The notes under the pieces were generated by a model. It saw only the letters and a program-made list of their open reading frames with translations. It was not told where the DNA came from and did no database searches. 64,000 nt of DNA from IMG/VR virus record IMGVR_UViG_3300020442_000015, positions 35,496 to 99,495 of that record; one strand, given 5' to 3'. Shown here one piece after another: positions 1 to 64,000 of this stretch (positions are counted from its first letter, which is position 1; every line of letters starts with the position of its first letter). The DNA is from a virus. The translations under genes were made by a program, and so were the position numbers.

Positions 1-2671
1 AACAGAAACCGACTCGAACCTGTATAATGGTTCTTTCCTTGTTACATCTGCACAAGGTAACCAGTTTACCTATCAGATGTCAGCAGAACCATCGGGTAAT
101 GCAATCGGTTCCAACGTTCTTGTGAAGGTTGAGATTGACACGGTTGACTCTGCGTCACCATATGTGTTCAATATGTCATTGAGATCGGTGTGGGGCATCA
201 ACGGGATGCACGCAGATGGTTCTCAGGCAACTGGTTTCAAATCGATGGTTGTGGCACAGTTCACGGGTATCTCTCTACAAAAGGATGACCGTGCCTTCGT
301 GCTATATAACCCATCCACAGGTAACTATGAAGCGCAGGCAGCAGGATCTGGTGCCCATATTAACGGTCTATGTAAATACCGTAAAGGATGGCGTCACGTC
401 CATATTAGAGCATCCAACGACTCATTCATTCAGGTTGTGTCTGTGTTTGCTGTGGGATTTGGTGACCATTTCTTCAGTGACAGCGGTGGCGACCTTTCTA
501 TTACTAACAGTAACTCAAACTTCGGAAACACCTCCCTGCGATCCAAAGGATTTAAGTCAGCAGCGTTTACAAAGGATAAAGCAGGTCAGATAACACATAT
601 TATTCCACCTAAAGGAATCTCTGATGTTGCTGAGGTTTCTATTAACTGGGTGACATTTGATATTAACAAGATCCGTGCAGCAGCAGATCCTACAAAACTG
701 TATCTGTACGGTTATACAAACGAGAACGCAAAACCCCCTAGCAAAATTCAGGGTTATACCATCGGTGCACGTAGAGATTCACCTACACTGCCTGATAAGA
801 TTAACGTTCTCTTGGTTGCATCTGGTGCAAACGCACCTACAACTCACACTGCAAAGATCGACCCCTCTGGTCCTACAGTGACGGGTACATCTCCTGGAGA
901 TGATGAGTCCCCGATCAAGTATGATCCTAACCAGTCTAACTGGTACTTGCAGGTTGACTCTGCAAATAATGATATTTACACAACTCTAATCGCTAACAGT
1001 CAGTATCAAAATCTTGGATTCACGCCAACATCATTCATCAGAAGAGTCCCTGACGCAAGAGACCTTAAGGATAGAATCTACAGATTTAGATATGTACTGG
1101 ACAAGGATGCGTTCCCGATTCCTAGAGAACCCATTACTGGTTTCGTGGTACAACCTAGATCTTCAGAGACTAACTCTCCTGCATATGATAAGACATACTA
1201 CATCTATGAAGTAGAAACTTATCAAGAGTTTGAGCGTGGTGTTGCTGATGGTATCTACTATCTGACATTCTTGAACGCATCTGTGTCTCCTGCAACGTCT
1301 AACTTCGACGACTTTGCATTCTCACAACAGACTGTTGACTTGTATCCTGCATTTGACAGAGACAACCCTGTTGCTGACCCTGGTCCTGCTATCTCTGTTG
1401 CAGATAATGATGTTCTGGGTCTGGTTAGAACAACTGATGGTGCAACTCCTACTCCTAATGAAGACACTAAACTGTCTATCACTAAGGAAACATCACAGTT
1501 CTTCCTGCTTGAGCAAGAGAACAACCTTGGTTACAATACCACATCCAACACACTGAATAGTATTGTTGTTACTGCACGTTTGGGTGATGAGGAAGAAAGA
1601 AAGATTCCTTTGAAACTGAATGCAGACAACTCTGTTGCACCTATCCTCTGTGAATTGAGAAGATACTCGATTCTTAGAGCATCTGGTCACACGTTTGAAT
1701 ATCTTGGTTTCGGTCCTGGTAACTACTCAACTGCATTCCCATCTACTCAGGTGGAAGTGTTGTCACCTGCACAGGTTAGACTGTCACAGTCACTCAAAGA
1801 AGCAGCAGGTGTTGCATACTACTCTGGTGTGAACTCTGATGGTGAACTGTTCGTTGGTAACCAGGTTATTAACCCAGTTACGGGTCAGATCACAAACGAG
1901 GATATTGCACAGTTGAACGTCTTGGGTGAAGAAGGTACAACGATTGAGACCTTCTCTGAGATCGTTCTTACTGACAAACTCACCGTTATCGGTGGTGCAT
2001 CTAACCAGTTGGAATCTGTCTTCTCAGGTCCTGTTACTTTCCAGAAGCGTATTACTGCTCAGGAAAACATTCAGACCCTGAAACTTACTTACAGTAACGA
2101 TGATGGTACTGTACTAAAGCAGACGTTCCTTGCAGAAGATGATGGATCAGGTCAACCAGATATTGATTCGTCACTTGCATTTAATGATGGCGATATTATC
2201 TATAATATTGATTGGCAGGCAGGTGATTCACTTGGTTGGATTTATGAAACAGGAACTTGGTATCAGTTTGGTCTGACAGATACCTCACCTATTACTGCAC
2301 GTCGTTTCAGTGGTGTGACCAACTATGGTATCGGTATGGCACCCGATGCCAATAACAGAATGAAGATCAGTGGCAACACTTACATCGATGGTAACCTTGA
2401 TGTGAGTGGCAATTATGGTGCTGCTGATAAATATAGACTGGCAACTGGTATTGCAAATGGCAATAACGGTGTCACGTACAGTGGCAATGGATCTACATCA
2501 TCCTTTGCTATCTCCGCTGGACACACCTCCTACTCTGTGTTGGTGTTCCTTAATGGTGTTGCACAGATCCCTGGTGTTGATTATCAGGTTTCTGGTAACG
2601 CAGTTGACTTTAGTATTAGCACTCCCCCTGCGACTGGTGACGTGATTCAGATCAGAGAACTCGTTATCTAA
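1..2671 (+). CDS. Virion structural / tail-fibre-like protein, 5' end outside window
   Basis: The reading frame is open from base 2, so the gene begins upstream; the first internal ATG is at 77. The visible 889 codons have low-complexity, Ser/Thr/Gly/Asn-rich beta composition with no obvious enzymatic motif. The segment near codons 45-90 (VWGINGMHADGSQATGF) resembles stretches I associate with structural proteins of T4-like cyanophages. The C-terminus (GNGSTSSFAISAGH, then VFLNGVAQIPGVDYQ) is a short beta module that recurs in phage fibre and appendage proteins; similar 'VLINGVAQ' and 'IFVNGILQ' phrases occur in the giant protein at 33909. It is followed by a late promoter and more fibre genes. 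Likely a tail-fibre or distal baseplate component; the exact T4 counterpart is unclear. Confidence 0.75.
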   Translation, partial: TETDSNLYNGSFLVTSAQGNQFTYQMSAEPSGNAIGSNVLVKVEIDTVDSASPYVFNMSLRSVWGINGMHADGSQATGFKSMVVAQFTGISLQKDDRAFVLYNPSTGNYEAQAAGSGAHINGLCKYRKGWRHVHIRASNDSFIQVVSVFAVGFGDHFFSDSGGDLSITNSNSNFGNTSLRSKGFKSAAFTKDKAGQITHIIPPKGISDVAEVSINWVTFDINKIRAAADPTKLYLYGYTNENAKPPSKIQGYTIGARRDSPTLPDKINVLLVASGANAPTTHTAKIDPSGPTVTGTSPGDDESPIKYDPNQSNWYLQVDSANNDIYTTLIANSQYQNLGFTPTSFIRRVPDARDLKDRIYRFRYVLDKDAFPIPREPITGFVVQPRSSETNSPAYDKTYYIYEVETYQEFERGVADGIYYLTFLNASVSPATSNFDDFAFSQQTVDLYPAFDRDNPVADPGPAISVADNDVLGLVRTTDGATPTPNEDTKLSITKETSQFFLLEQENNLGYNTTSNTLNSIVVTARLGDEEERKIPLKLNADNSVAPILCELRRYSILRASGHTFEYLGFGPGNYSTAFPSTQVEVLSPAQVRLSQSLKEAAGVAYYSGVNSDGELFVGNQVINPVTGQITNEDIAQLNVLGEEGTTIETFSEIVLTDKLTVIGGASNQLESVFSGPVTFQKRITAQENIQTLKLTYSNDDGTVLKQTFLAEDDGSGQPDIDSSLAFNDGDIIYNIDWQAGDSLGWIYETGTWYQFGLTDTSPITARRFSGVTNYGIGMAPDANNRMKISGNTYIDGNLDVSGNYGAADKYRLATGIANGNNGVTYSGNGSTSSFAISAGHTSYSVLVFLNGVAQIPGVDYQVSGNAVDFSISTPPATGDVIQIRELVI

Positions 2672-2674
2672 ATA
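2667..2674 (+). promoter_or_regulatory. Late promoter, TCTAAATA
   Basis: TCTAAATA overlaps the stop codon of the upstream fibre gene and lies 22 bases before the ATG at 2697. It differs at two positions from the T4-type late consensus TATAAATA, and its placement before a fibre gene fits. An identically spelled element precedes the gene at 13807. Confidence 0.45.
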
Positions 2675-2696
2675 CTATTGTAGAGACTAGGTTCCT

Positions 2697-3551
2697 ATGG
2701 CAACCAAGATTAACGGTAATCAGATACAAGCGACCACCAGAGGTTTGGTGGAAGCGTGGCAGATTACTGAACAACTTAACCTTCCCTCGCTAAACCAATC
2801 ACAGGTCAATGCTCTTGGCACTCCTGCGTTTGGTACGGTTGTGTATAACTCAACCGAGGATATGGCGCAGATCTATAAACAGGATGCCAACCAAGGTAAC
2901 CCTGGATGGAGTGACGTTGGTGGAGGTGGTCCTGCGATTGGTGATAAGTCAATCATCAGAACGAACGGTACAACTATTGCCGAAAACCTGACGATTGGTG
3001 CTACATTCAACGGTGGTGTTGAATTTACTAACGGTTTCTCCGCTGGTCCGATTGAGATTGCGTCTGGATATACACTCACCATTGAGAATGGTGCATCCTG
3101 GATGATTATGGGTGACGACGATCTGTCGTTCGCTGAGTTTGTTGATATTGAATCACAGCACGCTACGTTTACTGGAACTCTACACTTCAGTGAAACGAAA
3201 GAGAGCATTTATTATTATATGACGAGTGGGTCAGTTACCCACGATTTCAATAACGGTAACACGATCTGGATTAACAAAACTGGTGGTGGTAACTTCACAC
3301 TTACCCTAAACAATGTGCCTACTGATGGTGCACACGGTTATGGTATTACTGTGGTTATGAAAACTGAAGGTGGTAGTGGTATTCCTACTGGACTTGTAAT
3401 TAACGGACAATCCACAAGTATTTTCTGGTCTGGTGGTAACGTTCCTGGTATGGATGGTACATACTGTATCATCTCTTTTGCTATGGTTTATATCTCTAAC
3501 CCTAACCAGCAAGCATTCTCTGTCTTCGGTTCCGCTGTTAATTATTCCTGA
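2697..3551 (+). CDS. Tail-fibre-like structural protein
   Basis: 284 residues. The N-terminus (MATKINGNQIQATTRG, then AFGTVVYNSTEDMAQIYK) is a 'fibre head' pattern common in phage appendage proteins: a short coil followed by a sentence-like beta module ending in a glycine patch (residues 77-80). The remainder is beta-rich, with Thr/Asn/Gly repeats (GTTIAENLTIGATFNGGVEF) and no catalytic motif. It lies between the upstream fibre protein and a glycine-rich adhesin, two bases before the next gene, so the three probably share a late transcript. A virion appendage role is inferred from composition and neighbours. Confidence 0.65.
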   Translation: MATKINGNQIQATTRGLVEAWQITEQLNLPSLNQSQVNALGTPAFGTVVYNSTEDMAQIYKQDANQGNPGWSDVGGGGPAIGDKSIIRTNGTTIAENLTIGATFNGGVEFTNGFSAGPIEIASGYTLTIENGASWMIMGDDDLSFAEFVDIESQHATFTGTLHFSETKESIYYYMTSGSVTHDFNNGNTIWINKTGGGNFTLTLNNVPTDGAHGYGITVVMKTEGGSGIPTGLVINGQSTSIFWSGGNVPGMDGTYCIISFAMVYISNPNQQAFSVFGSAVNYS

Positions 3552-3553
3552 TT

Positions 3554-4543
3554 ATGTCCACTCAAATCGGTTTTTCTGGAAACTTCAATCCTCTCTCATC
3601 TTCAATGTGTTCCCGTGGAGGTGGAGCAGGTGGTGGCGGTGGTGTTCCTAAAATTACAGCAGATAATAACGGTACAGTTTTTAATACACAACACCCTAGT
3701 AACGGAAAACAACTGAAGTGCCATAGATTTACTGGTACTGGTGATAATAGTTTGTACATCCGTGATGGTGCTGGTGGTAGCATTTACGTTTGGATGTGGG
3801 GTGCTGCTGGTGGTAGAGGTGGTCAGGGTGGTAACTCTGGCGGTGCTGGTGGTCACTCATATTCTGAGATTGAAGTACAAGAATCCTGGATCAATGCTGG
3901 CGGTAGAATGAGAATCTACGTCGGTGGTGGCGGTGGTGGAGGAAATGGTTGCTACGGTTGCTGGGGCGGCGGTGGTAACGGTACCAATGGATCTGGATAT
4001 GGTTCTGGTGGTCGTGGAACTCACGCTTCTTGCAGAGGTTGCTCAGCAGGTGGTGGTGGAGGTGGAGCAGCAACGATGCTGTTCTCCCCTATGGGTGTCA
4101 ATATGAATCAAGGCAACATTCTCCAAGTCGCTGGAGGCGGCGGAGGAGGTGGAGGTCGCGAAGGTTGTGGTGGTGCTGGTAGAGGCGGTGCAGGCGGTCA
4201 ACGTGGTGAGAATGGACAGTGTGGATCCCAAGGTGGTGGCGCTGGACAGAATGGTGATACCAATGGTGATGAGTGCGGAAGACCTGGTAACGACGCTTCA
4301 GGCGGCGGTGGAGGCGGTGGAGGTTACAATGCAGGAAACTGTGGTGGTAACCCTGGTTGCGATTGTAATGGTGCTGCTGGAGGTGGTGGAGGTAACAGTT
4401 GGACATCAAGTCCATACACCATAGATAGTTCTATATCTAATGGTAACTACACAACTCCTGGTGATACTAATAACAGTTTCCGTAATGGTGCTGCTGGCAG
4501 TGATGGCGGCAGTGGCATTTGTACCATATGCTATGAAGAGTAA
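3554..4543 (+). CDS. Cysteine-containing glycine-rich adhesin-like protein
   Basis: 329 residues, with more than a third glycine. Long runs of 5-8 Gly alternate with short beta segments (SIYVWMWGAAGG, RMRIYVGGGG, NILQVAGGGG). This layout resembles the glycine-rich domain of ALK/LTK receptors and phage fibre tips, in which polyglycine-II helices pack in a bundle; T4-like gp38 adhesins of the S16 type also use glycine-rich motifs for receptor contact. Unusually, many cysteines punctuate the Gly runs (CYGCWGG, SCRGCS, GNPGCDCNG, and CTICYEE at the C-terminus), suggesting disulfides or metal binding. It is flanked by fibre genes, and its stop overlaps the next start (TAATG). A host-range determinant is likely but inferred. 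Confidence 0.7.
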   Translation: MSTQIGFSGNFNPLSSSMCSRGGGAGGGGGVPKITADNNGTVFNTQHPSNGKQLKCHRFTGTGDNSLYIRDGAGGSIYVWMWGAAGGRGGQGGNSGGAGGHSYSEIEVQESWINAGGRMRIYVGGGGGGGNGCYGCWGGGGNGTNGSGYGSGGRGTHASCRGCSAGGGGGGAATMLFSPMGVNMNQGNILQVAGGGGGGGGREGCGGAGRGGAGGQRGENGQCGSQGGGAGQNGDTNGDECGRPGNDASGGGGGGGGYNAGNCGGNPGCDCNGAAGGGGGNSWTSSPYTIDSSISNGNYTTPGDTNNSFRNGAAGSDGGSGICTICYEE

Positions 4544-5076
4544 TGCCTACTAAAAGTATCTACGAACCTAAAACAGAAGACAATGATTATGAGCAGTTGA
4601 ATACTGCTTCAGTTCTTATTGACTTCGACAGAGGTATTATTGAGGTTGGATCTCTTCAAACCTTGAAAGCAAACTCTGTTATGGTTAGAGTTAGCATCCG
4701 TAAGGATAATAAATATGAATGCACGTTTGATAAACTGCAAGTTGGTGTCCTCATCACAAAGGGTGCTGAAGTCATTCTTGAGGATAAACTCGAAGGAGTT
4801 ATCTGCACAGACCAACGTTATATTATGATGTGCAATGTTCCTCCCTTGGTAAAGGGTCAGGAATATACATTACAAGTCTGGTGTCACGAAGGTGATTCTA
4901 AGTTGACATTCAGAGAAAATTTCACAGTTCCTGATTACGAAGATCAGACAACTGAAATGGATAATCCAGTTGGTACCGTTGTGTATCACGATGGATATTA
5001 CCCTGATGATGAACAATGGGAGAGAGATCAACCATACCTTCCAGAAGGATATGTTAGACCTGTCCCGCCTACATAA
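4543..5076 (+). CDS. Uncharacterised protein between two adhesin genes
   Basis: 177 residues, not recognised. It starts at the ATG overlapping the upstream stop by one base. The first 125 residues look like an all-beta domain (ASVLIDFDRGIIEVGSLQ, NSVMVRVSIRKD, GVLITKGAEVILEDK), of immunoglobulin or jelly-roll type. The tail is acidic and Tyr/Pro-rich (HDGYYPDDEQWERDQ, then PEGYVRPVPP). No signal peptide or catalytic motif is visible. Sitting between two glycine-rich adhesin genes, it may be a small structural partner or a chaperone for the neighbouring adhesin; that is guesswork from position. Confidence 0.6.
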   Translation: MPTKSIYEPKTEDNDYEQLNTASVLIDFDRGIIEVGSLQTLKANSVMVRVSIRKDNKYECTFDKLQVGVLITKGAEVILEDKLEGVICTDQRYIMMCNVPPLVKGQEYTLQVWCHEGDSKLTFRENFTVPDYEDQTTEMDNPVGTVVYHDGYYPDDEQWERDQPYLPEGYVRPVPPT

Positions 5077-5079
5077 TTG

Positions 5080-5087
5080 TATAAATA
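5080..5087 (+). promoter_or_regulatory. Late promoter, perfect TATAAATA
   Basis: An exact T4-type late -10 element, TATAAATA, just after the stop of the 4543 gene. It is followed by a CTAGGAG Shine-Dalgarno-like sequence and the ATG at 5113. Recognised in T4 by gp55/gp33-modified RNA polymerase; use by this phage is inferred. Confidence 0.75.
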
Positions 5088-5112
5088 ACACTAGGAGAAT
5101 TCTTAAGGTCAA

Positions 5113-5913
5113 ATGAGTACACTCAAAGTTGCATCTATTAGAGACCTGTCTGGTATTGGTGGTTTTACCCTTGCATCGGGTAACATTACTGCGAACGGTA
5201 CGCTCACCGTTAGTAATTTAACGGTCAACGGCACAATGTCTGGTTCCTCTGGTCAGATTGTACCGAGTGTCTCAGGACAGGCAGGCAAATTCCTCACAAC
5301 TGATGGTTCCAATATGTCTTGGACATCTGTGAGTTCAGAGAACATCAGCTCTATGCAAGTCTGGACAGGTAATGGTACCTGGAACAGACCATCTGGTGTT
5401 AAGTATATCCACGTTCGCCTAAATGGTGGCGGAGGCGGTGGTGCTGGTCACGGCGAATCTGGCGGTGCTGGTGGTTACGCTGAGCGCGTTATGTCTGTTG
5501 CTAACATCTCGTCGGTGGGTATTTCCATCGGTGGTGGTGGCGGTGGAACCTGGTATTTCAACCGAGGTGGTGATGGTGGATCCACATCCTTCGGTCCTTA
5601 TATGTCTGCGGGTGGTGGTCACGGTGCTGCTCGTAACAACTCTCACTCTGGTGGTCTCGGCAGACAGGGTTCTGGCGGTGACCTGAACATCTGGGGTGGT
5701 GGCGGTCAGTCTCACGCTGCTCACGGCGGTGGAACTGGTGGTCCTTCTCACTTCGGTGGATCTGTGGCAGCAGGTTGGCCCAATGGTGGCAACTTCTCCC
5801 ACAATCACCAAGACCACGCTGCATTTGGTGCAGGCGGTTCTGGTGGTCACTTCTCTTCTTTCCGTGGATCTAACGGCAAGTATGGTGTCGTTACTGTCAT
5901 CAACTACAAGTAA
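5113..5913 (+). CDS. Tail fibre protein with histidine-rich glycine-rich tip domain
   Basis: 266 residues. Residues 1-75 form a fibre-type head (LKVASIRDLSGIGGF, NLTVNGTM, GKFLTTDGSNMSW). From about residue 80 it changes to the phage glycine-rich tip domain: VWTGNGTWNRPSGVKYIHVRL followed by alternating Gly runs and short beta strands. Histidines are frequent among the glycines (FSHNHQDHAAFGAGG). The 'F/W-x-GTW-x-P-xGV' opening is typical of tail-fibre C-terminal glycine-rich domains. It has its own perfect late promoter and a good ribosome site. Likely a receptor-binding fibre; specificity cannot be read from sequence. Confidence 0.72.
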   Translation: MSTLKVASIRDLSGIGGFTLASGNITANGTLTVSNLTVNGTMSGSSGQIVPSVSGQAGKFLTTDGSNMSWTSVSSENISSMQVWTGNGTWNRPSGVKYIHVRLNGGGGGGAGHGESGGAGGYAERVMSVANISSVGISIGGGGGGTWYFNRGGDGGSTSFGPYMSAGGGHGAARNNSHSGGLGRQGSGGDLNIWGGGGQSHAAHGGGTGGPSHFGGSVAAGWPNGGNFSHNHQDHAAFGAGGSGGHFSSFRGSNGKYGVVTVINYK

Positions 5914-5926
5914 TTAAGGGGAAGCA

Positions 5927-6451
5927 ATGAAGAAAGCACTTATGGATTTTACAGGCGGTGTCGCTGACATCGTTGAACCTGGCGAAGAGTATCCTCTGTT
6001 CTTGGGACGTGGATGTGCTCAGATGTGGGTGAATGCACCCGACGACATCACTAAAGTTTGGACTCTTGAATGGTCACCTTCTGCTGAAGATATGATCTGG
6101 GTTGAGCGTACTGAAACTTACGCTGATCCTGCTACCACTCGTAGAGTTGCATATGGTGAAGTTGGTCAGCAACTGGATCTTCTCTATAAAGATCTTGCTG
6201 CTGGTAGAGACCTTGCAGGTGCTGATGCACTGTGGTTTAATCACATTAAGACAGTCAAAGAAAATACAGTTCGCCCTTCTGACGTTGAGGAACCAATGGA
6301 TCCTACAATGACTGAGGAAGAGGTTTCTGAATTTATGTCTGATGCTGTTGAACCAAGCAAAGATCGTCCTATGAAGATCTCTTCTCCTGAGAATCCTTGC
6401 TGGGAAAGATACAGCAACTGGGGACGTACTTACGAGGAACTTCCTGAGTGA
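5927..6451 (+). CDS. Small tail-associated protein of unknown function
   Basis: 174 residues. It starts 13 bases after the fibre gene, with AGGGGAAG as ribosome site. The middle (VAYGEVGQQLDLLYKDL, then ADALWFNHIKTVKEN) resembles a short helical motif found near the end of many phage fibre operons ('YxxxGxQLDxLwhdi ... W...I..VK...P'). The C-terminus is acidic with a Pro/Trp/Tyr tail. No membrane segment. Probably a fibre accessory or assembly factor; the resemblance is partial, so the role stays open. Confidence 0.6.
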   Translation: MKKALMDFTGGVADIVEPGEEYPLFLGRGCAQMWVNAPDDITKVWTLEWSPSAEDMIWVERTETYADPATTRRVAYGEVGQQLDLLYKDLAAGRDLAGADALWFNHIKTVKENTVRPSDVEEPMDPTMTEEEVSEFMSDAVEPSKDRPMKISSPENPCWERYSNWGRTYEELPE

Positions 6452-6455
6452 TAAA

Positions 6456-6479
6456 ATAGCACTTGTGCTATACTATATA
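6456..6479 (+). promoter_or_regulatory. Perfect 7-bp hairpin fused to TATACTATATAA promoter-like sequence
   Basis: ATAGCAC-TT-GTGCTAT forms a perfect stem from 6456 to 6471 and runs directly into TACTATATAA. There is no T run, so this is not a standard terminator. The AT-rich end could serve as a -10 (TATACT or TATATAA) for the halogenase operon starting at 6497. No convincing -35 is visible. Confidence 0.4.
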
Positions 6480-6496
6480 AAGAAAGTGATTAAGTT

Positions 6497-8188
6497 ATGC
6501 AGGTAAACAATGTAGTTATTGTTGGCGGCGGGTCGTCTGGATGGATGACCGCCGCTGCTTTGTTGAAACTATGCCCTTGGGTTAATGTTGTGTTGGTCGA
6601 GAGTGCCAAGCATCCAACTGTGGGTGTTGGTGAATCTACTCTTGGTCACTTCAATAAGTATTTGAAAGCACTGGGTCTTCGTGACGAAGATTGGATGGCA
6701 GCGTGTAATGCCACCTATAAGAATAGTATCCAGTTCACTAATTTTAGAGATAATAACGATTCTGTCTTCCAGTATCCTTTTGGTGTCTATGATTATCATC
6801 TAGACACAATGGAAATCGGAATTGGTGGTGGAAATATAGAAGATTTCTTTGACATTCAAGCAAGTATTGGTGCAGGAGAAGATTTGTATGAGTCTCCTGA
6901 TGGATTTGCAACGTACTACAATGCAGAGAATACTCTCCTAGCAACGCATAATAAACAGACAGACAATAAGGATGGTAAGTTCCGTAACTTTGATCCTGCT
7001 GTTGATGTAGCATATCATCTGGATGCTGAAAAGTTTGGACAGTGGTTGAGAGTAAATGTCTGCGAACCTTGGAAGCAAGTTGATCGCTTCACTCACATTA
7101 TTGGTGATGTGCGTGGTATGGTGAAAGATGTGACTGCTGGTGGTTCACCTGCTCAGTCTAATCGTATTATCAAACAACTTGCAGTTAGACTAGACGAATC
7201 TAAGAAAACTATTGGTGTGGTTGGTGATCTGTTCATTGACTGTACTGGTTTCAAGGGTGCATTGATCGAAGGATTGATGAATGTTCGCCATATTAGTTTC
7301 GAGAAAGTTCTTCCTAACAACAAAGCATATTTTGCACGGATTCCCTATGAGGATCAGAAGTTCCGTGAGATTGCAATGCACAACACAACTGATTGTGAGG
7401 GTGCAGAGAATGGTTGGATGTGGACTATTCCACTGTGGGATCGTATCGGTGTAGGATATTGTTGGTCAGATAGATTTGCTATGCCCACTGAGGCAAAGCA
7501 AGAGTTTGAGATGTGGATTGAACGTAAATTCAACATCGAACCAGGCACATATGAGATCAAGGAACTTGACATCAAGCACGGTTATCGTGAGAAGGCGTGG
7601 GAACTGAACTGTCTGTCAATCGGTCTGTCTTATGGTTTTGTTGAACCACTAGAATCTACTGGTCTGTTGACTACACACGAGAACGTTCTCCGTCTGGTTG
7701 ATGTCTTGAAGCGCCGTAAAGGATATGTTACCAATCTGGAAAGATCGTGGTATAATTATCAAGCACAGCGTGAAGTGATCGGTTTCAGCAAGTTTGTGGC
7801 AATGCACTATGCACTGTCTATGCGTACTGATAACCCTTATTGGCGTCACGCCACACAACGCTGTGATTATATGGAAGATAACTTTGATGGTAATGTCAAA
7901 GTGAATGATAACTATGAGCGTATGGGTGACATTCTGGACAACAACTGTCCACTTGCTGCCAATATGCTTGGTATGAATTATATTGCTGCTGGTATGGGTC
8001 TGCGCCTTGGTACTAGGTTTAGTTACCACGATATGGACCTAGATACTTTGGCAATTAAGAAACAGGATAGAGAAGAGTACATTGCATATGTACACAACGA
8101 AGTTCACAAACTTCCTTCTCATTACCAGTATCTACTTGACAACATTTATGGAGGAGTTGATGAAATTCGGGATTCCCTGGAGGCGTAA
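6497..8188 (+). CDS. Flavin-dependent tryptophan halogenase family protein
   Basis: 563 residues, slightly longer than PrnA/RebH (about 530). The FAD-binding GxGxxG is at residues 10-15 (GGGSSGWMTAA), GVGEST at 43-48, and ATYK places K75 where the PrnA catalytic lysine (K79) lies. W307-M-W-T-I-P312 is the diagnostic WxWxIP motif, and EPLESTG (383-389) is the conserved flavin/halide loop. Known members use FADH2, O2 and halide to make hypohalous acid, which is passed through a tunnel to the Lys. The substrate need not be free tryptophan. No flavin reductase is present in the window, so reduced flavin would come from the host. It heads an operon of oxygenases immediately downstream of adhesin genes. 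All motifs are intact, so it is probably active. Confidence 0.93.
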   Translation: MQVNNVVIVGGGSSGWMTAAALLKLCPWVNVVLVESAKHPTVGVGESTLGHFNKYLKALGLRDEDWMAACNATYKNSIQFTNFRDNNDSVFQYPFGVYDYHLDTMEIGIGGGNIEDFFDIQASIGAGEDLYESPDGFATYYNAENTLLATHNKQTDNKDGKFRNFDPAVDVAYHLDAEKFGQWLRVNVCEPWKQVDRFTHIIGDVRGMVKDVTAGGSPAQSNRIIKQLAVRLDESKKTIGVVGDLFIDCTGFKGALIEGLMNVRHISFEKVLPNNKAYFARIPYEDQKFREIAMHNTTDCEGAENGWMWTIPLWDRIGVGYCWSDRFAMPTEAKQEFEMWIERKFNIEPGTYEIKELDIKHGYREKAWELNCLSIGLSYGFVEPLESTGLLTTHENVLRLVDVLKRRKGYVTNLERSWYNYQAQREVIGFSKFVAMHYALSMRTDNPYWRHATQRCDYMEDNFDGNVKVNDNYERMGDILDNNCPLAANMLGMNYIAAGMGLRLGTRFSYHDMDLDTLAIKKQDREEYIAYVHNEVHKLPSHYQYLLDNIYGGVDEIRDSLEA

Positions 8189-8945
8189 GAAACCGTGGTT
8201 GCGGTTCTTCTCACTCGAACCAGGACTTGCTGAGAATTATCCACTAATACCCACATCATCTATTAAGAGGACGTGGCAGGATAAGGAGCACAAAGAATCA
8301 CGATGCCCATTTATGGGCACACAGAATGTTGCTAACTGTCCTGGTTTGAAACAAATCACTAGGATGGGTTATGTTGTTACTGCTCCTATGGACTTCACTA
8401 TCATCACTAATGGTGATGGAGTATCTTACGAGTGGGAAACACCAGCAACATTCGCAAGGCATAGTAACTACATCGGGGATCACTCTCCTGATCAGGTTGT
8501 ACCACTGGTTGATAATCCTCGGGATTGTTTGGCACATATTATCAAACTAGAGACACCTTGGCGTGTTCGTGCTAGTGATGATCTTGTGTTTATGCAACTT
8601 CCTGTTTATTGGAATAATGAGTCAAGATTTGAAGCAGTTGCTGGGATCTATGATCCTAGATTTGCAATGCAGGTGAATGTGCAACTGCTATGGTATGTTA
8701 TGGATGGTCATACGTTGGTCAAGGCAGGTACACCCCTAGCACAGTTTGTGCCTGTTCCAAGATCATCTATCGAGAGAACTTGGTACGATATGACTATAGA
8801 TAATGCAACCCAAGAAGATTGGGATCTTGAAGCAGCGTTCAACTATAGTCTCAGAGCAGAATACTCGACAGAAGACACAGTTAATGCTAAGATCAAGCGT
8901 GCTATGCGTGCTATTAACTATCACAGCAATGGAAAAACCCGATGA
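8160..8945 (+). CDS. DUF6065-like protein
   Basis: 261 residues from the ATG at 8160. That start is chosen because GGAGGAG lies four bases upstream; the frame stays open further 5', but only inside the halogenase gene, whose end it overlaps. A CPG near residue 60, a block 'GYVVTAPMDFTIITNGDG', 'PVYWNN..FEAVAGIYD', and a closing 'VKAGTPLAQFVPVPR' match the layout I recall for DUF6065 proteins (conserved CPA, two beta blocks, and a 'G-P-(L/F)..i.P..R' end). The function of that family is unknown. A distant paralogue is encoded at 10364, and both sit among 2OG oxygenases, suggesting a shared pathway. Confidence 0.65.
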   Translation: MKFGIPWRRKKPWLRFFSLEPGLAENYPLIPTSSIKRTWQDKEHKESRCPFMGTQNVANCPGLKQITRMGYVVTAPMDFTIITNGDGVSYEWETPATFARHSNYIGDHSPDQVVPLVDNPRDCLAHIIKLETPWRVRASDDLVFMQLPVYWNNESRFEAVAGIYDPRFAMQVNVQLLWYVMDGHTLVKAGTPLAQFVPVPRSSIERTWYDMTIDNATQEDWDLEAAFNYSLRAEYSTEDTVNAKIKRAMRAINYHSNGKTR

Positions 8946-9292
8946 CTATTGACGAACTGATTCAGAACTTTCACCTCCAGAAGGAGGCAGTACAAGAACT
9001 TATCAAGGGATATGATAGGGACTTCTCTAATAAAAAACTCAATCCATATGGTGTGACAACTATTGAGTTCCAACAACGTAGTGATGCGTTTGCTCAACAG
9101 TCTCGCCTTGAAGGTGCTATTGATGCACTCTATATTGTGAAACGTGATATTATGGGAGAGGAAGGTGATGTTCCTATTCCTAGCGCAGCACTAGATATTG
9201 CTGAGCAGGATATGGAAATGGAAATTGTTGGTCAAACCAGCGATGACAACCTCCCACTAGATGATGACATCCCAGGTGATCCAAGTTACTAA
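8942..9292 (+). CDS. Small acidic hypothetical protein
   Basis: 116 residues, not recognised. It starts at an ATGA overlap with the DUF6065-like gene. The N-terminal 75 residues look helical (VQELIKGYDRDFS, AFAQQSRLEGAIDALYIVKRD) and the C-terminal 40 are strongly acidic and probably disordered (DDNLPLDDDIPGDPSY). No metal or nucleotide motif. Coupling to its neighbours suggests co-expression with the oxygenase island. Confidence 0.6.
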   Translation: MTIDELIQNFHLQKEAVQELIKGYDRDFSNKKLNPYGVTTIEFQQRSDAFAQQSRLEGAIDALYIVKRDIMGEEGDVPIPSAALDIAEQDMEMEIVGQTSDDNLPLDDDIPGDPSY

Positions 9293-9866
9293 ACCACATC
9301 AGTTTCATCCAAACTATCTTTGGAAGACACAGTATGATTTTAACTATGAAGGTAGTCCCCTTCAGACACATTGTGGTCAACTGTTAGATCATACTGGTAG
9401 GTCCTCAGTATTAGAAACTGGCAACGCATTTTCAACAGCAGGTAATCTTCAGCAGTCTCCACATCATTGGGAGATACTTGAAGATTTTCTTGTCTGGATG
9501 CAAGCACAGATTATTCCTATCTGGGATCACTGGAACTATTTCCCGTGTATGCCTCAACCATTTAATTCGTGGGTGAATCTACATAAGAGAGGAGGAGAAA
9601 CACTAGAGCACTATCACTCACCCTGTCCACTTGTGGTGTCGTGCTATTTGAAGTGTCCTCCTAATTCTGGTAACTTTCTTGTCAGAGATCCGTTTGAGTA
9701 TCATCTCTTCGGTACACCATCTGAACCACAAGAAAAATTATGGACAGAGATACCAGTACAAACAAATGACATCCTAATCTTCCCTGGTTGGTTGAAACAT
9801 AAGACACAACCAAATGAGACTGACGAAGACCGAATTGTTCTCACTCTAAATTATGAAGGTAATTAA
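9261..9866 (+). CDS. Fe(II)/2-oxoglutarate oxygenase-like protein (TIGR02466-type)
   Basis: 201 residues. Starts are ATG 9261, the adjacent ATG, or GTG 9276; all overlap the previous gene. The double-stranded beta-helix signature is present: H117-Y-H119 followed by PLVVSCYLKCPPNSGNF, then DILIFPGWLKH with H180, and R191 in RIVLTLNYE. This follows the TIGR02466 putative 2OG-Fe(II) oxygenase pattern (HxH/D, 'LFPsWL.H', 'R.s..fN'). The substrate is unknown. It overlaps the next oxygenase by 14 bases, supporting coordinated translation. Confidence 0.75.
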   Translation: MMTSQVIQVTKPHQFHPNYLWKTQYDFNYEGSPLQTHCGQLLDHTGRSSVLETGNAFSTAGNLQQSPHHWEILEDFLVWMQAQIIPIWDHWNYFPCMPQPFNSWVNLHKRGGETLEHYHSPCPLVVSCYLKCPPNSGNFLVRDPFEYHLFGTPSEPQEKLWTEIPVQTNDILIFPGWLKHKTQPNETDEDRIVLTLNYEGN

Positions 9867-10374
9867 AAATGTTATCTCTCCGCTGTATGCGGACAAGATT
9901 GAAGAACTGATGAGTGATGTACAATTTCAGTGGGGATTTCTGAAAGATGTAACTTACGTCGATCAGGCAGCATTTGGTGCTAATCGTGGAACCCCAGGAT
10001 TTGCACATTTATTCTTCGACGCACAAAATGGTCATCAGTCTGACCATTGTAATTTTATCCTCCCTCTGTTCTATACACTCTGTGGTGATGGATTCCACGA
10101 GTTAATAAGGATTAAGGGAGGATTGCTTTTACCAACGCAAGAAGGATATAATAATAAACACGTGGATTTTGACTTTCCACACACGACAGCATTGTATTAT
10201 GTTAATGATTCAGACGGCGACACGCTCTTCTTCAATGACAATTTGGAGATTGTTAATCGAGTTAAACCAGAGAAAGGAAAACTAATTATTTTTGATGGTT
10301 CTATTTTACACGCATCGTCCTGTCCTACCTCCCACACAAATAGAATTGTGATAAATTTCAACTATGTCAAGTAA
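9853..10374 (+). CDS. Fe(II)/2-oxoglutarate dioxygenase (prolyl-hydroxylase-like)
   Basis: 173 residues with a textbook facial triad: H103-V-D105, distal H153 in DGSILHAS, and R164 in NRIVINFN for the 2OG carboxylate. 'TTALYYVNDSDGDTLFF' between them is the conserved beta-helix core seen in phage and cyanobacterial P4H-like enzymes. It is a compact single domain without a targeting signal. It overlaps both neighbours (14 and 11 bases). Hydroxylation of a protein, nucleic acid or small molecule cannot be told apart from sequence. Confidence 0.85.
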   Translation: MKVIKNVISPLYADKIEELMSDVQFQWGFLKDVTYVDQAAFGANRGTPGFAHLFFDAQNGHQSDHCNFILPLFYTLCGDGFHELIRIKGGLLLPTQEGYNNKHVDFDFPHTTALYYVNDSDGDTLFFNDNLEIVNRVKPEKGKLIIFDGSILHASSCPTSHTNRIVINFNYVK

Positions 10375-11053
10375 GATTTTCTACTATCAATATGAAGGTG
10401 CTCGTGATCCAATCACGATGCTAGATTCTCCTCTTGATATAGAAGGAGTGGGTCTTGAACCAAGAAAAGAGATCGACAATCACTCTCCAAAGGATACACC
10501 GTTCTACGATTGTCCTGCGTGGAGTCATCGTGCTAAGCGAGAGTTCGTAGTTTATGCACCTCGTGACATCACACTGCACGTTAATAACGAAACAGGAGAA
10601 CTTCACGCACCAAATATTTCACAGGAAGATTTTGAGAGATGGGTGAACGTACAAGATGCAACGTTGCCTATCACCACAATTCAGATTCCTGTCCCTATGT
10701 TTCTATTCTGGACAGAGAGTAAGAATATTTGGATCGAACAGATTGACCATCCACAGACAGCATCAAAGAATAATTTCACACTGGTGACAGGATGGTTCAA
10801 TCTCTCTTCTTGGTGTCGTCCTATCTCTCTAGGTGTGCGTCTGGTTGATGATAAGAAACCCATCATAATTAAACGTGGTGATCCACTATATAAGATCAGG
10901 TTTATGAAGGAAGGAAACTTCAATAAAACTTTCGAGTTGGTGAAGTCACGACCTGAACCTGAAATTATGTTGGATGTTCACAAACGTGTCAAAGCGAAAA
11001 AGATCATTCCATATCTTTCCGACAAACTTATCTTTGGGTGTCCGTTCAAATGA
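10364..11053 (+). CDS. DUF6065-like protein, paralogue of 8160 gene
   Basis: 229 residues. Its order of motifs parallels the protein at 8160: a CPAW near residue 50, 'FVVYAPRDITLHVN', a central 'PVPMFLFWTE', and a late 'IIKRGDPLYKIRFMK' in place of 'VKAGTPLAQFVPVPR'. Identity is low, so this is either an old duplication or an independently acquired family member. It overlaps the previous oxygenase by 11 bases and the next gene by ATGA. No enzymatic residues can be assigned. Confidence 0.6.
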   Translation: MSSKIFYYQYEGARDPITMLDSPLDIEGVGLEPRKEIDNHSPKDTPFYDCPAWSHRAKREFVVYAPRDITLHVNNETGELHAPNISQEDFERWVNVQDATLPITTIQIPVPMFLFWTESKNIWIEQIDHPQTASKNNFTLVTGWFNLSSWCRPISLGVRLVDDKKPIIIKRGDPLYKIRFMKEGNFNKTFELVKSRPEPEIMLDVHKRVKAKKIIPYLSDKLIFGCPFK

Positions 11054-11700
11054 ATAATTACGCTGAAGAGTTTGTTCCCACAACGGTGATCGATAATTTC
11101 TTTGAGACACCATCACTCGTGAGAGCATTTGCTCAACAACAAGAATACTTTCTCTGCACAGATCACCCTCGTGGTGGTAATTGGCCAGGGAAAAGATGTA
11201 ACCTGTTAAATGAGATCGATCCAGTCTTTCACGAGATTGTGTGTAAGAAACTGGTAAGGTATCTTCCACATCATCAAGCATTTGACATCGCAGATATGAC
11301 ATTTCATATGTGTGATGGAGCAAACTCTCCTGGGTGGATCCACACTGACCCACCACATTTGGGCATCGGTGCTGTTATCTATTTGAATCAAGGTATTAGA
11401 CCAGGCACAGGAACTTGTCTGTATGATGTACCGCCTGGGTTTAATGGTCAGGGATATGAAGAAGAGTTCCAACAACAACTTGCTCTTCAGGGTACACCTG
11501 AGGCAGCAAAGTTCGAGAAGTATAAAGAAGATTGTAATGGTGTATTTCGACCGTCAGTGACTGTTGAAGCACGCTATAATCGATGTATACTATTTGATGG
11601 ACGTAAATACCACGGAGGTATGAACTTCTTTGGTAATGACGTTACTGATGCTAGACTAACACTTGTATTCTTTGGGAGGGGTATTTTAATTGGACCTTGA
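11050..11700 (+). CDS. 2OG-Fe(II) oxygenase-like protein (DUF6445-type)
   Basis: 216 residues from the ATG at 11050, chosen because it makes an ATGA overlap; an in-frame start at 11038 would add four residues. H98-T-D100 lies in 'GWIHTDPPHLGIGAVIYLN', the distal H188 in GRKYHGGMNFFG, and R202 in ARLTLVFF. The pattern (W-I-H-T-D, 'vlYLn', H, 'R.tl.ff') is that of DUF6445, part of the double-stranded beta-helix oxygenase superfamily. The substrate is unknown. Confidence 0.72.
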   Translation: MNNYAEEFVPTTVIDNFFETPSLVRAFAQQQEYFLCTDHPRGGNWPGKRCNLLNEIDPVFHEIVCKKLVRYLPHHQAFDIADMTFHMCDGANSPGWIHTDPPHLGIGAVIYLNQGIRPGTGTCLYDVPPGFNGQGYEEEFQQQLALQGTPEAAKFEKYKEDCNGVFRPSVTVEARYNRCILFDGRKYHGGMNFFGNDVTDARLTLVFFGRGILIGP

Positions 11701-12325
11701 AACACTTGCTGACAATAAACTGTACCTGATTAAAGGTGCACTCAGTACAGATCTCTGTGAGTATCTGAAGACTGAGTTTATGATGATTAAGGACATCATT
11801 GAGGCAAACCCGATGGGTCCAACCAGTGATCCTATTATGCCTGGGGCATTTGCAATGTATTCACCTATTTGTTTTGAAGCAATGGGTGATAAGATCAAAC
11901 CACAGATTGAGGAAGTGCTCGATGCAGAACTATGGCAAACCTTTTCCTACGCGAGGGTGTACGTTAAGGGTACCAATCTTGTACGACATCGTGATAGAAC
12001 CTCAGGAGAATGGGTCGGTAATGTTTGCATCACTCGTGATGATACCGATTGGCCCTTCTATATTGAGATCGATGGAAAGTCGCATCAAATTGTCCTCAAT
12101 CAAGGCGATTTATTGATATTCAGGGGACACAAAGATTTCCACTGGAGACCAAAATATCAGGGAGATCTTCAAATCCAAGCATTTGTCTCTTATGTTGACA
12201 AAAATGGCAAATATAGTAAGAATAAGTGGGATGGTCGCCCTGGTCTTGCTTATCCTTGGGAAACTGCATCCGAAGAGATACAGTATGAACAGTCGATGAT
12301 TAACTCTTCACCTTATTACACCTGA
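11690..12325 (+). CDS. 2OG-Fe(II) oxygenase-like protein, TTG start
   Basis: 211 residues beginning at a TTG codon at 11690; GGGAGGGG at 11673-11680 supports it and no upstream ATG competes. 'LVRHRDRTSGEWVGNVCITRDD' carries the HxD (H100, D102) and 'DLLIFRGHKDFHWRP' carries the distal H151. The 'HxDR..gE....v.i..d..WP' form is a subfamily common in cyanophages and marine bacteria. It overlaps the DUF6445-type gene by 11 bases and the next small gene by one base. Confidence 0.75.
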   Translation: MDLETLADNKLYLIKGALSTDLCEYLKTEFMMIKDIIEANPMGPTSDPIMPGAFAMYSPICFEAMGDKIKPQIEEVLDAELWQTFSYARVYVKGTNLVRHRDRTSGEWVGNVCITRDDTDWPFYIEIDGKSHQIVLNQGDLLIFRGHKDFHWRPKYQGDLQIQAFVSYVDKNGKYSKNKWDGRPGLAYPWETASEEIQYEQSMINSSPYYT

Positions 12326-12483
12326 TGAATTTTGACTCTGAAGAACTGAAGTATCTGCTCACAGTATTGGGCAGAACATCATCTTTCACCCGTGCTAGAG
12401 GTGAACAAATCGATCACCCAACAATTAAACATCAACGTATTGAACGTAAAGTTCAAGATCAACTAAGACGTTTGCATCAATGA
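12325..12483 (+). CDS. 52-residue hypothetical protein between oxygenase genes
   Basis: A short frame starting at the TGATG junction with the upstream oxygenase and ending in an ATGA overlap with the next one, so it fills the gap exactly. The product is basic and probably helical (SSFTRARGEQID, HQRIERKVQDQLRR). Not recognised. The perfect fit between neighbours is the main reason to accept it. Confidence 0.55.
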   Translation: MNFDSEELKYLLTVLGRTSSFTRARGEQIDHPTIKHQRIERKVQDQLRRLHQ

Positions 12484-13103
12484 AACTAACAATCGAAAAT
12501 CCATTCGATACATTCTATAAGAAGGCAAAAGATGTCATCGTGTTTGATGATATTATTCCTGAGGTATACCAAAATTGGTTGATAGATTGTATCAAGAATG
12601 AAGACCTGATGTGGCACCGTAAGGATGCTGCAATTAGTGATATGTTTGAGGATGATCCTCGCAATGGATTCTGCAACTTTCACTATCTCTTTGATAAGGA
12701 TGAGGGTGGAGAGTTGAGTCCATTGTGTAATGCGTTTATGCCACTGGCATTGCAGTTTAGAGAGAAACTTCAGGCAGAATGTTTGTTTCGTATGCGTGTG
12801 AATTGTGTGCCTGCTTGGCACTCTAATCAAGTACAACTTCCACACGTTGATTCGTATCATTTTGAAGCGTGGAATGTTATCTACTACATTGATGACAGTA
12901 ATGGTGATACAATCATCTATGATGAACGTACGAGAGATCATCAAGAATACTTGAAGATTGCAACGAGAGATATGTACACAGTTAAGACAGCAGTATCACC
13001 CAAGAAAGGACGTGCTGTTGCTATTAAAGGTGATCTCTTTCACGCTTCTACATTGCCAATGGGAACTTGGAGACCAGTGTTAAATATGGTAGTACATTCT
13101 TGA
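12480..13103 (+). CDS. Fe(II)/2-oxoglutarate dioxygenase-like protein
   Basis: 207 residues. H122-V-D124 in 'LPHVDSYHFEAWNVIYYID', distal H188 in KGDLFHAS and R198 complete the metal and 2OG sites. 'DDSNGDTIIYDE' parallels 'NDSDGDTLFFND' of the 9853 enzyme, so the two may be paralogues. It begins by ATGA coupling to the 52-residue gene. The N-terminal 100 residues differ from the 9853 enzyme. Confidence 0.82.
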   Translation: MKLTIENPFDTFYKKAKDVIVFDDIIPEVYQNWLIDCIKNEDLMWHRKDAAISDMFEDDPRNGFCNFHYLFDKDEGGELSPLCNAFMPLALQFREKLQAECLFRMRVNCVPAWHSNQVQLPHVDSYHFEAWNVIYYIDDSNGDTIIYDERTRDHQEYLKIATRDMYTVKTAVSPKKGRAVAIKGDLFHASTLPMGTWRPVLNMVVHS

Positions 13104-13105
13104 TT

Positions 13106-13780
13106 ATGGATAAAGTCTATAAGGTATATGATGGTGACGCTCACTGTTTGTGGAGGTCACCTGTTGTTGTAAATGAACAAGATGAGATGATTGCACAACT
13201 TGGTCGTGCACATCGTCATTTCAAGAATACTTTCACTGGGTTCGATTCTTCTCTCACTGGTAATGAATTGACTCTTGGTGCTCTACCTAACTTGTTCTCA
13301 CAACAGGAACAACGAGAGGATGACAAAGTATTTCTAGATGGTGAGAAGGATTTCAGTGGTTATAGGTTCTATAATATATTTGCACTGACAGCACCATCAC
13401 CACTATTTTGGCAACTATATCGTGACATTCAAACTGTAGTTCGCACAACACTTGCACACGATGAACCACTGTATATGCAATGTTGGATGAATTATCATAC
13501 TCCTGACAAGGTATTGAAGTGGCACGATCATAAGTTTCCATACCACGGTTATGTGAGTATTGATCCCAAGAATACCACCACTAAGTTTAGAAACGGTGAG
13601 GATCCTGTCCTCTATGAGATCAATAACGAAGTGGGAAACATATATTTTGGTGCTGCCCCAGGCAGGTATCACAAAGTATTCGTAAACGATGACTTCGGGG
13701 GTAGACGAATTACCCTTGGATTTGATATAGTAGAGACGCCTGATCTTCCTGACGATCAGTTCTCACTAATCCCTATCTAA
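13106..13780 (+). CDS. Probable 2OG-Fe(II) oxygenase-like protein with HxH motif
   Basis: 224 residues from the ATG at 13106, two bases after the previous stop; the frame is open upstream to 13067 but only within the neighbour. 'LKWHDHKFPYHGYVSID' offers H140-D-H142 where HxD is usual, followed by 'NIYFGAAPGRYHKV' with the distal H189 and 'GRRITLGFDI' (R200/R201). The third iron ligand is therefore uncertain: either a variant HxH site or a non-catalytic cupin. It is the last gene of the island, followed by a late-promoter-like element. Confidence 0.68.
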   Translation: MDKVYKVYDGDAHCLWRSPVVVNEQDEMIAQLGRAHRHFKNTFTGFDSSLTGNELTLGALPNLFSQQEQREDDKVFLDGEKDFSGYRFYNIFALTAPSPLFWQLYRDIQTVVRTTLAHDEPLYMQCWMNYHTPDKVLKWHDHKFPYHGYVSIDPKNTTTKFRNGEDPVLYEINNEVGNIYFGAAPGRYHKVFVNDDFGGRRITLGFDIVETPDLPDDQFSLIPI

Positions 13781-13783
13781 ATA
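13776..13783 (+). promoter_or_regulatory. Late-promoter-like TCTAAATA
   Basis: TCTAAATA overlaps the stop codon of the last oxygenase, 24 bases before the ATG at 13807. It is the same variant as at 2667. If used, the lyase-like gene would be expressed late. Confidence 0.4.
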
Positions 13784-13806
13784 CTGTTAAGCAACTTCGA
13801 CAACTT

Positions 13807-14316
13807 ATGGACACACGAGTCACTAACTGGATGGATCGTTCTTGTGGTAGATGGACTTCATATCGTAGGTATATCTACACCAAGTTCAACAAACAAATTA
13901 AGTATGAAACAACATTGATTTGTGACAAGAGATCTGACAACAGTTGGGGTAGTCAATGGTGTTCAAAAGATGAGGAAGGCAACTACTTCAGTGAAGGAGA
14001 TATGGAACTATTCATCACTCCTGACAATAAGTGTGAGCGTTCCAGAGGTTATATGTCAGAAGAACCAGACACAAGTGACATCTCAGTGATCGATGATGAT
14101 TGCCTTGTCTGGGAAACTTCGTATAATGGTATGACATTCCGCGAGGAGATTCGTCTCTGCGAGAATGACACCGTTAGGTTGAGACAAACCTACGGCAAGA
14201 AGTTGTCCGATGGGACAGTTTTTCTTGTTGGACAGTATTACGAAAAACGTTCTGGGGGGAACGAAAATGTACCTGAAGTCACAGATTCTGTCAGAGAATC
14301 AGAAGTGCATACTTAG
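13807..14316 (+). CDS. CpeS/CpcS-like phycobilin lyase homologue
   Basis: 169 residues, close to the usual CpeS length. The opening 'SCGRWTSYRRYIY' matches the CpeS start (sGkW.SqRt.H). Later 'GDMELFITPDN', 'RSRGYMSEEP', 'DDCLVWETSYNGMTFREEIRL' and 'VRLRQTYGKK' follow the beta-barrel order of that family. CpeS-type lyases attach phycobilins to a cysteine of phycoerythrin or phycocyanin. Identity looks low, so retention of bilin binding is uncertain. It fits a Synechococcus phage with photosynthesis-related auxiliary genes. Two cysteines near residues 39 and 52 are not typical. Confidence 0.6.
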   Translation: MDTRVTNWMDRSCGRWTSYRRYIYTKFNKQIKYETTLICDKRSDNSWGSQWCSKDEEGNYFSEGDMELFITPDNKCERSRGYMSEEPDTSDISVIDDDCLVWETSYNGMTFREEIRLCENDTVRLRQTYGKKLSDGTVFLVGQYYEKRSGGNENVPEVTDSVRESEVHT

Positions 14317-14455
14317 AAAAGCACTTATGTTATATCTGGCAAATACGCACCGCAAGCACCACAACAAACAGATCAGTGACACTCAATTAACTGTCACAGA
14401 GTGCAACCTCGATGAGATTGCAGATCTGCTACACTTAAGGCACGTCCTTAAATGA
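14267..14455 (+). CDS. Small hypothetical protein overlapping the lyase gene
   Basis: 62 residues from the ATG at 14267, which is preceded by a GGGGGGAACG ribosome site inside the end of the lyase gene. Helical and basic (LRKALMLYLANTHRKHHNK), then a hydrophobic helix (DEIADLLHLRHVL). Not recognised. It ends in an ATGA overlap with the next gene. Confidence 0.5.
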   Translation: MYLKSQILSENQKCILRKALMLYLANTHRKHHNKQISDTQLTVTECNLDEIADLLHLRHVLK

Positions 14456-14784
14456 CGACGCCTCTCTTTCTATCGGAGTCCGTACCTTTGGAAGTAAGAA
14501 ACATTCTCAAGGCACTTGAAGTGGGTATGCCTGCAAAATGGGGCACGATTCAAGGAGAGATCGAGTACATTGGGGACGAATATCTCACCATTTGTGTTGC
14601 TTCTAAGGAGCAATGTGATGAGCATTGTTTTCGCAAAGAAACCAAATGTTGTGTTATAGTATATCAAGCGGACTGGGATGATCTTGAGATTGATCCTGCT
14701 GTCTTTCAATATAAGAAAGCATACAGGGGAAAAACTAACGATCACCCAGGAAACGAGATGCTCCCACCTACCGATCAACGATGA
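14452..14784 (+). CDS. Small hypothetical protein with four-cysteine segment
   Basis: 110 residues. The middle is beta-rich (TIQGEIEYIGDEYLTICVA) and followed by C-x4-C-x7-CC (EQCDEHCFRKETKCCVIVY), which could be a metal site or disulfides. The C-terminus is polar. Coupled by ATGA at both ends. Not recognised. Confidence 0.6.
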   Translation: MTTPLFLSESVPLEVRNILKALEVGMPAKWGTIQGEIEYIGDEYLTICVASKEQCDEHCFRKETKCCVIVYQADWDDLEIDPAVFQYKKAYRGKTNDHPGNEMLPPTDQR

Positions 14785-14954
14785 GAAACTACGCAACCGA
14801 AATGTACACATACAACGACAAGTTGTATAAACAGATCTGTCTTTATTATGAACAAATTCAACGTGACGTGGAAGAAGCAAAAGAAACGAGGAAGTTTCTC
14901 AACTCAGCAAGTTACGTTCCTAAGTCTGTCGGACGCGGTATGGTACAGCACTGA
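14781..14954 (+). CDS. 57-residue hypothetical protein
   Basis: Starts by ATGA overlap with the upstream stop. The product is a Tyr-rich helix (YTYNDKLYKQICLYYEQIQR) followed by a charged helix and a glycine-containing tail. From 14848 it shares DNA with another short frame. Acceptance rests on the overlap pattern and protein-like composition. Confidence 0.5.
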   Translation: MRNYATEMYTYNDKLYKQICLYYEQIQRDVEEAKETRKFLNSASYVPKSVGRGMVQH

Positions 14955-15015
14955 GTTGCAATTAGATCCCAAATGTACTAAGATTGAAGTAATTCCGATC
15001 TTTCACGATGACTGA
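14848..15015 (+). CDS. 55-residue hypothetical protein in an overlapping frame
   Basis: The first 107 bases overlap the 14781 gene in another frame, and the end overlaps the 15008 gene. The product looks like a real small alpha/beta protein: basic start (FNVTWKKQKKRG), 'FSTQQVTFLSLSDAVWYST', then 'CTKIEVIPIFHD'. The late segment resembles short conserved cyanophage proteins I have seen ending '(I/V)xVIPVFHD'. Its TGA lies within the ATGACTGA start region of the next gene, a typical coupling. Confidence 0.5.
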   Translation: MNKFNVTWKKQKKRGSFSTQQVTFLSLSDAVWYSTELQLDPKCTKIEVIPIFHDD

Positions 15016-15175
15016 CGCCGAATCTGCTAAGATGTGGGAGAACCGTTATTGGTCTCTACGTCGATGGATTGAAAAACAACGTCTTGACATTGATTCAATG
15101 TCTGACGATGATGCCACAGTTGACCTATTCTGGGAAACCCTTGTAATTGACAATCAAAATGATCGGAAACCTTGA
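15008..15175 (+). CDS. 55-residue hypothetical protein
   Basis: Begins at the ATG overlapping the previous stop region. Composition is polar and helical with several Trp (AKMWENRYWSLRRWIEKQR) and an acidic second half (SMSDDDATVDLF). Not recognised. Confidence 0.5.
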   Translation: MTDAESAKMWENRYWSLRRWIEKQRLDIDSMSDDDATVDLFWETLVIDNQNDRKP

Positions 15176-15503
15176 ACCTGAAGAACACGTTATGAGCGAC
15201 AAATGTTTCACTCAAGAGGATCTATGGCAGTTAATGCAAACTCTCGGATGGGATGTTCGCAATGATAACATTGCCCTCGAAGTTGGCGGAACCTCAGTCT
15301 ATATGATTGATGGCGATGGAACTAAATGGGCACCAGTGAAAGGAACGAGAAAGTATAATAAAGATGCTTTCATCGTTATCAAGAACAGGAGTCGTGATCC
15401 TGTTGTACCATCTATGCCAATTCCTATTCAACAAGATGAACAAACTGAACAAAAGGGAGACGATCGCACTACAGACAGCAATGCAACTGATGTCAAAGCG
15501 TGA
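15159..15503 (+). CDS. Small hypothetical protein
   Basis: 114 residues if started at the ATG at 15159; the ATG at 15192 (MSDKCFTQEDLWQ) is a plausible alternative and neither has a strong ribosome site. Residues 30-80 look like a small alpha/beta domain (LWQLMQTLGWDVRNDNIAL, VYMIDGDGTKWAPVKG). The C-terminal 35 are Pro/Gln/Asp-rich and probably disordered. Confidence 0.55.
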   Translation: MIGNLEPEEHVMSDKCFTQEDLWQLMQTLGWDVRNDNIALEVGGTSVYMIDGDGTKWAPVKGTRKYNKDAFIVIKNRSRDPVVPSMPIPIQQDEQTEQKGDDRTTDSNATDVKA

Positions 15504-15615
15504 TCAACAACTGCAAGAGAATCTTCTAAATATCTCCTACAGTAACCTGTTCGATAAACTAGAAGATTATGTCAATGCCATTGAGGAAACTGGCGAAACT
15601 CACGCCAGTGTCTGA
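15436..15615 (+). CDS. 59-residue hypothetical protein
   Basis: The ATG at 15436 lies inside the preceding gene. Almost entirely helical and charged (NKRETIALQTAMQLMSKRDQ, NLFDKLEDYVNAIEETGE). Not recognised. It overlaps the next gene by 47 bases. Confidence 0.5.
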   Translation: MNKLNKRETIALQTAMQLMSKRDQQLQENLLNISYSNLFDKLEDYVNAIEETGETHASV

Positions 15616-15784
15616 TCGTGCTAAACTACAGTTTGCACAAATAATGAACAACAATCCGATGTGTACTATTGAAGAACGTAGATCTGACGGTCGTACGTTC
15701 TTCTCTAGTCATCAAGAACCAGAGTTCTGGATGTGGTCGGATGGAAGAGATGATCCGCACTGGACTTATGAGCAACTTGCCTGA
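15569..15784 (+). CDS. 71-residue hypothetical protein
   Basis: Starts at ATG 15569 or 15575. After a basic helix (LRKLAKLTPVSDRAKLQFAQ) comes 'MCTIEERRSDGRTFFSSH' and an aromatic 'EFWMWSDGRDDPHWTYEQL'. Not recognised; the tail resembles other short cyanophage proteins with 'DDPxWxxexL' patterns. Confidence 0.55.
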   Translation: MSMPLRKLAKLTPVSDRAKLQFAQIMNNNPMCTIEERRSDGRTFFSSHQEPEFWMWSDGRDDPHWTYEQLA

Positions 15785-15977
15785 TTTCTTCAAACAAACA
15801 TCAGATGCACCTTATGATCGCCACTGGTATAAGATCTGGTGCACTGATAATAGTGTTAAGATCGTAGAATCTTACGAGGAAGTTCAAACCGCTTGGTGGA
15901 ACTTCAAACAATTTATTTCACATATTGAGGTGATTGATGCCAAACGAAACAGAGGGTCAGGCAGGGGATTCGCTTAA
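15768..15977 (+). CDS. 69-residue hypothetical protein
   Basis: Starts at ATG 15768, overlapping the upstream stop. 'HWYKIWCTDNSVKIVESYEE' followed by a Trp/Phe-rich helix (VQTAWWNFKQFISHIEVID) and a basic Gly/Arg tail. Looks like a compact beta-beta-alpha protein; not recognised. Confidence 0.55.
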   Translation: MSNLPDFFKQTSDAPYDRHWYKIWCTDNSVKIVESYEEVQTAWWNFKQFISHIEVIDAKRNRGSGRGFA

Positions 15978-16152
15978 GATTGATGTAACTGACGACGGTC
16001 AAGTTACCATCGACTGGGATCCAAACGATCCACAATGGGGATGGTTGTCTGCACTAAATGATGAACAATTACAGGAATTTGTAAACAATGCCTTATCACA
16101 ACTTGTCGAATCCAGCAGTGAAGATGAACGAGATGGAGCAGATGATCTATGA
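15937..16152 (+). CDS. 71-residue acidic conserved-type cyanophage protein
   Basis: ATG at 15937 inside the previous gene. 'KIDVTDDGQVTIDWDPNDPQ' then 'WGWLSALNDEQLQEFVNNAL' resembles a family of short cyanophage proteins with a 'WDPxDPxW..L..l..eql' core. Acidic C-terminus. Function unknown. Confidence 0.6.
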   Translation: MPNETEGQAGDSLKIDVTDDGQVTIDWDPNDPQWGWLSALNDEQLQEFVNNALSQLVESSSEDERDGADDL

Positions 16153-16387
16153 GGTAGAATCACTGAGAGTCAGAGTATCTGGATCCACTGAGTTTACCAA
16201 GTCACAGATCAACAGAATGCAAGATTTGCTTGCTATTGTACACCGAGACCTTATTCGTTGGAATGGAGATGTGCAACAATCCACAGACGTGTCCAGCGTG
16301 GATACAATCGAATCTGGAGATACTGTCGAAGGTGAAGATACCTTGCGACACTCCGATGCATATTATGATTACTTCAGAAACCGATAA
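16088..16387 (+). CDS. 99-residue hypothetical protein, probable coiled coil
   Basis: ATG at 16088, with ATG 16124 as an alternative (MNEMEQMIYEVESLRV). Residues 13-60 form a heptad-like helix (EMEQMIYEVESLRVRVSG, INRMQDLLAIVHRDLIRW); the last 40 are Ser/Thr/Asp-rich and likely disordered, ending in Tyr-rich YYDYFRNR. Last gene of the overlapping train that starts at 14267. Confidence 0.55.
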   Translation: MPYHNLSNPAVKMNEMEQMIYEVESLRVRVSGSTEFTKSQINRMQDLLAIVHRDLIRWNGDVQQSTDVSSVDTIESGDTVEGEDTLRHSDAYYDYFRNR

Positions 16388-16506
16388 GAAAGTACACCAA
16401 AGCAACAAATAGTAGTTAAGTTTGGTATTGTACTATACATAATAGTAGAGTTTAGCGAGGTGAAACGATGTCCCCTAAGTTTAACTTTATTATGTGATTG
16501 TTCTTT
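16388..16506 (+). other. 119-base intergenic stretch, AT-rich, promoter-like
   Basis: The only break of this size in the small-gene train. It contains TATACAT at 16434-16440 and AATAG repeats but no clear -35. A 9-codon open frame at 16469 (MSPKFNFIM) after GAGGTGAAACG could be a leader peptide. I cannot assign a function. Confidence 0.3.
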
Positions 16507-16695
16507 ATGGAGTTTATGATGCACAACATCATTTCCAAAGATCAAATGGCAGAATGGAGACACTTTGAACACACTGTTGATACTTGTACTGAAGAACTTG
16601 ACAATGTGAACGACTACTTCGATTGCCTAATTGATTGTTCGATTGAAACTAAATCGCACGGAGAATGCAGGAGGATATGTAGAGAAATGCTATGA
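16507..16695 (+). CDS. Twin CX3C mini-protein
   Basis: 62 residues from ATG 16507; a TTG at 16498 is possible. Helix-rich with cysteines at C27 and in two CX3C pairs: C40-L-I-D-C44 and C54-R-R-I-C58, nine residues apart. Paired CX3C on two helices is the layout of small disulfide-hairpin or metal-binding proteins. Function unknown; I recall short cyanophage proteins with a similar cysteine spacing. Confidence 0.6.
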   Translation: MEFMMHNIISKDQMAEWRHFEHTVDTCTEELDNVNDYFDCLIDCSIETKSHGECRRICREML

Positions 16696-16713
16696 CACTC
16701 ACGGTACTGTCCA

Positions 16714-16741
16714 CCGCCCTTGCCCCAGGGCGGTTTTTTTT
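16714..16741 (+). terminator. Rho-independent terminator
   Basis: CCGCCCT-TGCCCC-AGGGCGG, a perfect 7-bp GC-rich stem, followed by eight T. It closes the small-gene train and separates it from the helicase. Confidence 0.9.
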
Positions 16742-16742
16742 G

Positions 16743-16748
16743 TATAAT
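16743..16748 (+). promoter_or_regulatory. TATAAT -10 element directly after terminator
   Basis: A consensus TATAAT begins two bases after the terminator T run and 29 bases before the helicase TTG. No -35 is recognisable because the upstream DNA is the terminator stem. Terminator-then-promoter junctions recur downstream (18508-18562). Confidence 0.55.
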
Positions 16749-16771
16749 TATGGGACAGACGACAAACAGAC

Positions 16772-18013
16772 TTGACAATCACCCTCAGACCCCACCAGCA
16801 ACGCGCTCTCGATGCAATGAGCACTGCCGATAAGGGTCAGATCATTGTGCCTACTGGTGGCGGCAAAACATTCATTATGATTCAGGATTGCCTGCGTCAA
16901 CTTAACAACGGTCCTAAGACTATTGTTGTTGTTGCTCCTCGCATTCTTCTTGCTAATCAACTCTGTGATGAGTTTATGCAGCAAGTTTCTAATACTTGGA
17001 CACACGTTGCACACTGCCACAGTGGTGAAACTCACTACTTCAGCACTACTAAGTCTCATAAACTTGCTCTCTTCGCTAACACTGCAAGAGCAGCAAATGA
17101 GTCTGTAATTATCTTCACAACCTATCATTCTCTTGCTCGTGTTGTTGATTCTGGCATTGATATTGATTGTGCTTATTTCGACGAAGCACATAACAGTGTC
17201 AAGAGGTCTTTCTTTGTTCCTACTGTCGCTGTTAGTGATCTCGCTAAGCGCACCTATTTCTTTACTGCTACTCCTCGCATTGCTCGTCATCATCGCGGGA
17301 TGAACAATGTGGACGTTTATGGTCCTATCATCGAGAATGTTCCTGCTCCTGAGTTGTTGAACAACGGCAGCATTATTGCTCCCACGATTGTACCTTTTGA
17401 GGTTGATCTTAATCGTGACAAGAAAACAGCACATCACGCTGATGCTACCACTGTGCAGGATGTGATTGACCAACTCGATGATAATCACGCCGCTAAGGTG
17501 CTTGTAGCGGTCCCCAGCAGTCGTGTTCTCGGTAATATTATTGCCAAGACAGATTTGCTGTTTCAACTCAAGCAGCGCGGTTACAACGTGCTTCACGTTA
17601 CATCTAAGTTCGGTGCATATGTCAACGATAAGAAGGTAAACCGTGAGCAATTCTTCGACACGTTGACTGCTTGGGGCAAGGATAAGGAGAAGAAGTTTGT
17701 TATCTTCCACTACAGTATTCTGTCTGAAGGTATCAACGTGCCTGGTCTTACCCACACAATTCTTCTTCGCAACCTGCAAATCGTTGAGATGGCACAAACA
17801 ATCGGTCGTGTGATTCGTCTCGATCGTGATGATGCTGCTGACATTGCTGCTGGTAACATCGTTGCAGGTAAATTCTCTCTCTATCGTAAACCCACGGGTT
17901 ATGTTTCTGTCCCCGTGTACAAGAACTATGGCAAGCGTACGATTCAGCGTCTCCAAAATGTGTGTGATGCTATCTTCGTCAAGGGTATCCCCCCTGAGTC
18001 GTTTGTTGCATAA
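16772..18013 (+). CDS. SF2 DNA helicase (DEAH-type, UvsW/type III Res-like)
   Basis: 413 residues from a TTG at 16772 (MTITLRPHQQRALDAM), chosen because it restores the Q-motif-like 'LRPHQ' start. Walker A is PTGGGKT (27-33), the DEAH box D137-E-A-H140, motif III FFTATPR, and motif VI QTIGRVIRLD near residues 339-348, preceded by 'SEGINVPGLTHTILL'. All SF2 motifs are intact. Shorter than T4 UvsW (about 500), lacking the extra N-terminal domain. Likely works in recombination or replication restart, or as a stand-alone Res-type helicase. The composition differs from its tiny neighbours, and an apparent 434-codon antisense frame is only a shadow. Confidence 0.88.
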   Translation: MTITLRPHQQRALDAMSTADKGQIIVPTGGGKTFIMIQDCLRQLNNGPKTIVVVAPRILLANQLCDEFMQQVSNTWTHVAHCHSGETHYFSTTKSHKLALFANTARAANESVIIFTTYHSLARVVDSGIDIDCAYFDEAHNSVKRSFFVPTVAVSDLAKRTYFFTATPRIARHHRGMNNVDVYGPIIENVPAPELLNNGSIIAPTIVPFEVDLNRDKKTAHHADATTVQDVIDQLDDNHAAKVLVAVPSSRVLGNIIAKTDLLFQLKQRGYNVLHVTSKFGAYVNDKKVNREQFFDTLTAWGKDKEKKFVIFHYSILSEGINVPGLTHTILLRNLQIVEMAQTIGRVIRLDRDDAADIAAGNIVAGKFSLYRKPTGYVSVPVYKNYGKRTIQRLQNVCDAIFVKGIPPESFVA

Positions 18014-18016
18014 ATA
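18009..18016 (+). promoter_or_regulatory. Late-promoter-like CATAAATA
   Basis: CATAAATA overlaps the helicase stop codon and lies 29 bases before the ATG at 18046. One mismatch from TATAAATA. Suggests the 18046 gene is expressed late. Confidence 0.5.
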
Positions 18017-18045
18017 AGACAGGACACTAACACTGAGAAAAGTAA

Positions 18046-18474
18046 ATGGCATCCGAAACTGTTAATGGGCAGGCAGATCTCCTGCTTGCAAAGTTAGGTG
18101 AGAAGGCAAAAGCATACCGTCTCGCTAACATCAACAAGAGACTGACTGAGAGTTCTGTTGGTGTTGGATCCGCAGGATTAGGCGCTGGAGGTAGTGCTGA
18201 CCGCATCCAACAAAAGAAAGACAAAGTAGAAGCAAATCACGCCTCTGTTACTTGGCAATTCACCAAGGAAGATGGGCAAAACGGTGATCTTATCATCAAA
18301 GCGATTGCACCCGCTGATAGAGGTGGATACACTAAAGTTTGGGGATACGTTGATGGTGAGACTGGTAAAGTTCGCCCTGATTTGAATGCAGCATATGTGG
18401 ATGCTAACAGCATTAGTGACACATATAGAGCAGCATTCTTTGATAAAATTACACATTTAGGCACACACTGGTAA
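18046..18474 (+). CDS. Hypothetical protein, possibly late-expressed
   Basis: 142 residues. N-terminal 35 residues helical (ADLLLAKLGEKAKAYRLANI), a Gly/Ser linker (VGVGSAGLGAGGSADRI), then a beta-rich C-terminal domain (SVTWQFTKEDGQNGDLIIKA, YTKVWGYVDGETGKVRP). No catalytic motif. The CATAAATA element suggests a virion or late function; not recognised. Confidence 0.6.
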   Translation: MASETVNGQADLLLAKLGEKAKAYRLANINKRLTESSVGVGSAGLGAGGSADRIQQKKDKVEANHASVTWQFTKEDGQNGDLIIKAIAPADRGGYTKVWGYVDGETGKVRPDLNAAYVDANSISDTYRAAFFDKITHLGTHW

Positions 18475-18507
18475 ACCCCTTGTGCCAATTAGATAAAGTG
18501 TCCACTG

Positions 18508-18530
18508 AACCACCCCACGGGGTGGTTTTC
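18508..18530 (+). terminator. Rho-independent terminator
   Basis: AACCACCCC-AC-GGGGTGGTT gives a 9-bp stem with a short loop, then TTTC. It sits between the 18046 and 18563 genes and leads straight into a promoter cassette. Confidence 0.8.
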
Positions 18531-18562
18531 GTGTATTCTATGAGAGTCAAAGGAACAGCACT
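18531..18562 (+). promoter_or_regulatory. Repeated promoter/5'UTR cassette, copy 1
   Basis: GTGTATTCTA followed by TGAGAGTCAAAGGAACAGCACT and the ATG at 18563. The AGAGTCAAAGGAAC block is repeated at 19121 and, in diverged form, at 21873. AAAGGA is a plausible ribosome site and TATTCT a plausible -10. Confidence 0.6.
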
Positions 18563-18859
18563 ATGGAACTCGATCACATCTGCGTCTACTTCGGTAAGGG
18601 ATCTGATGGTGAAGAATGGTCCATCACTGCTCGTGGATTCTCTACACCACGACAGGCAGAAAAGCACGGTCTGTTTATGATGCCAGTGCCTGGATGTTTC
18701 GGGTTCGCTGTTATCACTCAAGGAGAATCTGAAAGCGGTCCCTGCTTCTGGCAAGTTCGTGAAGATCTGAGCATCCTCCCTAACGATCGTTCGATCACAA
18801 TGGGAGACTACAATAATTTCAAGATCACCACTCTCGTCGGTAAACTTCAGTACGTTTGA
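18563..18859 (+). CDS. Hypothetical protein
   Basis: 98 residues behind cassette copy 1. Looks like a small alpha/beta fold (LDHICVYFGKGSDGEEWSIT, CFGFAVITQGESESGPCFWQ). Two cysteines. Not recognised. The stop overlaps the next start (TGATG). Confidence 0.6.
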   Translation: MELDHICVYFGKGSDGEEWSITARGFSTPRQAEKHGLFMMPVPGCFGFAVITQGESESGPCFWQVREDLSILPNDRSITMGDYNNFKITTLVGKLQYV

Positions 18860-19065
18860 TGACAATGACCACTGCAACTTTCCCCATCCTGAGTAAAATG
18901 ATCCACTCCAAAAGAATGATCCTCGACGTGATCGCAGAGAACCCACAAACTCACACATTGGACCGTACTCAAAAGTTTATGGTCTTCTGCAACGTTTGTG
19001 ATAATTTGTTGGATGAAGGTAGGATAACAAAAGCAAACCATAAAAGGTGGACCGAGATCGTGTGA
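18859..19065 (+). CDS. Hypothetical protein
   Basis: 68 residues from ATG 18859 in a TGATG overlap; ATG 18865 is an alternative. Helical with CNVC near residue 46 and a basic C-terminus (ITKANHKRWTEIV). Not recognised. Confidence 0.5.
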   Translation: MTMTTATFPILSKMIHSKRMILDVIAENPQTHTLDRTQKFMVFCNVCDNLLDEGRITKANHKRWTEIV

Positions 19066-19107
19066 CAGTCGGCAAGGTGCCCACTATTGCCCCACAGCAC
19101 CCCAAAA

Positions 19108-19147
19108 TCGTGTATATTAAGAGAGTCAAAGGAACGCACTGAACCAA
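19108..19147 (+). promoter_or_regulatory. Repeated promoter/5'UTR cassette, copy 2
   Basis: AAAATCGTGTATATTA (from 19104) then AGAGAGTCAAAGGAACGCACT before the ATG at 19148. TATATT at 19113-19118 is the likely -10. The upstream GGTGCCCACTATTGCC also resembles sequence before the other copies. Confidence 0.65.
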
Positions 19148-19414
19148 ATGCAAGTCACCAACAACAACTGCATCGTTGATTATTTCCCCGAGGCATTTGT
19201 TGCTGAGGCAGATCCTATCAAAGGGATGCGAGTTACAATCAAACGTTTTGTCCGTCGTGTCACTTTCCGTGCTAATGGTATGAAATCATACAGCACGATT
19301 CTTCACATCGAAGCGAAGCACGATTGGCAGTCTCGTATTGCTAACGGTGCTGAGGTTACTGGTTACAACACCGACAAATTGCCTTCCTCTGAGTATATGC
19401 CACTGTACTGCTGA
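19148..19414 (+). CDS. Hypothetical protein
   Basis: 88 residues. Beta-rich and basic in the middle (MRVTIKRFVRRVTFRANGMK, YSTILHIEAKHDW). Could be a small nucleic-acid-binding protein, but no fold is recognisable. Driven by cassette copy 2. Confidence 0.6.
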   Translation: MQVTNNNCIVDYFPEAFVAEADPIKGMRVTIKRFVRRVTFRANGMKSYSTILHIEAKHDWQSRIANGAEVTGYNTDKLPSSEYMPLYC

Positions 19415-19459
19415 TTATGTCAATCCTCTTTTATTCTGTCCTCTTCATTATTACTCACC

Positions 19460-19657
19460 GTGACTTCTAAATTCTACACAAAAGCGCAAGTTCTTCAACA
19501 ATTCCGCTACAACTGGAAAGTTGCTTGTATGTCATCACCACGTTTGCGCGGAGATGTTATCGCAAAGCGCGAATCGTGGAGCAACTTTACTGATATGCTC
19601 TGCAAATGCAATGAAATTAGTATGAATCAGTACGAAAGTTGGACCAACCCGTTCTGA
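19460..19657 (+). CDS. Hypothetical protein, GTG start
   Basis: 65 residues from GTG 19460 (MTSKFYTKAQVLQQFRY). Helical, with CKC near residue 48 and aromatic C-terminus. A 17-codon frame at 19417 ends across this start (gtgacttctaa) and might couple translation. Not recognised. Confidence 0.5.
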   Translation: MTSKFYTKAQVLQQFRYNWKVACMSSPRLRGDVIAKRESWSNFTDMLCKCNEISMNQYESWTNPF

Positions 19658-19705
19658 TATGACAATCGCAGAGGTGTCCACTATCTTCACACAGGGCACC
19701 AATCT

Positions 19706-19736
19706 GCGTTAATATACATACATCGACAAAAGACCA
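19706..19736 (+). promoter_or_regulatory. Diverged promoter/5'UTR before nuclease-like gene
   Basis: GTTAATATACATACATCGACAA then AAGACCA and the ATG. The upstream GAGGTGTCCACTAT matches the 5' part of the other cassettes (GGTGCCCACTAT before 19108; GTGTCCACTG before 18508). TATACAT at 19713 is a possible -10. ACAAAAGACCAA recurs just before the ATG at 21141. Confidence 0.45.
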
Positions 19737-20240
19737 ATGACTGTGACTCTCACTCCCGAACAACGTTATCAACAACTGTTTGAGCAGATGTATGAACTCT
19801 GCGACCAACAGTCTTGGGGAGATCCTTTCTCTTACGCTCGTTCTCGTGAGATTCACTTAGCAGGCGTCTTGGGTCACACTATTGCTGACGATTATAGTGG
19901 TGCTGATGCATACGATGAGGATGGTCCTTGTGAGTATAAATCAACAATCGGTAAAAATCTCACCGCTACATATAACGGTATCTCCGTTCAACCAACTTGG
20001 AAAGATCAAGTCAATTATCTTATCAATGACAAGATCGGTAAGTATAAGAACCACTATTTCGCACGTTATCACCTTGGCAAGATCGTTGAGGTTTACAAAC
20101 TTTCTGCCGATGATGTGCTTGCTATTCTTATACCTAACCTCAAGCGTCAGTACGAGAATCCCAGCAACCGCAAAGATCCTCGTCTCGGATATACTATCTC
20201 CAACAGGTATATCAAAGCAAATGGAACACGAATCGTCTGA
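19737..20240 (+). CDS. PD-(D/E)XK restriction-endonuclease-like protein
   Basis: 167 residues. E38, then 'GHTIADDYSGADAYDEDG' with D57, and E66-Y-K68 reproduce the E...G-x-DA-x-D...(D/E)-x-K layout of PD-(D/E)XK nucleases of the type II restriction enzyme kind. The rest alternates beta and alpha (YFARYHLGKIVEVYKLSADD) and ends with a basic 'YISNRYIKANG'-like tail. No cognate methyltransferase lies nearby. It could degrade host DNA, nick for recombination or exclude other phages. The active-site pattern is seen; the role is inferred. Confidence 0.6.
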   Translation: MTVTLTPEQRYQQLFEQMYELCDQQSWGDPFSYARSREIHLAGVLGHTIADDYSGADAYDEDGPCEYKSTIGKNLTATYNGISVQPTWKDQVNYLINDKIGKYKNHYFARYHLGKIVEVYKLSADDVLAILIPNLKRQYENPSNRKDPRLGYTISNRYIKANGTRIV

Positions 20241-20466
20241 AGATTTCACCATCTCTTCAATCACTGAAACCAACGATTACACTGAAACAATGCAACAATC
20301 CATTGATCTCCTCGGTGAACACTATATGGAGCAGATTTCACGACACGTTGAGAACAACGACCGCGACAGTGCTGATGCCATCTTCAAAGAATTTGTTGTC
20401 GATGGTATAGATCCAGAGGACGGATCTTACGAGTGGTTGTTTCTTGATGAAATCACAGTCTCCTGA
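20221..20466 (+). CDS. Small acidic hypothetical protein
   Basis: 81 residues from ATG 20221, overlapping the end of the nuclease-like gene by 20 bases. Strongly acidic and helical (MQQSIDLLGEHYMEQISRHV, DRDSADAIFKEFVVDGID). Acidic proteins overlapping nucleases are sometimes inhibitors or DNA mimics; nothing here proves that. Confidence 0.55.
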   Translation: MEHESSEDFTISSITETNDYTETMQQSIDLLGEHYMEQISRHVENNDRDSADAIFKEFVVDGIDPEDGSYEWLFLDEITVS

Positions 20467-20489
20467 GCAAACTTTCATTATTCTGACCA

Positions 20490-20807
20490 ATGAACATCCA
20501 ACTGACTAACATCCAACGCGACGAGTTGATTGTCAACGCGGTTGACCAAATTGTGGAGGATATGGACATTGACGCTCTTCAACAGTTTGTGAAAGAAACT
20601 CTCGCGGAGGGTTATAGTCAATGCGGTGATCTTGAGTTGCTTGATACTGTGCTCCTAAATGTGTGTCACGACAATGTAGACGAGTTTGAAGAATTGACTG
20701 AAGATGTACTCACTGAAGAACAACTCAATGTTTACATCGACGACAATAATCAAGGCGTCTGGGTTGACACTAAAGAAGAACCAAGCGAGGCAACGGGATG
20801 GCAGTGA
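20490..20807 (+). CDS. Acidic hypothetical protein
   Basis: 105 residues, very acidic and helical (QIVEDMDIDALQQFVKETL, VDEFEELTEDVLTEEQLNV). Two cysteines. Not recognised; charge would allow DNA mimicry but there is no specific support. Confidence 0.55.
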   Translation: MNIQLTNIQRDELIVNAVDQIVEDMDIDALQQFVKETLAEGYSQCGDLELLDTVLLNVCHDNVDEFEELTEDVLTEEQLNVYIDDNNQGVWVDTKEEPSEATGWQ

Positions 20808-20882
20808 CACTTTGAGAATTGGTTTTCCCGTTTTGTATCACCACGAACTACCGCGCCCCAGGATCTGTGCAATCATACTGGT

Positions 20883-21071
20883 ATGAACAAAACAAACAAC
20901 GTGCTTCTCTTCTCTGACTCCAACCTGACTGAACTTCAGGATTTTATGTTTGACACGATGCTCCCTGCTGATGATTGTGTTGATTGGTTCTGCGATCGTT
21001 TCGATGTTAGTGCAACCGATGACGTGATTGATTTCGTTGTTGATGCTCACTTTGCTTTCCACGGAGAATAA
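20883..21071 (+). CDS. Small acidic hypothetical protein
   Basis: 62 residues, acidic (DDCVDWFCDRFDVSATDDVI). Starts after a 75-base gap that contains TTGTAT but no clear promoter. Not recognised. Confidence 0.5.
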   Translation: MNKTNNVLLFSDSNLTELQDFMFDTMLPADDCVDWFCDRFDVSATDDVIDFVVDAHFAFHGE

Positions 21072-21073
21072 TT

Positions 21074-21226
21074 ATGAACGACATTTTTTCTGACATTCAA
21101 GACCAACTAAATTCACTCTCAATCTACAAAAGACCAAATTATGATGTTCACAACTCCCAACGGAAAGCAACACTACTTCCCCGACCAACTTACCCCGTCC
21201 GAAGCAACAAAGCGGATGCAACGTGA
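21074..21226 (+). CDS. Possible 50-residue protein
   Basis: An open frame directly after the previous stop (MNDIFSDIQDQLNSLSIYKR). Its second half overlaps the better-looking 21141 frame and becomes basic and repetitive. It may be a real short gene or only a leader; I keep it at low confidence. Confidence 0.3.
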   Translation: MNDIFSDIQDQLNSLSIYKRPNYDVHNSQRKATLLPRPTYPVRSNKADAT

Positions 21227-21305
21227 AGAGCGTTGGTGTCAAGAACACCGCGACGAATTAGAGCGTGATTCTCAAGAACTTTTCGATCAAATGTTTGGAG
21301 GTTGA
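21141..21305 (+). CDS. 54-residue hypothetical protein
   Basis: ATG ATG at 21141, preceded by ACAAAAGACCAAATT, which resembles the leader of the 19737 gene. The product looks protein-like: 'TTPNGKQHYFPDQLTPSEA' then a charged helix (KRMQREERWCQEHRDELERD). Stop overlaps the next start (TGATG). Confidence 0.5.
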   Translation: MMFTTPNGKQHYFPDQLTPSEATKRMQREERWCQEHRDELERDSQELFDQMFGG

Positions 21306-21523
21306 TGACAATGAGCGACAACATCAAGGACGTAACGAATTCACCTAAAGACTGGGAGGATTTTTGGCATTCACCTGAAAAATATGGGTCTTGGGATTAC
21401 CTAGACTCAGAATCTGAGGGTCTCGATGTTCCTAACCCTCACAACATTGATTCTGCTTATGTGCAAGACATTATTGCAGGTAAGGAAGTATTTCGACGCA
21501 AACAATCGCCCCTCAATGATTGA
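21305..21523 (+). CDS. Hypothetical protein
   Basis: 72 residues from ATG 21305. Polar, Asp/Ser/Trp-rich (KDWEDFWHSPEKYGSWDYLD), probably partly disordered. TGATG overlaps at both ends with neighbours. Not recognised. Confidence 0.5.
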   Translation: MTMSDNIKDVTNSPKDWEDFWHSPEKYGSWDYLDSESEGLDVPNPHNIDSAYVQDIIAGKEVFRRKQSPLND

Positions 21524-21813
21524 TGTTTTATTGCACCGCATTTGGTAATGTTCCCGAAGCAAAGTACCCAGCAACTGTATGGAATCACCGCAGCGAACAT
21601 AACACCAAAGAGGAGGCAATTCGCTCAGGTGACTTATCAATGGTTGAACCAACAACGATCGGATATGTTATCACTGAGGTCGATGATGTGCGTGGAGTTT
21701 GGATCATTGTAGATGAGAAGAATGCAGGAGGGATGCAATACCAATGGGTTGAAGATGGCAAGATTCAGATCACTAAATCTACAGCATATCCGCTCCATTA
21801 CTATCAAGAATAA
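21523..21813 (+). CDS. Hypothetical protein
   Basis: 96 residues from ATG 21523. Alpha/beta with 'TIGYVITEVDDVRGVWIIVD' and 'MQYQWVEDGKIQITKST'. Not recognised. Confidence 0.55.
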   Translation: MFYCTAFGNVPEAKYPATVWNHRSEHNTKEEAIRSGDLSMVEPTTIGYVITEVDDVRGVWIIVDEKNAGGMQYQWVEDGKIQITKSTAYPLHYYQE

Positions 21814-21855
21814 ACCAGTTGACGAAGTGGCACAATACGATGGCACAGCGTCCTA

Positions 21856-21895
21856 AAATCGTGTATATTAAAAGAGTCAAAGAAATCACACCAAA
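21856..21895 (+). promoter_or_regulatory. Repeated promoter/5'UTR cassette, copy 3
   Basis: AAAATCGTGTATATTA is identical to copy 2, followed by AAAGAGTCAAAGAAATCACACC. TATATT at 21864-21869 is the probable -10. Upstream GTTGACGAAGTGGCAC is similar to sequence before the other copies. Confidence 0.65.
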
Positions 21896-22219
21896 ATGCG
21901 TAAGATCGAAACCCAAATGAATGCCGCTCTCGCTAACAGCAAGAACTGGACATCTGGCAACACTTCTGTTCACTACAACGAAGAAAACAACACCTCTGTT
22001 GTTCGTCTTCACGGTAACAAAATTGCTGTCTTGGGTGATGACTTCCTTGAGATCTTTGATGGCGGTTGGCAAACAACAACCACCAAATCTCGTCTCAATG
22101 CTATCATCAACTGCTTCTGCAATGGCGTGACTGATGGTGTTTTTCAAAAGAACTATGAGTGGTTCGTTCGTGACAACAATGTCGTGAAAGAATTCACCAA
22201 CGGTTACATCTTTGCCTGA
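21896..22219 (+). CDS. Conserved-type cyanophage hypothetical protein
   Basis: 107 residues behind cassette copy 3. 'TSVVRLHGNKIAVLGDDFLE' and 'GGWQTTTTKSRLNAIINCFC' match a short cyanophage family with 'LHGN.IA' followed by 'GW.T.TT+SRlNAl'. It is single-domain alpha/beta. Function unknown. Confidence 0.65.
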   Translation: MRKIETQMNAALANSKNWTSGNTSVHYNEENNTSVVRLHGNKIAVLGDDFLEIFDGGWQTTTTKSRLNAIINCFCNGVTDGVFQKNYEWFVRDNNVVKEFTNGYIFA

Positions 22220-22236
22220 TTTCTTCAGAGGGTTTA

Positions 22237-22242
22237 TATAAT
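22237..22242 (+). promoter_or_regulatory. TATAAT -10 element
   Basis: Consensus TATAAT between the 21896 and 22301 genes. TTGCCT lies 19 bases upstream as a poor -35. The following 50 bases are pyrimidine-rich. Confidence 0.45.
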
Positions 22243-22300
22243 TGTATCTCCATCCGCGAGATCTCCCCTCTCTCTTTTTTTCCTCATCTCACTATCACAA

Positions 22301-22432
22301 ATGCGCCTCGCACTTACTGCCATTGTTGTTCTCCTCGGTGCTAATCTTGTTGTCGATTTACTTGACAGCAATCTGTCTGACGTTATCAACAATCGCCGTG
22401 AAACTATTGAGCGCCAGATCAATCAATTATGA
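22301..22432 (+). CDS. 43-residue membrane mini-protein
   Basis: ATG 22301 to TGA 22430. The first 21 residues form one hydrophobic helix (LALTAIVVLLGANLVVDLL) followed by a polar charged helix (NNRRETIERQINQL), so a single-pass inner-membrane protein with a cytoplasmic or periplasmic tail. Such small proteins can act in lysis timing or host takeover; no family is recognised. Its own TATAAT lies at 22237. Confidence 0.6.
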   Translation: MRLALTAIVVLLGANLVVDLLDSNLSDVINNRRETIERQINQL

Positions 22433-22461
22433 TTGACAATTAACTCTAAATAAGTTACACT
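22433..22461 (+). promoter_or_regulatory. Sigma70-type promoter, TTGACA-N17-TACACT
   Basis: TTGACA at 22433-22438 and TACACT at 22456-22461, spacer exactly 17. A TCTAAATA late-like element (22445-22452) lies inside the spacer. A hairpin with a T run follows within a few bases, so the transcript would start at or in the hairpin. Confidence 0.6.
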
Positions 22462-22463
22462 TA

Positions 22464-22488
22464 GGGGATCAAATTGATCTCCTTTTTT
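22464..22488 (+). terminator. Rho-independent terminator / possible attenuator
   Basis: GGGGATCAA-A-TTGATCTCC followed by six T. The stem is near-perfect (one G-T pair). It closes the 22301 gene but also sits immediately after the promoter above. Confidence 0.75.
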
Positions 22489-22508
22489 ATTGTCGTTATT
22501 GCTCCATT

Positions 22509-23153
22509 ATGCCTAACTTATCGGACAATTTTGAGTCGATTGCAACAACTAACGTCTACGGCGTGTTTCTGACACCTATTGGCGTATATCGCAACCCAGA
22601 CCATAAAGAACATAAGCAACTAATTCTTGACTATATTCGGTCAATGAATCCCGAAGATGTGAACGTCTCGCCCCGTTCTGATATTAACACTGGTATCAAG
22701 CAATTAGGCGGGATGAATATACTTTCGACCCCAGAGTTAGCACCAATCAGAGAGACCATCTCTAAGGCGGTTCTAGAGGTCAATGACGGAGGATTAGCAT
22801 ATGATATGCAACAACCAGTCTTCACAGATTCTGTTCTTGAGTTAGCAGATAAGGGATCATTCTACGCGCCCCACGAGTATTCCAATACTGTCTATAGTGG
22901 CGTCTATTATGTTAATTTCGATCACGATCAACATAGTCAACTAAAGTGGAAAAGATGCATCGGTTCGCCTTTCTATCCGATCGTACAAATGCCACAAACT
23001 AAGATCACTGCTTTCAATCAATTAGATACACAAATCCCCACAGAAGAAGGAGACATTGTTATCTTCCCCTCTAATCTTTCCCACGGGTATGAATCAAACA
23101 CTCACGGGAATAGAATTACTTTGTCCTTTAATGTTGCCCCTTGGTCAGAATGA
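22509..23153 (+). CDS. 2OG-Fe(II) oxygenase superfamily protein (TIGR02466-type)
   Basis: 214 residues. H122 in 'APHEYSNTVYSGVYYVNFD' gives the TIGR02466 'H..(s).SGVYYl' motif; 'GDIVIFPSNLSHGYESN' carries the distal H192 and R202 lies in NRITLSFNV. The usual acidic iron ligand is not clear. It is followed by an HNH endonuclease gene in ATGA overlap. This family is common in T4-like cyanophages; its substrate is unknown. Confidence 0.82.
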   Translation: MPNLSDNFESIATTNVYGVFLTPIGVYRNPDHKEHKQLILDYIRSMNPEDVNVSPRSDINTGIKQLGGMNILSTPELAPIRETISKAVLEVNDGGLAYDMQQPVFTDSVLELADKGSFYAPHEYSNTVYSGVYYVNFDHDQHSQLKWKRCIGSPFYPIVQMPQTKITAFNQLDTQIPTEEGDIVIFPSNLSHGYESNTHGNRITLSFNVAPWSE

Positions 23154-23485
23154 ATCCTTTTACTAAAATCAACGAAAATACCTACCAAGATATGGCAGGA
23201 GTGTTATACAAACCTATCCCACAATACGAAGATTATTTTGTATCAAGTGATGGAGAGATCTATTCAACTAAGTGGGGTAAATGGAAACGCCTTAAAGTTC
23301 ATCTAAATGAAAACGGTTATAGAAGAGTAACCCTCAGACAAGAGGGGCGGACAGTAGTAAGAAGATGCGCCAGATTGACCGCTCTTGCTTTTCATCCTGC
23401 GGACTCTAATCATACCAACGTTTTTCACATCGACGGAGACAAAGTGAACGACCATTATACTAACTTAAGATGGGGACAAGAGTAA
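23150..23485 (+). CDS. NUMOD4/HNH homing-type endonuclease
   Basis: 111 residues from ATG 23150 (ATGA overlap). NUMOD4 motif 'YEDYFVSSDGEIYSTK', then 'NENGYRRVTLRQEGRTVVRR' and an HNH core 'HIDGDKVNDHYTNLRW'. Free-standing endonucleases of this kind are frequent in T4-like phages and bias inheritance of nearby loci. The HNH is complete. It lies immediately before the DnaA-box cluster. Confidence 0.82.
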   Translation: MNPFTKINENTYQDMAGVLYKPIPQYEDYFVSSDGEIYSTKWGKWKRLKVHLNENGYRRVTLRQEGRTVVRRCARLTALAFHPADSNHTNVFHIDGDKVNDHYTNLRWGQE

Positions 23486-23487
23486 TA

Positions 23488-23533
23488 GTTTTCCACAATG
23501 TTTTCCACAAAAGGTATCAATCTCTGTGGAAAA
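23488..23533. other. Cluster of three DnaA boxes with AT-rich flank
   Basis: GTTTTCCACA occurs at 23488-23497 and 23500-23509 and the inverted TGTGGAAAA at 23525-23533. TTTTCCACA is, as I recall, the cyanobacterial (Synechococcus) DnaA-box consensus. The next 40 bases are AT-rich (GGTTAAATAAATATACTC), as in an unwinding element. The segment 23534-23668 shows no gene. Origin function is inferred. Confidence 0.55.
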
Positions 23534-23668
23534 TAAATGGTTAAATAAATATACTCTCGAATTTTATCTTTCGCCTTAAATGTACGGAACTGATGTGACC
23601 TTAGACTCTACTCTATCGCGAGACAGTTGTCAACACTCAGAGGACGGAAGAGAAATTGACACAAACCA

Positions 23669-23697
23669 TTGACATTTTCGGAGGTTTTCCTTATAGT
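23669..23697 (+). promoter_or_regulatory. Strong sigma70-type promoter, TTGACA-N17-TATAGT
   Basis: TTGACA at 23669-23674, a 17-base spacer, TATAGT at 23692-23697. The best consensus promoter in the window, driving the 23739 gene. A second TTGACA at 23656 has no matching -10. Confidence 0.75.
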
Positions 23698-23738
23698 TCC
23701 TAAGTAGTCCAGTTCTGCACATTATTGCCGACAATCTG

Positions 23739-23933
23739 ATGGGTCGCACTTACAAACGCAATGACACGTATAGGTCAAATAGACCGAAATCTTTGAGGGA
23801 AAAACGATCAACAAGAACCCGCACTAAGTATGATCAATTCAATGACACATACAAGGGTGAACAACACAATCGAACAAACAGTAAGCAACAACTAGACAAC
23901 AATGATTTCGACGGAGATGTATTCAATGGTTGA
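23739..23933 (+). CDS. Small basic hypothetical protein
   Basis: 64 residues, Arg/Lys/Thr/Asn-rich (TYKRNDTYRSNRPKSLREKR) with an acidic tail; mostly disordered. Probably early given the promoter. Not recognised. Confidence 0.5.
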   Translation: MGRTYKRNDTYRSNRPKSLREKRSTRTRTKYDQFNDTYKGEQHNRTNSKQQLDNNDFDGDVFNG

Positions 23934-24072
23934 CCCTAATGAGTATCAACAACTAGACAACGATTGGATAGATGAATTCCTCGAAGATGACTCGGATGAT
24001 GTCTTTGAAGATCTCGAATTTGATGATCAATCAGGGGGAGATATTGACATCGATTACACTACACAAGAATGA
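23926..24072 (+). CDS. 48-residue very acidic protein
   Basis: ATG 23926 overlaps the previous stop. More than a third Asp/Glu (IDEFLEDDSDDVFEDLEFDD). Together with the basic protein before it, it forms an oppositely charged pair. It ends by ATGA overlap. Not recognised. Confidence 0.5.
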   Translation: MVDPNEYQQLDNDWIDEFLEDDSDDVFEDLEFDDQSGGDIDIDYTTQE

Positions 24073-24257
24073 AACGATTTGAGTTCTTATGTGAACTAAT
24101 GGAGGCACAATCTCTGCCTCCTTCGGAGTTAGTGGAGTGGGCACAATTTGTGCTTGACACTGAGATCGAACCGTGGTACACTAAGTATCATAAACTATTA
24201 GATTATTGCGTCTCGGAGGGTATGTGCTACCACGTGCAATCCTCTGAGGGTTATTGA
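24069..24257 (+). CDS. 62-residue hypothetical protein
   Basis: Starts by ATGA overlap. Helical (RFEFLCELMEAQSLPPSELV, WAQFVLDTEIEPWYTKYHKL) with three cysteines. Not recognised. Confidence 0.5.
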   Translation: MKRFEFLCELMEAQSLPPSELVEWAQFVLDTEIEPWYTKYHKLLDYCVSEGMCYHVQSSEGY

Positions 24258-24277
24258 CATTTTTCGCATATTAAAAA

Positions 24278-24365
24278 GGGACCCGCTCTGCAACCTACAA
24301 CAGTATAGGGTCGCATATATTATCGAAAACGCATTTATGGGTCCCCCCATATACAAAATTTTTTT
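24278..24365 (+). repeat. Long-range inverted repeat with local hairpin and T run
   Basis: GGGACCC (24278-24284) is the exact reverse complement of GGGTCCC (24339-24345). Locally TATGGG-TCCC-CCCATA (24336-24351) makes a 6-bp hairpin, and seven T follow at 24359. The hairpin-T distance makes termination only possible; alternative pairing could form a structured leader. Confidence 0.45.
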
Positions 24366-24375
24366 CTGGTAAAAA

Positions 24376-24801
24376 ATGACCAAAAGAGTCCGTTTAGCAT
24401 TTGAGGAAGAGTATTCTGAGTTCCTCGGAAGGGAGTGGGGAGGACAACGAGGAGGTGGGTGTTTCCGCCTGCTGTATGACGTTGGAATCGCTCTGGGCAT
24501 CCACGAGTGTAAGGAAGACTATTCATTCAACCACCGAGCGTTCCTGAGGGACCTCTGGGAGGACGAAGGATGGGAGGTGTTCAGGGAATCAGAGATGGGT
24601 GAGCAGTTCGACCTCGGAGATTTGAAAAAATGGGATGTGTTGCTGATGAACCTCGGCAGCAATCGGTTAAATCACGGGGCACTGTACTTAGGGGATGGTT
24701 ATATCTTACATCACAAAGCATTCGATATTAGTCGCGTGGAAAAAGTTCAAACATACATAGCTTCAACAATGTATGTTATTAGGAAACGGGATGTCTCGTA
24801 G
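24376..24801 (+). CDS. NlpC/P60-like cysteine peptidase
   Basis: 141 residues, the size of a single NlpC/P60 domain. C29 in 'RGGGCFRLLYDVG' is the nucleophile candidate (family: DC.gl). 'WDVLLMNLGSNRLNHGALYL' carries H100, then 'GDGYILHH' with H112 as the third catalytic residue. The family cleaves peptide cross-links of peptidoglycan or acts as an amidase; tail-tip members include lambda gpK. No signal peptide, so it would reach the wall through the tail or a holin. Confidence 0.75.
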   Translation: MTKRVRLAFEEEYSEFLGREWGGQRGGGCFRLLYDVGIALGIHECKEDYSFNHRAFLRDLWEDEGWEVFRESEMGEQFDLGDLKKWDVLLMNLGSNRLNHGALYLGDGYILHHKAFDISRVEKVQTYIASTMYVIRKRDVS

Positions 24802-24952
24802 ATTTATTCTTACGATTGACGAAGATGACCACGGCGATCTCTTTGTCACACTACCCGATGAGTTAACAGAAGAACTTGGATGGCTCATTGGGGATACACT
24901 ACAATACCAAGTCGATGATGAAACCCTTGTTGTAACTAAACTGGATGAATAA
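24791..24952 (+). CDS. AbrB/MazE-like mini-protein
   Basis: 53 residues. 'DLFVTLPDELTEELGWLIGD' followed by 'TLQYQVDDETLVVTKLD' matches the swapped-hairpin SpoVT-AbrB pattern 'l.LP.el...lgw..GD.l.....d..i.i.k'. Similar short proteins occur in T4-like phages. Usually DNA-binding dimers. No toxin partner is adjacent. It overlaps the peptidase gene. Confidence 0.6.
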   Translation: MSRRFILTIDEDDHGDLFVTLPDELTEELGWLIGDTLQYQVDDETLVVTKLDE

Positions 24953-25115
24953 ACTGACATTAGACCAGAAGAAACTGATCTTTGATGCTGTTCGTTACTA
25001 TCAGATGAATGCGATTGGACCTTTTAAGGAAAGACGCTATAATGAATGCGACAAGATTCTACAGCAACTTGAATCCTCCAGGAAGTTTTATGAAAAAGGC
25101 GAGTGCGACATCTAA
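24945..25115 (+). CDS. 56-residue hypothetical protein
   Basis: ATG 24945 overlaps the previous stop. Helical and Tyr-rich (KKLIFDAVRYYQMNAI, YNECDKILQQLESSRKFYEK); the 'IF.AVR.YQM ... Y..C..IL..L' layout resembles short cyanophage proteins. Function unknown. Confidence 0.55.
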   Translation: MNKLTLDQKKLIFDAVRYYQMNAIGPFKERRYNECDKILQQLESSRKFYEKGECDI

Positions 25116-25296
25116 GTGGGAGATCTCTCTCACTGATGAAGAGCGTAAACTTATCTGCAACTCAGGTAAGTGGGCTCTTATTTACAAGGCAGATGTTTGT
25201 GGTGGCAAGGAACTGGAGAAGGTACAAGCATTATGGCGTTCTATTCGTGAAAAACTAGGAGAGTATGATGACAGTCCCTTCGTTGGAGGTAATTGA
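25090..25296 (+). CDS. 68-residue hypothetical protein
   Basis: ATG 25090 with CCAGGAAG upstream; an earlier in-frame start exists only inside the previous gene. 'TSKWEISLTDEERKLICNSG' and a charged helix (LEKVQALWRSIREKLGEY). Not recognised. It overlaps the next gene by 32 bases. Confidence 0.5.
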   Translation: MKKASATSKWEISLTDEERKLICNSGKWALIYKADVCGGKELEKVQALWRSIREKLGEYDDSPFVGGN

Positions 25297-25816
25297 CAAT
25301 TTCTTGCCTGAAGATTTGTTCTACAAGATGCAAGAACAGATTTGTGGAGATCAATGTTTTCCTTGGTATCTGAATCACGCGAAGGTGATGCACGTTGCTC
25401 GTGCATTTGATCCAGAACTACAAGCGAAGGAATTATACAACTGGCAAATGGTGCACAAGTTCTATGAGTTAGGTAGACCACAATCCCAGGAGTGGGAATA
25501 CATCTTACCTCTCATTAACTACTTGCGACCTCGTGCCTTAATACGGATCAAAGGAAATTTGAACCATCACACGGATAGTATGATAGAGTATGACTATCAC
25601 ACAGACTGTGGAGAGTATGGTATGAACGACTTTGAGGGGGCAACCACTGCGGTGTTCTATCTGAATACCTGCGATGGTTATACCTTCTTCAAGGACGGTA
25701 CGAAGGTGAACTCGGTAGAGAACCGACTTGTTCGTTTCCCTGTTGATACACCACACGCTGGCACATCTACAACTGACCAGAAGTTTCGTTTTGTCCTAAA
25801 TTTGAATTATTTCTGA
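25265..25816 (+). CDS. Fe(II)/2-oxoglutarate dioxygenase-like protein
   Basis: 183 residues from ATG 25265 or 25268. H112-T-D114 in 'YDYHTDCGEYG', 'TTAVFYLNTCDGYTFFKDG', distal H164 in DTPHAG and R175 in RFVLNLN complete the site. Organised like the 9853 enzyme ('TTALYYVNDSDGDTLFF'), so possibly a paralogue outside the island. It overlaps the previous gene and is followed by a hairpin. Confidence 0.83.
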   Translation: MMTVPSLEVIDNFLPEDLFYKMQEQICGDQCFPWYLNHAKVMHVARAFDPELQAKELYNWQMVHKFYELGRPQSQEWEYILPLINYLRPRALIRIKGNLNHHTDSMIEYDYHTDCGEYGMNDFEGATTAVFYLNTCDGYTFFKDGTKVNSVENRLVRFPVDTPHAGTSTTDQKFRFVLNLNYF

Positions 25817-25831
25817 TATATAAGGGGAAGT

Positions 25832-25875
25832 AAAACGGTTCTAGGGGCACCCCCCGCGAGCGTTTTCCCTATACT
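25832..25875 (+). promoter_or_regulatory. Two-tier hairpin followed by TATACT -10
   Basis: AAAACG (25832) pairs with CGTTTT (25861), enclosing GGGG-CAC-CCCC. TATACT lies at 25870-25875, 18 bases before the ATG at 25893. It could end the oxygenase transcript and start the endonuclease one. No -35. Confidence 0.4.
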
Positions 25876-25892
25876 AATACATTAAACATACT

Positions 25893-26705
25893 ATGACATT
25901 TGGCACAAACTTCGATCCAGACTACGATTACAATCCAAACTTCATACAACCAAAAGGCACCAGACAAAACACTGAACTAAAAGATATACTCGATATACCC
26001 TATACAGTACCAGGAGAGCTAGTTACATCCCTACCTGGGGAGAAGTGGAAACTAGCGCGTGTAGTAGAATACGGTAAGGAGATTATCCTACCGTGGTATC
26101 ACGTCAGTAACTTAGGGCGTGTGATTAGTCATATCCGCCATAACCGTACGCCATTGTATCGTTCGGGTAATCGGTGGGGTTATGACGAGAACCGTATCTG
26201 CAACGGTAAGATGAAGAAGTTCGGTTCACCTAATAAAGGGAGGAACGCAGCAGTTGAAGACTATCACTGGAAACTCTTCCTGAAGGTAGTGCACTGGGGT
26301 TTACTGGAACCAATCTGGTTGGATGAGGCAAAGACTAAACAGTCTGCTTCATCTGAAAGACAAGAGAAGGATCTACCTATCCATAGACTTGTCATTGACA
26401 CCTGGGCACCTATCTACGAGGTGGATCCCGACATTCCTGCAGAGATGCTAGAAGCAATGAGATGGCACTCTATGCCTAAGGAAGGCAAACTGTGGATGAA
26501 CCCTATGTTTGAAGTTGATCATAGTGGTGAAGAACAGAACTCACTTGACAACAGAGTGCACAAACTTCGTCGTACTACTGGGGGCGACAACAACCGTGCG
26601 GCATTGATTGCACGTGGAGGTAGTCACGCTAATCCTATTCAGGCACGTGTCACGACTTCAAAACCCAAAGAAACCCCAACCCTCGAAACCTTTTTTGTAA
26701 AATGA
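25893..26705 (+). CDS. NUMOD4/HNH-type endonuclease
   Basis: 270 residues. NUMOD4 pattern 'WYHVSNLGRVISHIR' near residues 66-81. 'LPIHRLVIDTWAPIY' and then 'MFEVDHSGEEQNSLDNRVHK' with 'TGGDNNRAA' form the HNH layout (VDH, N/D-N, N). A central helical region may recognise DNA. Larger than the 23150 enzyme and not an evident copy of it. Probably a free-standing homing-type endonuclease. Confidence 0.75.
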   Translation: MTFGTNFDPDYDYNPNFIQPKGTRQNTELKDILDIPYTVPGELVTSLPGEKWKLARVVEYGKEIILPWYHVSNLGRVISHIRHNRTPLYRSGNRWGYDENRICNGKMKKFGSPNKGRNAAVEDYHWKLFLKVVHWGLLEPIWLDEAKTKQSASSERQEKDLPIHRLVIDTWAPIYEVDPDIPAEMLEAMRWHSMPKEGKLWMNPMFEVDHSGEEQNSLDNRVHKLRRTTGGDNNRAALIARGGSHANPIQARVTTSKPKETPTLETFFVK

Positions 26706-26956
26706 CCCAAACACCACCTGCTATTCCAGAATTTGAAACCTATGAGGAGGAGATTGAATGGAGATTCGGCAAGATCGCTGAGAGCATCAAGACTCTTGCG
26801 GAACGTAGTCAATCAACAGAAGCGTTCCTACAGAGGGGTGCTGATATGATTCAGTACAAGATCCCAGGTCACACTGAGTATTCAAACTTACGTCAGATCT
26901 TTGACGATCTCTATTCCAGAATAAATACACTGGAAGAGAAACTTAACAGTGACTAA
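26702..26956 (+). CDS. 84-residue coiled-coil protein
   Basis: ATGA overlap with the endonuclease and TAATG with the next structural gene. Helical with heptad pattern (WRFGKIAESIKTLAERSQ, YSRINTLEEKL). Not recognised; its position suggests a small structural partner. Confidence 0.5.
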   Translation: MTQTPPAIPEFETYEEEIEWRFGKIAESIKTLAERSQSTEAFLQRGADMIQYKIPGHTEYSNLRQIFDDLYSRINTLEEKLNSD

Positions 26957-29900
26957 TGCCAGCCTACATTATTGAAACTGGTCGTAGTTATCCGAATCCT
27001 GTAGATTCTGAAGACTATGATAGAACCTATACATCTGATGAACATCCCTCCTTTGGAAGTGGTTATCAGATTGAGATTGAGGGCTCTGGACCAGGTTCAT
27101 ATGCATTTGGCAGGGATGAAGTCTTCTATATTGGTGATCCTACCGAGACTTGTGTAGAGTTTTGCGATGCAGACCGTAGAGCGGTCTATCGTTTCTACAG
27201 TGGTCGTTGGGAGGATCATTTTTATTATCATAAGGAAAAGATTCCTAAGGACATTCCTCAAGAAAGAAAGAGATATAATATTGAACCTCGTAATGGACAA
27301 GACTATTTTCAACTCAACAAGAGCAACGTATCTGGTTCTATTCCTGTGTATGTTGCTTGGAATGGGGGCGACAAAAATAGTTACCTTTCTACTTCTGGTG
27401 GACAGAAGTTGCTTGGATACGGGTTCCCAAGTGTATCTGCAGCAACCAGTGCGGGGGTAAGTTTCGTTAATGAGATGCCAACGGCACTCTATCACTATAG
27501 AAAGAATGCAGATGGTGATGTTGATGACTTTTACACCATCAATCCTGCCAATGAAGTCAATTTATCTGGTGGACCTATCCCTCCAAGGGAAGCAAGGCAG
27601 GGTGAGTACGTCTACCAAGGCATTTTCTGCTATGTTTGGACTGGTGGAGCGCCTAGAAACCGTAAAAGAGTCGAAACATCGGGTAAAGCGTACAATACTG
27701 GCGAAGTTGACCGCAATGGGTGGTATCAATACAACCAAACTTGGTCAAAAGCACGTTATCACGACGAACCAGAGGCAACTCCTGCTCAAGAAGGGTGGGG
27801 TGACCCAAATAATGCGGAACTAATCAGTACAAATGCCAACTTTGAGTGGTTTTACGGCAAAAATGGTGCTGTCAAAGCGGCAATGCCAAGATTCCTTGGT
27901 TTTCACGACTGTTTTGAGGGTCAATTTGTCTATTATCTGTATGATACGTCATTTCCCTTCAATGGTCCCATCTATGGTATCAACTTTACTACCACAGATG
28001 CTCCGTGTTGCCCTCAAAGAAGTCAAACACCGTGTGAACCCAATGTTAGGTACCACTCATTGTACTATGAGATGCGTCAAGACGCTTGGGTAACCAAGAG
28101 AACCTCAATGACAGTGGATAGCACTGAACACGGTAGTCAAGGAGACTCATTCTGGACTGTTGGTACAGATGAAGAGATGATCTTCTTCCGTTATACGTCT
28201 GCTACTGGTGCTTTCCGTGTTGGGGAGACTCTCAACAACTGGACAATTATGAAAGTACGATACTTCGGTGATGAATTGAAGTGTGGTTATATGAAATTGT
28301 TCAAAGAGGGTAAAGCAAGGGGCAATGAATTCACCTATCTGCAGAATATCACATCAGATGATGGTGCAACTGCTTCAGTTTTGGCAGGATATGGTATCAA
28401 AGACAAGGTTGCGTTCTTTGGTGTGTATGAATTTCCCAAAAAACTGTCATATTACCGTGTAGAGATCGATAATAAGGCACTGATTCCAAAAAGAACGCTG
28501 GATGTGGCAGTTCTGAAGGCAGTTATCAATAACAAAGGTCAGATTGGGCGCATTGAAATCATAAATGCGGGCAAAGATTATGTAAATCCGTCACTGATTA
28601 TTGGTATTCCCGATGTTGTGCGCGAAGAAGGGTTCGCAGATACGGCAAAAAACGTTCCAGAAGCGTTTGAAGACGACTTTGAGGTTGATTATGCGATCAA
28701 TCTTGAGTCATCAGACGAATTTGACTCCACAGAGCGTGCAGCACAAGAGGTTGCACGCAACATTCAGACACAACAATACATTACTGAAGACAATTTTACG
28801 GGTAACTTCCGCCAAGCGAAGGGTACAGTTACTGTAAATGAAGAGGGTTGCGTCAAATCTGTCACAATTACCGACAAAGGCGCGGGGTATCAACCTGGTG
28901 AAGAGGTGTATGTACAGGTTGTTGAGCGTGAAACCGAGACTAGAGAGGACATTGTTGTTGGTGAAAGCGCAAAGATTACTGATGATGAGGTTCAAAGATC
29001 CATTAAATCGGGTGGAATTCCTGATCCAGAGGTAAGATCTGGTTTTGATGAGATGTATAAGAGTGCTGGACAAGCACTTGGCACACTAAAAAACCCAATT
29101 CAGACATCTTATGTGACTGGATACATCAAAAGCACGGATATTGACATCAAAGAGAAGACAAAATTCTGCGAAAATGTCATTCCTAAGATCTGTATTAACC
29201 CAAATATCGGTGAAAACTGGCACGACATCAACACTTTTACCGATTTGGAGTCACTTTGGGGTAATGTCTCACAGCAAGACCCAAATTGGAATCAAAATAA
29301 TGCGTTTCTTGCTGGTGCAAAACAGAATTCTAGGAAAAATACGGGTCAAATCAACGCTAAAATGACTCAAGGTCTCCGTGGAATCTTCGGAGGTGACTGT
29401 ATTGAGATGGATCAAGCGAATCTTTATATGGTAAAACGCTTTTTTGATGTTCCTTGTCCGTATACAGCGTTCGATACTGACGGAAAAGAGAGAACTTATG
29501 GATGGATGCCATTCAAGTATTGCGGTAGTAAGAAAGAAGAGGCAACTATTCGTGTGACAATGACCATTGAAGGTGATGTCACTGGTGTTAGTGAAGCAGT
29601 AAACCAAAGATTCTTGGCTTGGTTGAAGTGGTTGCCTAAACCCACATTGACCGCTGGACGCCCCGTGACGGGCGGTTACAAGACACACGCCTGTACTAGA
29701 GGGTCAAACGTAAAAGGACGCTGCTACAGCACAGGAAACGGGCAGTATGAGTTCGTACCGACCTCTGGTGATGAGAATACCTTCGACTTTAATGGTCCTG
29801 GTGCTACTCTATCAACATCAAACATAGAGTTGGGACAACTTAGCACTTGGATTGGAGATAATATCCAGGTTTACACAGGTTTATTCTTCAACCAGATCAT

Positions 29901-30321
29901 TGTGGATGAGAATGATGTTGAACTTAGTCAAAATAATGTCCCATATACTCAACTAGCACTATCTAATTGTAGTGGTGGTAAGTTTCCTAATGACAACTGG
30001 CACAACTTTGTTGCAGATGGTGTGCTGAATGTTTATGGAGGATATGATTCCAATGGAAATGGCATCAGCGCATCCGATCCTTGTAATAACAATGACTTCT
30101 TCGGATCGTGCGGATTCGGAAACTGGGCACTGAGAAACGTTATTCACTCAACGATTGCGTTTGACTCAGGTAAATTATCGGAGGATGGTCCCTATATAGA
30201 ACTAGGACCCGTAAATGGAACAATGCATTGGAAGAACTGGGCAACTGGTTCTACGCGACTTTTGTCAACGACATTGGACAATTATGGAAATCCATACTTT
30301 GATGAGTGTGATTTGACCTAA
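26956..30321 (+). CDS. Large virion structural protein with lectin-like N-terminal repeats
   Basis: 1121 residues. Residues about 75-260 hold units such as 'VYRFYSGRWEDHFYYHKE' and 'ALYHYRKNADGDVDDFYTIN', the 'v.rfy...g.HFYT' pattern of DUF5648-like beta-trefoil/lectin repeats. Residues about 525-560 and 630-660 carry 'RIEIINAGKDYVNPSL' and 'KSVTITDKGAGYQPGE', the same G-x-GY beta repeats as in the giant protein at 33909. Cysteines are scattered. It lies directly before a PAAR-like gene and the gp25-gp6 wedge genes, so a baseplate or baseplate-attached role is likely. No T4 counterpart recognised. Confidence 0.7.
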   Translation: MPAYIIETGRSYPNPVDSEDYDRTYTSDEHPSFGSGYQIEIEGSGPGSYAFGRDEVFYIGDPTETCVEFCDADRRAVYRFYSGRWEDHFYYHKEKIPKDIPQERKRYNIEPRNGQDYFQLNKSNVSGSIPVYVAWNGGDKNSYLSTSGGQKLLGYGFPSVSAATSAGVSFVNEMPTALYHYRKNADGDVDDFYTINPANEVNLSGGPIPPREARQGEYVYQGIFCYVWTGGAPRNRKRVETSGKAYNTGEVDRNGWYQYNQTWSKARYHDEPEATPAQEGWGDPNNAELISTNANFEWFYGKNGAVKAAMPRFLGFHDCFEGQFVYYLYDTSFPFNGPIYGINFTTTDAPCCPQRSQTPCEPNVRYHSLYYEMRQDAWVTKRTSMTVDSTEHGSQGDSFWTVGTDEEMIFFRYTSATGAFRVGETLNNWTIMKVRYFGDELKCGYMKLFKEGKARGNEFTYLQNITSDDGATASVLAGYGIKDKVAFFGVYEFPKKLSYYRVEIDNKALIPKRTLDVAVLKAVINNKGQIGRIEIINAGKDYVNPSLIIGIPDVVREEGFADTAKNVPEAFEDDFEVDYAINLESSDEFDSTERAAQEVARNIQTQQYITEDNFTGNFRQAKGTVTVNEEGCVKSVTITDKGAGYQPGEEVYVQVVERETETREDIVVGESAKITDDEVQRSIKSGGIPDPEVRSGFDEMYKSAGQALGTLKNPIQTSYVTGYIKSTDIDIKEKTKFCENVIPKICINPNIGENWHDINTFTDLESLWGNVSQQDPNWNQNNAFLAGAKQNSRKNTGQINAKMTQGLRGIFGGDCIEMDQANLYMVKRFFDVPCPYTAFDTDGKERTYGWMPFKYCGSKKEEATIRVTMTIEGDVTGVSEAVNQRFLAWLKWLPKPTLTAGRPVTGGYKTHACTRGSNVKGRCYSTGNGQYEFVPTSGDENTFDFNGPGATLSTSNIELGQLSTWIGDNIQVYTGLFFNQIIVDENDVELSQNNVPYTQLALSNCSGGKFPNDNWHNFVADGVLNVYGGYDSNGNGISASDPCNNNDFFGSCGFGNWALRNVIHSTIAFDSGKLSEDGPYIELGPVNGTMHWKNWATGSTRLLSTTLDNYGNPYFDECDLT

Positions 30322-30854
30322 TGGCATTAGGAATTAACAAACCAGTAGCTTCAATCAATGGATTGCCTTGCTCTGGGCACGGCATTCCGATTCCTGCGAC
30401 TATTCATATGTGGCAGGCTTGTGGCACACCACCTATCCCTCTCAGTATTATTGTGAAGGATAAGACTTGTATGTGGCCACCAATGCCATTGATCCCATTG
30501 ACTGCAATCAACCCATTGAGAGCGACAGTTCTTGTGAACTTCCTCCCGATTATGATTTTCGGTGATATGTTTACACCACATACATCGTTTGGTACCAATA
30601 TTATTAACTTCTCTTGCCCTTGTGGTAAGGCAATGTGTATCATTCCCACTCCCACGACTTGTAGTATGCTCTCTGTGGAGGATATGGGAGGTGTTGGACA
30701 CGCTAGACTTGCGGAAGCAACAACACTGAGTGTATATGCATTCAAAGTTCCCGTCGCACGAATGCTTGATCCTCTTGGAATCGGAGCACCTGGCGCAAGT
30801 TACCCTTGCTCAAGTGTTATTGCGTATGGATCTCCTAATGTGCTTGCTTGCTAA
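30321..30854 (+). CDS. PAAR-like protein, candidate spike tip
   Basis: 177 residues, rich in Pro, Gly, Cys and hydrophobics. 'PCSGHGIPIPATIHMW' and 'VLVNFLPIMIFGDMFTPH' resemble the loops of PAAR proteins ('vngvpvavvGD...H'). PAAR proteins sharpen the central spike and bind one metal ion. Several cysteines and histidines could bind metal. TAATG overlap with the structural gene. Assignment rests on a partial motif and on position before gp25. Confidence 0.55.
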   Translation: MALGINKPVASINGLPCSGHGIPIPATIHMWQACGTPPIPLSIIVKDKTCMWPPMPLIPLTAINPLRATVLVNFLPIMIFGDMFTPHTSFGTNIINFSCPCGKAMCIIPTPTTCSMLSVEDMGGVGHARLAEATTLSVYAFKVPVARMLDPLGIGAPGASYPCSSVIAYGSPNVLAC

Positions 30855-30858
30855 TTTG

Positions 30859-30867
30859 TGATATAAT
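30859..30867 (+). promoter_or_regulatory. Extended -10 promoter, TGATATAAT
   Basis: TG-A-TATAAT (TATAAT at 30862-30867) lies 24 bases before the ATG at 30891. A TG one base before a perfect -10 is the extended -10 form, which does not need a -35. Confidence 0.55.
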
Positions 30868-30890
30868 TACTGAGTACCACACCAATCACT

Positions 30891-31037
30891 ATGGCACGAG
30901 CAAAAGTAGGTCTCTCTGGACAGAAACTCATTGAGACAAAGCCCAAGAAAACGCGGCAGGGATCAGGACAGCACACCAAGTACGCTGCATCTAGTGGCAA
31001 TAAGGCAAAGAAACGCTACAGGGGGCAAGGTAAATAG
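30891..31037 (+). CDS. 48-residue basic protein conserved in T4-like cyanophages
   Basis: Highly basic with Gly/Ser (ETKPKKTRQGSGQHTKYAAS, then KAKKRYRGQGK). I recall similar short proteins ending 'KKYRGQGR' upstream of the wedge genes of T4-like cyanophages. Probably nucleic-acid-binding or virion-associated; function unknown. The stop overlaps the GTG of the next gene. Confidence 0.65.
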   Translation: MARAKVGLSGQKLIETKPKKTRQGSGQHTKYAASSGNKAKKRYRGQGK

Positions 31038-31201
31038 TGCGTCCAGAGACACGTAAAGCAATGGAGATGCTGTGGTCTGCAAAGTGGAACCTTCCTAAAG
31101 CTGCAGACCATTGCGGTCTCACAAACAAAGAGATGAAAATCACCTTCAACGAGTATTGTGCTTTTCACCCACCCACATACGTTCTAAATAACAATGGCTA
31201 A
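31037..31201 (+). CDS. 54-residue protein, GTG start
   Basis: GTG 31037 shares a base with the previous TAG (TAGTG). 'KAMEMLWSAKWNLPKAADHC' then 'GLTNKEMKITFNEYCAFHPP' looks like a small helix-turn-helix ('lpkAAdhcGLTnkEmK'), so a DNA-binding regulator is possible. Ends seven bases into the next gene. Confidence 0.6.
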   Translation: MRPETRKAMEMLWSAKWNLPKAADHCGLTNKEMKITFNEYCAFHPPTYVLNNNG

Positions 31202-31388
31202 CTCACCAATTCCAGACCAGGGACAAGAGTTCATTAAGAGCGGGATGGTTTTAATAACCGACCCCCGCTCTGATAAATACCTAAACAGATCAAAAAAGAA
31301 ACCCAACGATCCCCCTGCGGATCGTTTATCTAAACAATGTGGCGGTGAAGGAGGTTTCGATGATTACGTCGAACAACTTGACACTTAA
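31194..31388 (+). CDS. 64-residue hypothetical protein
   Basis: Polar, Lys/Asp/Pro-rich, likely disordered (PRSDKYLNRSKKKPNDPPAD) with an acidic end. TAATG overlap with gp25. Not recognised. Confidence 0.5.
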   Translation: MANSPIPDQGQEFIKSGMVLITDPRSDKYLNRSKKKPNDPPADRLSKQCGGEGGFDDYVEQLDT

Positions 31389-31795
31389 TGGCATACCGTT
31401 TTAAGGCAGAACGAAATTTATCTCGCGAATTTAGAGACCTCGGTATTGGGATGTTGGCAAACCCTAATACCGAGGATTTTGCTGTGGTTAAAAATGAGAA
31501 CGCTATTAAGCAATCGATTAGGAATCTAATCTTAACTGGTTATGGTGAAAGACCCTTTCAACCAAATATTGGGTCAAGACTTCGTGAAATGCTTTTTGAG
31601 AACTTCGATGTCTTTATGATTGAAGAACTCAAAGAAGAAATCATCAATACTATTATCAGACTTGAACCTAGAGTGACAGTCAATGAAGTTCGTATGACCT
31701 ATGAAGGTGCAAACGAACTACAAGTTGAAATTGATTACACAATTATTGGTGAAACCCTTGTACAAACCGTAGACTTCCTGCTGGAGCCCACCTAA
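31388..31795 (+). CDS. 25: Baseplate wedge subunit gp25
   Basis: 135 residues (T4 gp25: 132). The signature 'NAIKQSIRNLILTGYGERPF' followed by 'QPNIGSRLREMLFENFD' is the GPW/gp25 family core, including the conserved 'ER.f.p..G' block. gp25 forms the sheath-like wedge core that joins gp6 and gp53 and starts sheath assembly. It is directly followed by gp6, a partner in the wedge. Confidence 0.95.
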   Translation: MAYRFKAERNLSREFRDLGIGMLANPNTEDFAVVKNENAIKQSIRNLILTGYGERPFQPNIGSRLREMLFENFDVFMIEELKEEIINTIIRLEPRVTVNEVRMTYEGANELQVEIDYTIIGETLVQTVDFLLEPT

Positions 31796-31797
31796 AA

Positions 31798-33879
31798 ATG
31801 GCAGCAATACCATCTAATCTTACATCTCTAGATTTTACAGAGATTCGTGAATCAATCAGATCCTATCTGAGAACTCGCACGGAGTTCACTGATTACGACT
31901 TTGAAGGTTCCGCTGCGTCTTATTTGCTGGACGTTTTATCATATAACACATACTACGCTGCGTTCAATGCCAATATGGCGATGAACGAGGCATTTTTGGA
32001 ATCGGCAACTATTAGAGACAATGTTGTCAAGATTGCAAAGCAACTGAATTATACACCAAAATCCATAAAAGCGCCAAAAGCGTGTGTCAGATTTGCTGTA
32101 CAGACACAAGTTATTGGTTCTAGCACCGCATATCCCCAGTCTGTGGAACTCCAGAAGGGCGATGTGTTCGTTTCTAGTACATCTGGTGCAAGTTTCACCT
32201 TTACGCTGCCACAGGCGCTCTCAGTGACCGTAAATCAAGCTGATGGTGTTGCTACCTTCGAGAAAGTGGTGATTTATCAGGGCAATAGTCTTGATTATGA
32301 GTACACAGTTACTGATGTTAAGCAGAGATCATATCCTATCCCCTCTGATCAGGTCGATACAGACCTTCTGCGTGTTTCTATCTCTCCTAATGCAACATCT
32401 GAAGAGATTGACACCTATAACCTTGTTCAAAACATCGTTGATGTGGATGGAACCACTCGTGGTTACTTCCTAGAAGAGGCAGATGACCAAAGATACAACG
32501 TTGTGTTTGGTGATGGTGTCATTTGTCGTGAACTGATTGCTGGTGAGGTGATCAGAATGTCCTATGTCCGTACGGAAGGACCTGCTGGTAATGGTTGTAA
32601 GAGATTTAACTTTGTTGGACGAGTCATTGACTCTGAAGGACGCCTGGTTCCTGCTGCCAACCTCTCTATGGCGACCGTAGACGGCGCACAAGATGGTGCT
32701 GACGTGGAATCTACCCTGAGCATCAAATTCAACGCTCCTAGAGCGTTTAACAGTCAAAACAGAGCGGTTACAGAGTCTGATTATGAGTTCATCACCAAAA
32801 AGGTGTATTCTCAAGCAAGATCTGTTACTGCATACGGTGGAGAACGTCTAAATCCTCCAGTTTACGGAAAAGTGTACGTTGCTATCCGTACTAAGTCAGG
32901 TGCATCTCTGAATAGTAGCACTAAGAAGAGAATTAAGACTGATTTGTTGAAATATTCGATTGCATCGATCGAACCAGTGATTATTGACCCAACTTCACTG
33001 TACATTCGTCCTAAAACTTGGGCATTCTTCGATGGCAACAAGACAAATCTGTCAAACAACGAAATTGCTACCAAGATTCTTGCTGCAATCGATCAATACA
33101 ATAGTCAATCGGAAGCAACACGTTTTAATGGACGTGTGGACATCTCCGCTTATCAATCAATGATTGATGATTCCGATCCTTCTATTAGCGGCAACGTTAC
33201 TCATATGACTTTGGGTATGAACGTGGAAGGATTTGATTTTGGACAAACTTTCACACAATGTCTCGATTTTGGTAATGAAATTGCAAATCCAAACGATCTC
33301 TCTGGTGGAGACAAGGGTGATGGATCTGGAGATGGAAGTTGTATCCCCAAATACTCGACTGTCAAGAGTGGAACGTTCTATTCCACGGGATATACGGAAA
33401 ATCTCCTGAATCTTCAGACAACTCTCACTGCTGGTCAAATTTCTTCCGCAGTTCTGCTTGAAAATGATACATCTGCTCTGCTTCCTGTGAATCTTCGTGA
33501 TGATGGGTACGGAAATCTGATTATGGTGACAAAACTCGATGAAAAAGAAGTCATCTTGAAGCGCAACGTTGGCACAGTCGATTACAAGAACGGTATCGTC
33601 TGCGTTGGTCCTATTAACGTTGCAAATACACCTGACGGTACAAATCGCATCCCAGTGACGGTTCTTCCCGCTTCTTCCAACATCAATGTTGGCACAGGTG
33701 TTGATCCTGCGATCTTCAACCCGACCGTTCAAACTATTGACTATACCATTGACGGAACTAACGTTCCTACCTTCGATCCGTTCGACTTCACTCCAATTAA
33801 CTTCGACGGAACCCCACTAAATATCATTGATTATCCGACAGTAGTGTTTGAACTCCCCGAGTTCGAGTCCTGCTTCTAA
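31798..33879 (+). CDS. 6: Baseplate wedge subunit gp6
   Basis: 693 residues (T4 gp6: 660). The N-terminus 'YLRTRTEFTDYDFEGSAASY' and 'LDVLSYNTYYAAFNANMAMN' is the diagnostic gp6/J-like start, with 'RAVTESDYEFITKKVYSQAR' in the middle. gp6 dimers form the inner ring of the baseplate. Starts two bases after gp25. Confidence 0.95.
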   Translation: MAAIPSNLTSLDFTEIRESIRSYLRTRTEFTDYDFEGSAASYLLDVLSYNTYYAAFNANMAMNEAFLESATIRDNVVKIAKQLNYTPKSIKAPKACVRFAVQTQVIGSSTAYPQSVELQKGDVFVSSTSGASFTFTLPQALSVTVNQADGVATFEKVVIYQGNSLDYEYTVTDVKQRSYPIPSDQVDTDLLRVSISPNATSEEIDTYNLVQNIVDVDGTTRGYFLEEADDQRYNVVFGDGVICRELIAGEVIRMSYVRTEGPAGNGCKRFNFVGRVIDSEGRLVPAANLSMATVDGAQDGADVESTLSIKFNAPRAFNSQNRAVTESDYEFITKKVYSQARSVTAYGGERLNPPVYGKVYVAIRTKSGASLNSSTKKRIKTDLLKYSIASIEPVIIDPTSLYIRPKTWAFFDGNKTNLSNNEIATKILAAIDQYNSQSEATRFNGRVDISAYQSMIDDSDPSISGNVTHMTLGMNVEGFDFGQTFTQCLDFGNEIANPNDLSGGDKGDGSGDGSCIPKYSTVKSGTFYSTGYTENLLNLQTTLTAGQISSAVLLENDTSALLPVNLRDDGYGNLIMVTKLDEKEVILKRNVGTVDYKNGIVCVGPINVANTPDGTNRIPVTVLPASSNINVGTGVDPAIFNPTVQTIDYTIDGTNVPTFDPFDFTPINFDGTPLNIIDYPTVVFELPEFESCF

Positions 33880-33908
33880 TAAACCCATAAGATAGCCTAT
33901 ACCAGCAG

Positions 33909-36900
33909 ATGAAGGCAGTAACCGTATCTCAGAGAGTACAGGATCAAATTCCTGCATTCATTAAGGAAGACAACGAACAGTTTGTCAATCTTCTTGCCGA
34001 ATATTACCGTTCGCAAGAGAAACCTGGTCGTCCGTACGATATTCTCAACAATATCTTGAGATATACGGACATCGGTTCTGGTGAGTTTGATCCTAACTTC
34101 CTGTCTTCGGAATCTGCTGTTCTGAGCGCGGTTGACCCATATCAAAATACTATTGTTGCCGAAAACGTAAACTACTTCCTTGAGAAGGACGGCACACTCA
34201 AGATCGACGATGAGATCATTTATTACGAGTCGATCACACATTCGCCAGACGTTGTTTTCACTCCTGGTGTTAATAAAGAAGAATTTGATCGTAAGATCCA
34301 AGAATTTGAACCGATTGCATCTCAGTTCAACGGTTCTACCACAGAATTTAATCTGAAACTGTTGGGTGACCCAGTTTCGCCACAATCTGCTGATCACCTG
34401 CTGGTTATCGTCAATAATGAATTTCAGTTCCCAAATAGGGACTATTTTGTTGATGGTGATCGTATTCGCTTTGTAAACCCTCCTGTAGCGCCTACAGGTG
34501 CTCTTACAGGTGCTCTTAATACTATCAGGTACCTGATTGGTTATACAAGCGTTCCTGTCCGTTCTCTGGACCCTATTTCTGTTGGTGCTGATTCTAAGCA
34601 GTTCCATCTTACAAGAAATACTCAACCTTATCAACCACTATCAACGATTTCTTCGATTGTTGTCGTTGATAGAGTTGAGAAGAGACCCTTTGAAGAATTC
34701 ACGATCTTTGAAGACAAGATCATTTTCAAAGACACTCTTGGTGCAGGATCGACAGTTGATGTTAGATCTATTGAACTGATTGCTCCCGAATTCGGTGCTA
34801 ATGCTGAAGCAGTCGTCAAAGTTCAAAATGGTGAAGTAGAAGACATCATCGTTAAGGATGGTGGTTCTGGATACAGAATGAGTTTCTCTCCCAAGGTGAC
34901 TATTGCGTCAAACCTTGGTACTGGTAGCGATGCTACTGCAGAGGCACTTGTCAATGGTATCAAGAATGTTAGTCTTCTGTTTTCTGGTCAAGGTTATAGC
35001 GCAAACAACCCACCATTGGTTGAAGTCGATGCTCCTGCAGATCCCGAAGGTAAAACTGCTAAAATCACTGCAACTGTTAGTGATGAGATTGAAGGTGTCG
35101 TTCAGCTGAATGTTCTGTCTTCTGGTTCTGGATATGACAGAATTCCTTCTATCAAGTTCACGAATCCTGGTGGTGCAATCATCAGTGGTCCTACTTTGAC
35201 GGATGGAAGAATCGATGCAGATTCTTTCACTGTTGTTGATCGTGGTAGCGGATACACCACTGCTCCTCTTGTATACATCGATCCCCCAACGGGTTCAAAT
35301 GCAATCGTTGCATCCGTTATGGCACACCTCGATGCTGACGGTAGACTTGACAGAATTGAAGTTCTCAGTGGTGGTCAAGGATATGAAACTGTTCCTAGAG
35401 CAAAAATCATTGATCCTGTTGGCGCACAGATTCTCGATGTGAATGTTACTGGTGGCAGAGTCACCAACATCGAACTGTTGACTGGTGGTAAAGGTTATAC
35501 CGATGCACCTTCTGTGTATATCGTCGATAACCGCAAAGACGTTGCTAATAATCCTATTGGTGGTACTGGTGCAACAGCAGTTGCTACCATCTTTAACGGT
35601 GAAATCACCGACATCAACATTACCAGTTTCGGTGAGGGTTACTCTGATACTGAACCTCCAAAGGTTTTCATCGCTGCACCTCCTGCACCTGAGGCATCTT
35701 GTGATGTTGGTTTTGGTGAAATTACTGGTTTCACTATTCATAATCCTGGATCTGATTATCAACCCTCTGCTTTTGTAAATTGTAAGCGTGGTGTTTCCGC
35801 TGTTTCAGCGTATTCTCAGAAAGGAAACCAAATTTACAGCAAAGAGTCCGACACAATTCAGTCTTCTCACGCTGTTGGTTCGACTATTCACAACCTTGAC
35901 AACCTGTTTGCTAAGGAACTTTATCGTAGATATATCAATCAGTATCTGCCAAATGCAGAAATTGACTATAACAAAGTAAATGCTCCGCAGATCATTAAGA
36001 CGATCAGCGACTTCTACTCTTCAAAAGGTACGAAAATCTCCACACAGTATCTGTTCAAGATGCTGTTCTCGGAGAATGTTGATGTTTCATACCCGAAAGA
36101 TGAGGTTATCAAGCCATCTGCCGCAACTTGGAACGTCGATACCGTTCTTCGTGCGGAACTTTTAAGTGGTGATCCGCGTGATTTGCTGGATTCACAGTTG
36201 TTCCAATACCGAGATGCGGTTGATACGACTGTTGGCGCGGCATCTGCACTGATTGAAAACGTGATTGCGATCAATACTGGTGTGGGCACCGTGTATGAAC
36301 TCGCAATTTCTGAAGAAACTCTGCAAGGTCAGTTCTCTATTCCGTATAGGACGACTCTGGTTGAGGCACTTGACACTACAGAAAGTATTATTACGGTTGA
36401 CTCTACGATTGGTTGGCCAGAGAGAAACGGAACAATCCGTATCAATGATCAAGAAATTGTTCAGTATAAGGAAAAAACACTCAACCAGTTCATTGAATGT
36501 ACTCGTTCTAAGAACGGTGTTGTAGAAGATTGGGATGCTGGCACGCAAATTTACTCCGATGTCTTTGTTTATGTTAATCAGGGTCAGTCAAATGAACTGA
36601 AACTGCGCGTTCTGGGTATTGCAGACGCTAAGTCTACGGTTCTTTCTGACACAGGTTCTTACTATCTGCCTGGTGACAAACTGAATGTTGCGTCTCTTGG
36701 TTCTACAAGTGACGATCAAAGAATCACATCTTGGTTGTACAACGTTAAGAAACTGATTCAGGTTACTGGTATTGTCCCTGGTGGTCTCAATAACCAAACT
36801 GCAACTGTTACTTGCTCCAATAACCACGGTTTGTTGGTTGGTGACTCTGTTACCATCTATGGTGCAAACCCAACAGTGTTCAACGGCACATTCCTGGTGA

Positions 36901-39900
36901 CATCCCGTTTGAGCAATACGGTATTTGAATATAATATTCCACAACCAGCACCTAATGCTCCCCAAGGTAATATCCTTCTTTCAGTTGACCTGAACAAAGG
37001 TAAGTCCTCAGAAAGCGGTATCAACATTGCTATTAAGGACTTTACCACTAACGTCCAGAACACTTTCTTCAATGAGCAGTATTCATATATTGCTTCATCT
37101 GGTATTCCCAACTATGAGGTTGGTCCTTTCCTTGGATCTGCACTGCTTCCTGGTAACCAGCGCAAACTGATTCGTATTCCTCGCGTTATTAACACAGTTT
37201 CTAAGCGTGAAGATGTCAAGTTTGGTCCTGTTGGTGCTTGGGTTAACGGCGTTTCCGCTTGGTCCTATAAATCCAATAGCAAGATTAAGTTCGGTGGTGT
37301 GACGAGTATCACCATCGATAATCCTGGTAAGGGTTATGACGCAGCATCTCCACCAGTCATTGAAGTCAATGGTGGCGGTGGATCTGGTGGTGCGGCAACT
37401 GTTGTCGTCAATGGATCTCTTTATGAAATCGAAGTTACTTCTGGCGGTACTGGTTACACTAGCAGCCCTCTTGTTTCTATCGTGGGTGGTGGTGGATTCG
37501 GCGCTACTGCTACCGCTGTTATTACCAATGGTGTAGTTAGTAGAATTCTGGTCGAATCGCCAGGTCAAGGATATACATCACAACCCACCGTTTCTGTTTC
37601 TGGTGGGGGTGGAACAGGTTGTACTGCAACGGCATCAGTTCGTGGTCCGATTCAATCCGTATCTGTTACCAACTCTGGTAGCTCGTACACACTATCTCCT
37701 GAAATTAAACTGAATTCGGGTGAAGGTGCTGTTGCACAACCAATTATTATCAATGGTCGTATCGTTTCTATCGCTATCATTGCTGCTGGTAGAGGATACA
37801 CCACTGCACCTGAAGTTGTTATCAATGGTGATGGTTATGGTGCTGTTGCTAGAGCAACTATTGGTACTATTGGTGAGGATAGAGGAAAGGTCATTGGCGT
37901 TACTGTTGTAAACAGAGGTATTGGTTATTCCACTGGAATGACTACCATTCGCCTTGAAGCTATTGGTGAGCAAGCACAATTCTCTGCAAATGTCTTTGAG
38001 TGGACTCGTAACCTTCAAGATGAACTCTCTCTGAACTTTGATGCAGCGCGTGGTTACGTGTTTGCTGGATACAACACCCAATATGGTGGCGAATATGCAC
38101 ACGTCTCCGATCCTAAGCAACTAAGATACGTTCTTGGAGACAACGTGTTCAGAAACCAGTCAACTGGTCAACTCCAAGAACTGTCTACTGGTTATGTTCA
38201 CTCTCCGATTCTGGGATGGGCATTTGATGGTAACCCGATCTACGGTCCCTACGGTTATATCGATGCTACCGACCAGTCTTCTGGTATTAGAAGAATCCGT
38301 TCTTCTTACAAGGTTAAGGATGCATTGATATATGATGCTGCAACAAATCCGAACCCTGTGCGTGCGGATGGTCCACTTCTCACTGATTATCCTGCGGGTT
38401 CATTCATTGATGACTTTGAATATGTCTTCCAAGAAGGCGATCTAGATCAATATAACGGTCGTTTCTGTAAAACACCACAGTTCCCCGAAGGTGTGTATGC
38501 ATACTTTGTTTCTATTGATGCATCTGACTTCGGTAATCCAGTTTTCCCGTATGTTTGCGGTCCTCAACTGTATTCTTCTCCCGATCAGTGGAACTACTCT
38601 CAGAATGCTGTTCAGACTAATATCCCAGCAGATGTGGTTCGCTTCCGTGATCCATATGAGGATGTTGATATTGATATTGACCGTCAACCCAACCAAGACA
38701 CCGATACTCTTGTTACGGAAGAAGGTCTTGCTCTAATCTTTGAAATCGAAGATATTAACAGAAACGGTATCATTGATGGTGATGAATCTACCGCAACAAT
38801 CAATATTGCTGAAGAACCTGTCCTGCAACTCTTCGATTACTATCCTAGAGTTTCGGTTAGATCTGAAGTTGACATCGATATTGAGACAACTACTAAATTT
38901 GAGGATGCTCAAGTTGACGGATTCGTCATTGAGAACCCTGGTATCTCCTATAAAGTCAGTGACAAACTGTACTTTGATAATGAAGGCACTGAAGGTTTCG
39001 GTGCATCTGCAAAAGTTGACGCTGTTAAGGGTCTGACAATTTCTGGTTACTCCAGTTATATGGCAAATGATACTCCTTATGGACGTATCACCACTCCTGA
39101 TGAGCACGAATTGCGTGTTGGCGACGAAGTTATCGTCCAAAGTACACCTATTATTGATGACACCAACAAAACCTTTAAGGTTAAGGTCATCTCTGGTGTT
39201 GAAACTGTTACTGTTACTCAAGCTGGTTCTGGTTACTCTGAGGAACTGCCTCCCACATACGAGGTTATCTCTTCCACTGGTCAAGACTTTAGAATTGACA
39301 TCCCAAGAACAGAAGCAGGTGCTGTTAACACTGTTAATATTATTAACTCTGGTTCTGGATACGATAAGGATGAACCCCCTCAAATTCGTGTCTCTCACCC
39401 ACAGAGATTTAAGAAAGCGACTTACTTCCTGTCCTTCTTGAAGGAAAATGCATCTACAACTACTATCACTGACATTAAAGTTGCAGATGACAGAACAATC
39501 TATGTTTGCGGTAAAACTGTAAAGTCTGACGGTGACACAGCTGGTCTCCTCGCTAAGTTCAATAGTGATGGTCGTCTTCTCTGGCAGCGTACATTGTTCC
39601 CAACTGTTCCTGCATCAGGAACCAAGAGTTTGGAATGGAAAGCACTGTATGTTGAAAACAGCAATCCCCACAACATCTATGTTGTTGGTGAGACTGTTCC
39701 TAACAGTGTTAACCTCACACACAATCCTGACGTTGTTGTTGCTAAGTATAGATCTGGTTTCGATAACGCTAACAACCCTGATGGTATTATCCAGTGGCAG
39801 CGTGATATTGCTGGTATCTCTGGTGCTACCAGACGTGACTATGCAGCATCTATCGCTCTAGATCAAGACGGCAGAGTGATGATTGGTGGTTACACCGATG

Positions 39901-42900
39901 CAAACTCCCTTGCTCCCGACGATATGTGGGTAGCACTGCTGGATATTGACGGCACCATTATGGAGAAGCGTAAGATCGCTTCTGAAAGTGGTAGTGAGCA
40001 TCTGGTTGATCTCCAATGGAAATCCACCGATACCTTTATGTTCATCGGTATTTCTGATCCTGCTGGTGCAAGTGATATTATTCTTGGTGAAACTTACTAC
40101 GATACTGCAACTGTTGAACTGCAGTGGGCAAAGAAAATTGAGAGTGGCGCATATAAGTTTATGCACCCCACCTTCACCATTGATGAATATGGTGCTGTAT
40201 ATGTCGCAGCAACTGCTGTGAATGCTCAGGACAAGAATTATGGTGTGTTGTACGTCAAGTTTGATAATAATGACTACACTACACCTGTTGAGCATAAGAT
40301 TTATGTTCCTACTGGAACCTATGATGGATGCCACAATGCTGGTATTAAGTTCGACGTGTTTGGTAACATTGACCTTGGAGTCTCTGTCACTAAGGCATTT
40401 AATGATGTTCAGTCCACAACTCTGAAGATTTCTTGGAATAGTGGCAACATTATCAGTGCTTCCTCTGCAAGTGAGAGTAGTGGTATTGGTTATCACGCTG
40501 TTGACTTGTCAAGTGATAACTCTGGCGACACAGTTGTTATTGGTAATAAGGTTGAAGCAGATCAACTTGCAATCTTCAACTGGAACACTGCCGATAATCT
40601 GCTTGATGAAACTTACAATGACACTCTGAAAACTGGTACGAACAAGGCTTGGTATGATACGAACTATGCAACTATCGATACTGCTAAAAAGCAAGATGGT
40701 GCATCTTCTGTTCAGATCATAGACCCCAACTCACTTGTTCTCCAATATGGTTCTGATGTAGCAACTGAGTGGGCAACTGAAGCGTATTTCGCAATGCCTG
40801 CAGCTAGCTACACTGCAAATAACACTGACCCCGAGTTCTTCTCTGTTTCTGATGCTCTGAACAACACTGTTAGGTGTGGTCTTATTGCTGATCAATCCGA
40901 TGCCAACAATGGTAAGGTGTTTATTGCTATTGGAGGATCTTCATCATATTCTGCTGCAGCAACTTATCGTGCAGCGTTCAATGCCGAAAGTTTCGTTCAC
41001 GTTGCATTCACTAAGGAGCGTCCTGGTGTTGGTAACTATCGTTATCGTGTTTTCATTAACGGTGTACTTGCTCTCGAAACTCTGAGCACAACTGTTGATG
41101 TCAATCTTAAGGATGTAACCCTCGGACCTGTATCCACACCGAGTACCAATAATAGCTGGATAGGATGGGTTGATAACTTTGTTGTCTCTCCAGTATTCAA
41201 ATACAACGATGCATTCACTCCTGCAGTTGTTGCTGGTACAAGCAGCCCGACTCAAGCATTCCTCTACAAGATTGATAAGGACAAGACGAAACTTGGCACC
41301 TTCAACCTTGACGATGTTGAGACAGGTCACACTCTTGTAACCGCCGCTGAGAGTGGTTATACGTTTAATACCCAACCTGTCACTGTTAATCCCTGGATTA
41401 TTGGTCCTGCAGGTATTCAGATTCTTGATTATTCTGACGTAACCTCTACTCACGTTCCTGGTATCTACACATTTACAGATTCCTCAGAGAAGTTTAGTGA
41501 GAGAACTGCAACCATTCCTACACAAGGTGGTACGAAGCTTCTGCTTTCTGCAACTGTTATTCCCAAGTTCTACTTGCGTGATGCAACATATAACAGTATT
41601 GACCTTGTTAAGACCCTTACATTCAATCAACCCGCAACTTTCACTAAAGGTTCCATCCTCCAACAGTATTCTGTAATTGGTGGAAGCGATGTTGTTTCTG
41701 CATATGGAACAATCGTTGAAGCTGGAACAAACTATGCAAAGATCGGTAAGATTATTGGTAACTTTGACACCACAAAACTCCTGAAGTCAACGGCAGGTGA
41801 CATCAATACTCTTGATCGTAACTTCACTGTTGAAACTACAACACCTCAATGGGTTGAGAACTTCTCATATACTGTTGGTGATGTTGTTTACAATGCTGGT
41901 AAGATTTACACTGCAACTTCTACAGGCGTTTCTGGTCCTTTGGCACCAGAGCACACCACTGGTATTGTGACCGATGGTGCTGTCAACTGGTCTTTCACCA
42001 GTGTTTCTGGCAGTTTCGACGTTGATCTGGCAAATACTGTTTACAATGGCAGCACTCTGGGAGCGTTTACTTCGTGGAGAGCATTTGCTGCAGAAGATTA
42101 TACTATTAAGATTGAAGAAATCTATGGCGATTCCTCCTTTATTAAGGGTGATACCATTGATGCGGATGCAGTCAACCTACAATTTACCGTTGATGCAACT
42201 GGTAAGATTGCTACATTTGCTGGATTGATTGGTGTTAAGAAGTTCTCTTTGATTGCTACACTTGACAAAGACGTTATTCCTGCTTCTGGTCTTGCAAATA
42301 CCGATCTGGTGTACTGCTCCGCCAACAGTAGACATAACTTTGAGGCAAATGAAATCATCTTTACAGAGAGATTTGCCACTAATGACTACAACGGATCCTT
42401 CTTTGTTGAAGAAGTCTTTAGTTCTAGAGAGTTTACATTCCGTTTGAGAGGAACTGCTGTTCAGGATCCCACATTCTCAGGCACAGGTTCTTCTGTTTCC
42501 AACGTTAATATCTACGCTAAGCACCCCAAACTGCTGTTTGTTCGCTATCACCAGTACATTTTTGACCTGGATGATCCATCAAACCTCGGTTATTACCTGT
42601 CTTTCTCTAAGGATAACCAGTACAAACTGGAATATCCGTTCATTAACATCATTAGAGAGGGTACACCTGGTCTGACTGACGACGATTCACCCACTCCGTT
42701 GGTTAAATTCATCGTTACAGACTCCGTTACCAATATTTCATACTATTTTGATCCATCTAGAACTGGAGCAGACTCTCCTGTTGGTGAAGGATCCTTTATT
42801 GACGTTATTCAGAGTCCTTATTCTGGTAGATTTAGAGTTTCTGCAACTGGAACTCAAGGAACTACCTTCGATTTCCCACTTCTCGTTGAACCTGAGAAGA

Positions 42901-45900
42901 CTATCGCTCCCGTTGGTAATAATGAGTTCGGTAATGCTCGTTCTTCTTACTCTACAACCTCTCCAAAAGCGATTGGACCTATTGCAAGCATCAAACTTGT
43001 CAACCCAGGTGGTTTCTATCAGAAACTTCCCATCGTTACGGACATTGCATCGAACAGAGAAATTGAAAAAGTTCGTATTCTCAACGGTGGTACTGAGTAT
43101 GTGAACGGTATTTACTACAATGTACCTATTACTGGTGACGGTGAAGGTGCAAGTTGCAATATTACAGTTCAGGATGATGGAGATTTCACTGGTGTTATCA
43201 CCGATGTCACTCTTACATCCGCTGGTAAAGGATATAAAACTGCATCTATCGACGTTGATGCTATCCCTGGCATTCTTGGACCTCTTCTTGCAGGTTCTGG
43301 TGCACAACTTCAAGTTGTGATTCCTGATGAAGGTTCGGGTGCATCGGTGTTCCTGCAAGGTAAGAGCATCGGTAAGATCAAGAAACTGAAGAACAACGAA
43401 TTTGGTTTCGGATATTCTCACGATTACACTCTGAGACCCGAAATTACTTTCCCCGTCAACCTTCAACTGTTTAATACCGCTATTCTGTCGGAGATCAAGA
43501 TCACCGATCCTGGTTCTGGTTATACCTCGGTTCCTGCTGTTGTTATCAGTGGTGGCGGTGGATCTGGTGCAGAAGCAGAAGCAATCGTCAAGAACAACAG
43601 ACTTTCTGAAGTTATCATCAAGAACCCTGGTTCTGGTTACTCTTCTGAACCGACTGTTACCCTGAAGTCTGAATTTAACTACGTTGTCAACGTTGACTTG
43701 GGTTATTTACAGTTCAACTTCCCGCACGGCATCACAACTGGTGCAGAAGTTCAGTTGAGAGCAGAAGATCTTGGTTCTACAGTTGGTGTTCTGCCGAAAC
43801 CGAGTTCTGCAGGTTTGGTTAGCTTGAGCCCAAATCAGATCTACTACGCAATCGCTGGTGAGCAAAACTCCTTGGAATCTGACCAACTTCGTATTGCACT
43901 GACCAAACTTGACGCAGAATCTGGTTCTTTCATCACATTCTTGACTCAAGGTGATGGTCGTCAGGTTCTGTTGACCGAAGTGTTTGGTGGTCAAGCGACT
44001 GCAATCGTTGAAACCTCCAGATTCCTTGAAGGTGAACTTGTTTATCAGGGTTCTTCGCTGGAACTCGCATCTGCAACTGGTTATGTTTCTACTAACGAAG
44101 GTTGGCAGATCGGTCCTCGTATCCTGAAACTTGAAAACTATGATGGTATCTGGAAAGAAGGTGAGCGTGTAACTGGTCAGGTGTCTCGTGCATCTGGTTT
44201 GGTTGACAACCTGTCTATTGCTCGCGGTACTCTGAACATTGCATCTCTGACTAATACACCTGGTCAGTTTATCGATGACGTGGGTAAACCCTCCGAAATC
44301 GTTCAGAAGATCCAAGATTCCTATTTCTATCAGAACTTCTCTTACGTTATTAAGTCTCAGACACCTATTAACGACTGGAGAAAGTCTGTTCTGGAAACAA
44401 ACCACCCTGTTGGTTTCAACCTCTTCGGTGAACTAGCAATCACAGGTGGTAAGGATATTTCGGGTCGTAAAGTTATTTCCGACTTGATCAAGGAAGTTAA
44501 TATCAACTCCTTCACTAATATCAATGAAATTACATCATTTGCTAACGCACAACCGATTTACACCCAGTTTAATAATACTGAGGTGCTCTTCAGACAGAAG
44601 AGACTTACTAACTCTGAGGAAATTCTAACCTCTATCGTTAAGAAGATCGATGATGTTTCTGATCAATTCAATGGTATTAAAACCCAGTTCCCACTGAATG
44701 TTGAGGGCGAATCTATCACAGCAACTGAAACTCAGATGTTTGTGTTGATTAACGGTGTTGCACAGGCACCTCAAGAAGCATTCTCTACTGCTGGTCCTTC
44801 CATCGTCTTCTCTGAAGCACCTAAGGCACCTTCTAGAATTAAATTCCGTGAAATTCAATACTCCCAAATTACTCTGACTCGTTTGACGTTCAGTAACATT
44901 GGTGGTATCTTCCCGCTGACTGGTAATACTGTTAGAGGTATTGTTTCTGAGGCAACTGCAACTGTTATTGATTCTGGTGTTGACTATATCGATGTTTTCG
45001 ATGTTGAAGGTACATTCCAGACCAACGAACAAATTCTTAGCAGTGCAACTGGATTCAACTCCACTCTTGCAACTGTAAACCCTGTTACTTCTAAGACGAT
45101 CTTTGAGCAAGGTGAAAGAATCACCAACCTCAAGGGCGACTTTGCAATTATTGAAGAAAATAACTTGCAGGGTGGTGTTATTGGTAACGAACTGGTCGTT
45201 TCTCGTACTTCTGGTACTGATAAGTTTGAGACTGGTGAATTTAACATCAAGTTTAACGATGTTATCTACTCTTCTAGATCCAAAATTGCTGCTACTGTTA
45301 CTGTTATCGCTCCGTATAGCGATGACACCAGTAATCAAATTATTGACCAGGTTGATCTGTCTCCCTCGTCTTCGTTCTTTGCTCTTGTTTTCCAGAGAGT
45401 TCCTTCAACAACATTCCCGAACGTCATTCTTGACGACATCGGTGCAACTGTTATTAACCCAACAGAACTCAATGACCTTGAGTCACCCAATAACCAAGAT
45501 TTCCTTGACTTCGAGTCTGTCCGTAACCAAGAAATTCGTTACGATCAACTGACTGGTACCGATTTCGCACCTGGAACCAACATCAGATTGAAGAAGATCT
45601 ACTTCGGCAACTCTTCTCTTAGACAGGTTACTGATACTCGTGCTAAGAATGCATCTGACGCATTGGTGAAGAATGCACGCTTTATTGCTGAAGAAGCCGT
45701 GGGTGATATGTTGAATTTCTACCCCTCCTTTAGCATCAATACTGTTGGTGGTAATCAGGATTGTATGGATGACATCGTTGATGTTATCAACGCAGCTGCT
45801 TGGCAACTTGAGTTTGATGGCAACTCTGAGATCTGGGACATTGCTAACACATATGTCCAGAACCAGGCAATCTACCATCTTGACGGTGCAGTTCCTCAAA

Positions 45901-48900
45901 CCATCTATGCAATGAACGCAGCAAGAGATCTTGCTCTGAAGTGCATCAGAATGGAGAATATTGATACTGAGTATACAACTCTGTCTCAGTGGAAGGATCT
46001 GACCCTGACTCCTGAATACGAAGTTGTTAGCAACAGTCACGCTGACGCTCGTACACTGATCCTTGCTAACAAGTGGTATATCGCACACGAATCACTGCAC
46101 TACGCTAAGACGCAGAATCCATCTCTGGTAGTTCCTGGTGGAGATGTCAACTGCTTGTCTGACATCGTGGATATGGTTGAATCGATGGCATACAACTTGG
46201 CACACGGTGGTAACGACTTTGTTTACGATGCAACTCGTTACTATATGGCAGGTGCACACGTTGCTGGATATGAAGATGACACCGTAAATGCCTTCACTAA
46301 GGCAAAGGCGATGGCAATCAGCATTATGAGAAACGAAGCTGTTGTTAAGCAAGGTTCCCACGGTTGGAACCAAGTGACTGACACTTCTATTACTGCCGAT
46401 CCTGCTAACCCGACTTGTCAAGCAGTTGCTGCTGCAATCACAACTCTGATGGATATTCCCATCAATGCTCTGGGTACTAACGCATCTCCTGGAACTTTAG
46501 CAGCATTTGAGGCAGCATATACTAAGACTGCACCTCAAGCAAACTATGCTGATGGTAGAACATCTATCGGTAGCAGCACTGCTTGCGTGAGTCAGACATC
46601 TGCCGTTACTAACTTTATTAAGATCATCACAGATTCTCTGCAAGATCCTACAGGTGCAGATCCTGCAACCTATCAGTGGTCTATCAGTAATGTTACTCGT
46701 GTTGAACCCCCATATGCGTTTGAAGATAACGAAACTATTCGTTCTATCAAGCACAACTATAGTAATAAGTCTTCTGGTGGATTCTTCAACTTCGGTGACA
46801 CGATGAAGGGTATCACCTCTGGTGCTACCGCCGAAATTATCGGTACAAATGCTGGTAACAAGTGGATCTACACCAAGGGCGTTACTGGTGCGTTCTCTGG
46901 AAATGAGTACATCACCAACTCCAAGATTACCTATGCAAATGTCTCCGTAGACAACATTACATTTGGTGTTGGACCTGGATCTCTTGATTTCAGTGGATCT
47001 GGTAGCAAAATTGATATGATTGCTGACCAAAGAGTCAATTTTGGTACTGCTGACTTCACTATCGAAGCTTGGATTCGCCCTGACAGCGTAACTGGTGTTC
47101 AGAGAATTATCGACGCTCGTTCTACATCTTCAAGCGTTGCGCCAACACTCTTTATGAGTGGAACCTCTCTCCGTTATGGTACTGGTGCTGGTGACCATAT
47201 CACTGCTACTGGTGCCATCACAACCATCGATACCTGGTATCACATCGCTGTTTCCCGTGCATCGAACGTTACTAAGATGTTCGTGAACGGTACGCAAGTC
47301 GGTTCTGATTATACTGACAATAACGACTATGGCGATACAGCGTTCAAGGTTGGTGCTGCTTGGAACAATGGTGAAACCTATGACGGACATCTGGACCAAA
47401 TGGTCATCAGAAAATCCGCTGCATATTCTTCTACTTTTACTCCCCCCACCGTATACACTACAATATACGAAGGTCTTGATGTCACATTCGGTCTTAACGG
47501 TAGTCAACCGTTCCCGATGGAAACTACTGCAATCTACGCGACTTATGGTCAGACCATAATCTCTTCTGCAACTGCTGACGGTGTTGAACTGTGGCGTAGT
47601 GAGATTATGACTGAGGAAGTTGATGTTTCTCGCGATGATTATCGTGAATGTGCTGACATCATTGATAAGAACCGCTTCTGGATTGCAGAAGAAGCAGTTG
47701 GTCGTATGAAGGCAAAGTATCCTGACTTTGTTATTCCTGGAGACGTTGGTCTCGCTACTACAGGTACCGACAAGTGTCTCCGTGATACTCACTCCTTTAT
47801 CATCCCCGCAATCATTAACGATCTTCGTTATGGTGGCAACTTCAACACTATCGTTGCAGGTCGTGGATACCTGGAAGGATCTGGTGCTCTGAAGCACGTG
47901 AACGGTGAACTTCTCCAGTCCATCTATACCTGGCGTGAAGTTGGTAAGATCTGTATTGATGTTATCACTGCAAACCAAGATGATCTGACTGGTGAATATA
48001 CCAACAGAATTCGTGTTCCTAACTACTTCTCCTCACCAGCGTCTTCTCAAATTACAACGTTTATTACTGATCTGATTGACAATATGTTGGATGTTATTGC
48101 TCCAACTGGTCACAGATTCCGTGATGGTGCTGACCTTCTCTACTTCAACCGTAAGTCTATTGCTGATGAAGCAGTGGCAATGCTGGAAGAGAAATGGCTT
48201 GTCAACATTGCGTTCTATCAGCAAAGCAAACTCACTATCCCCAACAGAGAGAAGTGCATCCGAGATCTTAGAGATCACATTATCCCTGCTGTTGCTGGTG
48301 ACTTGATTACTGGTGGTAACTCCAATATCCAAGGTATTATCGATTCTTACTTGGATAGTCAAGAAGACATCAACTACATTGAAGGTGAACTTCTTCCTAT
48401 GCTGGATGCATTTGAAGATGTGAAGTTCCTGTGTGGTAAAGCACTGGAAAACCTGTTGGTTGGTCGTAATGAGAACATTGCTAACCTGACTGGAACTAAC
48501 GCTCAAACAATTAACGATTTCTATCAGTATCAGTACACTGATCTCCCCGCATACAGAAAGGTTTACGATGCTGCTGTCAACTACAGTGTTGATGGTGCTG
48601 AAATTACTGAGAGCACTTTCTATCCTCCCGATCCCCACATCTTCTCTGGTACCGATCGTGCACTTGATTCTGCAAACATCCTAGAGGAAAATGCACGTAT
48701 CATCGCTGAGGAAGCGGTTGATCTGGTTATGAAGACCTCTGCGTTTAAGCATACTGGTTTCAAAGTTCCTGGTGGTAAGGTCAACTGTGAAGATGACCTG
48801 GTTGATTACATCAATGCAGTCTGCCACGACCTCAGATTCACAGTAAACGAGAAGTCTTACGACGCATCTGCACTCTATCTGGATACTCAGATGGGTCTGC

Positions 48901-51900
48901 AGCACGTTACCAATCAATCCGCAGAGACTGTTCACGCCTATAAGTTGGCACGTGATATGTCAATTCTCGCGATCCGCAACAAGCTTGGGTTTAATCCCTT
49001 CGAGGAGTCCACTGGAGGCGGTGGTGCTCTTGGAGGAGGCGGTGGCGGTGGCGTCCCTCGCGGTGATTATGATAACAATGCAACTGCAAATGGTTTCTAC
49101 GATTCTGCAAACAGCATTGAAAATAACCTCAGATTCATTGCTACAACTGCAGTTGGACGTGGACTGACTAATTATCCTTCTCTGACTATCCCTGGTGGTT
49201 ACCAGAACTGTGTTGATGACGTTATTGACATCCTGAATGCTCTGATCTTCAACTTGAAGCACGGTGGCAACAACAAGATGTACTACGCAACTGAGTTCTA
49301 CATCAGCAACGCTAACGCAGTTGTTCACGTGCTTTCTCAGGCAACTGAGACTAAGTACATTATGGAACAGGCACGCGATATTGCTATTGAGGTTCTCAGA
49401 AATCAGTCTGTCACAACCAACGGTACAACAGAAGGATCTCAAGCGATTGACAGCACAATCACTACTGACACTGCTAACCCCACTTGCCAAAATGAGGCAG
49501 CAGCAGTTACAACACTGATGGGTATTCCTATCAACCTGTTCACTCAAACTTCTAACCCTCAGGGTTACCTGAATGGTGTAACGAGAACACTTCCTGATGA
49601 GTGGCCACTTACTGGTGAGCGTGCACTCAGACGTGACATCGACATTACCTATGATATGGCAGGTAACGGTGACTGTGCTCTGGTTTCTGCTTCTATTGAC
49701 ACCCTGTTCTCGTATGTGATCAACGTCGTTAATACTGCTGCAGCAGGTAGCGGTAACTGGTTGACAAATAGTGGTCTCGTTAGAACCACCAAGGCAACTG
49801 GCAACACTCTGAATAATGGTGGTGGTCTTTGCTACAACGTTAGATCTGCTTCCAATGTCCTCTTCGATCTTCTTGAGGATACTCTGGGTAGAGCAGGTGA
49901 GATGTATCGTCAGGCAGCACGTCTGCTTATTATCAATGATAACTACATCAACCGTGAGGCATACTACAAGACTACTCAGCAGTACAGTGGTTATGGTGGT
50001 GATGAAGCATATGGTAGTTCTATCCGTAAGGCATTCATCTACGACTTGCTCACCGATGGTAATGCTGCAACCCTGCAACTCGTTAACTCCTGGTTCGATG
50101 CTGAGGGTAACTTTATTGCATTCCCTGGCGTCTTCAGAACTTATCTGATCTATCACGCAACTGCAATTAAAGATTTCTGTAAGCAAATCATTGGTCAGAG
50201 AGCAATTACTCCTGGTACTTACAACCAAGAACCCACGTACACGGATCGCGAACTTCGCCCAACTGTTTACGCTGAGCATAAGATCGATCAACTTGATCAC
50301 TTTATTCAGACCGCTCTGCTGCGCTCTACTCCTCCGACAGTTATCCTTAAGCAGTCCTTCGACGCTGGTGTTGCGGTCAATACCAACGGTTCTATCACTG
50401 CTGCGGGTCATCCGTTTGAAGCATACGATAGAGTCAGTTATCAAGTTCTTGGTAGCAATATTGCCGAACTTACCTTCACGCAATATTATATTCACCCCGA
50501 TACGACTGCAAATACCATCTGGTTGGCAGAATATATCGATGGTCACAAGATTACAAGTCTGACACCTGGAACCGCAGGTCAAATTCATACGTTCGTCTGC
50601 TTACGTGAGAGCGGTATTGACAGAATTACCACCACATATGGTGATCGTGTCATTCCTACTCCTATCACTGGTGGTATTCAACCTGCTGACATCTTCTATG
50701 GCACTTCTTCTGGTGCATATGGTGAGGTCATCCGTATTCAGGACAACCTCGCAGAGGTTATGTACAAGATCAAGCACGCAGAAGTTAATGTTACAACTGA
50801 AACCTTCTTCACTCTTGGTGAGACTGTGGTTGTTCAGGGTGCTACTGGAAACACTTCAACATTGCTTGCTTCTACTGGAGCAACTGGTACGGGTTACGTC
50901 AAACTCATCGTCAATGGCGGTCAATTCCAGCAAGGCGATGTTATTGAGGGAACTACTAGCGGTGCACAAGCATCGATCACAAGTATTCCCGACGATAGAA
51001 TCCTGGTCAACTTCGACAAGGGTGAGTTCATTGCAACTGACATCGTTTACTCCAAAGAAGATTCTGGTAAGGCAAATGCACTAATCGTCCGTAATAATGA
51101 CGGTGCTCTGATCAACAACCAACTTGGTCGCGTTACATTTGACATCGAAACTGTCAAAGGCGAATTCAAGGAGAGAGATGTTATCTACGGTTCTGTTACA
51201 GATCAGATCATTGAAATTGAAGGATTCAACATTCTTCCTGGATTCGGTGAGTATCTGCACTCTACGGAGATCACACGCTTCACGTATGCAAGTTTGACCA
51301 CTGATACTGGTGTTACAGACACATTCCAAGTTGGTGACGTGCTGCAACTCCAAAACGCAGGTCAGTCTGTGGGTCACACCTTCGTGGTTACCGAGCACGA
51401 TACTGATAACAACTACGTTTATCTCGCTAACGAGACGAACAGATACATTGGTATCATTGACGACTTGAGCAATGACCTGACCGCTATTGCAAACAATACT
51501 GCATACCAACTTGCCAAGATTCCTCCTGGTTCTAACTTCCCAAGTGTTTACACCAGCGCGATCTCCAACGTTACAATCACACCGACTTCTGCATATGGTA
51601 AGGTCGCGAAGATTGAACAAGTTGGTCTTCGCCTGATTATCCACCTGGAAGATAGTAATGGAACATTCCTGAAGAACTCTCAGATTATTGGTGACTTTGG
51701 ATTCCAAGGTGCTTGTGGTGGGGCGAAATACCTACGCGGGCGCGTGAAGAGATTCTTCCGTGGTTTTGATGGTTCTCAACAGAACTTCAAGTTGACCACT
51801 GATAACGGAACTCCTTACTTCCCAGATCCCGCAGGTCATATGATGATCTTCGTGAACGGTATCCTCCAACCTCCTGGCGGTAACAACGCTTACACGGCAT

Positions 51901-53051
51901 TCTCTGACAACATTCAGTTCACTGAAGCACCTGCTATCAACTCCACGTTCCACGGCGTCTACGTGGGTAAACTGAGACAGTTGGATGACATCTCCTTCGA
52001 CTTCGACTCGTTGAGGAACTCCTTCAACCTGAAACTGGGTGGTGTGTTCTACTCACTGACTCTGACTGAAGGTGTTCAGTCCAACACGATCAGACCTGAG
52101 AACAACATCATCTGTCAGTTGAACGGTGTTATTCAGGAACCTGGAATTGGTTTCGAGATCGTTGGTTCTAGAATCATCTTCTCTGAGATTCCTCGCGCAG
52201 GTTCGACCTTCGTTGCATTCTCCTACATCGGTTCTGACGTTGACGTTATCGCGGCAACCGTCGTTCCTCCGATCGAAGCAGGTGACATTCTGCAGATCGA
52301 AGGTGAGGACGAGAGTAGAGAGGTTGCTTTGATTGAATCTTCCAACTCCCTGATCACGTTTGAATACTCAGGCGCTGTTCGCGGTCGTAACGGTCAAGCA
52401 TTGGCAGAGATTGAAAAGGGTCGCGTTACTAGAGCAATTCTTACTAACTCTGGTGATGGTTACACTTCACGCCCACAGGTGGATGTGATTTCCTCCTCTG
52501 GTTTCGGTGCACGCATCAAGGCACTTGTTGGTCTCGCACGCATTGACGTGAAGAACGCAGGTCAGGGTTATGTTCAACCTACCGTTGCAGTCAACACGAC
52601 TGTTGCAGACAACTTCTTCGCACCTACTGGTGCTCCTCTCAACGGTGGTATTGACATCTACGATCCGAATTATGTTCCTCCTGGCGAAACTGAAGCACAG
52701 GGTGAACAGGCAATCATCATCGAATCTCAACCAGTTAACACAACTGTCAACCAGGGTCAAACCGCATCGTTCACCGTGGTCGCTTCTACTAACCCCGCAG
52801 GCGGTACAATCGCTTACCAGTGGCAGAAGAAGGACTATGGCACAAGTTCCTGGACTAACATCCCAGGCGCGACTAGCCCAACTTACACTACGAGTGCTAC
52901 AACTCAAGGTGATGGTGGTGACGAGTTCAGATGTGGTCTCACTGCAGCGGGCGCAACTCCAACGCTCTCCAACTCTGCAGTCCTGACGATCAATATCGGT
53001 GCAACCGTGATCCCAGGATTCACCTCAGACCAGATCTTCGACGACAACTAA
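33909..53051 (+). CDS. Giant 6380-residue baseplate-associated virion protein
   Basis: One uninterrupted frame of 19.1 kb in the place of T4 gp7, after gp6. Approximate plan: 1-230 start domain (SQRVQDQIPAFIKEDNEQFV); 298-620 'G-x-GY' beta repeats; 665-1015 a conserved module (NAPQIIKTISDFYSSKGTK); 1128-1330 more repeats with GGGG turns; 1400-1560 YHYH domain; 1835-2218 propeller-like repeats (VGETVPN, MIGGYTDAN); 2240-2440 LamG-like; 3020-3260 repeats; 3908-4158 and 4571-5440 helical repeats; 4350-4510 second LamG-like; 5480-6260 beta modules; 6270-6365 Ig-like. The wedge-initiator role is inferred from the N-terminal position. The remainder looks like adhesion or decoration modules added to a baseplate protein. 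Confidence 0.85.
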   Translation: MKAVTVSQRVQDQIPAFIKEDNEQFVNLLAEYYRSQEKPGRPYDILNNILRYTDIGSGEFDPNFLSSESAVLSAVDPYQNTIVAENVNYFLEKDGTLKIDDEIIYYESITHSPDVVFTPGVNKEEFDRKIQEFEPIASQFNGSTTEFNLKLLGDPVSPQSADHLLVIVNNEFQFPNRDYFVDGDRIRFVNPPVAPTGALTGALNTIRYLIGYTSVPVRSLDPISVGADSKQFHLTRNTQPYQPLSTISSIVVVDRVEKRPFEEFTIFEDKIIFKDTLGAGSTVDVRSIELIAPEFGANAEAVVKVQNGEVEDIIVKDGGSGYRMSFSPKVTIASNLGTGSDATAEALVNGIKNVSLLFSGQGYSANNPPLVEVDAPADPEGKTAKITATVSDEIEGVVQLNVLSSGSGYDRIPSIKFTNPGGAIISGPTLTDGRIDADSFTVVDRGSGYTTAPLVYIDPPTGSNAIVASVMAHLDADGRLDRIEVLSGGQGYETVPRAKIIDPVGAQILDVNVTGGRVTNIELLTGGKGYTDAPSVYIVDNRKDVANNPIGGTGATAVATIFNGEITDINITSFGEGYSDTEPPKVFIAAPPAPEASCDVGFGEITGFTIHNPGSDYQPSAFVNCKRGVSAVSAYSQKGNQIYSKESDTIQSSHAVGSTIHNLDNLFAKELYRRYINQYLPNAEIDYNKVNAPQIIKTISDFYSSKGTKISTQYLFKMLFSENVDVSYPKDEVIKPSAATWNVDTVLRAELLSGDPRDLLDSQLFQYRDAVDTTVGAASALIENVIAINTGVGTVYELAISEETLQGQFSIPYRTTLVEALDTTESIITVDSTIGWPERNGTIRINDQEIVQYKEKTLNQFIECTRSKNGVVEDWDAGTQIYSDVFVYVNQGQSNELKLRVLGIADAKSTVLSDTGSYYLPGDKLNVASLGSTSDDQRITSWLYNVKKLIQVTGIVPGGLNNQTATVTCSNNHGLLVGDSVTIYGANPTVFNGTFLVTSRLSNTVFEYNIPQPAPNAPQGNILLSVDLNKGKSSESGINIAIKDFTTNVQNTFFNEQYSYIASSGIPNYEVGPFLGSALLPGNQRKLIRIPRVINTVSKREDVKFGPVGAWVNGVSAWSYKSNSKIKFGGVTSITIDNPGKGYDAASPPVIEVNGGGGSGGAATVVVNGSLYEIEVTSGGTGYTSSPLVSIVGGGGFGATATAVITNGVVSRILVESPGQGYTSQPTVSVSGGGGTGCTATASVRGPIQSVSVTNSGSSYTLSPEIKLNSGEGAVAQPIIINGRIVSIAIIAAGRGYTTAPEVVINGDGYGAVARATIGTIGEDRGKVIGVTVVNRGIGYSTGMTTIRLEAIGEQAQFSANVFEWTRNLQDELSLNFDAARGYVFAGYNTQYGGEYAHVSDPKQLRYVLGDNVFRNQSTGQLQELSTGYVHSPILGWAFDGNPIYGPYGYIDATDQSSGIRRIRSSYKVKDALIYDAATNPNPVRADGPLLTDYPAGSFIDDFEYVFQEGDLDQYNGRFCKTPQFPEGVYAYFVSIDASDFGNPVFPYVCGPQLYSSPDQWNYSQNAVQTNIPADVVRFRDPYEDVDIDIDRQPNQDTDTLVTEEGLALIFEIEDINRNGIIDGDESTATINIAEEPVLQLFDYYPRVSVRSEVDIDIETTTKFEDAQVDGFVIENPGISYKVSDKLYFDNEGTEGFGASAKVDAVKGLTISGYSSYMANDTPYGRITTPDEHELRVGDEVIVQSTPIIDDTNKTFKVKVISGVETVTVTQAGSGYSEELPPTYEVISSTGQDFRIDIPRTEAGAVNTVNIINSGSGYDKDEPPQIRVSHPQRFKKATYFLSFLKENASTTTITDIKVADDRTIYVCGKTVKSDGDTAGLLAKFNSDGRLLWQRTLFPTVPASGTKSLEWKALYVENSNPHNIYVVGETVPNSVNLTHNPDVVVAKYRSGFDNANNPDGIIQWQRDIAGISGATRRDYAASIALDQDGRVMIGGYTDANSLAPDDMWVALLDIDGTIMEKRKIASESGSEHLVDLQWKSTDTFMFIGISDPAGASDIILGETYYDTATVELQWAKKIESGAYKFMHPTFTIDEYGAVYVAATAVNAQDKNYGVLYVKFDNNDYTTPVEHKIYVPTGTYDGCHNAGIKFDVFGNIDLGVSVTKAFNDVQSTTLKISWNSGNIISASSASESSGIGYHAVDLSSDNSGDTVVIGNKVEADQLAIFNWNTADNLLDETYNDTLKTGTNKAWYDTNYATIDTAKKQDGASSVQIIDPNSLVLQYGSDVATEWATEAYFAMPAASYTANNTDPEFFSVSDALNNTVRCGLIADQSDANNGKVFIAIGGSSSYSAAATYRAAFNAESFVHVAFTKERPGVGNYRYRVFINGVLALETLSTTVDVNLKDVTLGPVSTPSTNNSWIGWVDNFVVSPVFKYNDAFTPAVVAGTSSPTQAFLYKIDKDKTKLGTFNLDDVETGHTLVTAAESGYTFNTQPVTVNPWIIGPAGIQILDYSDVTSTHVPGIYTFTDSSEKFSERTATIPTQGGTKLLLSATVIPKFYLRDATYNSIDLVKTLTFNQPATFTKGSILQQYSVIGGSDVVSAYGTIVEAGTNYAKIGKIIGNFDTTKLLKSTAGDINTLDRNFTVETTTPQWVENFSYTVGDVVYNAGKIYTATSTGVSGPLAPEHTTGIVTDGAVNWSFTSVSGSFDVDLANTVYNGSTLGAFTSWRAFAAEDYTIKIEEIYGDSSFIKGDTIDADAVNLQFTVDATGKIATFAGLIGVKKFSLIATLDKDVIPASGLANTDLVYCSANSRHNFEANEIIFTERFATNDYNGSFFVEEVFSSREFTFRLRGTAVQDPTFSGTGSSVSNVNIYAKHPKLLFVRYHQYIFDLDDPSNLGYYLSFSKDNQYKLEYPFINIIREGTPGLTDDDSPTPLVKFIVTDSVTNISYYFDPSRTGADSPVGEGSFIDVIQSPYSGRFRVSATGTQGTTFDFPLLVEPEKTIAPVGNNEFGNARSSYSTTSPKAIGPIASIKLVNPGGFYQKLPIVTDIASNREIEKVRILNGGTEYVNGIYYNVPITGDGEGASCNITVQDDGDFTGVITDVTLTSAGKGYKTASIDVDAIPGILGPLLAGSGAQLQVVIPDEGSGASVFLQGKSIGKIKKLKNNEFGFGYSHDYTLRPEITFPVNLQLFNTAILSEIKITDPGSGYTSVPAVVISGGGGSGAEAEAIVKNNRLSEVIIKNPGSGYSSEPTVTLKSEFNYVVNVDLGYLQFNFPHGITTGAEVQLRAEDLGSTVGVLPKPSSAGLVSLSPNQIYYAIAGEQNSLESDQLRIALTKLDAESGSFITFLTQGDGRQVLLTEVFGGQATAIVETSRFLEGELVYQGSSLELASATGYVSTNEGWQIGPRILKLENYDGIWKEGERVTGQVSRASGLVDNLSIARGTLNIASLTNTPGQFIDDVGKPSEIVQKIQDSYFYQNFSYVIKSQTPINDWRKSVLETNHPVGFNLFGELAITGGKDISGRKVISDLIKEVNINSFTNINEITSFANAQPIYTQFNNTEVLFRQKRLTNSEEILTSIVKKIDDVSDQFNGIKTQFPLNVEGESITATETQMFVLINGVAQAPQEAFSTAGPSIVFSEAPKAPSRIKFREIQYSQITLTRLTFSNIGGIFPLTGNTVRGIVSEATATVIDSGVDYIDVFDVEGTFQTNEQILSSATGFNSTLATVNPVTSKTIFEQGERITNLKGDFAIIEENNLQGGVIGNELVVSRTSGTDKFETGEFNIKFNDVIYSSRSKIAATVTVIAPYSDDTSNQIIDQVDLSPSSSFFALVFQRVPSTTFPNVILDDIGATVINPTELNDLESPNNQDFLDFESVRNQEIRYDQLTGTDFAPGTNIRLKKIYFGNSSLRQVTDTRAKNASDALVKNARFIAEEAVGDMLNFYPSFSINTVGGNQDCMDDIVDVINAAAWQLEFDGNSEIWDIANTYVQNQAIYHLDGAVPQTIYAMNAARDLALKCIRMENIDTEYTTLSQWKDLTLTPEYEVVSNSHADARTLILANKWYIAHESLHYAKTQNPSLVVPGGDVNCLSDIVDMVESMAYNLAHGGNDFVYDATRYYMAGAHVAGYEDDTVNAFTKAKAMAISIMRNEAVVKQGSHGWNQVTDTSITADPANPTCQAVAAAITTLMDIPINALGTNASPGTLAAFEAAYTKTAPQANYADGRTSIGSSTACVSQTSAVTNFIKIITDSLQDPTGADPATYQWSISNVTRVEPPYAFEDNETIRSIKHNYSNKSSGGFFNFGDTMKGITSGATAEIIGTNAGNKWIYTKGVTGAFSGNEYITNSKITYANVSVDNITFGVGPGSLDFSGSGSKIDMIADQRVNFGTADFTIEAWIRPDSVTGVQRIIDARSTSSSVAPTLFMSGTSLRYGTGAGDHITATGAITTIDTWYHIAVSRASNVTKMFVNGTQVGSDYTDNNDYGDTAFKVGAAWNNGETYDGHLDQMVIRKSAAYSSTFTPPTVYTTIYEGLDVTFGLNGSQPFPMETTAIYATYGQTIISSATADGVELWRSEIMTEEVDVSRDDYRECADIIDKNRFWIAEEAVGRMKAKYPDFVIPGDVGLATTGTDKCLRDTHSFIIPAIINDLRYGGNFNTIVAGRGYLEGSGALKHVNGELLQSIYTWREVGKICIDVITANQDDLTGEYTNRIRVPNYFSSPASSQITTFITDLIDNMLDVIAPTGHRFRDGADLLYFNRKSIADEAVAMLEEKWLVNIAFYQQSKLTIPNREKCIRDLRDHIIPAVAGDLITGGNSNIQGIIDSYLDSQEDINYIEGELLPMLDAFEDVKFLCGKALENLLVGRNENIANLTGTNAQTINDFYQYQYTDLPAYRKVYDAAVNYSVDGAEITESTFYPPDPHIFSGTDRALDSANILEENARIIAEEAVDLVMKTSAFKHTGFKVPGGKVNCEDDLVDYINAVCHDLRFTVNEKSYDASALYLDTQMGLQHVTNQSAETVHAYKLARDMSILAIRNKLGFNPFEESTGGGGALGGGGGGGVPRGDYDNNATANGFYDSANSIENNLRFIATTAVGRGLTNYPSLTIPGGYQNCVDDVIDILNALIFNLKHGGNNKMYYATEFYISNANAVVHVLSQATETKYIMEQARDIAIEVLRNQSVTTNGTTEGSQAIDSTITTDTANPTCQNEAAAVTTLMGIPINLFTQTSNPQGYLNGVTRTLPDEWPLTGERALRRDIDITYDMAGNGDCALVSASIDTLFSYVINVVNTAAAGSGNWLTNSGLVRTTKATGNTLNNGGGLCYNVRSASNVLFDLLEDTLGRAGEMYRQAARLLIINDNYINREAYYKTTQQYSGYGGDEAYGSSIRKAFIYDLLTDGNAATLQLVNSWFDAEGNFIAFPGVFRTYLIYHATAIKDFCKQIIGQRAITPGTYNQEPTYTDRELRPTVYAEHKIDQLDHFIQTALLRSTPPTVILKQSFDAGVAVNTNGSITAAGHPFEAYDRVSYQVLGSNIAELTFTQYYIHPDTTANTIWLAEYIDGHKITSLTPGTAGQIHTFVCLRESGIDRITTTYGDRVIPTPITGGIQPADIFYGTSSGAYGEVIRIQDNLAEVMYKIKHAEVNVTTETFFTLGETVVVQGATGNTSTLLASTGATGTGYVKLIVNGGQFQQGDVIEGTTSGAQASITSIPDDRILVNFDKGEFIATDIVYSKEDSGKANALIVRNNDGALINNQLGRVTFDIETVKGEFKERDVIYGSVTDQIIEIEGFNILPGFGEYLHSTEITRFTYASLTTDTGVTDTFQVGDVLQLQNAGQSVGHTFVVTEHDTDNNYVYLANETNRYIGIIDDLSNDLTAIANNTAYQLAKIPPGSNFPSVYTSAISNVTITPTSAYGKVAKIEQVGLRLIIHLEDSNGTFLKNSQIIGDFGFQGACGGAKYLRGRVKRFFRGFDGSQQNFKLTTDNGTPYFPDPAGHMMIFVNGILQPPGGNNAYTAFSDNIQFTEAPAINSTFHGVYVGKLRQLDDISFDFDSLRNSFNLKLGGVFYSLTLTEGVQSNTIRPENNIICQLNGVIQEPGIGFEIVGSRIIFSEIPRAGSTFVAFSYIGSDVDVIAATVVPPIEAGDILQIEGEDESREVALIESSNSLITFEYSGAVRGRNGQALAEIEKGRVTRAILTNSGDGYTSRPQVDVISSSGFGARIKALVGLARIDVKNAGQGYVQPTVAVNTTVADNFFAPTGAPLNGGIDIYDPNYVPPGETEAQGEQAIIIESQPVNTTVNQGQTASFTVVASTNPAGGTIAYQWQKKDYGTSSWTNIPGATSPTYTTSATTQGDGGDEFRCGLTAAGATPTLSNSAVLTINIGATVIPGFTSDQIFDDN
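34800..35780 (+). repeat. Tandem G-x-GY beta repeats within giant protein
   Basis: About eight to nine protein repeats of 35-45 residues, each with a 'I.V...G.GY...P.v.i' core (examples: DGGSGYRMSF, SSGSGYDRIP, DRGSGYTTAP, SGGQGYETVP, TGGKGYTDAP). The same unit recurs at 37291-37900, 42980-43680 and in the proteins at 26956 and 56713. Confidence 0.75.
45630..50220 (+). repeat. Helical repeat units within giant protein
   Basis: At least six units of about 105-120 residues, at roughly 45630, 46036, 47638, 48110, 48655 and 49090, with two weaker ones after 49620. Shared core: 'A..i..N..fIAeEAV......P.f.iPGG...C..D..d.I.a...dL..GGN...ydA...Y', then '.et..A...ar....i.rn'. Units two and six are each followed by a matching 'ANPTCQ..AAA.TTLM.IPIN' segment. 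A LamG-like domain lies between units two and three. Confidence 0.75.
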
Positions 53052-53059
53052 ATAGCAGT

Positions 53060-53251
53060 ATGGAAGAAGAATTCACCATCCAGTGGTCGATGAGCATTGA
53101 TGAAATTCGTGCTCTTCACAACTCTATATCATATTTAATTGAGATTTGGCCTGGTTCTCCTGCTCGACCTGCTGAAGAGCAAGTGTATCTTCAGCAGTTG
53201 AAATCGAGTTTGTTTGCAATGATTATGGACTATAACTTCTCTAATATGTAA
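53060..53251 (+). CDS. 63-residue hypothetical protein
   Basis: ATG 53060, nine bases after the giant gene; ACTAAATA at 53047-53054 is a weak late-like element but lies very close to the start. 'WSMSIDEIRALHNSISYLIE' and 'PGSPARPAEEQVYLQQLKSS' resemble a short cyanophage family with 'PGSP.RPaEEQ'. Function unknown. Confidence 0.6.
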   Translation: MEEEFTIQWSMSIDEIRALHNSISYLIEIWPGSPARPAEEQVYLQQLKSSLFAMIMDYNFSNM

Positions 53252-53256
53252 CTGCT

Positions 53257-54999
53257 ATGGCAGCAACAGGTTCTTACAACGCAGTAACAGACATCCTAAC
53301 GGTAACGGGTGATGGATTACCAACACCAGTCAGTTACGGAACGTTCCCTAATGCAAATAACCCAAACTCAGTTACAAGTTATACCTTTAGTCACGCTTTT
53401 ACAGATAGAGGCGGTGATAATACATCTGGAGGATCTACTGTACCTCTAGGTATTGTTGGTATTGCAGCAAATGGTGTTGCACTCTTTAATCCCAGTGCTG
53501 GTGATGGTGGAGCTCCTCCAGCGGGATTTAACTGGATTGCTGCTGGACACAATCCACAGGTTAATTTTGGTGAGGACGAATGTGGTGGTCATCCCGAGCA
53601 ATCGGGGCAATACCACTATCACGATGCTCATTTTATGGATTGCTGGAAAGCAAACCAGGTGATTGCTGGATATAATGATTATTATGGTTTGACTCAGTTC
53701 CAAGGTGATAACCTTCGTCACCCTGATGGACACTCCAAGATTCTTGGTTATTGTTTTGATGGGTATCCTGTTTATGGACCCTATGGATACTCCGATCCAA
53801 ATAATAATGAATCTGCTGTGCAGATTATGAAACCTGGGTATAAACTCAGAGAAACTGAAGCAGTAAATAGACCTTCTTATAGCACATACCCTGCAGGATC
53901 CTTTATGCAGGATTTTGTGTATGACGAGTCTATTCCTGGAAGACACCTAGATTCATTTAACGGAAGGTTTGCAAAAACTCCTGAGTTCCCTTCAGGAACA
54001 TTTGCGTATTTTGTCACAGTGTTCCCAGATGAATCTGAGAACATCACATATAATGTAACCGTGACAAGTGAAAGTGATGGTAATAAATACCGTTTGGATG
54101 GCAATCTATATCCTGATCTAGATTTTGTTCGTGGTAGCACTTACAAGTTTGATCAAAGTGATGCATCAAATGCTAGTCACTCCATTCGTTTTTCTACTCA
54201 ACTCAATGGTACCCACGCTGGTGGGCAAGCATATACCAATGGAGTTACTGTAGTTGGTGAGGCTGGACAAGCAGGAGCATATACTCAAATTGTTGTTCCT
54301 AATGATGCTCCAGCAACGATTTACTATTACTGTGTAAATCACTCTGGTATGGCAAATAATGCTGTCGTTACCACTAGACCTAACAAGTTTTTGGAACCTA
54401 AGTTCCCATATATGTTTGGTCTTGCATCGAAAGAGGCACTGAACATTCCTGCAAACCAAGGTATTGGTCAGGAAGAATCGGGTGGTGGTGAACAAGGTGG
54501 TGGTGAAGGTGGTGGACCAGCAGAACCTCCCTCTCTCGTTATCAATAATCAACCAACTAATGCAACTATTGCAGCAGGTGGTACTCAACAATTTTCGGTC
54601 TTGGCAATCGTCGAACCTGAAAACGGACCTATAAATTATCAATGGCAAGTATCTACTGACGGTGGCTTTGCGTGGTCAAACGTTAGTGGTGCAACCTCAT
54701 CAACATATTCATTTGTTGCTCTGGCGTATATGACGGGGTATAGGTACAGATGTATCCTCACTGGACCTATTGGTGCTCCCCAACAAGCACAAAACTCTCC
54801 TTTGGCATCAAACCTTGTTATTCTCACTGTCACTGGTAGTGAGTCGCAGATTGATTACACATCGATTCTCAAGCTTGACGATACTAATGGAAGATATGAT
54901 GTTACCGCAGTCACATTTGATAGAGACAATACCAACCCTGGTTTTACAACAACTTCTATCAGATTAGACAGCACCAGCTATGAGTTTGACCTTACATAA
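53257..54999 (+). CDS. Virion protein with YHYH, cupredoxin-like and Ig-like domains
   Basis: 580 residues. Residues 119-122 are literally YHYH; 'GYCFDGYPVYGPYGYSDPN' and 'YPAGSFMQDFVYD', then 'NGRFAKTPEFPSGTFAYFVT' complete a YHYH domain (to about 255). Residues 265-380 form a plastocyanin-like domain: 'DFVRGSTYKFDQSDASNASH' with H308, and C359-V-N-H362-S-G-M365 gives the full His-Cys-His-Met set for type-1 copper. A GG/E linker (about 405-425) leads to an Ig-like domain (WQVSTDGGFAWSNVSGATS). The YHYH domain has a close relative in the giant protein. Surface decoration or adhesin is likely; metal binding is inferred from residues. Confidence 0.75.
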   Translation: MAATGSYNAVTDILTVTGDGLPTPVSYGTFPNANNPNSVTSYTFSHAFTDRGGDNTSGGSTVPLGIVGIAANGVALFNPSAGDGGAPPAGFNWIAAGHNPQVNFGEDECGGHPEQSGQYHYHDAHFMDCWKANQVIAGYNDYYGLTQFQGDNLRHPDGHSKILGYCFDGYPVYGPYGYSDPNNNESAVQIMKPGYKLRETEAVNRPSYSTYPAGSFMQDFVYDESIPGRHLDSFNGRFAKTPEFPSGTFAYFVTVFPDESENITYNVTVTSESDGNKYRLDGNLYPDLDFVRGSTYKFDQSDASNASHSIRFSTQLNGTHAGGQAYTNGVTVVGEAGQAGAYTQIVVPNDAPATIYYYCVNHSGMANNAVVTTRPNKFLEPKFPYMFGLASKEALNIPANQGIGQEESGGGEQGGGEGGGPAEPPSLVINNQPTNATIAAGGTQQFSVLAIVEPENGPINYQWQVSTDGGFAWSNVSGATSSTYSFVALAYMTGYRYRCILTGPIGAPQQAQNSPLASNLVILTVTGSESQIDYTSILKLDDTNGRYDVTAVTFDRDNTNPGFTTTSIRLDSTSYEFDLT

Positions 55000-55002
55000 A
55001 TA
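54995..55002 (+). promoter_or_regulatory. Late promoter, CATAAATA
   Basis: CATAAATA overlaps the stop of the YHYH protein gene and lies 24 bases before the ATG at 55027. One mismatch from the late consensus. Confidence 0.6.
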
Positions 55003-55026
55003 AAACTGTAGAAAAACCCCCCTATT

Positions 55027-56709
55027 ATGGCTAAGCAGAATCTGAATATTGGCGTTTCCGCTAATGACGGAACTGGAGATACCCTCAGAGACGGCGCTAT
55101 TAAACTGAATAACGTCATCAATGAGTTGTACACCGCTCTGGGTGATAACACCAACCTGCAGATTAGTATTGGTTCTCCGTCTACCAATCAGGTTCTGAAG
55201 TGGAATGGCAGCGTCTTCACCGAAGGACAACTTGCAGTTTCTAACCTGACAGACATCGATGTTAGTGGAGTCACTAACGGTCAGGTTCTGAAATGGAACG
55301 ATGCTAATGCACGTTGGCAACCTGGAGACGATTTACAAGGCGGTGGAGGTGGCGGTTCGTCTATCACGAACCTGTCAAACAATGGATCGGGTAACGTTGT
55401 TATTGACACCCACTTCCTTCCTAATACAAACGAAACTTACGACATCGGTTCTTCTACACTCAAGTTTCGTGACATCTATCTGAGCGATTCGACCATTTAT
55501 TTGGGCGACACTGCGCTTTCTTCTGACCCAACTACACAAGAACTTCAGAGAAAGAAAAAGCAAGTTCACACTGTGAATAGCATCGATACTGGTGCTACTC
55601 GTACTGTTGCTTCCAAACTTGCTTCCGAGAACTCAACTGCAGAAGAAAAGTTCCGCACTCGTTTTAGTGTGATGAAGGCAGGCACTAAGTTGGAGTTCGC
55701 TGATCCTTCTGGTGCTAAGTTTGTAGCAGATTTTGTAGACTTTACTGCTGAGAATGGCGGTGCACGTGGTTTTATTCGTGTTACTGCTGCAGGTGCAAAC
55801 CAATCTCAAGAACTGAATGTTACTGGTGATATTCATATCACATCTGTTAATAACCTCGTTTCTTTTGATGAAGCTGGTGCGATTGATCTTGGTGGTCAAC
55901 CGCTCTCCTTTGGTGCTGGTCGTACAATGTCTATCGATGGTGATGGCATTTTGGAACTGCCTGCCAACAGCTCTATCCGTTTTGGTGACATTGCTTCAAC
56001 CAAGACGATTGGTATTGACGCAAACGGTAACCTCGATCTTGCTGCTGGAACAGACATCCGTTTTGGTGCTGATGCTAACAAGGCAATCAAGTTTGATGGT
56101 AGCGGCAACCTTGAGATTCCTACTGGCGCTGAAATTCGTTTCGGTTCTGGTGGAACCAAGAAAATCGCTATTGACACAGACGATAACCTAGTTCTCCCCA
56201 CAGATGCTGAGATCAAGGTTGGAACTAAGCGTATAAAGATCGATACCAACGGTGAGTTGCAGATCGCAAACGATGGCACTACCTTCCAAGACGTTGACCA
56301 AGGATTCCGTCGTCAGATGGGTAATGCTCCTGTAGGTGCATCCATCATCAAAGGTCACGATAACGCAACTATTCATCAACCCTCTCCTGCACTACTCTTC
56401 AGATTCTCCCCAGCAGGTGGATCTTCTGCTTACACAGTTCAGGGTCCTGGGTTTGTTGGTCCTGGTGTGAGTAATGCAACGATCGTTCTGTATCGTGGAT
56501 TTACATACGTTTTGAATAACGTAGGTGGCGGTGCTCACCCATTGAGAATCCAGTCCACTACTGGTCTGGGTCAAAGTGCATATACTGCTGGTATCACTGG
56601 TTCTGAGTCTGGTGTTCAGACTTTCACAGTTCCTCACGATGCTCCAACTACACTGTACTATCAGTGTACTGCACACTCTGCTATGAATGGTACACTTGAT
56701 ATTCGTTGA
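55027..56709 (+). CDS. Tail-fibre-like virion protein with C-terminal cupredoxin-like domain
   Basis: 560 residues. The head 'NLNIGVSANDGTGDTLRDGA' with 'KLNNVINELYTALGDN' is a common cyanophage fibre start. Residues 95-190 carry 'YDIGSSTLKFRDIYLSDSTI' (fibre/peptidase-linked beta motif). Residues about 295-425 are a run of short beta units (ELPANSSIRFGD, DLAAGTDIRFGA, EIPTGAEIRFGS). The last 100 residues are cupredoxin-like with H504 and C547-T-A-H550-S-A-M553, the same ligand spacing as the 53257 protein. It has its own late promoter. Probably a fibre or whisker. Confidence 0.72.
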   Translation: MAKQNLNIGVSANDGTGDTLRDGAIKLNNVINELYTALGDNTNLQISIGSPSTNQVLKWNGSVFTEGQLAVSNLTDIDVSGVTNGQVLKWNDANARWQPGDDLQGGGGGGSSITNLSNNGSGNVVIDTHFLPNTNETYDIGSSTLKFRDIYLSDSTIYLGDTALSSDPTTQELQRKKKQVHTVNSIDTGATRTVASKLASENSTAEEKFRTRFSVMKAGTKLEFADPSGAKFVADFVDFTAENGGARGFIRVTAAGANQSQELNVTGDIHITSVNNLVSFDEAGAIDLGGQPLSFGAGRTMSIDGDGILELPANSSIRFGDIASTKTIGIDANGNLDLAAGTDIRFGADANKAIKFDGSGNLEIPTGAEIRFGSGGTKKIAIDTDDNLVLPTDAEIKVGTKRIKIDTNGELQIANDGTTFQDVDQGFRRQMGNAPVGASIIKGHDNATIHQPSPALLFRFSPAGGSSAYTVQGPGFVGPGVSNATIVLYRGFTYVLNNVGGGAHPLRIQSTTGLGQSAYTAGITGSESGVQTFTVPHDAPTTLYYQCTAHSAMNGTLDIR

Positions 56710-56712
56710 TAA

Positions 56713-58587
56713 ATGCCGAGAACTGTTCCTGGATCTGGTGCTGTAATTGAACCCGTCTTTAATTCCATCTTTGGCGTTAAAGACGTTTTCGTAAACGATG
56801 GTGGGAGTGGGTATAACGCATCAGACCCACCAGAATTAAAAATTGCTAATTGCGGTACACCAATCCGTGAAGCAATCTTAGAACCAGTTATTGAAAATGG
56901 TCAGATTGCTGCAGTTAAAGTTCTTGACCCAGGTGAAGGTTACGATCCATTTAGAATTGACATCGATACCGTTGGTGACGGTGCAGGTGCTGTAGCAAAA
57001 GCAATTCTATATGAGACTGACCAGTTGGCACCTGATGGTACTGTTATTGCTCCTGCTGGATCGATTCAGTACATACAAGTTTTGTCGAATGGTGATTTCT
57101 ATTTTAATGATGCGACAACTGCCGTTGTTAAAGGCGGTGGCGGATCTGGAGCGGAACTACGTCCAGTTACAGGTCTGATTACTGGTTTGTCCCTGGAACA
57201 ACCAGGTGCAAACTACGAACTCGGAGACATTAACCTCATTGTTTCTGGTGGCGGCGGTCAAGGTGCTACTGGTGTTGCTGATGTTGATGAATTCGGTGTT
57301 GTTAAACAAGTTAGAATCACCAACCCTGGTGAATTCTATGAAACTCCCCCTGTCATTCTTCTGAATGGCGGTGGCGGTTCTGGTGCCAGAGCAGTTGCTA
57401 ACCTGAATCTGGGCGCTATTGAATCCATCAATATTCTTGATGGTGGCGGCGGTTACTCATCTAACCCCCAGGTTCTGTTTACTAGAAAGACTAACCTCAC
57501 TAGATCTTCTAGAAACAGACAATCTTTCAACTCAAATTTATATAATGTAACTGGTTTGTTGGGAGATGTTAGTGAAAACGACACTACCCTTTATGTACAG
57601 ACGACTACTCCTTACCCTGGTTCGGGCAAAATTCTTGTCGGAAGAGAGGTTATTAGATATACGGGTAAAACACTTACCTCGTTCACAGGTTGCGACCGTG
57701 CTCTTAACTTCAGATATGACCAGAAAGTAACCCTGGATTCACTGGCAAACGACAGTTACGGGGTGTCTCAGTACAACTTCAACGTTGGTGACAGGGTTGT
57801 TAGAACAACTGAGAGTGCATCCAACAAGATTGCTCGTGTTTATGACTGGATTCCATCTCAGAGAGCACTCTTCCTCGTCTTTGAGGTTGATGAACTTGCT
57901 TTTATTGATGGTGGATCTTCCCAGGTCAAGTCACAGGTTATTGACTTCACTGGTGGCGTGTCCTCAGCGTCTGCTACTGGTGTTGCACCACACAATGTTG
58001 TGGAAGATATTGGTGAAAGAATCATCACTTTAACGGTTCCTATCAATTATATCCAAGACAGATCGTTTGAAGATATTGCGGAATTGAACGGACTCGGTGA
58101 TGGAATTCCTGATTTGATCAATACAAATACAGACTACGAAGGCGAAATCAGTCTCGATGGTGGTATCGCATCTTCTCTGTATGGTATTGAAGAGACAGTT
58201 GGTGGACAGAACACCACTCTGTTTGCTGTTGGTGACCAAATGTCTGATGGTTCCAACCCACCTCTTGCACCCACAGTGTCCATCGCTGGACAGTTGGGTG
58301 ATGGTGATGTACACGATGCAACAGTTGAATTTACATTCAGACTTCTTGCACCAACCACTGGTAACTATACCATCGGTGAAACTGTAACAGGTTCGATTAC
58401 AGGTATCTCCGCGACAGTTGAAGGTTGGAATTATGCAACCAAGATATTGACTGTCGGATCCGTTGTTCCAAACTCAGGTAATTACCTTTGGAACAAGAAC
58501 GAACTAATAACGGGTGGATCATCTGGTGTTGCGGGAACGATCCAAGAAATCAATTTCCCAACATTCGTCAGAAACGAACCCGACTAA
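56713..58587 (+). CDS. Virion structural protein with glycine-turn beta repeats
   Basis: 624 residues. Residues 15-260 are G-x-GY and GGGGSGA repeats (VNDGGSGYNASDPPEL, VLDPGEGYDPF, ILLNGGGGSGARAVANL) like those of the giant protein. Residues 275-345 (VSENDTTLYVQTTTPYPGSG, 'REVIRYTGKTLTSFTGCDRA') parallel a module in the giant protein near residue 810. Located between a fibre gene and the gp8-like gene. A baseplate-associated role is inferred; no T4 counterpart. Confidence 0.7.
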   Translation: MPRTVPGSGAVIEPVFNSIFGVKDVFVNDGGSGYNASDPPELKIANCGTPIREAILEPVIENGQIAAVKVLDPGEGYDPFRIDIDTVGDGAGAVAKAILYETDQLAPDGTVIAPAGSIQYIQVLSNGDFYFNDATTAVVKGGGGSGAELRPVTGLITGLSLEQPGANYELGDINLIVSGGGGQGATGVADVDEFGVVKQVRITNPGEFYETPPVILLNGGGGSGARAVANLNLGAIESINILDGGGGYSSNPQVLFTRKTNLTRSSRNRQSFNSNLYNVTGLLGDVSENDTTLYVQTTTPYPGSGKILVGREVIRYTGKTLTSFTGCDRALNFRYDQKVTLDSLANDSYGVSQYNFNVGDRVVRTTESASNKIARVYDWIPSQRALFLVFEVDELAFIDGGSSQVKSQVIDFTGGVSSASATGVAPHNVVEDIGERIITLTVPINYIQDRSFEDIAELNGLGDGIPDLINTNTDYEGEISLDGGIASSLYGIEETVGGQNTTLFAVGDQMSDGSNPPLAPTVSIAGQLGDGDVHDATVEFTFRLLAPTTGNYTIGETVTGSITGISATVEGWNYATKILTVGSVVPNSGNYLWNKNELITGGSSGVAGTIQEINFPTFVRNEPD

Positions 58588-58591
58588 CCCC

Positions 58592-58599
58592 TATAAATA
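58592..58599 (+). promoter_or_regulatory. Late promoter, perfect TATAAATA
   Basis: Exact TATAAATA within CCCTATAAATAAAGAGAAGG, 22 bases before the gp8-like ATG. The AGAGAAGG further on is the ribosome site. Confidence 0.78.
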
Positions 58600-58621
58600 A
58601 AGAGAAGGTAGATTCTGTTCA

Positions 58622-60157
58622 ATGGCACTACTTACTGACCAATTTAGAATTTTTACTGCGGAAAAATTCATCAAGTCTCTGGAAGGTCCCGATAAGAACC
58701 AGAGTGACATCGCTGCTGGTGCGAATCGTGATCGCCTGTATGTGTTCATTGGACGCCCTCAGGAATGGGATAACGAGAATAATCCTCCTACCCCAGTTGA
58801 TTCATTCCAAGAATTTTCGGATTCTTTTGACGATATGATCTCGATGAAGCGTGTTCTTGCGAACGACGCTATTCAGGTTATTCGTCGTATTGACTGGATT
58901 CCCCCTGAGCAAACCACTGGTGGTTTGGGTTATGTGTACGATATGTATCGTCACGACTATTCATCCTCCAAAACTGCATCTTCTGGTGCTACCAAACTAT
59001 ATGATGCAGACTTCTATGTGGTGAACTCTTCGTATCAGTGCTACAAGTGTATCTACAACGGTACATCTCCTAGCGATCCCAACGGTAAACCTTCTACTGT
59101 TGAACCTACTGGTACATCTACTTCTATTATTACCACCGCAGATGGTTATCGTTGGAAGTATATGTTCACTGTGCCTGTGGGACAGGTGCTGAAGTTTTTC
59201 TCTGGCGACTATATGCCAGTTTTGAGTGACACCGCTGTTATCTCTGACGCTGTTGGTGGTGAGATTGACACTGTTGTTATTCAGTCTTCTGGTTCTGGAT
59301 ATAACAATGGTACCTATGAAAACGTACCGATTAAGGGCGATGGTACAGGTGGTCGTATTTCTATCGTTGTTGACGGCGGTAGAATCGTATCTGCAACAGT
59401 TACATCAGGTGGATCCAACTATTCCTTCGGTAAAGTCATCATCGATGAGGTGAACGGTATCGGTGCTGGTACTGGATCTGGTGGTGCTATCGACGTTATC
59501 ATTCCCCCGAAAGGTGGTCACGGATCAGGTCCCCAAGTTGAACTTGGTGGTTTCCGTGTGATGATTAACACTAAGTTTACCTATGATGAAGGTTCGGGCG
59601 ACTTCCCGACTGATAACGACTACAGACGTATCGGTTTGGTTCTGAACCCCCTCAAGTATGGTACAGAAGAATTAGCAGATGCTATTACGCTTTCTGCTAC
59701 TAACGCTGTGATTTTCTCCCCAGATTTCACAGGTTCGTTTAACACAGACGAAATTATTACACAGACTCGTACTATTGGTGGTCAGCAAGTGACTGCTAGA
59801 GGTCGTGTTGTTTCCTGGAACTCCACAACAAAAGTTCTGAAGTTCTATCAGAACAGAGTTGACGGTATCTTCCCCGAAATTTCTGGTAGTAAAACCGTGT
59901 TTGATGGTGGTAACACCGTTGTTGGTTCTGGTTCTGGTACTTCTGCCGATCCAGATATTAACTTCCCGATTGTTCCTGGTGAAGCAACTCGTGTTATTAA
60001 CAACACTGAGTATGATTTGGGTATGTCATTCACCTCTGGTTACGCCAAACCTGAAGTGAAAAAGGACTCAGGAAAAGTTATCTACATAGACAATAGGAGA
60101 GCAATCTCCCGTGCTGGCGACCAAATTGAAGACATTAAGATCGTAGTAGAGTTCTAA
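58622..60157 (+). CDS. 8: Baseplate wedge subunit gp8-like
   Basis: 511 residues (T4 gp8: 334, so clearly extended). 'DRLYVFIGRPQEWDNENNPP', 'YDADFYVVNSSYQCYKCIYN' and 'TTADGYRWKYMFTVPVGQVL' are the gp8 core as found in T4-like cyanophages. Residues about 210-290 contain inserted G-x-GY repeats (IQSSGSGYNNGTYENVPI, VTSGGSNYSFGK). gp8 dimers join gp7 and gp10 in the T4 wedge. It has its own perfect late promoter. Confidence 0.85.
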   Translation: MALLTDQFRIFTAEKFIKSLEGPDKNQSDIAAGANRDRLYVFIGRPQEWDNENNPPTPVDSFQEFSDSFDDMISMKRVLANDAIQVIRRIDWIPPEQTTGGLGYVYDMYRHDYSSSKTASSGATKLYDADFYVVNSSYQCYKCIYNGTSPSDPNGKPSTVEPTGTSTSIITTADGYRWKYMFTVPVGQVLKFFSGDYMPVLSDTAVISDAVGGEIDTVVIQSSGSGYNNGTYENVPIKGDGTGGRISIVVDGGRIVSATVTSGGSNYSFGKVIIDEVNGIGAGTGSGGAIDVIIPPKGGHGSGPQVELGGFRVMINTKFTYDEGSGDFPTDNDYRRIGLVLNPLKYGTEELADAITLSATNAVIFSPDFTGSFNTDEIITQTRTIGGQQVTARGRVVSWNSTTKVLKFYQNRVDGIFPEISGSKTVFDGGNTVVGSGSGTSADPDINFPIVPGEATRVINNTEYDLGMSFTSGYAKPEVKKDSGKVIYIDNRRAISRAGDQIEDIKIVVEF

Positions 60158-60161
60158 AACA

Positions 60162-63100
60162 ATGCCTCAGAATACCAATCTGAACATCTCTCCATATTTC
60201 GACGATTTCGATAAGGAGAATAATTTTTACCGAGTGCTATTCCGCCCTGGGTACCCCATTCAGGCGCGTGAACTGACTACGCTTCAATCTCTGATGCAGA
60301 ATCAGATTGAATCGTTTGGTACGCATATGTTCAAGGATGGCAGTATGGTCATCCCTGGTCAGATTGGTTACGATCTGGACGCTAAGGCAGTTCTGCTGCA
60401 GGAATCCTTCTTGGGTTCTGACGTTGAGCAATATAGACAACAACTCGATGGTAAGATCATCGAAGGTCTGACAACAGGTGTTAGAGCAAAGGTTTTGTTC
60501 TCTATCCCTGCTGCTACCTCTGAGCGTGGATACATCACACTGTATCTTAAGTATCTGACCTCTGGTGGTGATGATAGTGACATCAACACTTTCGTTAATA
60601 ACGAGCAGTTGATTTGTGATAATGAGATCACTTATGGTAACTCCCTGATTGAGATCGGAACTCCTTTCTCTCAGTTGCTCCCAACTAATGCTACTGCTGT
60701 TGGTTCGACTGCATCTGTTGCTAAGGGTGTGTACTTCATCCGTGGTTACTTCGTCGATGTTGACGAACAGACCATTATTCTTGATCAATATACAAACGAT
60801 CCTTCTTATAGGGTTGGTCTAGAAATCTTTGAATCGATCGTTACTCCTGAAGACGATCCGAGTCTAAACGATAATGCTACTGGTACATCTAATTATTCTG
60901 CACCTGGTTCTCACAGATTTAGAATTAGAACCAGTCTAGTCAAAAAAGTTATCGATGATGATACCGATAAGAACTTCATCGAACTTTTAAGAATTAACAA
61001 GTCTCAGATCGAGACATTCGTTGAGAGAAGTGCATATAACGAACTGGCAAGAGAACTTGCTAGAAGAACATTTGACGAATCTGGTGATTACACCGTTCGT
61101 GACTTTGACATCCGTGTTAGAGAGCACCAGAATGATGGTGTTAATGACGGTGTTTATCTGCCTGGTGTGAATTCACCTGGTGGTATTGAATCTTCTGAAG
61201 CACATTATTGTGTTGAGGTTGGTCCTGGTAAAGCATATGTCCGTGGTTTTGAGTCTGAAACTCTTGCACCCACATATGTTGACCTGATCAAACCCAGAAC
61301 AACTGTTGGTCTCCAGAACTCGATCATTCCGTTTGAACTCGGCAACTATATGCTGATGAACAACGTGAAGGGTTCTCCCATCATCAATGGTACTGGTATT
61401 ACTGCAAACTATCAGGTTGTTGAGCTCCGTGATGTTGCACCCAATAATGTTCTGACCGCATCTGGTCGTGTTATTGGTCTAGCACGTGTTGCAGCATATG
61501 AATACCATAGTGGTACTAATGTAAACTCCACTTCAACTGTATTCAAAGCATACCTGTTTGATATTCAGCCTCTAACCATCTTCAAGATGGATGCTGCTGT
61601 TACTCTGTCCCAAGGTCACGTTATCCGTGGTCGTAGCTCCAAGGCAAAGGCATTTGTTGAGGCAGATGTTGTTGGTGGACAGATGTTCAATGTCTATCAG
61701 GTGTATGGTAACTTCCGTGCAGGTGAAGTTATTGAACGTGATGGAGTTGAGATCGGTACACTCAACGATATGTTCTCGTTTGAGATTACTGATGCTAAAG
61801 GTATCACTGGTAGAGACCCTGACACAAACTCTATTACATTTGCTGGTGACTTTATCCTGGATAGTGAGACACTTATCCTTGGTAGTAACTTCAACATCAG
61901 CAGCAGTGGTGCTACTGGTACATTGACTGGTACACAGTCTAACTTCACTCTGGACATTCGTCCTGGTGACATCTTGACTGCAAATGGTACTGATACATTC
62001 CAAGTCAATCTGATTAGCACTGTCAGTACAAATATTGACAACAAAATTACTAACGCAACCACTGCTAGTTACAGCGGTAATGGACTGTCAGCTGGTGACT
62101 ATGCATTCTTGGTGAGACAGCGTGCTCAAGTCTATGACAAAGAGACTGCTGATCTGATGATCGAGATGCCTAAGGAATCGATCAACAATATTAGTGATGA
62201 ATCTGCAATCGTTGCACGTTCCTTTGATGACATCACTGTTACTGGTGCAAACGACTTCACGATCTCTCTGCCTGCTGACGAACAGTTCCTGGCATATGAT
62301 AAGGATCACTATCAACTGGTGTCTCTTGCTCCTACAGCAGGCACTTTGATTGATATTGAATCCAATATTACATTCAACTCTACTGGTACTCCTAGAACAT
62401 CTCTGACCGTCTCTGGTCTGTCTGGTGTATCTACCTGTCGTTTGATTGCTTCTGTCTCCAAGAACCAAGCGGAGAAGAAACTTAAGAACGCAACCCAGAT
62501 GGAAGTGATGAAGGTCGAAAGAACTTCAAACTCTTCTGATAACGTTAAGTATGGTCTGACATATGGTTCCTTGTATGGAACACGTATCGAAGATGATGAG
62601 ATCTCTCTCGGTTCTACTGACGTTTACAAGATTCACGCTGTTTATGAATCTCTGGATGACAATGCAGCGCAAATTCCTCATCTGACGATGCAGGATGCGA
62701 CTATCTTCCAGAAAGGTACTATCATTGAAGGTTTGACTTCTAAGGCAAAGGCACGTGTTGTGAACTTCAACCCAGTGTCTTATGTTTGCCACTTTGTTTA
62801 TGAAAATGACAACTTCTTCACTCTGGGTGAGACTGTCCGTGGTTTTGATGCCAATGGTAATGTCATTTCTGGTCTGATTAACGACGCTGATGGTTCTGTT
62901 AACAACGGTTCCAGAAATATTACCGATACATTCTTCCTTGATCCCAACCAGCAAGGTCATTTCTACGACATCTCTAAGATGATTCGTTTTGCTGGTTCAA
63001 CCAAACCACTTCGTAAGTTGATGATTGTGTTTGATAGATTCACCCACGAAGCAACGGGTGACTATTTTGCATCTCAATCTTATGTTGGTATCAACTACAA

Positions 63101-64000
63101 GGATATTCCTTCAGTTAAGATCTTAGGTGAAACCCGTGAACTTAGAGATGTCCTTGATTTCAGACCTGCTGTTACTCCTGTTCTATCTGGTTCTGGTTCT
63201 GTTGGTAGCCCGTATTATGTAAACTGTGCATCTTTGGACTTCAAAGATCGTGGTTTCTCATCTGGTGGTGTTGCAAACAACGCTACGGTTATCGATATTC
63301 CGAAACCCGAATCCGATTTCCGTTGTGACTACGATTATTTTGTTGGCAGAATCGACAAGATGTTCCTGACTGACCAACAGCAATTTAAGATTGTTAAAGG
63401 TATTGCTGGTGAGTCGGAAGATATTCCTGCTGACATTGATAATGCAATGCTTCTGGCAACCTTCTATCACGAAGCATATGGTTATGGACCTGAGAACGTC
63501 CATATTGTTAGAGAGAACAATCGTCGTTTCACGATGCGTGACATTGGTCACATCGAAAGACGTGTTGACAACCTCGAATATTACACCTCTTTGAGTCTGC
63601 TCGAACTTGAAACTAGCACCACATCTGTTAAGGATAGTGATGGTTTCGATAAGTTCAAGAATGGATTCCTAGTTGATAGCTTTACATCATTTGATTCTGC
63701 TGATACTACTCAGCAAGACTTTGCTTGCTCTATCGACTTTGGTAAAGGAGAACTCCGTCCTTCTCACTACACTACGAACGTTCCGTTGCAGTTCAACGAG
63801 ACAGCATCAAATGGTGTCACCCTGCACGAAACTGGAACTCTGACTCTTCCATATCAGGCAATTCAGTTCATCGTTCAACCCTATGCATCCCGTGTTGAGA
63901 ACGTCAACCCGTTCAACGTGTTTGCATACATCGGTCGTCTTGACTTGTTCCCCTCTTCTGATGACTGGGTGGATACTCGTCGTGCTCCTGACCGTGTTGT
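60162..64000 (+). CDS. DUF4815-type virion structural protein, 3' end outside window
   Basis: ATG 60162, four bases after the gp8-like stop; open for 1279 codons to the window end. The start 'NLNISPYFDDFDKENNFYRV' with 'RPGYPIQARELTTLQSLMQN' is the DUF4815 signature of large virion proteins in T4-like cyanophages. Beta-rich modules follow (AKGVYFIRGYFVDVDEQ, 'GKAYVRGFESETLAPTYVDL'). Located in the wedge operon, so baseplate-associated; precise role unknown. Confidence 0.85.
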   Translation, partial: MPQNTNLNISPYFDDFDKENNFYRVLFRPGYPIQARELTTLQSLMQNQIESFGTHMFKDGSMVIPGQIGYDLDAKAVLLQESFLGSDVEQYRQQLDGKIIEGLTTGVRAKVLFSIPAATSERGYITLYLKYLTSGGDDSDINTFVNNEQLICDNEITYGNSLIEIGTPFSQLLPTNATAVGSTASVAKGVYFIRGYFVDVDEQTIILDQYTNDPSYRVGLEIFESIVTPEDDPSLNDNATGTSNYSAPGSHRFRIRTSLVKKVIDDDTDKNFIELLRINKSQIETFVERSAYNELARELARRTFDESGDYTVRDFDIRVREHQNDGVNDGVYLPGVNSPGGIESSEAHYCVEVGPGKAYVRGFESETLAPTYVDLIKPRTTVGLQNSIIPFELGNYMLMNNVKGSPIINGTGITANYQVVELRDVAPNNVLTASGRVIGLARVAAYEYHSGTNVNSTSTVFKAYLFDIQPLTIFKMDAAVTLSQGHVIRGRSSKAKAFVEADVVGGQMFNVYQVYGNFRAGEVIERDGVEIGTLNDMFSFEITDAKGITGRDPDTNSITFAGDFILDSETLILGSNFNISSSGATGTLTGTQSNFTLDIRPGDILTANGTDTFQVNLISTVSTNIDNKITNATTASYSGNGLSAGDYAFLVRQRAQVYDKETADLMIEMPKESINNISDESAIVARSFDDITVTGANDFTISLPADEQFLAYDKDHYQLVSLAPTAGTLIDIESNITFNSTGTPRTSLTVSGLSGVSTCRLIASVSKNQAEKKLKNATQMEVMKVERTSNSSDNVKYGLTYGSLYGTRIEDDEISLGSTDVYKIHAVYESLDDNAAQIPHLTMQDATIFQKGTIIEGLTSKAKARVVNFNPVSYVCHFVYENDNFFTLGETVRGFDANGNVISGLINDADGSVNNGSRNITDTFFLDPNQQGHFYDISKMIRFAGSTKPLRKLMIVFDRFTHEATGDYFASQSYVGINYKDIPSVKILGETRELRDVLDFRPAVTPVLSGSGSVGSPYYVNCASLDFKDRGFSSGGVANNATVIDIPKPESDFRCDYDYFVGRIDKMFLTDQQQFKIVKGIAGESEDIPADIDNAMLLATFYHEAYGYGPENVHIVRENNRRFTMRDIGHIERRVDNLEYYTSLSLLELETSTTSVKDSDGFDKFKNGFLVDSFTSFDSADTTQQDFACSIDFGKGELRPSHYTTNVPLQFNETASNGVTLHETGTLTLPYQAIQFIVQPYASRVENVNPFNVFAYIGRLDLFPSSDDWVDTRRAPDRV

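Follow-up and report, generated by a model that had tools for sequence, protein, structure and literature searches.

Two adjacent baseplate-region proteins of a T4-like marine cyanophage carry cupredoxin domains with a conserved, putative type-1 copper site

Where copper proteins are known in cyanophages, they are soluble electron carriers of host origin, for example plastocyanin. Homologues of the T4 baseplate protein gp9 have also been found in cyanophages. A further domain of relevance here, YHYH, has been noted in phage tails and was predicted to be a Zn-binding domain or Zn-dependent hydrolase (PMC7824862) or, alternatively, to act in receptor binding (PMC7029224). Here we describe a locus in which both a YHYH protein and a gp9/gp10-type protein contain a cupredoxin domain. 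The DNA studied is a 64 kb stretch (the window) of a virus record of 99,495 bases. The best overall explanation, in which our confidence is about 0.6, is that the window encodes the baseplate module of a marine, T4-like cyanomyovirus resembling Kyanoviridae, in which two adjacent baseplate-region proteins bear a type-1 site maintained by selection on an exposed, modular and copper-stapled barrel.

The genes of interest lie on the + strand. A giant gp7-like structural protein of 6380 amino acids is encoded at 33909..53051, directly 5′ of the gene for a 580-residue YHYH, cupredoxin and Ig-like protein (53257..54999). This is followed by the gene for a 560-residue baseplate wedge/tail-fibre connector of the T4 gp9/gp10 type with a C-terminal cupredoxin (55027..56709). 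The connector gene is followed on its 3′ side by genes for a baseplate protein of 624 residues and for a gp8-like protein. The gene order is identical in P-TIM40 and S-WAM1 (Kyanoviridae). The YHYH protein and the connector had been assigned to the virion in a preliminary description of this DNA; homology to the T4 baseplate together with gene order agrees with this and makes both of them probable baseplate proteins. Virion proteomes have been published for S-SM1, S-PM2 and Syn9 (PMC3037559); the S-SM1 protein that corresponds to gp9 is ADO97247 (T4-GC 398). Gene relatedness was the sole guide to the probable host. A search of the record gave no psbA or plastocyanin gene, an absence that is uninformative because only a 99 kb piece of the virus is on record. 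Elsewhere in the window, a tryptophan halogenase-like phage gene (phrog_2928) is located at 6497-8188 and an endonuclease V gene (phrog_274) at 12480-13103.

The YHYH protein matches family phrog_25852, a virion structural protein. Its YHYH domain (residues 62-255, 53440..54021, + strand) belongs to PF14240 with an E-value of 6.8e-33 and 114.7 bits against a cut-off of 25, and it carries HPDGH and QYHY motifs. The cupredoxin (residues 263-374, 54043..54378, +) was delimited by AF2, Foldseek and insert comparison and sits between the end of the YHYH domain, AYFVT, and a KFPYMFGL segment. The distance from the YHYH end to the FPYMxGL segment is 117-136 residues in 41 relatives and 3-8 residues in 23, so that, as judged from these distances, the cupredoxin is a cassette whose insertion point is always the same joint. 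Within it, the codon of H308 is found at 54178..54180 (+; CAC and CAT alternate synonymously among relatives) and the ligand loop C359-V-N-H362-S-G-M365 was read at 54331..54351 (+). An Ig-like C-terminal stretch (about residues 425-540, 54529..54876, +; phrog_3995/phrog_613) matches a tail protein, PDB chain 9c2d_S, with an E-value of 4.7e-8 over residues 425-531.

The connector is assigned to the T4 gp9/gp10 type by its sequence and position. Its N-terminus matches PF07880 (E-value 4.4e-10, 40.3 bits against a cut-off of 25) as well as the N-termini of T4 gp10 and gp9 in the PDB, the best family is phrog_677, baseplate wedge tail fibre connector (E-value 7e-68), and the gene is placed in a baseplate operon with gp7-like and gp8-like neighbours. 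The cupredoxin occupies about residues 481-560 (56467..56706, +), as delimited by AF2, Foldseek and a profile search against PDB sequences. The codon of H504 was read at 56536..56538 (+) and the ligand loop C547-T-A-H550-S-A-M553 lies at 56665..56685 (+), C547 being the sole cysteine of the connector.

Two complete ligand sets, H308/C359/H362/M365 and H504/C547/H550/M553, had been described previously for the 580-residue and the 560-residue reading frame, and frames, coordinates and residue numbers were exact. The shared consensus VPxDAPxTxYYxCxxHSxM can likewise be read in each copy. When the whole 64 kb window is read in six frames, the pattern C..H[SA].M has only two matches, both in the genes of the YHYH protein and the connector. 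The bare pattern C..H..M has seven matches in the six frames (127,996 codons), so that the motif by itself means little. After shuffling of the YHYH protein and the connector, it appeared with a probability of 0.001 and 0.0001, respectively. A chance motif was rejected on the grounds of conservation and fold, although bare C..H..M is not rare. A single profile recovers both cupredoxin domains, and it is this homology, with one profile and a common fold, that is the decisive evidence for both domains beyond the motif.

To characterize the fold, structures were modelled with AF2. For the C-terminal region of the connector with 42 relatives, the mean pLDDT was 83.2, with values of about 95-97 in the domain itself. 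For the YHYH protein, the cupredoxin part (residues 261-370) reached 95-98, and the YHYH part was poorly modelled. In Foldseek searches against the PDB, copper nitrite reductase, rusticyanin, amicyanin, AcoP and plastocyanin ranked on top for the connector domain, and AcoP, rusticyanin, laccases and nitrite reductase were found for the domain of the YHYH protein, with moderate TM-scores of 0.4-0.6. The models thus place both domains in the cupredoxin superfamily of Greek-key beta-barrels. Together with the aligned ligands, they bear out the earlier reading of a cupredoxin fold with a complete set of type-1 ligands. Judged by sequence, the site is a putative type-1 copper site, with His, Cys, His and an axial Met, Gln or Leu in order and a Cys-x2-4-His-x2-4-Met loop; the four ligands would be expected to converge in space, given the modelled fold and the aligned positions. 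The closest folds are all electron-transfer or oxidase copper domains, and free plastocyanin is also encoded in the cyanophage group (for example PetE of Syn9), as would suit a redox-active site whose copper exchanges electrons with surface or periplasmic proteins of the host, or undergoes reactions with oxygen species, at adsorption. We consider such a role quite improbable. Neither a partner nor a second redox centre was identified, nor was the type 2/3 His set of multicopper oxidases; the domains are only remotely similar to the phage's PetE, and we know of no acceptor for electron transfer by an extracellular particle. A copper-loaded, metal-stapled exposed barrel is favoured over electron transfer.

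Comparison with known families was also carried out independently of the structure models. A search with profile A1, built on the gp9 domain, against PDB sequences yielded copper nitrite reductase, plastocyanin, amicyanin and azurin, with 2vmj among the matches, at E-values of about 1e-3 to 1e-2 and with H, C, H and M aligned on the copper ligands. These E-values are modest singly, but their mutual agreement across copper proteins is persuasive. With the mixed profile A3, a search of PDB sequences matched no cupredoxin. The Pfam family Copper-bind/plastocyanin-azurin (PF00127) matched one of 22 members with an E-value of 0.013, below the gathering score, and had no match above threshold in the same viral record. 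For four of the 22 members, the NCBIfam amicyanin family (TIGR02657) was the best family (best E-value 1.1e-4). Amicyanin is the nearest named family, and the domains are still not assigned to it.

The conservation of the ligands was assessed in several samples. In a first sample, partly fetched by patterns that contain the ligands, 86 of 90 distinct domains were HCHM. Because such patterns introduce a selection bias, two samples were refetched via ligand-free YHYH and gp9 bodies. The gp9-selected sample (71 distinct domains) comprised 66 HCHM, two HCHQ and three cut domains, and the YHYH-selected sample (47 distinct domains) comprised 43 HCHM, one HCHL and three cut domains. Some loci are common to both samples, which are therefore not wholly separate; among the loci retrieved through gp9, the domain of the YHYH protein may also be represented. 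Among gp9-type domains of named phages, picked for spread and not for the site, the full ligand set was present in 17 of 17, and 41-46 residues lie between His and Cys. Invariance in alignment A1 is confined to two Gly and to H80, C123 and H126, while M129 is conserved in at least 90%. The residue after the first His is mostly Pro or Ser; plastocyanin and azurin have Asn at this position. The ligand codons vary synonymously (CAC 95/CAT 84, TGT 98/TGC 79, CAC 99/CAT 77). In these comparisons, conservation of the ligands among orthologues is above background and the ligands are under selection, in keeping with the preliminary description, which had argued against drift and had proposed examining the four ligands in homologues: orthologues keep them, and loss is seen only in other paralogues.

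The axial position drifts to Gln and Leu while His-Cys-His is constant, as in known type-1 sites. Cupredoxin sites take up Zn and other metals in vitro, and a Cys-His-His-Met site could bind Zn, Ag or Ni in nature, copper being merely a laboratory ligand. A fourth ligand that is Met or Gln on a cupredoxin barrel is, however, a hallmark of copper sites, which makes another metal improbable, even though a Zn site is predicted for the adjoining YHYH domain (PMC7824862). On the same prediction of a Zn hydrolase, the YHYH protein may contain metal sites of two kinds. The ligand Cys is the sole cysteine in 39 of 48 distinct gp9-like frames. Since it usually stands alone, it has no partner for an intrachain disulfide in these frames; a disulfide role was rejected for this reason, an intermolecular disulfide in a trimer being formally conceivable. 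A cysteine that is kept, alone, in an extracellular particle, next to two His and a Met arranged as in cupredoxins, is most readily accounted for as a putative metal ligand, and the conserved site suggests that copper may be carried by the virus particles, as the preliminary description had supposed when it considered a possible effect on adsorption or redox at the cell surface.

Copies of the domain that lack the ligands are also found. A third copy in the same virus belongs to a tail fibre protein (phrog_693) encoded upstream of the window (L123:2647-4548; domain at G000:C1 33765-34007). Its ligand positions are occupied by Leu, Ala, Thr and Tyr, and likewise, with small changes, in its relatives. 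A fourth, weak cupredoxin-like stretch without ligands was found in the giant protein (about 42516-42767, residues 2870-2953; profile score 7-9 bits), and the giant proteins of P-TIM40 and S-WAM1 have stronger counterparts of it. These copies in the same virus, one clear and one weak, indicate that the scaffold can exist without a metal site. Clustering of all full-length domains at 60% identity gave 51 clusters, with four ligands in 40, three in two, two in none, and one or none in nine. The three-ligand clusters comprise one with Met shifted by one residue and one cut at the end of the alignment, and among the nine a few alignments stop before the loop. The first His lies 41-51 residues from the Cys and yet co-varies with it (Fisher p 3e-7 for joint loss, a statistic that ignores kinship of clusters by shared ancestry). 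Across clusters, the ligands are thus all-or-none, with loss nearly always joint and only in other paralogues.

These observations must be weighed against a barrel that binds no metal in the virion, the four residues serving only its packing or folding. Structural use of the barrel is evident from the ligand-less copies in this virus and in other phages, and the host cytoplasm, where virions assemble, is poor in copper. We nevertheless regard a metal-free barrel as unlikely: ligands are lost jointly, even over the distance between the first His and the Cys, and not singly, an unpaired and otherwise unique cysteine is retained in an extracellular particle, and it is the axial position that drifts, not His-Cys-His.

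Among 50,697 phage records, 342 and 332 matched the cupredoxin domain, and almost all of them are from marine phages. Fibres of a pelagiphage and of a Methylophilales phage likewise contain it, and one cyanophage has up to five copies. In a 442-residue reading frame (L053, frame +1), a complete HCHM cupredoxin (215-307) is nested inside another (145-208 and 314-358), whose His lies in one half and whose C-H-M lies in the other. Related cupredoxin domains were also seen on contigs labelled SAR86, Pelagibacterales, Rhodobiaceae and SAR116 (L130, L133, L134 and L135). The nearly exclusive marine occurrence, including the fibres of the pelagiphage and the Methylophilales phage, would be compatible with copper-loaded connector tips that, by mimicking a copper ligand of the host, attach to its copper uptake in the outer membrane, as a copper version of the Ferrojan horse proposed for iron. 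The marine restriction can also be explained by lineage history. Such docking is the least supported of the rival explanations and seems highly improbable.

Our preferred reading is the copper-stapled barrel. Its scaffold would be an exposed beta-barrel that acts as a modular interaction or adhesion domain, like Ig-like domains in other phage tails. The apo domain with His-Cys-His-Met would be made in the copper-poor cytoplasm and load copper around lysis, from the medium or the host periplasm. By bridging the C-H-M loop and the His strand far from it, the metal might then staple the barrel. Copper as the metal, its presence in virions, the exposure of the barrel and the role as a staple are what we infer. 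A more far-reaching version, which we hold to be possible rather than probable, is that T4-like cyanophage particles are copper metalloparticles, with a ring of type-1 sites per baseplate in the gp9-type connectors plus sites in the fibre and YHYH proteins, and that changes in copper state adjust how fibres attach, how the particles adsorb or how stable they are in seawater. A T4 particle contains 18 copies of gp9; with the same copy number, about 18 Cu per virion would be expected from the connector alone. Low levels of copper are toxic to Prochlorococcus and Synechococcus. If the sites are loaded, these abundant ocean viruses would contain copper in a defined stoichiometry, and their infection could be sensitive to it. 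The natural ligand-less copies provide built-in controls for the copper claim.

In the literature searched, whose coverage did not extend to subscription journals and bioRxiv, no report of cupredoxins in phage tails was found. The putative site described here is probably part of the infection apparatus, in a connector that joins baseplate and tail fibres, and is found in about 330 sequenced marine phage records. With amicyanin, plastocyanin, azurin and rusticyanin, the phage domains share the barrel fold, the order His...Cys-His-Met and the aligned ligands, and with amicyanin also the length of the C-x2-H-x2-M loop. As in type-1 blue copper cupredoxins, the axial ligand is Met and occasionally Gln or Leu. 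They differ from blue copper proteins in that they are fused into large baseplate or fibre proteins and show, by eye, no signal peptide; identity is very low (13-22%), and a redox partner is not known. Cyanophage plastocyanin, which relatives such as Syn9 encode as PetE, is of the same superfamily, but it is a free, host-derived electron carrier of 107 amino acids and only its ligand loop can be aligned. The YHYH protein resembles YHYH tail domain proteins in its PF14240 match and its tail or baseplate association, and differs by the fused cupredoxin, a cassette that is absent from 23 of 64 comparable relatives. The connector shares its N-terminal domain and operon position with T4 gp9/gp10, whereas, in the phage records searched, cupredoxin matches are almost wholly confined to marine groups. 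The fold, the copper site and free cyanophage plastocyanin were thus already known, and what is new is the use of the domain as a virion module in T4-like cyanophages.
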